Of a stretch of DNA of 25,825 nucleotides, positions 1 through 25,825 are shown one piece after another. The notes beneath the pieces were generated by a model, which was not told the origin of the DNA, did no database searches, and worked only from the letters and a program-made list of their open reading frames with translations. Each line of letters starts with the position of its first letter. Position 1 is the first letter of the stretch. The DNA comes from Bacteroidales bacterium (GTDB lineage Bacteria; Bacteroidota; Bacteroidia; Bacteroidales; UBA932), in contig JAKSJQ010000030.1 in assembly GCA_024402115.1 (NCBI GenBank), forward strand, positions 1 through 25,825, in the 5' to 3' direction. The translations under genes were made by a program, and so were the position numbers.

Positions 1-470
1 CTCGCGAGATCGCGGCGCTCAGCGGAAACGAGGTCGTATATGACCCCTACACCGGCACCGGCACCATTGCTCAGTTCGTGAGCAAGAAGGCATCCAAGGT
101 GATCGGCATCGAGTATGTTCCCGAGGCCATCGAGGACGCAAAGATCAACGCTGCCGGAAACGGCATCACCAACTGCGAGTTCTTCGCGGGTGACATGAAG
201 GACATCCTCACCGACGCTTTCGTGGCGGAGCATGGACGTCCAGACGTGATCATCCTCGACCCACCTCGCGCCGGCATCCATCCGGACGTTGCTCAGGTCA
301 TCCTCAATGCTGAACCGGAGCGTATGGTGTATGTCAGCTGCAATCCGGCATCTCAGGCACGCGACCTCGAGATCCTTTGTCAGAAATATGTAATTACGGC
401 GGTGAGACCGGTGGACATGTTCCCGCAGACCCACCATGTCGAGAACGTCGTAGCCTTGAAACGTAAATAA
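1..470 (+). CDS. 23S rRNA (uracil-5-)-methyltransferase, RlmD/TrmA family (3' part only)
   Basis: This is the C-terminal part of a SAM-dependent RNA m5U methyltransferase, with the 5' end cut off by the window edge; the reading frame is open from base 3. Visible motifs are the SAM-binding motif YDPYTGTGTIAQF near the left edge, the acidic pair in GIEYVPEAIEDA, the DPPRAGIHP motif, and SCNPASQARDL. The last contains the cysteine that attacks uracil C6 in this family. The family methylates uridine in 23S rRNA (RlmD, RlmC) or tRNA (TrmA). In Bacteroidales the RlmD-like form is usual, but the N-terminal TRAM domain and Fe-S cysteines that would separate the subfamilies are not in the window. The next gene starts 2 bases after the stop, so the two are probably co-transcribed. 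Confidence 0.9.
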   Translation, partial: REIAALSGNEVVYDPYTGTGTIAQFVSKKASKVIGIEYVPEAIEDAKINAAGNGITNCEFFAGDMKDILTDAFVAEHGRPDVIILDPPRAGIHPDVAQVILNAEPERMVYVSCNPASQARDLEILCQKYVITAVRPVDMFPQTHHVENVVALKRK

Positions 471-472
471 CC

Positions 473-673
473 ATGGAAGTAGCAAAGTACATTTTCGTTG
501 ACGACGCAGCAGTCGTCGCACGTATCCAGAAGGCAATCGAGAAGAAGAAGGAGCGCTTCGGTGCAGGTTACTGCCCTTGCGTTACTCCACTCGCACACAA
601 TGAAGATACTCTCTGCCCATGCAAGGAGTACAGGGAAACCGGCCACTGCCACTGCGGCCTCTACAAGGAGTAA
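473..673 (+). CDS. ferredoxin:thioredoxin reductase catalytic-chain-like Fe-S protein
   Basis: A 66-residue protein with the cysteine signature of the ferredoxin:thioredoxin reductase catalytic subunit: C34-P-C36, C48-P-C50, C59-H-C61. In the plant enzyme four of the equivalent cysteines bind a 4Fe-4S cluster and two (here C36 and C61 by position) form the redox-active disulfide next to the cluster. That enzyme passes electrons from ferredoxin one at a time to thioredoxin disulfides. The gap between the first two CPC motifs is 11 residues against 16 in the chloroplast enzyme, and the protein is about half the plant length. No variable-chain gene is adjacent, as is usual outside cyanobacteria and plants. 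It starts 2 bases after the methyltransferase stop. The family call is firm; the partner (thioredoxin or another disulfide protein) is unknown. Confidence 0.85.
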   Translation: MEVAKYIFVDDAAVVARIQKAIEKKKERFGAGYCPCVTPLAHNEDTLCPCKEYRETGHCHCGLYKE

Positions 674-704
674 TATAGAACACATACACACACAGCACAA
701 TATT

Positions 705-1115
705 ATGAAGCATTCAATCAATTTCCCATTCCCAGCAGGCTGGAACATCGAGGAGGAGACCGTCCTCGAGGACGGCATGGAGGTAGAGACCCTCTATGCA
801 ACCAAAGGCAAAGCCAGCATCGAGCTCTATGTAGGTGACACACCTGAAGGCTCGGATGCATTCCAGGAATGTATGTTCTCATATGCCGAGGCATTCGGTG
901 CCAAGGAAGGCGACGAGCTCCCTATCGGTGAGCTTCCTTTCCTCGGCCAGACTGGCGCGTACTACGACGCCGAGGATGACAACGGCAATCCGGTTATCGT
1001 CATCTGCGTGGAACCTAAGGCCGGCACGCTTGTGATGGCTATTCTCGGAGAAAAGGACGACGACAGCCTTGATGACCTCATGAGCCTCGTCGACGAGAAC
1101 CTCAAGGTGGAGTAA
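705..1115 (+). CDS. small acidic protein of unknown function
   Basis: A 136-residue acidic protein that I do not recognise. The reading frame stays open upstream to base 498, but that part overlaps the Fe-S protein gene and encodes a low-complexity basic stretch, so I chose the ATG at 705, 31 bases after the preceding stop. From there the protein opens MKHSINFPFPAGWNIEEE. There is no signal peptide and no membrane segment, so it should be cytoplasmic. The FPAGW opening and the alternating beta-rich pattern faintly recall PsbP/DUF1795-like folds; this is a guess. It ends 44 bases before the TonB-dependent receptor gene. I saw no terminator or -7 box between them. Confidence 0.65.
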   Translation: MKHSINFPFPAGWNIEEETVLEDGMEVETLYATKGKASIELYVGDTPEGSDAFQECMFSYAEAFGAKEGDELPIGELPFLGQTGAYYDAEDDNGNPVIVICVEPKAGTLVMAILGEKDDDSLDDLMSLVDENLKVE

Positions 1116-1159
1116 GACCACCAAAGCACTTTAAGTTACTGTCTGTTTCAATTAAAAAT

Positions 1160-3274
1160 ATGAAGAAAGCTTTGCTTTGGCTTTCTTCATCTCTGATTGC
1201 AATGATGGCGTTCTCCTCAGTGGAGGCGTCAGCCCAGACGGATACATACGACTTCGATCCTGACGAATGGTATTATCCGCTGGACAGCATCATCCATTCA
1301 GGCTTCCGCCCGAATTCCCCACTCAGGGGAAATCTCAGCCAAGGCTTGAACTGGAGCTCAGAGATGATGGAAAAGCTGCCGAAATTCCTCGGCTACACCG
1401 ACCCTTTGCGCTACGTGCATCTCCTTCCGGGTGTACAGACTTCTACGGAATACGATTCCGGAATCCATATCCAGGGATGTGACAACTCCCACAACGACAT
1501 AGCCATCAACGGCGTGCCGCTCTACGGAGTCACTCACCTCTTCGGACTCTTCTCCGTATTCAACACGGCTCACTACCCAAGAGTGAACTTCAACCATTCG
1601 AACTGGTACTACGACCCTAACAGGCTCGGAGGTTCCATCGACATGGCTCTTCCTGAGGAAAATATCAAGAAGGCCGTGGAGGGAGACTTCAATGTCGGCG
1701 TCATGTCCGCACAGGGAACCCTGAGGCTCAAGACCGGCAAGACCTCGACCCTCTTCGTGTCTGCACGCCAGGCGTATATCAACCTGCTCTACAAGCATTG
1801 GCTCCACATCGGAGGAGACGCGATCAAGTATGGATTCGGTGACTATAACCTCTCATGGTTCGCCAACCCTACCGAGAGTGACAAGATATGGGTCGACGGA
1901 TATTTCGGCTACGACAAGGCAGCGACCGCCAGCTCGCTCATCGACAATCTCTATCAGGACGTGTCCATCGACTGGGGTAACGCGATGGGAGCAGCGCACT
2001 GGAAGCACACCTTCAACGATTGGTCTGTGCTCACCCAGAGCGTGTTCACCACGACCTACCACACGACCGTCAACCTGAACCAGACCGAGATCAACATGTA
2101 CCTTCCTTCGAGGATACTCAACAGCGGCTACAAGGCCCATCTCGACCATGGAACATGGAATGCAGGTACGCAGATCAACTATTACCACGTTATGCCTCAG
2201 GACCCTCACGTGACCGGAGGCGACTACAACACCGGCAGCCAGCAGTATAAGCAGCAGGGTCTCGAACTCTCGGTATACGGCGGCTACAGGCACAATTTTG
2301 ACTACAAGTGGGAGATCGAGGCCGGCGCGAAGGGTACCGTCTATGTACCTATCTTCGCGAAGGATACTCCTGAGATCACCAGGGAAAAGACGCAGAGTGT
2401 GTATGGTGGCGTCAGCCCTATGGTCTCTCTGAGCTATGCCTTCCCTACCGCCGGCAAGATTACCGCCATCTACTCATGGAACCAGCAGTATCTCTTCCAG
2501 GGTGGTGTGTCTAACCTCGGTCTTCCTATCGAATACTGGTACACCTGCGGAGAATACGGAAAGCCGCAGTACTCTCAGGGTGCCAGCATAGGATACGAGC
2601 TCAGCTTCGGCAGCGACATGTTCTCGCTCTCTGCCGACGTCTACTACAAGAGGCTCTACAACCAGATCGAATACCGCGGCGACCTCTTCGACTTCGTCTC
2701 GGATTCGTACGACATGAACAATTACCTTCTCCACGGAAAGGGACACAACTTCGGACTCAACCTCCTCTTCCACAAGCGTTCCGGCAGCTTCACCGGATGG
2801 GTCAGCTACGCGCTCGGCCGCTCGCTCAGGGAGTTCGTCGAGGAAGGCTACAATGACGGTTTCTACCCTTCTACCCATGAGCGCATCCATGAGCTCAACC
2901 TCGTGGGATCGTATCAGTACAAGAGGTGGAACTTCGGAGCGACCTTCGTATGTGCTTCCGGTTCTCCGTTCACAGGAACCGAAGGTTACTACATCTCTTC
3001 AGGCCGAATCATCGCCAAGTACGGCAGATACAACGGTTGCCGCATGAGGCCCTACATCAGGCTCGACCTTAACATCAACGTCGACTTCGTAAACAACGAA
3101 AAGATGCAGAACGGACTCAGCTTCTCCCTCTACAATGCGCTCGGCCGTAGGAACGACACCGGCTACAGGCTCGTAGTTGACGACAAGGATGCAGAGCATC
3201 AGAGCTTCCGTTATATCCAGAACCACTTCCTCCTCCGCTTCGTCCCTGGAGTAAGCTATTACCACAAGTTCTAA
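1160..3274 (+). CDS. TonB-dependent outer-membrane receptor (DUF4249-partnered type)
   Basis: A 704-residue protein with an N-terminal signal peptide (roughly residues 1-25, ending ASAQ). A TonB plug domain follows (about 65-165, with LRYVHLLPGVQT, INGVPLYGVTHLFGLFSVFN and LGGSIDM), then a long beta-barrel rich in aromatic and Gly/Asn residues that ends in Phe. Such receptors import large or scarce ligands across the outer membrane with energy from TonB-ExbBD. The carboxypeptidase-like N-terminal domain found in many Bacteroidota receptors is missing: only about 40 residues separate the signal peptide from the plug. The plug also carries a cysteine (C107) in the segment after IHIQG. The DUF4249 lipoprotein gene follows after 4 bases, a common pairing in this phylum. 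The ligand cannot be inferred. Confidence 0.92.
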   Translation: MKKALLWLSSSLIAMMAFSSVEASAQTDTYDFDPDEWYYPLDSIIHSGFRPNSPLRGNLSQGLNWSSEMMEKLPKFLGYTDPLRYVHLLPGVQTSTEYDSGIHIQGCDNSHNDIAINGVPLYGVTHLFGLFSVFNTAHYPRVNFNHSNWYYDPNRLGGSIDMALPEENIKKAVEGDFNVGVMSAQGTLRLKTGKTSTLFVSARQAYINLLYKHWLHIGGDAIKYGFGDYNLSWFANPTESDKIWVDGYFGYDKAATASSLIDNLYQDVSIDWGNAMGAAHWKHTFNDWSVLTQSVFTTTYHTTVNLNQTEINMYLPSRILNSGYKAHLDHGTWNAGTQINYYHVMPQDPHVTGGDYNTGSQQYKQQGLELSVYGGYRHNFDYKWEIEAGAKGTVYVPIFAKDTPEITREKTQSVYGGVSPMVSLSYAFPTAGKITAIYSWNQQYLFQGGVSNLGLPIEYWYTCGEYGKPQYSQGASIGYELSFGSDMFSLSADVYYKRLYNQIEYRGDLFDFVSDSYDMNNYLLHGKGHNFGLNLLFHKRSGSFTGWVSYALGRSLREFVEEGYNDGFYPSTHERIHELNLVGSYQYKRWNFGATFVCASGSPFTGTEGYYISSGRIIAKYGRYNGCRMRPYIRLDLNINVDFVNNEKMQNGLSFSLYNALGRRNDTGYRLVVDDKDAEHQSFRYIQNHFLLRFVPGVSYYHKF

Positions 3275-3278
3275 AGCC

Positions 3279-4226
3279 ATGAAGAAGATCATACCTATCA
3301 TATTGCTCATCATCAGCCTTGCGTCCTGCGACGAAAGGAAGCCATACCTGACCTACGCGGAACAGGAGATGGTAATCGAAGGATGGATTGACAACGGAGG
3401 TTTCCCATACGTGTTCCTCTCGAAGACCGTGCTCGCCGACGGCAACCCGACTTCGATGGAGGACATCGACAAGTACACGGTAAGGCACGCTGAAGTGACC
3501 CTGAACGACGGTACGCGCGACTATAAACTCATCGGACTGGAGATCGACGAACTTCTCGAGAGGCTCAAGGACATGAACCTCGAGACAGGTTTCGACATAC
3601 CTTTCACCAAGCTCGAGGACATTGTTCTCCTCCCTCCTTTCGTGTACACAAGCTTCGAGGTCATAGGCCAGGTCGGCAAGACCTACACCGTCACCGCAAG
3701 GTCAGAGGACTACGAGATCGTCGGTTCCAGCACCATACAGGAGCCTGTAAACATCACCGAGGTACGTACTGAGAAGGTTACGGACAATCCTGATGACGAC
3801 AGATACAAGGCAGTCGTATGCTTCAAGGACAATCCTGCAACCCACGACTACTACAAGGCCTTCGTGATGCTCGACGGAAAGAAGCCTATGTTCATGCCAT
3901 CGCTTCTTGCAAACCTCGACGACGCATCTCTCTACAAGGACTGCGACGACATCGAGGCTGCCAGCAACGTGGAGCTTTCCATCTACCAGGACTTCACCAT
4001 CCCGATCTCGGATTTCAGGCCTTACTTCCACAAGGGTGAGACCGTCTACATCAAGCTCGTGAAGATCAACGAGCGCGAGTTCAAGTACTGGGATGTGCTC
4101 CAGGAGCACACGATCCTCTCACGCAACATGCTCTCCCCGACCACCACCAGAATCCAGCCAACCGTGCGCGGCAGAGAGGGCTACAGGTGCGCATACGGTT
4201 CAAGCTACGTGAAAGTGACATTCTAA
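3279..4226 (+). CDS. DUF4249 domain-containing lipoprotein
   Basis: A 315-residue lipoprotein. The N-terminus MKKIIPIILLIISLASC is a type II signal peptide with lipobox LASC, giving C17 as the lipidated residue. The following DER gives partly acidic residues near position +2, as seen in surface-exposed lipoproteins of Bacteroidota. The rest (EQEMVIEGWIDNGGFPYVFLSKT, then a beta-rich body with a VGKTYTVTA segment) matches the DUF4249 family. Members sit beside a TonB-dependent receptor and are thought to act as its outer-membrane accessory or capture protein; no substrate is established. It begins 4 bases after the receptor stop and is surely in the same operon. A new -7 box follows directly after this gene, so the receptor pair and the downstream operon are likely separate units. 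Confidence 0.88.
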   Translation: MKKIIPIILLIISLASCDERKPYLTYAEQEMVIEGWIDNGGFPYVFLSKTVLADGNPTSMEDIDKYTVRHAEVTLNDGTRDYKLIGLEIDELLERLKDMNLETGFDIPFTKLEDIVLLPPFVYTSFEVIGQVGKTYTVTARSEDYEIVGSSTIQEPVNITEVRTEKVTDNPDDDRYKAVVCFKDNPATHDYYKAFVMLDGKKPMFMPSLLANLDDASLYKDCDDIEAASNVELSIYQDFTIPISDFRPYFHKGETVYIKLVKINEREFKYWDVLQEHTILSRNMLSPTTTRIQPTVRGREGYRCAYGSSYVKVTF

Positions 4227-4236
4227 AAAAAATCAT

Positions 4237-4244
4237 TATCTTTG
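4237..4244 (+). promoter_or_regulatory. Bacteroidota -7 box for the antiporter-Hdr operon
   Basis: TATCTTTG matches the Bacteroidota sigma-A -7 consensus TAnnTTTG exactly. Transcription would start a few bases downstream, giving a leader of about 30 bases before the ATG at 4278. I see no clear TTTG -33 element at the expected distance. The box overlaps an in-frame TTG at 4242, which argues against that codon as the start of the antiporter. Confidence 0.55.
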
Positions 4245-4277
4245 GTGATTACGCAAAAACTGCTAAAAACCAAAATA

Positions 4278-5231
4278 ATGATTCTTAATTCAGTATATCT
4301 CCTGGCAGGACTCGCTCTGGTGCTTATCGGAGCGGAGGCTCTTGTCGAAGGCGCTTCCAGCATCGCCCGCAAGTGGGGGGTGAGCGAGTTCGTGATCGGC
4401 ATGACCATTGTGGCATTCGGAACCTCGGCTCCGGAGATGGTCGTCAGCTTCATATCGTCGATACAGGGAAAAGCCGACATGGCAGTCGGCAACATCGTAG
4501 GCTCGAACATCTTCAACACAGCGTTCATCCTCGGCCTGACGGCGCTCATCTGCCCTGTATACGTCACCGATTCAAACAAGAGGATTGACATTCCGATCAA
4601 CCTCATCGTATGCGTCATCCTGATCATTTTCGGCATAAGCATACCTTTCATCGGAATCGACACCACAACCTTGAGCAGGATCGAGGGTGCCGTATTCCTG
4701 CTGCTTTTCGGTGCATACCTCTGGTACTCATTCACGCATAACACTCCGGAAGAAGAAAACGACAATGCAAAGACATTGAACATCTTCGCCGCCATTCTGA
4801 TCACTGCAGCCGGACTCGCCGGTCTCATCTTCGGAGGAAGGCTCTTCGTGAACAATGCCGAGGCGCTTGCAAAACAGTTCGGTCTCAGTGAGAAATTCAT
4901 CGGAATCACCATCCTGGCACTTGGAACGTCGCTTCCCGAGCTCGCGACCAGTCTCGTCGCAGCCGTCAAGGGAAAGAGCCAGATGGCTCTCGGAAACATA
5001 CTAGGCTCCAACGTATTCAACGTGCTGCTGATCCTCGGTTCCGCAGCCCTCATAAGGCCGCTTGACATGGAGGGCATCAACGCAATCGACTTCTCTGCAC
5101 TCCTGCTCTGCGGCATAGTGGTTCTCGTAGGAGCGCTTGCAAGCAGGAAGAGACAGCTCCGATTCGCCACCGGATCAGCTCTTCTGCTGGTCGGCATCGC
5201 ATATATGACCTACCTTTTCATCAATCTATAG
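4278..5231 (+). CDS. calcium/sodium antiporter, CaCA family (YrbG-like)
   Basis: A 317-residue inner-membrane protein with about ten hydrophobic segments and the two inverted alpha-repeats of Ca2+/cation antiporters. Repeat 1 has GTSAPE (48-53) followed by GNIVGSNIFN. Repeat 2 has GTSLPE (216-221) followed by GNILGSNVFN. The acidic residues in GTSxPE bind the cation in this family. A polar loop (about 154-166, TPEEENDN) separates the halves. The probable reaction is exchange of Ca2+ for Na+ or H+. An in-frame TTG lies upstream at 4242, inside a likely promoter, so I take the ATG at 4278. The HdrC-like gene starts 2 bases after the stop, so this transporter is the first gene of the redox operon. 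Whether ion exchange and electron transfer are linked is unknown. Confidence 0.9.
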   Translation: MILNSVYLLAGLALVLIGAEALVEGASSIARKWGVSEFVIGMTIVAFGTSAPEMVVSFISSIQGKADMAVGNIVGSNIFNTAFILGLTALICPVYVTDSNKRIDIPINLIVCVILIIFGISIPFIGIDTTTLSRIEGAVFLLLFGAYLWYSFTHNTPEEENDNAKTLNIFAAILITAAGLAGLIFGGRLFVNNAEALAKQFGLSEKFIGITILALGTSLPELATSLVAAVKGKSQMALGNILGSNVFNVLLILGSAALIRPLDMEGINAIDFSALLLCGIVVLVGALASRKRQLRFATGSALLLVGIAYMTYLFINL

Positions 5232-5233
5232 AC

Positions 5234-5935
5234 ATGGGAAAATACTACGACGAACTCTGTAAGGATTACAGGTTCAAGGAAGGCATGCACACCTGCATCA
5301 ACTGCGGTACATGCACTGCCATCTGCCCTGCCGCCGAGTTCTACAGATATGACCCGAGAAAGATAGTCGACACCGTCCAGAGAAAGGACGACGCCGAGAT
5401 CGAAGCCCTGCTCAAGAGCGAGACCATCTGGTACTGCGGAGAGTGCATGTCCTGCCTCACCCGCTGTCCGAGAAAGAACGGTCCCGGACTCGTGATCATG
5501 GCGCTTCGCAACCTCTCGACCAAATACGGATTCTTCACATGCTCCGAAAGAGGAAGGCAGCTCTATCCCCTCTCCAAGGCGCTCAACGGCAATATCCTCA
5601 AGTACGGATACTGCATCCACGCCGAGACCTTCACCATGAAGGACCATCCGGAGGCCGGCCCTGTCTTCGCATGGCATCTCGAACATAAGGAGGACTCATA
5701 CGCAAGGCTCGGAGCGAACTACATGAAGCCCGGCCCCGGCGCCATGAGGCTCATCGCACAGGAAGACCTGGACGAGCTCAAGGCGATCTTCGACGTCACC
5801 GGCGGTACCGAGAGGATGGAACTCATCGAGAAGTATTCCGAGGAAAAGGCCCGGGAGATGGGCATGACCATGGACGAATACCGCGAATACACATTCACCC
5901 ACTGCTCTCCGGGGCATTTCAACAACGAAGAATAG
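5234..5935 (+). CDS. heterodisulfide reductase subunit C-like protein (C1), 2x[4Fe-4S]
   Basis: A 233-residue soluble protein with two classical 4Fe-4S motifs: C21-x2-C24-x2-C27-x3-C31-P and C68-x2-C71-x2-C74-x3-C78-P. This is the HdrC arrangement, in which the subunit relays electrons between the flavoprotein HdrA and the catalytic HdrB. The protein carries about 150 residues beyond the second cluster, including a charged helical C-terminus (EDLDELKAIF, KYSEEKAREMG). That is longer than a bare two-cluster HdrC and more like the C1 subunit of sHdr complexes, as far as I recall. It lies 2 bases after the antiporter gene and 5 bases before the HdrB-like gene. No signal peptide or membrane helix is seen, so it should work on the cytoplasmic side. 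Confidence 0.88.
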   Translation: MGKYYDELCKDYRFKEGMHTCINCGTCTAICPAAEFYRYDPRKIVDTVQRKDDAEIEALLKSETIWYCGECMSCLTRCPRKNGPGLVIMALRNLSTKYGFFTCSERGRQLYPLSKALNGNILKYGYCIHAETFTMKDHPEAGPVFAWHLEHKEDSYARLGANYMKPGPGAMRLIAQEDLDELKAIFDVTGGTERMELIEKYSEEKAREMGMTMDEYREYTFTHCSPGHFNNEE

Positions 5936-5940
5936 AATAC

Positions 5941-7011
5941 ATGATATATCAAGGCAAGGAAAAGATCTGGTCCGACTACCAGAAGGAGATACCGGACGAC
6001 CACTGGTTCTACGCCCGAAGCTGCATACGTCAGAACTTCTTCCCGGCTTCCGAGAAGTATTTCCTCACCATCTGCAGGGACGTGCTCGGCAAGGACATCT
6101 GCGACAACGAGCACCACACCACCTGCGGAGGCATCTCATATCACAGCGACACCATCCCGCAGGCAACCGCGATGGCGATCGTGGCGCGCCAGTTCTCGCT
6201 CATGACCGAGGCCGGCTACAGGAATCTCGTCGTATCCTGCATCACCTCCTTCGGAAACTACACCGAGATACTCGAGACATGGAGAGAATTCCCCGAGGTC
6301 GAGGCCCGCGTGCGCGAGGACCTCTGGAAGGCCTGCAGAAGGGAATTCGAGAAGCCTGAGTACGTCGCCCACGCCAGCGACCTGATGTACCATTTCAGGG
6401 ACGAGATCGCTGCCAGGTCAAAGTACAAGCTCGTGAACAGGAAGACAGGCGAGCCTCTCAAGGTCGTGGAGCACATCGGCTGCCACTATGCCAAGATGTT
6501 CCCGCACAAGGGCGTCGGCGGCGCTGAATACCCATGCGTGCTCAGCGGAATGGTCAACTCATGGGGCGGCAGCGTCATCGACTATCCCGAGAGAAGGCAC
6601 TGCTGCGGATTCGGATTCCGCCAGTATCTCGTGAAGGCCAACCGCGGCTACTCGATCGCGAACACCTACAAGAAGTTCGAGTCCATGGAGCCTTACCATC
6701 CGGACATGATCATCACCAACTGCCCTGGATGCCCTTACTTCCTCGACAGGTGGCAGTATGTGATTGCGGAGATGGAGGGAAAGACTTACGGAGAGAACGG
6801 ATTCGGCATCCCTGCACTCACCTACGAGGAGATGGCCGGCCTCGTCCTCGGATATGACCCGTGGGACCTCGGACTCCAGCTCCACCAGGTGGCGATAGAG
6901 CCTCTCCTCGACAAGATGGGAGTCCCGTACGACCCTGAAAGAAAATATCTCGGCCTCGACGAGAAGGACCTCAAGAGACCTGAATTACCAAAGAATCTAA
7001 GATGCTTCTGA
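5941..7011 (+). CDS. heterodisulfide reductase subunit B-like protein (B1) with one intact CCG domain
   Basis: A 356-residue soluble protein with two CCG-type domains, the fold that in HdrB holds non-cubane Fe-S clusters used to cleave a disulfide. The C-terminal domain is complete: C181, C221-C222-G and C261-x2-C264. The N-terminal domain is degenerate: C28 and C62 remain, but the residue before C62 is threonine (TTCGG), and in SCITS only C100 of the expected C-x2-C pair is present. So probably only one non-cubane cluster is bound. The enzyme likely contacts the thiol or disulfide substrate together with the C1 and A subunits. Its gene starts 5 bases after C1 and ends 1 base before the HdrA-like gene. 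CoM-CoB is not the expected substrate in Bacteroidales; the real one is unknown. Confidence 0.85.
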   Translation: MIYQGKEKIWSDYQKEIPDDHWFYARSCIRQNFFPASEKYFLTICRDVLGKDICDNEHHTTCGGISYHSDTIPQATAMAIVARQFSLMTEAGYRNLVVSCITSFGNYTEILETWREFPEVEARVREDLWKACRREFEKPEYVAHASDLMYHFRDEIAARSKYKLVNRKTGEPLKVVEHIGCHYAKMFPHKGVGGAEYPCVLSGMVNSWGGSVIDYPERRHCCGFGFRQYLVKANRGYSIANTYKKFESMEPYHPDMIITNCPGCPYFLDRWQYVIAEMEGKTYGENGFGIPALTYEEMAGLVLGYDPWDLGLQLHQVAIEPLLDKMGVPYDPERKYLGLDEKDLKRPELPKNLRCF

Positions 7012-7012
7012 T

Positions 7013-8035
7013 ATGAAAGAGAACATCGTCATCATAGGCGGAGGTGCGGCCGGACTCGAGGCTGCATACCAGCTTCTCACACTGGGCTACACCCCTATCA
7101 TCATCGAGAAGAGCGGCCAGCACGGCGGCCATCTATATGACGGGAACCGCCGTTTCCCGGACATGACCCCCGCAAAGCAGGGGGCCAGGGACATGATGGA
7201 CAGAGTCAAGGATGCAAACATATTCCTCAATACCGAGATCATCTCCATCGACAGGCAGGACGCGGGCTACACCATCGTCCTTAACAACGGCATCAGCATC
7301 GCCTGCACCGCCGTGCTCGTCACCACCGGCTTCCAGCTCTTCGACGCCCACAAGAAGGAGGAGTACGGCTACGGCATCTATGACCATGTGATAACCAACA
7401 AGGACCTCGAAGGCTGGTTCAACGGCAACAGGGACAGGCGCGTCGACGACAAAAACGGTCTCAAGGCCGTCGGATTCGTGCACTGCGTGGGATCCAGGGA
7501 CATCAAGGCCGGCAATTCCCAGTGCTCGAAGGTATGCTGCATCACCGCGATCAAGCAGGCCATCGAGATGAAGGAGAAGTATCCTGACGCCGAGGTCTAC
7601 TGCTTCTACATGGACCTGCGAATGTTCGGTAAGAAATACGAGGACTTCTACATCAACGGTCAGAAGGACCATGGAATCCATTTCATCCGCGGCCGCGTAT
7701 CAGAGGTCAGCGAGAACATCGACGGAAAGGTGATAGTGAAGGCCGAGGACACGCTCAACGGCAAGCCGGTAAGGGTGACGCTCGACCTGCTCGTGCTCAT
7801 GGCCGGAATCGTATGCAACTCCGACACTGCGAAACTCGCGGCGGCGCTCAAGCTTCCTACCGACACCGACGGCTTCCTCAAGAGCAGGGACAACGTGCTC
7901 AACATAATCGAATCTCCAAAGGAGGGCATCTTCTACGCAGGTGCATGCACAGGTCCGAAGACCGTGCCTGAGACCGTGGCAGAGGCAAGGGCGGCCGCTC
8001 TCGCAATCCATAACCATATCAACGCGCACAAGTGA
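7013..8035 (+). CDS. heterodisulfide reductase subunit A-like FAD/Fe-S flavoprotein (minimal form)
   Basis: A 340-residue flavoprotein. Residues 5-14 (IVIIGGGAAG) form the FAD-binding Rossmann motif, with E32 ending the second strand. The HdrA signature is complete: C158-VGSRD, then C171-SKV-C175-C176, followed by AIKQA. The spacing (13, 4 and 1 residues) equals that of the four cluster ligands in the thioredoxin-reductase-like domain of methanogen HdrA. The C-terminal FAD motif reads YAGACTGPKTVPETVAEARAAA. The N-terminal domain and the extra C-terminal ferredoxin domains of methanogen HdrA are absent, so only the flavin core remains, as in sHdrA and QmoA. No hydrogenase, F420 or formate dehydrogenase partner is encoded nearby, so flavin-based bifurcation is doubtful. 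It overlaps the next gene by one base (TGATG). Confidence 0.9.
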   Translation: MKENIVIIGGGAAGLEAAYQLLTLGYTPIIIEKSGQHGGHLYDGNRRFPDMTPAKQGARDMMDRVKDANIFLNTEIISIDRQDAGYTIVLNNGISIACTAVLVTTGFQLFDAHKKEEYGYGIYDHVITNKDLEGWFNGNRDRRVDDKNGLKAVGFVHCVGSRDIKAGNSQCSKVCCITAIKQAIEMKEKYPDAEVYCFYMDLRMFGKKYEDFYINGQKDHGIHFIRGRVSEVSENIDGKVIVKAEDTLNGKPVRVTLDLLVLMAGIVCNSDTAKLAAALKLPTDTDGFLKSRDNVLNIIESPKEGIFYAGACTGPKTVPETVAEARAAALAIHNHINAHK

Positions 8036-8373
8036 TGGACTTCGGATTCGGAATAGCGCCAAGCGCGTCCATCAACCTCGACAAGGTTGACCTCAGCCTG
8101 TACAGGAAGGTCAGGGAGATCGAGCCGGACATCGACAGATGCATGGCCTGCGGCAGCTGCAGCGCCACCTGCCCCGCAGCCAGGTTCTCCGGAATGAGCG
8201 TGCGCAAGGTGATACTCGGCCTGCAGAGAGGCCAGCAGAAGGAAGTCAGGAAGATGCTTTCCAACTGCATGCTCTGCGGAAAGTGCAGCATGGTCTGTCC
8301 GCGCGGTATAAACACCAGGCACCTCATACTCACCGTATGCAGGTACTTTGACATGACGGAGGAGCAGAAATGA
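8035..8373 (+). CDS. heterodisulfide reductase subunit C-like protein (C2), 2x[4Fe-4S]
   Basis: A 112-residue soluble electron-transfer protein with two 4Fe-4S motifs: C36-x2-C39-x2-C42-x3-C46-P and C78-x2-C81-x2-C84-x3-C88-P. It is shorter than the C1 protein of the same operon and lacks its tail, so the two are distinct subunits and not a recent duplication. The start is the ATG at 8035, which overlaps the stop of the HdrA-like gene by one base; a GTG three bases earlier is less likely. Its own stop overlaps the next start by four bases (ATGA), which indicates translational coupling. By position it should carry electrons between the flavoprotein and the membrane-bound HdrDE-like subunit. 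Confidence 0.88.
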   Translation: MDFGFGIAPSASINLDKVDLSLYRKVREIEPDIDRCMACGSCSATCPAARFSGMSVRKVILGLQRGQQKEVRKMLSNCMLCGKCSMVCPRGINTRHLILTVCRYFDMTEEQK

Positions 8374-10175
8374 CAGAGAGATTCCTTTCCGCATACAACA
8401 GCTTCGTGCTTCCGTTCCTCTTCGGAATGGGCTTCGTCATCCTATACTGCATCATCGCTGCCATAAGGATATGGTTCCAGCTGACGACCGAGGACAAGAA
8501 GAAGTTCATGCTGTCGCTGGTGAACCCGAAGATAATGCTGAAGAACGTCCGCGACCTCTTCTGCGACTGCCTCTTCCACGTCAAGCTGTGGAAGCGCAAC
8601 AAACTCCTGGGCTACATGCATTCAAGCATCGCCTTCGGATGGTTCATGCTCATCGTGGTTGGTCATATCGAGTGCTTCTGCTATTTCCCGGGAAGGCTCA
8701 AGACCTTCTACTACCCTATCTTCTTCCGCTTCTTCGTGGCCGAAAGCCAGTCCACCATGCAGGGTTCGTTCTTCTTCTTCCTGATGGACTTCTTCCTGCT
8801 CATGGTGCTCTCCGGCATCGTGCTCGCCATAATCAAGAGGATACGCTCGCGCTTCTTCGGAATGAGAAGGACCACCAACCTCAGCCTCACCGACCTCATA
8901 GGTCTGTACTCGCTCTGGGCGATCTTCCCTCTCCGCCTCCTCGCCGAAGGCTTCACCGCCGACATCGCCGGAGGTTCATTCCTCACCAAGAGTCTAAACA
9001 TTCTCTTCCACAACTTCCTCGGCAACCACCTGAACATGCTCCCGACCTGGTGGGCGTACTCGATCGCCCTGGGCATCTTCATGGTCATGCTGCCTTTCAC
9101 CAGGTACATGCACATCCCTTCCGAGATCATGCTCATACCGCTCAGGAACGCAGGAATACAGATCAGCAACCCGCGCAAGGGCATTGCAAAGGTCATGGTC
9201 TACACCTGCCCGAGCTGCGGAGTCTGCATCGACGCCTGCCCTATGGGCATCACGAAGAGGAACAACCGCGACGCGACCGTATATCTCAACCGCCAGCTCA
9301 AGAGAAGGAACGAGGGCCGCATCGAGGAGATCAGCGACAAGTGCCTGCTCTGCGGAAAGTGCGGTGCCGTGTGCCAGGTGCAGATTCCGGGCGACAAGCT
9401 CAGGATAGCCCAGCGCTCTCTCCGCAGATATGACGTCACCCCAGACTACAGCACCATAGACGCAGCTCCGCTCACACCCGCCGCTGAAGGCAAGGTTCTC
9501 TATTTCGCCGGCTGCATGACCGCGCTCACCCCTGCGATCAGCAAGTCCATGGAATCCATCCTGCGCAAGGCCGGAGTCGATTACGAGTTCATGGACAGGG
9601 ACGGCGGCCTCTGCTGCGGTCGTCCGCTCTGGATGGCGGGAAGACTCGAAGAGGCAAAGCAGCTCATCGCAAAGAACGAGGAGCTCATCGCAGGATCCGG
9701 TGCATCGACGCTCCTGGTCTCATGTCCTATCTGCTACAGGGTGTTCAAGGAGAGGTACAATCTCGGCAGCATCCGCGTAGTCCATCACAGCGTGTACATC
9801 AACGAGCTCGCAGCCCAGGGTAAGCTCACTCTGGAGAACGGCGGCCAGCTCAGCTATGTATACCATGACCCTTGCGAGCTTGGACGCGGCTGCGGCATAT
9901 ACGAGCAGCCGAGGGAGCTGCTCTCTAAGGTGGGCAGGCTTGTGGAGGCGGACAAGTCCCACGACGAATCCATCTGCTGCGGCGGCAGCATCGGCAGCCT
10001 GACCCTAGGCTTCGACAAGAGGCAGGCGATGACAGAGAACGCCCTGAGAAATCTCACATCAGGCAATCCGGACGGTATCGTGACCGCATGCCCTCTCTGC
10101 CGGAGCACCTTCGCAAGATATGCCGACCGCCCTGTCGAGGATATCGCGGAGATCGTTGACAAGAAAATGGTTTAA
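8370..10175 (+). CDS. membrane HdrE-ferredoxin-HdrD fusion (cytochrome b-like domain plus two CCG domains)
   Basis: A 601-residue protein in three parts. Residues 1-250 hold about five membrane helices of the NarI/HdrE/DsrM type, with histidines H84 and H99 in one helix, H214 and H220 in a loop, and H248 after the last helix; these are candidate heme b ligands. Residues 280-335 hold two 4Fe-4S motifs (C280, C283, C286, C290; C325, C328, C331, C335). Residues 375-580 hold two complete CCG domains: C382, C415-C416, C452-x2-C455 and C502, C536-C537, C574-x2-C577. This equals membrane-bound HdrDE of methanogens in one chain, and also resembles GlcF/LldE-type subunits. The likely role is electron exchange between menaquinone and a disulfide or thiol. 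It is the last gene of the operon and is followed by a strong terminator. Confidence 0.85.
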   Translation: MTERFLSAYNSFVLPFLFGMGFVILYCIIAAIRIWFQLTTEDKKKFMLSLVNPKIMLKNVRDLFCDCLFHVKLWKRNKLLGYMHSSIAFGWFMLIVVGHIECFCYFPGRLKTFYYPIFFRFFVAESQSTMQGSFFFFLMDFFLLMVLSGIVLAIIKRIRSRFFGMRRTTNLSLTDLIGLYSLWAIFPLRLLAEGFTADIAGGSFLTKSLNILFHNFLGNHLNMLPTWWAYSIALGIFMVMLPFTRYMHIPSEIMLIPLRNAGIQISNPRKGIAKVMVYTCPSCGVCIDACPMGITKRNNRDATVYLNRQLKRRNEGRIEEISDKCLLCGKCGAVCQVQIPGDKLRIAQRSLRRYDVTPDYSTIDAAPLTPAAEGKVLYFAGCMTALTPAISKSMESILRKAGVDYEFMDRDGGLCCGRPLWMAGRLEEAKQLIAKNEELIAGSGASTLLVSCPICYRVFKERYNLGSIRVVHHSVYINELAAQGKLTLENGGQLSYVYHDPCELGRGCGIYEQPRELLSKVGRLVEADKSHDESICCGGSIGSLTLGFDKRQAMTENALRNLTSGNPDGIVTACPLCRSTFARYADRPVEDIAEIVDKKMV

Positions 10176-10190
10176 TACTGATTCATAAAT

Positions 10191-10225
10191 AATTAAAGCC
10201 TGTCTTTGAAAGACAGGCTTTAATT
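10191..10225. terminator. bidirectional terminator between the Hdr operon and the acyltransferase gene
   Basis: A perfect inverted repeat with 17-base arms (10191-10207 and 10209-10225) around a single central base. The stem core is AAAGCCTGTCTTT/AAAGACAGGCTTT, flanked by A- and T-rich ends. In RNA it would form a long hairpin with a small loop and a short U-rich tail in both directions. It lies between convergent genes, so it can serve both. Confidence 0.85.
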
Positions 10226-10248
10226 GTATTCTCTATTCCGCACGTCTA

Positions 10249-11403
10249 TTAGATGGTCATCTGGAGCATCTGCTTTGAGACGATAGGGTTGGCGTAGATG
10301 TCGAGGAAGATCTGACGGAGCTCGTCCCTGTTGAGTTCCTTCTCAACGCAGTCAAGCTGCTTCTCCATATATGCTACGAACTCGTCCTTGTCCTCCTGGG
10401 TGTAGCGGTCGTTGAAGGTGTAGGAATGGTTGCGAAGGTCGTATGCGATAAAGTTGGTCTTCCAGAGACGGTAGCCATCGATCACGCGGTGATCCACGAA
10501 GTGGCGGATGTACTGGTAACGGTCATTCTTGTCGCAGGTGGCAGCAAGAGCAAGCTCGGCGGTGGTGAGAGGCTTGCCGATGTTGAGATGGACATTGCCC
10601 TTCCACTGGTTGATGCCGTAGATGATGCTTGCCCAGTCCTCTCCCGGTGCCTTGACATATTTGCCCTTCCTCGAGATGAGGCGCTCCCTGGCCTTGAAGA
10701 TATCGCAAGGCTCATACTCATATGAGATGCTGTGAGGGACGATGGTCAGCTCCTCGAAATTCTCGTCGAAGTTCTTGGTGCCGCTCATGTCGAGCATCTT
10801 GAGCAGACCCTGCTCTGTGAGGTCGAGTCCATCCTTTGTCCTGCCCTGCCTCTGTGCAAGCCAGATGCTGCTGGTACCTGAAGTGATGGTTGCACGTATG
10901 TATTTCGAAAGCTGCTGCGAAGAGAGATAGAGCTCACGCGAGGTGATGCCCCTGACAACCTTCACCATACGGTTCGAGCGCATGAGCGCCTCGATGAAGT
11001 CATTGGTGATGAGGTTGCTTCCGACAGCGATCTGAGTGAGGTCGAGTCCGTTCCTGAAGAGGACGAGCTGCGTAATCGCTGGGTCGAATATGATGTCACG
11101 GTGGTTACTCATTGCAAGATATTTCCTGCCGAGCTCAGCCACGTTCGAGATACCGTCGTATGAGAATGTCTTGATGGTCGTTGCTATCACCCTCTCCACG
11201 AGCTTGTGCATTACCATGACCTGGAAGTCATTGATGCTGTTGACCTGGAGAAGGAGCTTGGTAAGGAAGTCAGGCTCCTCGTTAGGGAAAATGAACTTCG
11301 AACCAGCAGCTATATATGGGTGGTTTGCCACCTGATGGAGGGCCGCTGCGGCTTCGTCATCATTGTACGGGCATATATCCACGAATTCTGTAAGGTCTAC
11401 CAT
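10249..11403 (-). CDS. glycerolipid-type acyltransferase (PlsC/PlsB superfamily)
   Basis: A 384-residue protein of the phospholipid/glycerol acyltransferase superfamily. Motifs in order are SNHRDIIFD (H101, D103; catalytic block I), a block-II-like segment ending VVRGI (R151), WLAQRQGRTKDG (181-192, equivalent of the EGTRS substrate-binding block) and IVPHSISYEYEPCD (221-234, block IV). The family moves acyl chains to glycerol-3-phosphate or lyso-phosphatidate, or to other small acceptors such as amino-acid lipids in Bacteroidota; which one applies cannot be decided here. There is no obvious membrane helix. The start ATG is supported by a -7 box 19 bases upstream. The gene follows queA in the same direction after 33 bases but probably has its own promoter. 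Confidence 0.82.
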   Translation of the reverse strand: MVDLTEFVDICPYNDDEAAAALHQVANHPYIAAGSKFIFPNEEPDFLTKLLLQVNSINDFQVMVMHKLVERVIATTIKTFSYDGISNVAELGRKYLAMSNHRDIIFDPAITQLVLFRNGLDLTQIAVGSNLITNDFIEALMRSNRMVKVVRGITSRELYLSSQQLSKYIRATITSGTSSIWLAQRQGRTKDGLDLTEQGLLKMLDMSGTKNFDENFEELTIVPHSISYEYEPCDIFKARERLISRKGKYVKAPGEDWASIIYGINQWKGNVHLNIGKPLTTAELALAATCDKNDRYQYIRHFVDHRVIDGYRLWKTNFIAYDLRNHSYTFNDRYTQEDKDEFVAYMEKQLDCVEKELNRDELRQIFLDIYANPIVSKQMLQMTI

Positions 11404-11422
11404 TTCAGTAAGGTTTAGACTA

Positions 11423-11430
11423 CAAATATA
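11423..11430 (-). promoter_or_regulatory. -7 box upstream of the acyltransferase gene
   Basis: Read on the minus strand this is TATATTTG, an exact TAnnTTTG match, 19 bases before the acyltransferase ATG. It sits in the 33-base gap after the queA stop, so the -33 region would lie inside the queA 3' end. Confidence 0.55.
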
Positions 11431-11436
11431 GCAAAA

Positions 11437-12648
11437 TTATTTAGAGCGGAAGAGTACCGAGCTGTCACCGTAGCTGAGGAAGCGGAAGCCATTTCCGAGA
11501 GCATATTCATATATAGGTCTCCAGTTGCCTCCGACGAATGCCGAGATGAGTAGAAGAAGTGTGCTCTGAGGCTGGTGGAAATTGGTTACCAATATGTCTA
11601 CCACACGGAACTGGAATCCAGGGACGATGATTATCCTCGTGCCGACGCTGAGCTCATTTCTACCGTTAGCCTTCAGCCATGCGATCAGAGCGTCGATTGA
11701 CTCGGCGGTCGAGTAGCTGTATTCCCTCGAATACGGCATCCACTGATCCACATCTCCGGGCACTCCGTCCTCGATGCACTTAACGCCGGCATAGTAGAGC
11801 GACTCGAGTGTCCTGACCGAAGTCGTACCGACTGCTATGACCTTACCGTCGGCCTTGCGGAGCTTCTCGAGGAAGTCGAGTGTGACCACGAAAGGTTCGC
11901 GGTGCATGGTGTGCTCAGCCACATTGTCAGACTTGACCGGAAGGAAGGTACCCGCACCCACATGGAGGCATACCGTTTCCATATCGATGCCCTTAGCCCT
12001 GATCTCTGACCTCACACGCTCGGTGAAATGAAGACCTGCGGTAGGTGCTGCGACCGAACCACGGAAGCGCGCATAGATAGTCTGGTATCTTTCGAGGTCT
12101 ATGGACTCGGTCTCACGGTTGAGGTATGGTGGGATAGGAATATTTCCACAGACCTCGAGAACCTTTGAGAAAGGAGCTCCATTGTCCCAAGTGAACTCGA
12201 CTATGGAAGTCTCACCATCTCGCATCACGAGACTGGCCTTGAGATTCATCTGACAGACCTCATCTGTTCCTTCAGGATTATAGAGGCTGAGAACGTCACC
12301 TTTCCATTTCTTTACGTTTCCGACTATGCATTTCCACTGACAAGACTGAGTCTCGGCGAATACAATATTATATTCATTAGGCTTATAAGGCTCGAGGCAG
12401 AACACTTCGATATGTGCTCCGGTCTCTCTCTGGAAATGGAGACGGGCAGGAACGACCTTGGTGTCGTTGAAGACCATCATTGAGCCCGCAGGAAGAAAGT
12501 CTGCGAGATTTCTGAATTCGGAGCCGATGATCTCTCCGTCCTGATATTTTAAAAGCTTCGAAGCGTCACGTTCTGCGAGAGGGTATTTTGCAATACGCTC
12601 ATCAGGCAGATCATAGCTGAAGTCCTTTATGTTCAATTCTGGAATCAT
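11437..12648 (-). CDS. queA: S-adenosylmethionine:tRNA ribosyltransferase-isomerase (QueA), long form
   Basis: A 403-residue enzyme of queuosine synthesis: it transfers and isomerises the ribosyl group of SAM onto 7-aminomethyl-7-deazaguanine in tRNA to give epoxyqueuosine. Recognised motifs are MMVFNDTKVVPARLHF, VAAPTAGLHFTE, CLHVGAGTFLPVKSDNVAEH, VGTTSVRTLES and TNFHQPQSTLLLL. It is about 50 residues longer than the usual 340-350; the extra length is a middle insert (about 100-150) and is typical, I believe, of a second QueA type in Bacteroidota. An in-frame start 48 bases upstream exists, but a -7 box lies only 4 bases before the ATG at 12648, and the extra residues (MFYPFRDFAIIEYF) do not fit the family. 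The mRNA is probably leaderless. Confidence 0.92.
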   Translation of the reverse strand: MIPELNIKDFSYDLPDERIAKYPLAERDASKLLKYQDGEIIGSEFRNLADFLPAGSMMVFNDTKVVPARLHFQRETGAHIEVFCLEPYKPNEYNIVFAETQSCQWKCIVGNVKKWKGDVLSLYNPEGTDEVCQMNLKASLVMRDGETSIVEFTWDNGAPFSKVLEVCGNIPIPPYLNRETESIDLERYQTIYARFRGSVAAPTAGLHFTERVRSEIRAKGIDMETVCLHVGAGTFLPVKSDNVAEHTMHREPFVVTLDFLEKLRKADGKVIAVGTTSVRTLESLYYAGVKCIEDGVPGDVDQWMPYSREYSYSTAESIDALIAWLKANGRNELSVGTRIIIVPGFQFRVVDILVTNFHQPQSTLLLLISAFVGGNWRPIYEYALGNGFRFLSYGDSSVLFRSK

Positions 12649-12652
12649 GAAG

Positions 12653-12660
12653 CAAAAATA
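12653..12660 (-). promoter_or_regulatory. -7 box of queA, giving a near-leaderless transcript
   Basis: On the minus strand the bases read TATTTTTG, matching TAnnTTTG. The box ends 4 bases before the queA ATG. A TTTC (TTTG-like) sits at the -33 position about 20 bases further upstream. The predicted transcript would start at or within one or two bases of the ATG. Confidence 0.55.
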
Positions 12661-12704
12661 CTCAATTATAGCGAAATCCCGAAATGGATAGAACACATAA
12701 ACTG

Positions 12705-12799
12705 TTTACAATTTACATTTGTAACGTAGCCAAAATTTACATTTATTCACTCAATTTTGATTTACATTTGTATTCCCATATTTTCACGGGTTACATTTT
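12705..12799 (+). repeat. TTTACATTTG direct repeats in the queA upstream region
   Basis: TTTACATTT(G) occurs at 12712-12721, 12736-12744 and 12761-12770, with a related GTTACATTTT at 12790-12799; start-to-start spacing is 24, 25 and 29 bases. A shorter TTTACA precedes at 12705. A further full TTTACATTTG is at 13098-13107, and shorter TTTACA copies are at 12972 and 13015. The first copy is also flanked by TTACAA (12706-12711) and TTGTAA (12719-12724) as an inverted pair. These are candidate binding sites for a DNA-binding protein, possibly the adjacent XRE regulator. Confidence 0.6.
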
Positions 12800-12805
12800 T
12801 CACTA

Positions 12806-12813
12806 TATATTTG
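12806..12813 (+). promoter_or_regulatory. possible extra -7 box within the intergenic region
   Basis: TATATTTG matches TAnnTTTG on the plus strand, about 340 bases before the regulator gene. In AT-rich sequence such matches arise easily by chance. It could drive a long leader or an unrecognised small RNA; nothing else supports this. Confidence 0.2.
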
Positions 12814-13123
12814 TAAATCTTTATTTCTGTAAAATAAGGTAATCTTATATAGGTGTACACCCCTCCATAATTACTTACTAATCTGCATATTATGCTATTT
12901 ATATACAGTAAGGTTTCCGATAAACTTGTATTTTGGGGTCATTCTTGGCACTTTGAACCGAACAAACGCAGTTTACAATAAAGCATATCAATAAAACCCA
13001 GAGTTTTACATACTATTACCTAAATAAGTTACTACAAGTAAATATCCAAAACGACTACTACCCTATTATCCAGATAACATTTATACACATGACGAAATTT
13101 ACATTTGGATAAATAATTATTTG

Positions 13124-13131
13124 TATCTTTG
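13124..13131 (+). promoter_or_regulatory. -7 box of the XRE regulator gene
   Basis: TATCTTTG matches TAnnTTTG and lies 20 bases before the ATG at 13152. A TTTG at 13104-13107, inside a TTTACATTTG repeat, may act as the -33 element although the 16-base spacing is a little short. Confidence 0.6.
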
Positions 13132-13149
13132 TAAACCGAATATTTACAA
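13129..13149. promoter_or_regulatory. inverted-repeat operator candidate at the XRE regulator promoter
   Basis: TTGTAAA (13129-13135) and TTTACAA (13143-13149) form a perfect inverted repeat with a 7-base spacer. It covers the end of the -7 box, the expected transcription start and the bases up to the ATG. A dimeric repressor bound here would block its own transcription, so autorepression by the encoded XRE protein is a natural inference. Confidence 0.55.
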
Positions 13150-13151
13150 CA

Positions 13152-13685
13152 ATGAACGTAAGGTTACAACAATTCCTGGCAGCGGAGAACATCTCGCAGG
13201 CCCAGTTCGCAGATAGCATCAGCGTGGCGAGAGCCAGCGTGTCTCATATAGTAGCAGGTAGAAACAAACCCGGCTTCGACTTCATCAGCAGCATGATCAA
13301 ACGCTACCCCACACTTAATGTGGACTGGCTTATCACGGGCAACGGAAAGATGTACAAAACGGCCTCTGACGCCCCTGCAGCGCAGGTTTCCAAGCCAGAG
13401 CCAAGTATCCCTGTTACGCAGGCGCAGGCAGCAGCACCGTCTGAAGAAAGCTTCGCAAGTGAGAGTGACATCGCCTTCGCAGAGCCTGAAAAGACCGTCG
13501 AAGCCCCTGCCGATGCCAAGCCTGCAGAAAGCAGCTCTGACGTACATGACAGCGCCTCTAACGTAAATATTCGAGCCATTAGTGACATCATCACTTCAAG
13601 TAAGAACGCCGAACTCATTAAGAGCAAGAGAAAAGCCGTAAAGGTTATGATCTTTTTTGACGACGGCACCTTCCAGGAGTTCTAG
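13152..13685 (+). CDS. XRE-family helix-turn-helix transcriptional regulator
   Basis: A 177-residue protein with an N-terminal XRE/Cro-type helix-turn-helix (about residues 4-60: NISQAQFADSISVARASVSH as helices 2-3, then IVAGRNKPGFDF and YPTLNVDWLITGNGKMY). A long Ala/Pro/Glu/Ser-rich linker (about 70-145) follows, then a short basic and hydrophobic C-terminus (KSKRKAVKVMIFFDDGTFQEF). The DNA-binding domain resembles phage-repressor-like regulators that are common as single chromosomal genes in Bacteroidota; no S24 peptidase or other effector domain is seen. The inverted repeat overlapping its promoter suggests autoregulation, and the repeats toward queA may be further sites. No phage genes are nearby. 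Its targets are unknown. Confidence 0.85.
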   Translation: MNVRLQQFLAAENISQAQFADSISVARASVSHIVAGRNKPGFDFISSMIKRYPTLNVDWLITGNGKMYKTASDAPAAQVSKPEPSIPVTQAQAAAPSEESFASESDIAFAEPEKTVEAPADAKPAESSSDVHDSASNVNIRAISDIITSSKNAELIKSKRKAVKVMIFFDDGTFQEF

Positions 13686-13703
13686 CATATCCGGCGTTTT
13701 TGC

Positions 13704-13711
13704 TATATTTG
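13704..13711 (+). promoter_or_regulatory. -7 box of the DHODH-like gene, giving a near-leaderless transcript
   Basis: TATATTTG matches TAnnTTTG and ends 7 bases before the ATG at 13719. Transcription would begin only a few bases before the start codon. It separates this gene and cinA from the regulator gene upstream. Confidence 0.55.
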
Positions 13712-13718
13712 CGACACC

Positions 13719-14612
13719 ATGTTCAAGCATCGTCGCTCATACAACAAGTATCACGTACTCCTCAAGTGCATGATGAGCATCCCGTTCTTCGCGATGTTCG
13801 TCAGACTGTTCTTCAAGAGGAAGTATCCTTCGCTCGTGAAGGAGGTATGCGGAATCGAGTTCCCCAATCCTCTCGGGCTTGGAGGCGGCGTCGACGTGGA
13901 CTGTGAGTTCTACAACAAGATCGGAAACTCAGGTTTCGGCTTCGTCGAATTCGGCTCCGTCACCCCTCTGCCGCAGGACAGCCCTATGCCAAACCAGGGC
14001 ATACGCTATGCCGTGGAGAAGCTCAAGGAAAAGTCCCCGAACGTGATCATCGGTGCCAACATCTGCAAGAATTCCAAGACCATCAACGACAATGCTCCCA
14101 AGGACTACGAGAAGTGCTTTGCGCTCCTGTATGACTTCGTGGACATGTTCATCGTCAACCTCTCCAGCCCCTATGTCGAGAGCGTCTATGAACTTCAGGA
14201 AATAGACCAGCTTTCCGAGGTCGTAGACAGGCTTCTGGAGATGAGGATGTACTTTGACCTATACAGGCCTATATTCATCAAAATTTCGCCCGATTTGGCC
14301 CATTCACAGGTCGATGACATACTCGATTACTGCATGAGGTCCGGAATCGACGGAATCGTGGCCTGCAACCTCAGCAAAAACAGCAACGAAGACCTCTTCG
14401 AAAAGAATATCTCCATGGTGAGATACATCCACGAGAAGACCAAGGGACTTCTCCCTATCATCGGCAGCGGAGGCATCAGGACTCCCGAGCAGGCAAAGCA
14501 GATGCTCGACGCCGGAGCCTCGCTCGTGGAGATATGCACAGCCTTCGTCACAAAGGGTCCTGCGCTCGTCAGGAAGACCCTCAGATACCTTGACAAGCAA
14601 TCACACTCATAA
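13719..14612 (+). CDS. dihydroorotate dehydrogenase (class 2)-like flavoprotein, divergent
   Basis: A 297-residue FMN-dependent TIM-barrel protein related to quinone-linked dihydroorotate dehydrogenase (PyrD), which oxidises dihydroorotate to orotate in pyrimidine synthesis. A hydrophobic, basic N-terminus (1-35) suggests membrane contact as in class 2. Visible elements are GLGGGVD (53-59), GFGFVEFGSVTP (72-83), IIGANICKNSKT (110-121), NLSSP (147-151, S150 at the catalytic base position), KISPDL (188-193), IVACN (213-217) and the phosphate-binding end IIGSGGI...GASLVEICTAF. Two substrate-binding positions look changed: valine (V60) where a lysine is expected after GxD, and tyrosine (Y152) in place of Asn in the SSPN motif. 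It may be a weak or different-substrate paralogue. cinA follows after 3 bases. Confidence 0.8.
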   Translation: MFKHRRSYNKYHVLLKCMMSIPFFAMFVRLFFKRKYPSLVKEVCGIEFPNPLGLGGGVDVDCEFYNKIGNSGFGFVEFGSVTPLPQDSPMPNQGIRYAVEKLKEKSPNVIIGANICKNSKTINDNAPKDYEKCFALLYDFVDMFIVNLSSPYVESVYELQEIDQLSEVVDRLLEMRMYFDLYRPIFIKISPDLAHSQVDDILDYCMRSGIDGIVACNLSKNSNEDLFEKNISMVRYIHEKTKGLLPIIGSGGIRTPEQAKQMLDAGASLVEICTAFVTKGPALVRKTLRYLDKQSHS

Positions 14613-14615
14613 TCC

Positions 14616-15887
14616 ATGATCAACGCTTCGATCTGCACCATCGGCGATGAGATCCTCATCGGCCAGATTGTCGACACCAACTCTTCTGAAATCTCCAAGG
14701 CCCTGGGCGCGATAGGCGTCAGGACTACACGCATGTTGTCAATCGGAGACGACCATGACACCATCATAGAAAACCTCGAAGGAGAGCTCACCCGCAACTC
14801 CATCGTAGTCGTGACTGGCGGACTCGGCCCTACCAAGGACGACATCACCAAGCAGGCACTCGCGGAACTTTCCCAGAGCACCGGATGGTACGAGCATGCC
14901 GGCCAGCTTGCCAAGGTCCACGAGATACTCTCTAGCAGAGGACTCGAAGTACTCGAGAACAACAAGGCCCAGGCCCTCGTGCCTGACCGCTGTGAGGTCA
15001 TCGTAAACCAGAGAGGTACCGCGCCTATCATGGTATTCCGATTCCCCGAGGAACGCTTCGGACACAAGGCCGTGCTCTACTCCATGCCCGGGGTTCCTTA
15101 CGAGACCATAGGCATGCTCCCGGAGGTTGTAAATGACATAAAGAACAACTTTGAGTTAGACTACATAATACACCGTACATTAATGACTTACGGAATTGCA
15201 GAGTCTGCCCTATCCAAGCTCATCGAGCCATGGGAGGAAGCCCTTCCGGAAGACATGCACCTCGCCTACCTGCCTAATACGGTCACAGGCGTCAGGCTCA
15301 GGCTGTCCGTATATGGCGGTGATCCGACTGAGAACGAGAAAAGGATTGACGAGCAGATCGCCGGACTCAATGCACTCGCGTCCGAATACATCTACTCAGA
15401 CAAGGACGACAGCCTCCAGGCAGCTGTCGGAGAACTCCTCCGCAAGCATGGCAAGACCATGAGCTGTGCAGAATCTTGTACCGGAGGACTCATTTCTGAG
15501 CTCATCGTATCCATTCCAGGCAGTTCAGACTACCACCTCGGCTCCGTTACTTCGTATGCTAATTCAGTTAAAATTAATGTGTTAGGAGTTCCTAGTGAAA
15601 TAATCGCTACACATGGAGCAGTAAGCGCAGAATGCGTCGAGAAGATGGCTGAGGGCGTCAGAAGGCTCACCGGATCGGACTATTCAGTCGCAACCTCGGG
15701 CATAGCAGGTCCCGGAGGCGCCACTCCAGACAAGCCATGCGGCCTTGTATGGATAGGTGTAAGTTCCGCAAGGGGCACACACAGCCATAGCTTTGTTTAT
15801 AAAAATGACAGAAAACGCAATATGGAGCGTTTTGCCGCCACTGCCCTCAATTTATTACGCCTTGAGGTCCTCGAGAGTGAGGAATAA
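14616..15887 (+). CDS. cinA: CinA family protein (nicotinamide-nucleotide amidase)
   Basis: A 423-residue two-domain protein. Residues 1 to about 170 form the MoCF_biosynth/COG1058 domain (MINASICTIGDEILIGQIVDTNS, then VVTGGLGPTKDD), which in characterised homologues acts as an ADP-ribose-type pyrophosphatase. Residues about 265-423 form the CinA C-terminal amidase domain (MSCAESCTGGLISE, YANSVKINVLGVP, VATSGIAGPGGATPDKPCGLVWIGV). That domain deamidates nicotinamide mononucleotide to nicotinate mononucleotide in NAD recycling. The length is that of full-size CinA. The gene starts 3 bases after the DHODH-like gene and was probably read with it. A palindromic terminator follows shortly after the stop. 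Confidence 0.93.
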   Translation: MINASICTIGDEILIGQIVDTNSSEISKALGAIGVRTTRMLSIGDDHDTIIENLEGELTRNSIVVVTGGLGPTKDDITKQALAELSQSTGWYEHAGQLAKVHEILSSRGLEVLENNKAQALVPDRCEVIVNQRGTAPIMVFRFPEERFGHKAVLYSMPGVPYETIGMLPEVVNDIKNNFELDYIIHRTLMTYGIAESALSKLIEPWEEALPEDMHLAYLPNTVTGVRLRLSVYGGDPTENEKRIDEQIAGLNALASEYIYSDKDDSLQAAVGELLRKHGKTMSCAESCTGGLISELIVSIPGSSDYHLGSVTSYANSVKINVLGVPSEIIATHGAVSAECVEKMAEGVRRLTGSDYSVATSGIAGPGGATPDKPCGLVWIGVSSARGTHSHSFVYKNDRKRNMERFAATALNLLRLEVLESEE

Positions 15888-15913
15888 TCTAAAGCATAAT
15901 GATTTAGCGAGTT

Positions 15914-15954
15914 TAGTAACAAAATAGTTTCAAGGCATAACTATTTTGTTACTA
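15914..15954. terminator. bidirectional terminator between cinA and the M19 dipeptidase gene
   Basis: A perfect inverted repeat with 16-base arms (15914-15929 and 15939-15954; core GTAACAAAATAG/CTATTTTGTTAC) and a 9-base loop. The right arm includes the last codons of the dipeptidase gene on the minus strand. It lies between convergent genes. The stem is AT-rich and lacks a classical U tract, so it may act as a weak terminator or 3'-end stabiliser. Confidence 0.7.
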
Positions 15955-16906
15955 TATCTAAAACCCTCAAGAAATTCTCTCCCGCTATCTTGGATATGTC
16001 ATTTTTGCTATATCCTCTAGACTTTAGTTCAAGTAATACTTTAGGTAAATCTGCAACTGAATCCACCCCTTCAGGAGTATAATCTATTCCGTCAAAATCT
16101 GATCCAAGACCCACATGTTCGACCCCTACAAGCTGAACTACATGGTCTATATGGTCTACTATCCTCTTATATGAAGGTCTTACAAGATCTCCGTCATTGT
16201 AGTTCCCGTCGAGAAAATAAGGATAGAAATTGATCTGTATCACTCCTCCGTTATCTGCCAGAGCTTTTATCATCTCGTCGGTCATGTTCCTTGGCCTGTC
16301 AGCGAGAGCCCTACAGCACGAATGCGTACTAACTACAGGTTTTGTAGAATACTTGATGACATCCCAGAAGGACTCGTCTGAAATGTGCGCAACATCTATG
16401 AGCATCCCGATTCTGTTCATTTCGGCAACGACTTCCCTTCCGAACGGGCTCAGACCATGCCACGTCTTTACTTCTGTAGCGCAGGAATCGCATATATCAT
16501 TATCCCCGGCGTGCGTAAGTGTCAGATAACGAATGCCTTGATCATAATATGACCTGAGGGCATCCAGTGACTTTCCTATAGGCAGACCGTTCTCCATTCC
16601 GAGGAATACAGAGAACAGACCTTTGGCCTTATTTGCCAAGGCTTCAGCCGACGTCGTAGCCAATGCACAGCTTTCAGGATGTCTTTCGACTTCCTTTTTC
16701 ACTGCGGCTAACATATTGTCGGCAAGTTCTTTAGCTTCGGTCTGTGAAAGTGTATTTGAAGTATAGATGGCAAAAAATGCAGCATCGACTCCCCCTGCTT
16801 TGAGCTTAGGGAAGTCGACATGCGCATTCTCGTTGTCCACACTCAGATCGATACCTCTCCTATATATATTAAGAGGTGTATCGCAATGAGAGTCTAAGAC
16901 GAACAT
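15941..16906 (-). CDS. membrane dipeptidase (renal dipeptidase family, peptidase M19)
   Basis: A 321-residue zinc dipeptidase with an amidohydrolase-like TIM barrel. Metal-site residues are visible: H7 and D9 (DSHCDTP), E105 (GMENG), H174 (DVAHIS) and H195 (STHSCCRA), followed by RPRNMTD (substrate-binding Arg) and GSDFDGID (D270). Members hydrolyse dipeptides, including D-amino-acid-containing and dehydro-dipeptides. No signal peptide is present, so despite the family name this one should be cytoplasmic. The start overlaps the stop of the DUF2807 gene by one base (TAATG on the minus strand), so the genes are translationally coupled. It is the last gene of the long minus-strand run that begins at valS. 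Confidence 0.93.
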   Translation of the reverse strand: MFVLDSHCDTPLNIYRRGIDLSVDNENAHVDFPKLKAGGVDAAFFAIYTSNTLSQTEAKELADNMLAAVKKEVERHPESCALATTSAEALANKAKGLFSVFLGMENGLPIGKSLDALRSYYDQGIRYLTLTHAGDNDICDSCATEVKTWHGLSPFGREVVAEMNRIGMLIDVAHISDESFWDVIKYSTKPVVSTHSCCRALADRPRNMTDEMIKALADNGGVIQINFYPYFLDGNYNDGDLVRPSYKRIVDHIDHVVQLVGVEHVGLGSDFDGIDYTPEGVDSVADLPKVLLELKSRGYSKNDISKIAGENFLRVLDIVTK

Positions 16907-17823
16907 TATTTCTTCTTTGACTTGGTGTCGCTTGAGCGAGTCATAGATGAAGAAACGATCTTCACCACGTCGATGTTCGGATTACCGTTGAAGATGAGGT
17001 GGCTAGAACCGGTGAGGTCAACCTTGAGGTGATCCTTTGCGTTGATCTCGCAAGTTGATGAGTTCTGGAGAGCGATGTCAGCGTCATCCACGACCATACC
17101 GTCAGCAAGGACGGTTGAGCTGTTGCTACCCTCTACCTTGATCTTGTTTGCGTTACCGGTGAAAGTCACGGTAGAAGAACCCTGAGTCTTCACTGCAGTA
17201 GACTTGGTGTCAGCATTTACTACTACGTTAGAAGAACCTGCAGTACCGACTACGACATTTGAGCAATTGAGGACGAGATTTGCTGAAGCATTGTTTGAAG
17301 CATCAACGGTGATAGAGTTGGTGTAGATGTCGAAACGACCCTGTGCCTTGTTGGAGAGCTTGATGCTCACGTCCTGTGCATCGAGGGTGAGGTTCTTGAT
17401 ATTCGCATTGTCGCTGAGTTCGATCTTCACGTTGTCAGCCTTCACGTTGTCAGCTGAAGTGAGGATGGTGTTGTCCTTGAGCTTGATGCTGTTCACACTA
17501 GGAGCAGTGATCTCCACACGAAGAACAGGAACGATTGCGTTCTTGCCCTTGAGAGCCTTCTTTACCTCTGGAGCGTATTTCTTCTCATCAACATCGAGGT
17601 TGAGAGTGCTACCCTTAACGAATACCTGAACGTTTTCTGCGATGAGCTGGTCTGCGACGATCTTTGCAGAATATGAAGTTCCATGTACGAGCTTGATCTC
17701 GAAGTAGTCTGAAGCCTCGATCGAGCTGAAGTTAGTGTACTCCTGGACAGTCTCAACTGTCTGAGCCTTTGCAGCGAAAACTGCTGCAACCAAAGTAATG
17801 AATGTTACAAGGGTCTTTTTCAT
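16906..17823 (-). CDS. DUF2807 (head GIN domain) exported protein
   Basis: A 305-residue exported protein. The N-terminus MKKTLVTFITLVAAVFAAKAQ is a type I signal peptide. The mature part starts VETVQEYTNFSSIEASDYFEIKLVHG, the usual opening of DUF2807 (putative auto-transporter adhesin head GIN domain). A ladder of short, regularly spaced beta-strands rich in Asn, Ser, Thr and Val follows, fitting a right-handed beta-helix. It ends with a Ser/Lys-rich tail (SSDTKSKKK). The family is widespread in Bacteroidota; no biochemical function is established and cell-envelope location is inferred. It overlaps the dipeptidase gene by one base and lies 31 bases after rlmB. That gap has no clear TAnnTTTG box, so it is probably read through from rlmB. 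Confidence 0.85.
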   Translation of the reverse strand: MKKTLVTFITLVAAVFAAKAQTVETVQEYTNFSSIEASDYFEIKLVHGTSYSAKIVADQLIAENVQVFVKGSTLNLDVDEKKYAPEVKKALKGKNAIVPVLRVEITAPSVNSIKLKDNTILTSADNVKADNVKIELSDNANIKNLTLDAQDVSIKLSNKAQGRFDIYTNSITVDASNNASANLVLNCSNVVVGTAGSSNVVVNADTKSTAVKTQGSSTVTFTGNANKIKVEGSNSSTVLADGMVVDDADIALQNSSTCEINAKDHLKVDLTGSSHLIFNGNPNIDVVKIVSSSMTRSSDTKSKKK

Positions 17824-17854
17824 AACTTTCTGGTTTATAATTAATTGTTATACT

Positions 17855-18598
17855 TTATTTCATTCTTTGCCTTACCGCCTCATAGAGGATGACTGAACTT
17901 GCGACAGACACGTTCAATGATCCTATCTCACCAGCCATAGGTATCTTCACCCTGTCGTCAGCGAGGTCAAGCATGGCCTTGCTGATTCCGGTTCCCTCAG
18001 AGCCCATGACAAGGGCAAGAGGTCCTTTGAGATCAGTCTCATACATGAGCTTGTCGACTTTCTCTGTCGCAGCCACAATCCTGAAACCACTCTGTTGCAA
18101 ATAGTATGCTGCAAGTCTCAAATTAGGAACCTTACATGTGTCGATTCTCATAAGAGCTCCTGCAGAAGCCTTGACGGCGTCAGCGTTTATGGCAGCACCA
18201 CCCTTCGCCGGGACGATGATGCCCTTTCCACCCGCACACTCGAGAGTCCTGGCAATCGCACCGAGGTTGCGCACATCGCTCACTCCGTCGAGTATGACGA
18301 GCAGAGGCTGGTCAGAAGTAGCGAGCGCATTGTTCACGAGAGTCTCGATGTCTACGTAGTCGATCTCCGATATATATGCGATTACACCCTGGTGGGCACC
18401 TCGGACCGAGCGGTTCAGACGCTCCACGGGAACGTACTGGTATGCTATGTCATTCTCTCCGAGCAAGGTAATCAATTCCCTGAATTGAGGTCCCTCAAGT
18501 CCTTGTTTCAGAAGCACTTTGTCGAACTTCTTTCCGGCACGGATTGCCTCGATCACAGGATGCATTCCGAAGAGATACTGCATTTTCTTTTCTTCCAT
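17855..18598 (-). CDS. rlmB: 23S rRNA (guanosine-2'-O-)-methyltransferase RlmB (SpoU/TrmH family)
   Basis: A 247-residue SPOUT methyltransferase. An N-terminal substrate-binding domain (LFGMHPVIEAIRAGKKFDKVLL, about residues 9-75) precedes the knotted SAM-binding domain. The three SpoU motifs are present: LDGVSDVRNLGAIART (motif 1), LVMGSEGTGIS (motif 2) and IPMAGEIGSLNVSVASSVILYE (motif 3). RlmB methylates the ribose of G2251 in the 23S rRNA P loop. The family also contains tRNA TrmH and other SpoU enzymes; the substrate-binding domain and length favour RlmB. The start lies 1 base after the ABC-F stop, so it belongs to the same operon. Confidence 0.88.
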   Translation of the reverse strand: MEEKKMQYLFGMHPVIEAIRAGKKFDKVLLKQGLEGPQFRELITLLGENDIAYQYVPVERLNRSVRGAHQGVIAYISEIDYVDIETLVNNALATSDQPLLVILDGVSDVRNLGAIARTLECAGGKGIIVPAKGGAAINADAVKASAGALMRIDTCKVPNLRLAAYYLQQSGFRIVAATEKVDKLMYETDLKGPLALVMGSEGTGISKAMLDLADDRVKIPMAGEIGSLNVSVASSVILYEAVRQRMK

Positions 18599-18599
18599 A

Positions 18600-20534
18600 T
18601 CAAATATCTAATTGTTCAGAGAGAGTCGCCCATTCATCAGTCTTGGCGTCCAGCTCCCTCTTGTTCTCGAGGTATGACCTCGTGAGATCCATGATGTCGT
18701 CCTTAGGTCCCGGATTGGCGAGGATGGCCTCAAGGTCTTTCTGTTTCTGTTCTATCTTCGCTATCTCCTTCTCGAGGAAGTCGATACGGTTCTTGATCCT
18801 CTTCTCCTCGCGAGAGAGATGCTTCTTCGCCTGATACTCCTGCTGAGCTATCTCCTTCTTCTCTATCACCTCTGCAGGTTTCTGCTGAGCGGCACCGAAA
18901 TGTCTCTCAAGCTCGCTGAGGCTCTCGATCTTGCGCTTCTCCAGGAATTCCTGCACACCGCCGAGATGCTCCTTGACCTTACCGTCGCGGAATTCGTAGA
19001 CCTTGTCCACGAGTCCGTCGAGGAAATCTCGGTCATGGGAAACGATGATGAGAGTTCCGTCATAGTTCTGAAGAGCCTGCTTAAGTATGTCCTTGGACAG
19101 AATGTCCATGTGGTTGGTAGGCTCATCGAGCGCGAGCAGGTTGTACGGCTTGAGCATGAGCTTCGCCATCGCGAGTCTGGCACGCTCTCCACCGCTGAGC
19201 ACCGCCACCTTCTTGTCTATGTCCTCTCCCTTGAAAAGGAAGGCCGCGAGAATGTCGCGAAGCTTGGTGCGTATATCTCCGACCGCAATCCTGTCCAGGG
19301 TCTCGAACACGGTATCCTGCTTGTCCAGCACATCTTCCTGGTTCTGGGCGTAGTATCCGATATTGACGTTGTATCCGGTCTTGGCCTCGCCGTCCATAGG
19401 ATCAAGCTCACGCATGATGACCCTCATGAGGGTGGTCTTACCTTCACCGTTCCTACCTACGAGCGCGATCTTCTCACCCCTGCGCACCTCAATCTGCGCA
19501 TCTGAGAACACGACCTTCTCGCCGTATCCTACCTTGAGGTCCACCGCCTTGAAAGCGATGTCTCCGGAACGAGGAGCCGGTGGGAACTTGACGCTGAGTG
19601 CAGACTTGTCGACGAGATCGACCTCTATCCTCTCAACCTTCTCGAGAGCCTTGATGCGTGACTGAACCTGGTTGGACTTGGTCGGTTTGTATCGGAACTT
19701 CTCGATGAACTCCTCCGTCTTCTCTATCATCCTCTGCTGGTTCTCGAACGCAGCCCTCTGCTGGGCGATACGCTCTGCCCTGAGTTCGAGGTACTTGCTG
19801 TAAGGAACCTTATAGTCATGGATATGACCGAGCATGATCTCGACAGTCCTGTTGGTGACGTTGTCGAGGAACTTACGGTCATGGGAGATAAGCACTAGCG
19901 AACCCCTGTAGTCCTTGAGATAGCCTTCGAGCCACTCGATGGACTCGATGTCAAGGTGGTTGGTAGGCTCGTCGAGCAGGAGCACGTCAGGTTTGCCGAG
20001 CAGGATCTTCGCAAGTTCGATTCGCATGTTCCAGCCCTGGCTGAAAGTCTCCGTCGGCCTCTCGAGTTCTTCGTACTTGAATCCGAGTCCCATCAGAGTG
20101 CGCTCAGCCTGAACCAGAGGAGATTCAGACTGGGACATGCTCAGGTGGTCGTTGATCTCATTCATGCGGATGATGAGATTCTGGTATGCCTCAGACTCGT
20201 AGTCCGTCCTCTCGGCCAGCTGCACCGAGATTGATTCCAGCTCCGCTTCCATCGCTGCGATGTCCGCGAAAGCCGTCATGGCCTCGTCGATCACGCTGCG
20301 GCCACGATGATGTTCCATGATCTGTGGGAGGTATCCAATCCTCACCCCGTTTGGCACAGCGACCTTACCGGAGGTAGGATTCTGGAGTCCGCAGATCAGC
20401 TTGAGTATGGTAGACTTTCCTGCACCGTTCTTGCCGACAAGGCCGATCTTGTCCGCCTCGCTGATATGGAAGTTGATATCATTCAGCAAGGTGAATCCGC
20501 CATAGGCAACGGTTAATGAATTTATTGAAATCAT
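18600..20534 (-). CDS. ABC-F family ATPase (ribosome-associated type)
   Basis: A 644-residue protein with two ABC ATPase domains and no membrane segments. Domain 1 has Walker A GKNGAGKS (34-41), a signature reading FSQGW (164-168) and Walker B LLLDEPTNHLD (185-195). The interdomain linker (about 240-310) holds a charged helix pair. Domain 2 has Walker A GRNGEGKT (360-367), signature LSGGE (446-450) and Walker B LALDEPTNHMD. A C-terminal coiled coil (about 565-640) is of the Uup type. ABC-F proteins bind the ribosome E site and aid translation, rescue stalled ribosomes or protect against antibiotics; by length and C-terminus I favour a Uup/YheS-like housekeeping role. Its start overlaps the tatC stop by 4 bases (ATGA). 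Confidence 0.9.
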   Translation of the reverse strand: MISINSLTVAYGGFTLLNDINFHISEADKIGLVGKNGAGKSTILKLICGLQNPTSGKVAVPNGVRIGYLPQIMEHHRGRSVIDEAMTAFADIAAMEAELESISVQLAERTDYESEAYQNLIIRMNEINDHLSMSQSESPLVQAERTLMGLGFKYEELERPTETFSQGWNMRIELAKILLGKPDVLLLDEPTNHLDIESIEWLEGYLKDYRGSLVLISHDRKFLDNVTNRTVEIMLGHIHDYKVPYSKYLELRAERIAQQRAAFENQQRMIEKTEEFIEKFRYKPTKSNQVQSRIKALEKVERIEVDLVDKSALSVKFPPAPRSGDIAFKAVDLKVGYGEKVVFSDAQIEVRRGEKIALVGRNGEGKTTLMRVIMRELDPMDGEAKTGYNVNIGYYAQNQEDVLDKQDTVFETLDRIAVGDIRTKLRDILAAFLFKGEDIDKKVAVLSGGERARLAMAKLMLKPYNLLALDEPTNHMDILSKDILKQALQNYDGTLIIVSHDRDFLDGLVDKVYEFRDGKVKEHLGGVQEFLEKRKIESLSELERHFGAAQQKPAEVIEKKEIAQQEYQAKKHLSREEKRIKNRIDFLEKEIAKIEQKQKDLEAILANPGPKDDIMDLTRSYLENKRELDAKTDEWATLSEQLDI

Positions 20535-21283
20535 TCTGCGGAAGTCTTTTTCTTACAAATAATTATACTAAAACCATAAAGCAGGAAAAGCGGCAGGCTG
20601 ACTATACTCAGCGAGACCGGATCCCCCGAAGGTGTGATGAGGGCGGCAAGGACTACCACGACGAGGACCGCATACCGCCATCCCTTCGCGAGCATCTCCC
20701 TGGTCAGGATTCCGAAGGTCGAGAGCAGGGCCACGACTGTCGGAAACTCGAACACGATCCCGAAGATCAGAACAGTTCCGGCAAAGGTGGAAATGTAGGA
20801 ATTCAGGCTGATCATATTGGTGACCGAGCCGCTGATGCTGTAGCCGTCGAAGAAGTTGACCATCAACGGGAGCACCACCACATATCCCACTGCCACTCCG
20901 ACATAGAAGAGCAGCGATGCGAACAGGAATGCTCCGCTCACCGACTTCTTCTCATTGTCATAAAGTGCCGGCGCGATGAATCTCCAGATCTCGAAGAGCA
21001 CTATCGGGAATCCGAGCACAAGACCGGAGATTGCGCAGACCTTCATGTGGACCATGAACTGGGCAGCGACCTCCGTGTTTATGAGCGTCAGGCTCGTGTC
21101 TGTCCCGAAGAACCTGTACACGAAGAAATCGCTGCGGGTCGGCGCGAGTATCACACCGTCGAAAAGGAAATCCTTGAAGAAGAAAAGGACCACGGCAATC
21201 ACCAGCACGGCGGCACCCGAGCGGAATATCATCCATCTCAGGGCCTCCAGGTGATCCCAGAATGTCATTTCCTTCTCTGCCAT
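20531..21283 (-). CDS. tatC: twin-arginine translocase subunit TatC
   Basis: A 250-residue inner-membrane protein with about six hydrophobic helices. It opens with MTFWDHLEALRWMIFRSG, the family's conserved cytoplasmic N-terminus (HLxELR-like, here HLEALR), and shows FMVHMKVCAISGLVLGFPIVLFEIWRFIAPALYDNEKK, the conserved TatC first-loop region (FxxxPALxxxEK). TatC is the receptor for folded proteins with a twin-arginine signal. The gene lies 3 bases after tatA and overlaps the ABC-F gene by 4 bases. No tatB is present, as expected for Bacteroidota, where TatA alone partners TatC. Confidence 0.95.
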   Translation of the reverse strand: MAEKEMTFWDHLEALRWMIFRSGAAVLVIAVVLFFFKDFLFDGVILAPTRSDFFVYRFFGTDTSLTLINTEVAAQFMVHMKVCAISGLVLGFPIVLFEIWRFIAPALYDNEKKSVSGAFLFASLLFYVGVAVGYVVVLPLMVNFFDGYSISGSVTNMISLNSYISTFAGTVLIFGIVFEFPTVVALLSTFGILTREMLAKGWRYAVLVVVVLAALITPSGDPVSLSIVSLPLFLLYGFSIIICKKKTSAE

Positions 21284-21286
21284 TCC

Positions 21287-21511
21287 TTACTCTTCCTTCT
21301 TGGTCTCTTCGTCAGAGTTGAGCTCCTTCTTGATGTCCTTGAGCTCGTTCTCTGCCTCCTTCATTCCCGACTTGAACTCCTTGACACCCTTGCCAAGTCC
21401 CTTCATGAGCTCAGGAATCCTCTTGCCTCCGAAGAGGAGAAGAATTACGAGGGCGATGATGACCCACTCCATGCCGTTGATCATCAACGGGAACATAAGC
21501 ATTGCGTTCAT
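21287..21511 (-). CDS. tatA: twin-arginine translocase subunit TatA/TatE
   Basis: A 74-residue protein with one N-terminal membrane helix ([15 protein letters not shown]), the FGGKRIPEL hinge motif, an amphipathic helix ([15 protein letters not shown]) and a charged tail ([14 protein letters not shown]). This is the whole TatA pattern; TatA polymers form the transient pore beside TatC. About 14 residues precede the helix core, slightly more than usual, so an internal ATG might be used instead. It lies 25 bases after valS and 3 bases before tatC. Confidence 0.93.
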
Positions 21512-21536
21512 AGTATCAATGGTTTTATGGTTATTA

Positions 21537-24170
21537 TTACTTCAATGACTTGAGTGAAGCCTCGATGTTCTCGATCTTCGAGAGAGCATCAGCCTCCTTC
21601 TTGCGCTCGTTGGCAACTACAGCCTCAGGAGCACCGGCAACGAACTTCTCGTTAGAGAGCTTCTTGCGTACCGAATTGAGGAAGCCCTGGTAGTATGCAA
21701 GCTCCTTCTCGAGCTTCTCGATCTCCTCAGCTACGTTCACGAGTCCTGCGAGTTCGACGAAGACCTTGCTGGTACCAGCCATCACGGTCACGCCCGTACC
21801 CTCAGCCTCGCCTGCTGCAACAGCGACGTTGGCGAGCTTCTCGACCACTGCAACAACCTCCGCAGGGAAGCTTGCGTCAACCTTTATGTTGAGAGCATCC
21901 TTTGGTGAAAGGCTCTTCTCCTGACGTACGTTACGTATACCTGCCACTGCCTGGCAAGCGGTCTCGAACTTGGCGATGAACTCTGCATCATAAGGCTTAG
22001 CCTCAGGGAAACGCTGGAGCATGATGGTCTCGCCCTCCGCGCGCTCTGCCATGTTCTGCCAGAGTTCCTCGGTGATGAATGGCATGATAGGATGGATCAT
22101 CTTGAGGAGAGCCTCGAAGAAACCGAGGGTCTGCTCGTAGGTCTTGCGATCGATGCCTGCGCCATAGGCTGGCTTGATAGCCTCGAGGTACCATGCACAA
22201 TAGTCGTCCCAGAAGAGCTTGTACACTGTCATAAGCGCATCCGAGATACGGAACTTCGCGAAATGGTCGTTCACAGCCTCGATAGTCTGGCTGAGCTTGC
22301 TGTCGAACCACTTCACAGCCACTGCAGATGCCTCAGGCTGCGCTGCGTTCTCATCGATCTCCCAACCGCTCACGAGACGGAATGAGTTCCAGATCTTGTT
22401 GCAGAAGTTACGTCCCTGCTCCACCTGACTTTCGTCGTAGAGAATGTCGCTACCTGCAGAGCTGCAGAGAAGCATACCGAGACGCACAGCGTCTGCACCG
22501 TACTTGTCGATGAGGTCGAGAGGGTTCGGAGAGTTTCCGAGGGTCTTGCTCATCTTGCGACCGATCTTGTCGCGTACGATACCGGTGAAATATACGTTAT
22601 GGAAAGGAACGTCGTTCATGAACTCGTTTCCTGCCATGATCATACGTGCAACCCAGAAGAAGATGATGTCCGGACCGGTCACGAGGTCATTGGTAGGATA
22701 GTAGTATGCGAGGTCAGCGTTAGGCTTGTGGTCAGGCTGTCCAGGCATCTGAGGATCGAACACAGAGATTGGCCAGAGCCAGCTGCTGAACCAGGTGTCG
22801 AGCACGTCCTCGTCCTGACGAAGGTCAGCTGCGGTGAGGGCAGGATTGATCTTCTGAGCCTCTGCGAGAGCCTTCTCTGCAGTCGCCTCTACGATAACCG
22901 AGCCGTCAGGAAGGTAGAATGCAGGGATACGCTGACCCCACCAGAGCTGGCGGCTGATGCACCAGTCGCGCGCATTCTCCATCCAGTGGCGATATGTATT
23001 GCGATACTTGTCTGGGATGAACTTGATGAAACCGTCCTCTACGCTGCCGAGTGCGCGCGGTGCAAGCTCCTCCATCTTGAGGAACCACTGTGCGCTGAGC
23101 TTAGGCTCGATGACCGCGTTGGTACGCTCAGAATAGCCGATCGGTGAGGTATAGTCCTCGATCCTCTCGATGTTGCCTGCCTCCTCGAGCATCTTAGCGA
23201 TCTTCTTGCGAGCCTCGAAACGGTCCTCGCCGACGAGGATCTGTGCTTCCTCGGTGAGACGTCCGCGGTCGTCGATGATGTCAAGGATAGGAAGGTTGTG
23301 GCGGAGACCGATCTCGTAGTCATGTGCATCGTGTGCAGGGGTAACCTTGAGGCAGCCTGTACCGAAGTCCATCTCTACGTAGTCGTCCTCGATGATAGGA
23401 ATCTCCTTGTTGATAAGAGGAATAAGCACCTTCTTGCCCTTCATCCAGTGATGACGCTCGTCATTAGGGTTTACGCAGATTGCAGCATCGGCCATGATGG
23501 TCTCAGGACGGGTGGTAGCCACCACGATATACTTGTCGGTAGGATTGCCGTTGCCGTCGCTGATGAAGTAGCGCATGTGATAGAACTTGCTGGCAGTGTC
23601 GCGGTGGATCACCTCGTCGTCGCTGACAGCTGTATGTCCCTCCGGATCCCAGTTGACCATACGCACACCGCGATAGATCCAACCCTTCTTGTAGAAGTAT
23701 ACGAAGGTGTTGATGACTGCGTCAGAGAGCTCCGGCTCCATGGTGAAGCGGGTACGGTCCCAGTCGCAGGATGCGCCGAGCTTGCGGAGCTGCTTGAGGA
23801 TGATGCCTCCGTGCTCCTCCTTCCACTCCCATGCATACTTGAGGAACTCCTCACGGGTGAGGTCCTCCTTGCTGATGCCCATACCCTTGAGCTTCGCTAC
23901 GACCTTGTTCTCGGTAGCTATGGATGCGTGGTCGGTACCAGGTACCCAGCAAGCGTTCTTGCCGTCCATACGCGCCTTGCGGATGAGCACGTCGTTGAGG
24001 GTATTGTTGAGCACATGGCCCATGTGAAGGATTCCGGTCACGTTTGGTGGCGGAATCACGATGGTGTATGGTTCGCGTGAATCTGGCTCTGAATGGAAGA
24101 ACTTGTGGTCAAGCCAATAGGCATACCACCTGTCCTCGACTGAGGATGGATTGTACTTTGCGTCTAGCAT
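21537..24170 (-). CDS. valS: valine--tRNA ligase
   Basis: An 877-residue class I aminoacyl-tRNA synthetase that charges tRNA-Val. It has [12 protein letters not shown] (HIGH motif, residues 49-52 as HMGH), the large editing (CP1) domain with [10 protein letters not shown] and [12 protein letters not shown], the tryptophan-rich catalytic core ([18 protein letters not shown]), KMSKT (KMSKS loop, after RDKIGR) and the C-terminal coiled-coil arm ([15 protein letters not shown]...[13 protein letters not shown]) typical of ValRS. An in-frame TTG three codons upstream is possible, but the ATG at 24170 is preferred. The gene heads a minus-strand run that reaches the M19 dipeptidase. Its promoter lies about 85 bases upstream, so the mRNA leader is about 80 bases. 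Confidence 0.97.
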
Positions 24171-24210
24171 CTTTATCAATAAATTTTATCGTTTTCAATT
24201 CACTTGTCCT

Positions 24211-24243
24211 CGCACGTACGTAACGCGTATGCGCACGCATGCG
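24211..24243. other. alternating purine-pyrimidine tract in the valS leader
   Basis: Two strictly alternating pyrimidine-purine runs, 24211-24222 and 24223-24243, are joined with a single phase break and are rich in CG, CA and TA steps. Such sequence can adopt Z-DNA under negative supercoiling. In the valS transcript the same bases could form short GCGT/ACGC-type hairpins. It lies between the valS -7 box and the valS ATG. Confidence 0.5.
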
Positions 24244-24255
24244 GGCACAATCATG

Positions 24256-24263
24256 CAAAGATA
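24256..24263 (-). promoter_or_regulatory. -7 box of valS
   Basis: Read on the minus strand this is TATCTTTG, an exact TAnnTTTG match, about 85 bases upstream of the valS ATG. It lies only 12 bases from the -7 box of the divergent DUF3467 gene, so the two promoters overlap. Confidence 0.5.
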
Positions 24264-24275
24264 AGAAATAATTGC

Positions 24276-24283
24276 TAAATTTG
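24276..24283 (+). promoter_or_regulatory. -7 box of the DUF3467-kdsC-maf operon
   Basis: TAAATTTG matches TAnnTTTG and ends 19 bases before the ATG at 24303. No obvious TTTG -33 element is seen. The expected -33 region coincides with the valS -7 box on the other strand. Confidence 0.5.
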
Positions 24284-24302
24284 CAGAAAACAACTACATA
24301 CC

Positions 24303-24617
24303 ATGGCAGAAGAAAAACAGCTCGGAATCGAAATCAAGCCTGACATCGCAGGCGGATCATATTCCAACCTCGCAATCATAACCCACTCCAACAGCGAATT
24401 CGTGTTCGACTTCGCAGCAATGCTCCCAGGAATGCCTAAGGCAATGGTACAGAACAGAGTAATCATGACCCCAGAGCATGCAAAGAGGCTCTTCCTCGCA
24501 CTCCAGGACAACCTCCAGAAGTACGAGAACATGAACGGTCCTATCGAGCTCAGCAACGCTCCAAAGGGCGGCACCTTCCCTATGGGCGGTTTCGGCGGTA
24601 ACGGAGCTAAGTCATAG
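24303..24617 (+). CDS. DUF3467 domain-containing protein
   Basis: A 104-residue cytoplasmic protein matching the DUF3467 family: LGIEIKPDIAGGSYSNLAIITHSNSEFVFDF, then a PGMPKA turn, NRVIMTPEHAKRLFLALQDNLQKYE and a Gly-rich tail ending GGFGGNGAKS. The family is highly conserved in Bacteroidota and scattered elsewhere. No function is established. The start is supported by the -7 box 19 bases upstream. The stop is directly followed by the ATG of the KdsC-type gene with no gap, so they are co-transcribed. Confidence 0.9.
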   Translation: MAEEKQLGIEIKPDIAGGSYSNLAIITHSNSEFVFDFAAMLPGMPKAMVQNRVIMTPEHAKRLFLALQDNLQKYENMNGPIELSNAPKGGTFPMGGFGGNGAKS

Positions 24618-25145
24618 ATGGAGCAGAAACTCAGCAAGATCAAGGCTTTCGTCTTCGACGTGGACGGAGTCATGACTGACGGCACCATACTCGCCCTCCC
24701 TGACGGCGACCTCCTCCGCACCTTCGATGCGAAGGACGGTTTCGCATTCAGGATGGCATCGATGCACGGATACCAGCTCTGCGCGATCACTGGCGGCAGC
24801 TCAGAAAGCATACGCAAGCGCCTGGTGACCTGCGGCTTCAAGACGGAGAACGTCTATATCCATTCCCGCAACAAGATCCTGGATTTCAACGACTTCTGTC
24901 AGAGAAACAATGTCGCTCCCGAAGAGGTTCTCTACATCGGAGACGACATGCCTGACGTATGCGTGATGGAACTCTGCGGACTCGCAGTCGCCCCCGCAGA
25001 CGCATGCACCGAGTGCATAGAGGCTGCCGACTACGTATCTCCACGTCCTGGTGGCAAGGGTTGCGTGCGTCACTCTATTGAGATGGTCATGAAGACCCAG
25101 GGCACATGGACTCTCGACACCGAAGTCTACAAAGCAAGATTCTGA
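24618..25145 (+). CDS. KdsC-type HAD phosphatase (3-deoxy-D-manno-octulosonate 8-phosphate phosphatase)
   Basis: A 175-residue C0-type HAD phosphatase without a cap domain, the KdsC layout. Motif I is FDVDGVMTDG (nucleophile D14, acid/base D16), motif II the threonine in ITGG (T58), motif III K86, and motif IV GDDMPD (D109, D110, D113). The family's end motif VSPRPGGKGCVR is also present. KdsC removes phosphate from Kdo-8-phosphate on the way to lipopolysaccharide core; a related role in other nonulosonate pathways is possible. No kdsA, kdsB or kdsD gene is nearby. It starts directly after the DUF3467 stop and overlaps the next gene by one base. Confidence 0.88.
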   Translation: MEQKLSKIKAFVFDVDGVMTDGTILALPDGDLLRTFDAKDGFAFRMASMHGYQLCAITGGSSESIRKRLVTCGFKTENVYIHSRNKILDFNDFCQRNNVAPEEVLYIGDDMPDVCVMELCGLAVAPADACTECIEAADYVSPRPGGKGCVRHSIEMVMKTQGTWTLDTEVYKARF

Positions 25146-25726
25146 TGGAACTCAAGGGAAAGAAAATCATACTCGCAAGCAACTCCCCTCGCAGGCGCGA
25201 GCTGCTTGCCGGGATGGATGTCGAATTCACAGTCGACACCCGTAACAACTTCGACGAGAAATGGGACCCATCCACTCCTCACGACCAGGTCCCTGCTCTC
25301 ATGGCTGAAGGAAAGTCAAACGGTTTCTGGCGCGAGCTCGAGAAGGATGAGATACTCATCACTTCGGACACCATGGTCCTGATGGACAAGATGATCATGG
25401 GCAAGCCGCACAGCCGCGAACAGGCCGTCGAGATGCTCCAGTCCCTTTCCGGAAACACTCACGAGGTCATCTCAGCCGTCACTGTTCGTGACGGGCTCGG
25501 TCGCAAGGAGACCTTCTCCGACGTCGCCTATGTCAGCCTCAAGGAACTCACTCTCGCCGAGATCGACTATTACATCGACAACTACAAGCCTTTCGACAAG
25601 GCCGGAGCCTATGGCATCCAGGAATGGATAGGCTACATCGGAATCACCAAGCTGGAAGGCTCCTTCTACACCGTGATGGGCTTCCCTGTCCACCGCGTCT
25701 ACGACACCCTCCTCCGCTTCATCTAG
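25145..25726 (+). CDS. Maf family nucleoside-triphosphate pyrophosphatase (YhdE-like)
   Basis: A 193-residue Maf protein. It opens KKIILASNSPRRRELLAGM (the substrate-binding SxSPRR motif), followed by SDTMVLMDKMIMGKP (catalytic Asp region), SGNTHEVISAVTV and KAGAYGIQEW, which together define the family. Maf enzymes hydrolyse dTTP, UTP and modified pyrimidine nucleotides to monophosphates, cleaning the nucleotide pool or restraining division. The frame is open 39 bases upstream, but that lies inside the KdsC gene; the ATG at 25145 overlaps its stop (TGATG), typical of this operon. The length fits the family. Confidence 0.93.
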   Translation: MELKGKKIILASNSPRRRELLAGMDVEFTVDTRNNFDEKWDPSTPHDQVPALMAEGKSNGFWRELEKDEILITSDTMVLMDKMIMGKPHSREQAVEMLQSLSGNTHEVISAVTVRDGLGRKETFSDVAYVSLKELTLAEIDYYIDNYKPFDKAGAYGIQEWIGYIGITKLEGSFYTVMGFPVHRVYDTLLRFI

Positions 25727-25825
25727 ACACTCCCCAGGGTTCAGCCAGCTCGTCTCCGATATCTTTCCGCCCCAGCGTGGACTCGTTCCCGTCTCGTATG
25801 CGAGGCTCCCTGCGAAGAGGCTTCC
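25727..25825. other. unassigned tail of the window
   Basis: The last 99 bases are GC-rich. They are open in at least two plus-strand frames and one minus-strand frame, so a further gene may begin or end here. No product or start can be recognised, and no terminator is seen after the Maf gene. Confidence 0.3.

Follow-up and report, generated by a model that had tools for sequence, protein, structure and literature searches.

A five-gene sHdr-related operon of Bacteroidales and its proposed link to sulfonolipid synthesis

Gene content of the locus in relation to described systems

One of the described systems closest to this locus, sHdr, turns sulfane sulfur into sulfite by oxidation (excerpts of PMC10451225). 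Two types are defined in the available part of PMC11582611: type I has the syntenic core shdrC1-B1-A-H-C2-B2, and type II has shdrC1-B1-A-H-B3 plus etfAB in one cluster. LbpA is encoded in nearly all shdr genomes (excerpts of PMC10332631). The locus described here lies in a window – the whole stretch of a Bacteroidales contig that was analyzed, 25,825 bp – and consists of five ORFs, all intact and on the plus strand, at 5234-10175 (Table 1). The gaps, in the order C1-B1-A-C2-DE, are +5, +1, -4 and -4 bases (the third is -1 if C2 begins at the ATG at 8035, probably its true start, giving 112 aa), which confirms the tight adjacency reported in an earlier, sequence-only reading of this DNA.

The operon has in common with sHdr the C1-B1-A core, a minimal HdrA and a second C/B-type arm, and with type II-like sHdr a degenerate N-terminal CCG motif in B1; unlike sHdr, it pairs C2 with a membrane EtfD-like protein, DE. 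Where type I has H and a soluble B2 the window has DE, and the H, B3 and EtfAB of type II were likewise not found in the window, nor was a B2. A scan of 20 likely flanking genes found no LbpA, ETF or hydrogenase. On these points the sequence-only reading stands: H is absent, the three functions were not found among the flanking genes scanned, and the second B-type subunit is membrane-anchored, DE having a NarI-like membrane part. Its description of a complete sHdr-like operon holds insofar as the genes are intact and sHdr-related, and is overstated insofar as sHdrH and B2/B3 are lacking and the flanking genes scanned include no LbpA.

The window's flanks are mostly housekeeping families (QueA, CinA, TatC, ValS, Maf) that give no functional clue. 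The Na/Ca exchanger-family gene upstream of C1 is probably a mere neighbor of the operon; a gene like it, identified by reading, lies upstream of C1 in L139 (10546-11508). Nothing points to a phage origin: window positions 1-25000 have no match in the phage collection.

Table 1. Positions of the operon genes and adjoining features in the window
Feature	Position	Strand	Description
Na/Ca exchanger-family gene	4242..5231	+	PF01699; 2 bases upstream of C1
C1	5234..5935	+	HdrC-like, two [4Fe-4S] motifs, 233 aa
B1	5941..7011	+	HdrB-like, 356 aa; C-terminal CCG intact, N-terminal CCG degenerate
A	7013..8035	+	Minimal HdrA-like, 340 aa; FAD site and one [4Fe-4S] site
C2	8032..8373	+	Second HdrC-like, two [4Fe-4S] motifs, 113 aa (GTG start)
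DE	8370..10175	+	EtfD-like membrane protein, 601 aa; two [4Fe-4S] and two CCG motifs
DE-to-next-gene gap	10176..10248		L140 has cysteate synthase and MscS genes here, the window none
384-aa gene	10249..11403	-	Downstream synteny marker, outside the complex; no Pfam match

Cys/His ligand positions are near-invariant across the operon proteins (alignments of 56 to 102 rows): C21, C24, C27, C31, C68, C71, C74 and C78 of C1 are kept in 98-100% of 94 rows, C158, C171, C175 and C176 of A in 101/101, and all eight cysteines of C2 in 59/59. In B1, the proposed catalytic subunit, only three cysteines of the N-terminal CCG are kept, a pattern common to two type II sHdr-like B1 sequences. A has no N- or C-terminal ferredoxin parts, as in the minimal HdrA of sHdr, and its best solved relative is 6tjr (E 9e-61; residues 4-331 align with 3-335 of 349 aa), which we take to be sHdrA. 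The kinship to sHdr and the minimal HdrA claimed from sequence are thus borne out. All five proteins score below the NCBIfam Hdr equivalog cut-offs (HdrA2 250/1100 bits, HdrB 131/450, HdrC 77/350), DE being a dicluster plus two-CCG protein. Methanogen HdrABC was rejected because these cut-offs are missed and HdrA is not full-length; compared with methanogen HdrABC/HdrDE, the window's A lacks the ferredoxin parts and its B1 has three N-terminal CCG cysteines. The hallmark of QmoABC is a QmoC-type HdrC-HdrE fusion with two HdrA-like subunits; this candidate, too, was rejected (NCBIfam qmoC 45 and 28 bits against a cut-off of 300; a single HdrA).

DE combines a NarI-like membrane part, two [4Fe-4S] motifs and two CCG motifs in one chain. 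A membrane heme part, a dicluster and two CCG domains in a single chain are the hallmark of EtfD, the membrane ETF:menaquinone oxidoreductase (EMO), and DE has this domain composition; its three invariant histidines and NarI-like fold suggest that it binds heme. As its predicted fold is closest to EtfD, the earlier label HdrDE needs correcting. Identity to EtfD/EMO is 20%. EtfD accepts electrons from EtfAB; no EtfAB was found in the window, and the presumed partner of DE is an Hdr-like module. In two type II sHdr-like clusters (L136, L137; their Etf, LbpA and H labels were assigned by reading sequence starts) two Etf-like genes are followed by one for a large protein that shares 24-25% identity with DE.

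In the HdrA tree, where sHdr is represented by three rows only (6tjr, L136, L137), these rows form one clade (100/98) and Bacteroidales plus cyanobacteria a separate clade beside it (100/97), with poor support (87/54) for the branch that connects them. Since A lies beside and not within the sHdr rows, and the branching order is weakly supported, descent may have run either way, and the suggestion of a relative that lost or never had H and swapped B2 goes too far insofar as it implies origin from sHdr. Membership in sHdr proper was rejected, given this position of HdrA and the absence of the type I and type II gene sets from the window. The cyanobacterial cluster C1-B1-A-C2-B2 (Picosynechococcus PCC 7003 plasmid [L001], Nostocaceae, Oscillatoriaceae) shares the HdrA clade and is 45% identical to the window in C1, 42-44% in B1 and 42-48% in A, with a soluble B2 where the window has DE. 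SQR-like (sulfide:quinone-reductase-like) genes lie within six genes of it at 8/16 loci and were not found at the other eight, some of which are short; at L004 and L007 rhodanese-, MBL- or ArsR-type genes are also nearby.

Spread in Bacteroidales, with cysteate synthase and SulA as neighbors in some relatives

B1 was found in 127/393 sampled Bacteroidales genomes, whose completeness is unstated and some of which are small (1.2-1.5 Mb). The order C1-B1-A-C2-DE was read in 33 of 96 tabulated loci (a table that includes the window and a few same-genome duplicates) and the rearranged order C1-C2-DE-B1-A in four; for the remaining 59 at least one of the five is not tabulated, in many cases owing to a locus of only ~4 kb, a contig end, or a crude ORF caller that preferred an antisense ORF. 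The same caller also picked an antisense ORF for the window's own C2. That gene order is kept in relatives indicates that the five-gene arrangement is not due to chance, and the conservation survey called for earlier thus found a widely kept operon and not the lack of one that would have told against it.

Unlike sHdr, the operon is linked to lipid biosynthesis genes in some relatives. In 20 relatives, with four layouts, the operon is joined to cysteate synthase or to a synthase-like stand-in (CYS2), and in 11 of these the same cluster also holds SulA, the first sulfonolipid enzyme. Cysteate synthase follows DE in nine (L054, L057, L065, L072, L082, G001, G417, G709, G771); SulA-CYS2 lies upstream of C1-B1-A-C2-DE in L022, L080, G515 and G450 (CYS2 of G450 by coordinates), downstream of DE in G779, and upstream of C1-C2-DE-B1-A in L026, L030 (= G489), L044, L069 and, by coordinates, G591 and G744. 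The cysteate synthase of L054 scores 456 bits with TIGR03844 (cut-off 324.9), and the enzyme matches PDB 9k3c 'Cysteate synthase' (E 9e-175); SulA matches 28eh 'Cysteate-C-fatty acyltransferase' (E 3e-171) and 7u7h (E 8e-189), presumably SulA itself. A flank cluster of 10 loci was rejected as a single synthase family, the profiles splitting TIGR03844 from CYS2. CYS2 falls below every curated cut-off (L022: threonine synthase 155/303 bits, cysteate synthase 109/325), and in PDB comparison threonine synthases (E 1e-24) are nearer than 9k3c (E 4e-12). We nonetheless regard CYS2 as a putative cysteate-synthase stand-in, from its place beside SulA and because it never co-occurs with TIGR03844: a strong CYS2 match and TIGR03844 over cut-off share a genome in 0/393 cases.

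B1 and a synthase lie within 8 kb in 10 of the 67 genomes having both, against ~0.3 expected if genomes are treated as independent. The window's B1 belongs to a starred clade of 17 rows, eight of which have a synthase adjoining DE, in a B1 tree that left out seven cyanobacterial B1 rows, L003, L083, L086-L089 and B1 under 330 aa. Neither synthase nor SulA adjoins the operon in the window itself, where the synthase may have been lost or never present; in L140 the counterpart of the window's 384-aa gene comes, by reading, after the synthase-MscS pair.

Among 50 operon genomes (drawn from 62 Bacteroidales loci, with 12 left out) SulA is encoded in 46, and 41 carry TIGR03844 or CYS2. SulA was counted in B1 genomes, with the single exception of G766, which lacks B1 and has SulA. 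The nine operon genomes without a recognized synthase have SulA at full length in eight and as a partial match in the ninth (G633), so that cysteate there may come from a CapA-type enzyme. Neither synthase family was found in 60/127 B1 genomes, and B1 is absent from 108/175 synthase genomes (G517 and G686, which have only fragments of a synthase, were excluded from the counts and the random control draw); counted plainly, B1 and synthase are weakly associated (OR 1.6, p 0.03), and this was not relied on. PAPS-reductase/CysD-family genes are missing from 33/67 synthase genomes with B1 and from 6/80 without (p 1e-8; the 80 were taken from the 108 in list order, not at random); the search was run at E 1e-5, and a gene was counted as present for matches at 1e-20 or better, which kept 34 of the 39 matches in genomes with B1 and all 74 in those without. 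The pattern is reversed in genomes without a detected synthase. In B1 genomes, phylogenetically independent pairs – a control of low power that omitted G421 and G471 (partial B1) – gave 1.5 pairs for and 2.3 against an association of synthase with lack of PAPS/CysD genes (median p 1), and complementarity with sulfate assimilation was dropped as evidence.

Proposed function and its alternatives

We tentatively propose, giving it slightly less than an even chance, that C1-B1-A-C2-DE is a membrane-bound sulfane-sulfur:menaquinone oxidoreductase, whose sulfite would serve cysteate and sulfonolipid synthesis in many relatives. From the genes present, their conserved ligands and predicted folds, and the cysteate synthase and SulA that adjoin the operon in relatives, we infer a single complex as well as its cofactors, substrate, direction, sulfite product and electron route. 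A protein-bound persulfide would be oxidized to sulfite at a non-cubane Fe-S site of B1; electrons would travel by way of C1 to the flavin and cluster of A, then via C2 to the CCG/[4Fe-4S] clusters of DE, whose b hemes would deliver them to menaquinone and, in an anaerobe, onward to fumarate reductase. In many relatives sulfite and phosphoserine would give cysteate, which SulA would condense with acyl-ACP – the start of sulfonolipid (capnine) synthesis. Lying beside sulfonolipid genes in relatives, the operon may supply the sulfite those lipids need. The place of A beside sHdr, which makes sulfite from sulfane sulfur, argues by analogy for sulfite; the SQR-like genes near half of the cyanobacterial relatives point to persulfide oxidation, and the EtfD-like DE to electron transfer to menaquinone. 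We are slightly more hesitant still about a broader idea, namely that the sHdr/minimal-HdrA family has a third branch, tethered to the membrane, which acts as an anaerobic sulfite synthase and makes sulfite from persulfide for cysteate and sulfonolipids, without O2 or sulfate reduction.

The 60 B1 genomes with neither synthase count against a universal sulfite-supply role. Also against the proposal are the 108 synthase genomes without B1, the cyanobacterial loci with no SQR-like neighbor, the curated cut-offs missed by CYS2 and, in the window itself, the lack of LbpA among the genes scanned and of a synthase adjoining the operon. The 60 genomes, and the PAPS-reductase/CysD-family genes in 51 of them, are in keeping with a general sulfide/persulfide or thiol:menaquinone oxidoreductase serving redox balance or detoxification, with sulfite not the main product and the sulfonolipid link a side use; relief of sulfide toxicity was indeed suggested for a heterodisulfide reductase system in sulfidic-water strains including Bacteroidota (excerpts of PMC11129491). 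Such an enzyme would leave unexplained why SulA and synthases of two dissimilar families lie beside the operon again and again. SulA is also encoded in operon genomes without a recognized synthase, where CapA-type enzymes may make cysteate. We consider this reading unlikely. A reaction in the opposite sense, in which menaquinol or another donor cleaves thiosulfate, an S-sulfonate or a disulfide to sulfite or a thiol, would suit B1 and DE, whose conserved CCG motifs fit disulfide chemistry. Classic Hdr enzymes work reductively, and cleavage of thiosulfate also yields sulfite. Reduction of thiosulfate by menaquinol is, however, strongly uphill from the potentials, and the nearest relatives are sHdr and the cyanobacterial clusters, half of the latter with SQR-like genes, which together make a reductive enzyme improbable. 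We give very little credence to the idea of a true sHdr (type I or II) which, despite the loss of H and LbpA, continues to oxidize sulfur for energy: the C1-B1-A order, the families and the B1 cysteine pattern agree with it, but HdrA forms a clade apart from the sHdr rows, and H, B2/B3, EtfAB and LbpA were not found in the window.

Genomic context and significance

The new element is the genomic context: linkage of the operon to cysteate synthase or CYS2 and to SulA in relatives. The sequence-only reading missed this link, and with it the hint at a specific product, sulfite, and at what it may be for. In the two papers on sulfonolipid enzymes that were searched the word 'sulfite' is absent, and no paper in the open-licence literature searched pairs 'heterodisulfide reductase' with 'sulfonolipid'; a search on Hdr in Bacteroidales gave a relevant mention only in PMC11129491 (excerpts), and the available parts of PMC10266427 and PMC6085437 hold nothing on a C1-B1-A-C2-DE operon. 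If the proposed sulfite-yielding role is true, it would be clear what a widespread uncharacterized operon acts on, what it makes and to what end, and an sHdr-type complex would be in biosynthetic, not energy-yielding, use. Immunoactive gut lipids would then have a sulfur source, hitherto missing, that lends itself to experimental testing; the sulfonolipids that Alistipes and Odoribacter make have been discussed as modulating inflammation of the gut (excerpts of PMC9304779).

The operon, its relatives and its place beside sHdr

Five adjacent Hdr-type genes on one strand at 5234..10175 had been proposed by a sequence-only reading, and Pfam and NCBIfam searches bear this out in coordinates, gaps and families alike: the genes are spaced by +5, +1, -4 and -4 bases. 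The start of C2 is more probably the ATG at 8035 than the GTG at 8032, in which case the gap between A and C2 becomes -1. All matches of the five proteins to Hdr equivalog models (NCBIfam) fall far below cut-off. The 20 likely flanking genes of the window belong to common families or to no Pfam family; none was assigned by Pfam to LbpA, ETF, hydrogenase or sHdrH, in agreement with the earlier statement that no lipoate-binding protein gene, ETF or hydrogenase lies nearby. The 384-aa protein beyond DE is without any Pfam family and has look-alikes at two related loci (L057, L140).

Coordinates of genes in the window and at related loci (L-handles)
Locus	Feature	Position	Strand	Assignment or neighbors
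Window	C1	5234-5935	+	HdrC-like (Pfam, NCBIfam)
Window	B1	5941-7011	+	HdrB-like (Pfam, NCBIfam)
Window	A	7013-8035	+	HdrA-like (Pfam, NCBIfam)
Window	C2	8032-8373	+	HdrC-like (Pfam, NCBIfam)
Window	DE	8370-10175	+	dicluster plus two-CCG protein (Pfam, NCBIfam)
Window	384-aa protein	10249-11403	-	
L054	gene directly after DE	14255-15592		predicted cysteate synthase
L022	SulA	1872-3140		predicted SulA/CFAT
L022	CYS2	3143-4387		threonine-synthase-like
L026	~356-aa protein	6065-7135		weak glyoxalase-family match
L144 (CF)	gene after operon and cysteate synthase	12876-14651		sulfate-permease family
L033	C1-B1 or lone B1	9315-11068		adjoins DUF134 and NifX-family genes
L079	C1-B1 or lone B1	2562-4414		adjoins class-V aminotransferase (cysteine desulfurase-like) and Fe-S protein
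L070	C1-B1 or lone B1	9977-11041		adjoins Mrp/NUBPL ATPase and NifX-family gene
L068	broken HdrA gene	11183-12198		240- and 85-aa ORFs

B1 is present in 127 of 393 genomes sampled across the order to which Bacteroidales bacterium CF belongs (two of them partial) and in three genomes of a 395-genome phylum sample whose Bacteroidales share is not given: CF and two at only 31% identity. A genome scan, taken to the best 80 of the 587 places it confirmed, yielded 79 loci (15 from cyanobacteria, two from deltaproteobacterial MAGs and 62 from Bacteroidales or unplaced Bacteroidota). The survey of neighborhood conservation that the earlier reading had called for finds the operon order recurring across Bacteroidales, C1-B1-A-C2-DE being the commonest arrangement among relatives; a rumen lineage has the rearranged order C1-C2-DE-B1-A. 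At three loci C1-B1 pairs or a lone B1 occur without A, C2 and DE, and B1 may have a role outside the full complex. The split HdrA of L068 is an apparent frameshift or assembly error.

A tree of the HdrA core (35 rows, rooted on methanogen-type HdrA) unites Bacteroidales and cyanobacteria in one clade (100/97), with no branch setting off Bacteroidales alone, and places the sHdr rows (6tjr, L136, L137) in a separate clade (100/98). In the B1 tree a very long branch separates the B1 of the type II-like clusters L136 and L137. As defined in PMC11582611, sHdr type I is C1B1AHC2B2 and type II is C1B1AHB3 plus etfAB; the operon matches neither. Of the earlier label "sHdr-like operon" there survives the position of its HdrA clade beside the sHdr rows, on a joining branch (deltaproteobacterial row excluded) that is weak (87/54), and not membership of either type: the operon is a relative within the sHdr/minimal-HdrA kind, outside sHdr proper.

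Two genomes of the Bacteroidota phylum sample contain apparent clusters of the type II sHdr-like kind, L136 and L137. These have C1-B1-A, a 428-aa B3-like gene and, as labeled from the starts of the sequences, EtfB- and EtfA-like genes and small LbpA- and H-like genes. Both also encode a 679-701-aa (EMO-like) protein, 24-25% identical to DE.

Linkage to cysteate synthase and SulA

Clustering of the flanks of 103 loci pointed to PLP enzymes. The gene directly after DE in L054 matches TIGR03844 at 456 bits (cut-off 324.9) and PDB 9k3c (E 9e-175), and its predicted product is a cysteate synthase. In L022 the predicted SulA/CFAT matches two PDB entries, the SulA structure 7u7h (E 8e-189) and 28eh, which is titled 'Cysteate-C-fatty acyltransferase' (E 3e-171); the adjoining CYS2 scores beneath every cut-off. 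Linkage of operon and synthase extends to 20 genomes in four layouts. When the linkage types are mapped on the B1 tree, adjacency of a TIGR03844 synthase takes three changes (two forced) and the SulA-CYS2 label four (three forced), and in both cases the changes may include losses.

Layouts linking operon and synthase (L, loci; G, sampled genomes)
Layout	Members
DE-cysteate synthase	L054, L057, L065, L072, L082, G001, G417, G709, G771
SulA-CYS2 before C1-B1-A-C2-DE	L022, L080, G515, G450
C1-B1-A-C2-DE before SulA-CYS2	G779
SulA-CYS2 before C1-C2-DE-B1-A	L026, L030 (= G489), L044, L069; G591, G744 by coordinates

TIGR03844 exceeds its cut-off in 103 of 393 genomes and strong CYS2 matches occur in 72, yet the two are never found together (0/393, p 4e-11). 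This is the pattern expected of stand-ins, and CYS2 is a candidate second kind of cysteate synthase. Fifty operon genomes were drawn from the 62 Bacteroidales loci of the best-80-of-587 scan: 41 have a synthase of either kind (28 TIGR03844 above cut-off, 3 partial pieces and 10 CYS2-type scores, six of these being known CYS2 loci and four inferred from score), while SulA-grade matches of at least 54% identity, four of them partial, occur in 46 and in none of G796, G803, G813 and G825. All 14 further genomes (13 with B1, plus G766) have a SulA-grade match, that of G705 being partial.

CYS2 adjoins SulA not only in L022 but also in L026, L030, L044, L069, L080, L141, L143, L145 and L147. SulA-CYS2-operon clusters also hold the ~356-aa protein (L026, L030, L044, L069, L080). 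The CF genome has no match to PF01507, the PAPS reductase/CysD family, despite its sulfate-permease-family gene.

Published work touches on these systems. Strains from the Black Sea, of several phyla including Bacteroidota, carry a heterodisulfide reductase system for which sulfide detoxification is suggested (PMC11129491); capnine lipids occur in Labilibaculum (PMC11129491, PMC12927429); and Alistipes and Odoribacter have an archaeal-type cysteate synthase instead of CapA (PMC10191378). PMC9304779, PMC11211663 and PMC12927429 contain the word 'sulfite' 0 times, and in PMC13232883 "sulfonolipid" denotes a sulfoquinovose lipid. A search of the open-licence literature found no paper combining 'heterodisulfide reductase' with 'sulfonolipid', or 'sulfonolipid' with 'cysteate' and 'sulfite'; five combine 'sulfonolipid' and 'sulfite' with 'anaerob', PMC13232883 among them.

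Proposed sulfite supply and a possible broader redox role

The best reading, which we hold tentatively and a little short of evenly balanced, is that B1 would oxidize persulfide to sulfite, that electrons would pass through C1, A and C2 to DE and then menaquinone, and that in many hosts the sulfite would enter cysteate and sulfonolipid. The potentials are near -116 mV for sulfide/sulfite, -74 mV for menaquinone and +33 mV for fumarate; if electrons end on fumarate, the scheme is energetically plausible. The main rival, a broader thiol/sulfide:menaquinone role, appears less likely, and is kept alive by the 60 of 127 operon genomes in which a recognized synthase is missing.

Cyanobacterial clusters differ in having C1-B1-A-C2-B2, which in L001, on a plasmid of Picosynechococcus PCC 7003, is followed by an SQR-like gene. 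Among 16 such loci (L001 and L004-L018; one on a plasmid), eight have an SQR-like gene no more than six genes away; in profile scans those of L004, L012, L014 and L016 fall below curated cut-offs, as do the rhodanese and MBL-fold protein of L004 (best models of the latter: hydroxyacylglutathione hydrolase and Blh). ArsR and psbA neighbors in L007 exceed theirs, and L004, L007 and L009 have a gene labeled TauE/SafE-like from sequence reading alone. Within the stretch examined, L008 and L010 have no neighbors of these kinds. The cyanobacterial context speaks for a sulfane-sulfur substrate but falls short of proof.

Either synthase occurs in 67 of 127 genomes with B1 vs. 108 of 266 without (OR 1.6, p 0.03). 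Taken by itself, CYS2 is not associated with B1 (OR 1.06); within the CYS2 subgroup at least 55% identical to L022, B1 is present in 10 of 11 (p 8e-5). PF01507, scored as present at E 1e-20 or better, is missing from 33/67 genomes with B1 and synthase, 6/80 with synthase only (80 of 108, in list order), 9/60 with B1 only and 34/80 with neither (80 random of 151). B1 is thus associated with PF01507 lack at OR 12 (p 1e-8) among synthase genomes and OR 0.24 (p 5e-4) among the remainder (interaction between strata, p 2e-9). PF01507 is also missing from all four order-sample genomes with a synthase adjoining DE and from all 10 B1 genomes with high-identity CYS2. A phylogenetic control of 10 independent pairs, on a tree built from the B1 of 125 of these 127 B1 genomes and so covering B1 genomes alone with little power, gave 1.5 pairs for and 2.3 against an association of synthase with PF01507 lack (median p 1). 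The raw pattern may reflect shared ancestry; since this control lends no support, the case for sulfite supply is not rested on PF01507 complementarity.

The B1 of the window lies within a starred clade of 17 rows (97) comprising CF, G509 with G690, a Cryptobacteroides-type clade and the window's own six-row subclade (96). The synthase follows DE in seven of the eight Cryptobacteroides-type rows, the locus of the eighth (L050) ending just past B1; G509, G690 and the window's subclade are without synthase adjacency, which in this subclade was either lost or never present. Four of its members (L031, L052, L074, L078) encode TIGR03844 apart from the operon and L066 has a TIGR03844 fragment, and in L140 a synthase and MscS occupy the exact place where, in the window, DE is separated by 73 bases from the 384-aa gene. 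Given these off-operon copies and the L140 layout, the host of the window may well encode a putative cysteate synthase elsewhere.
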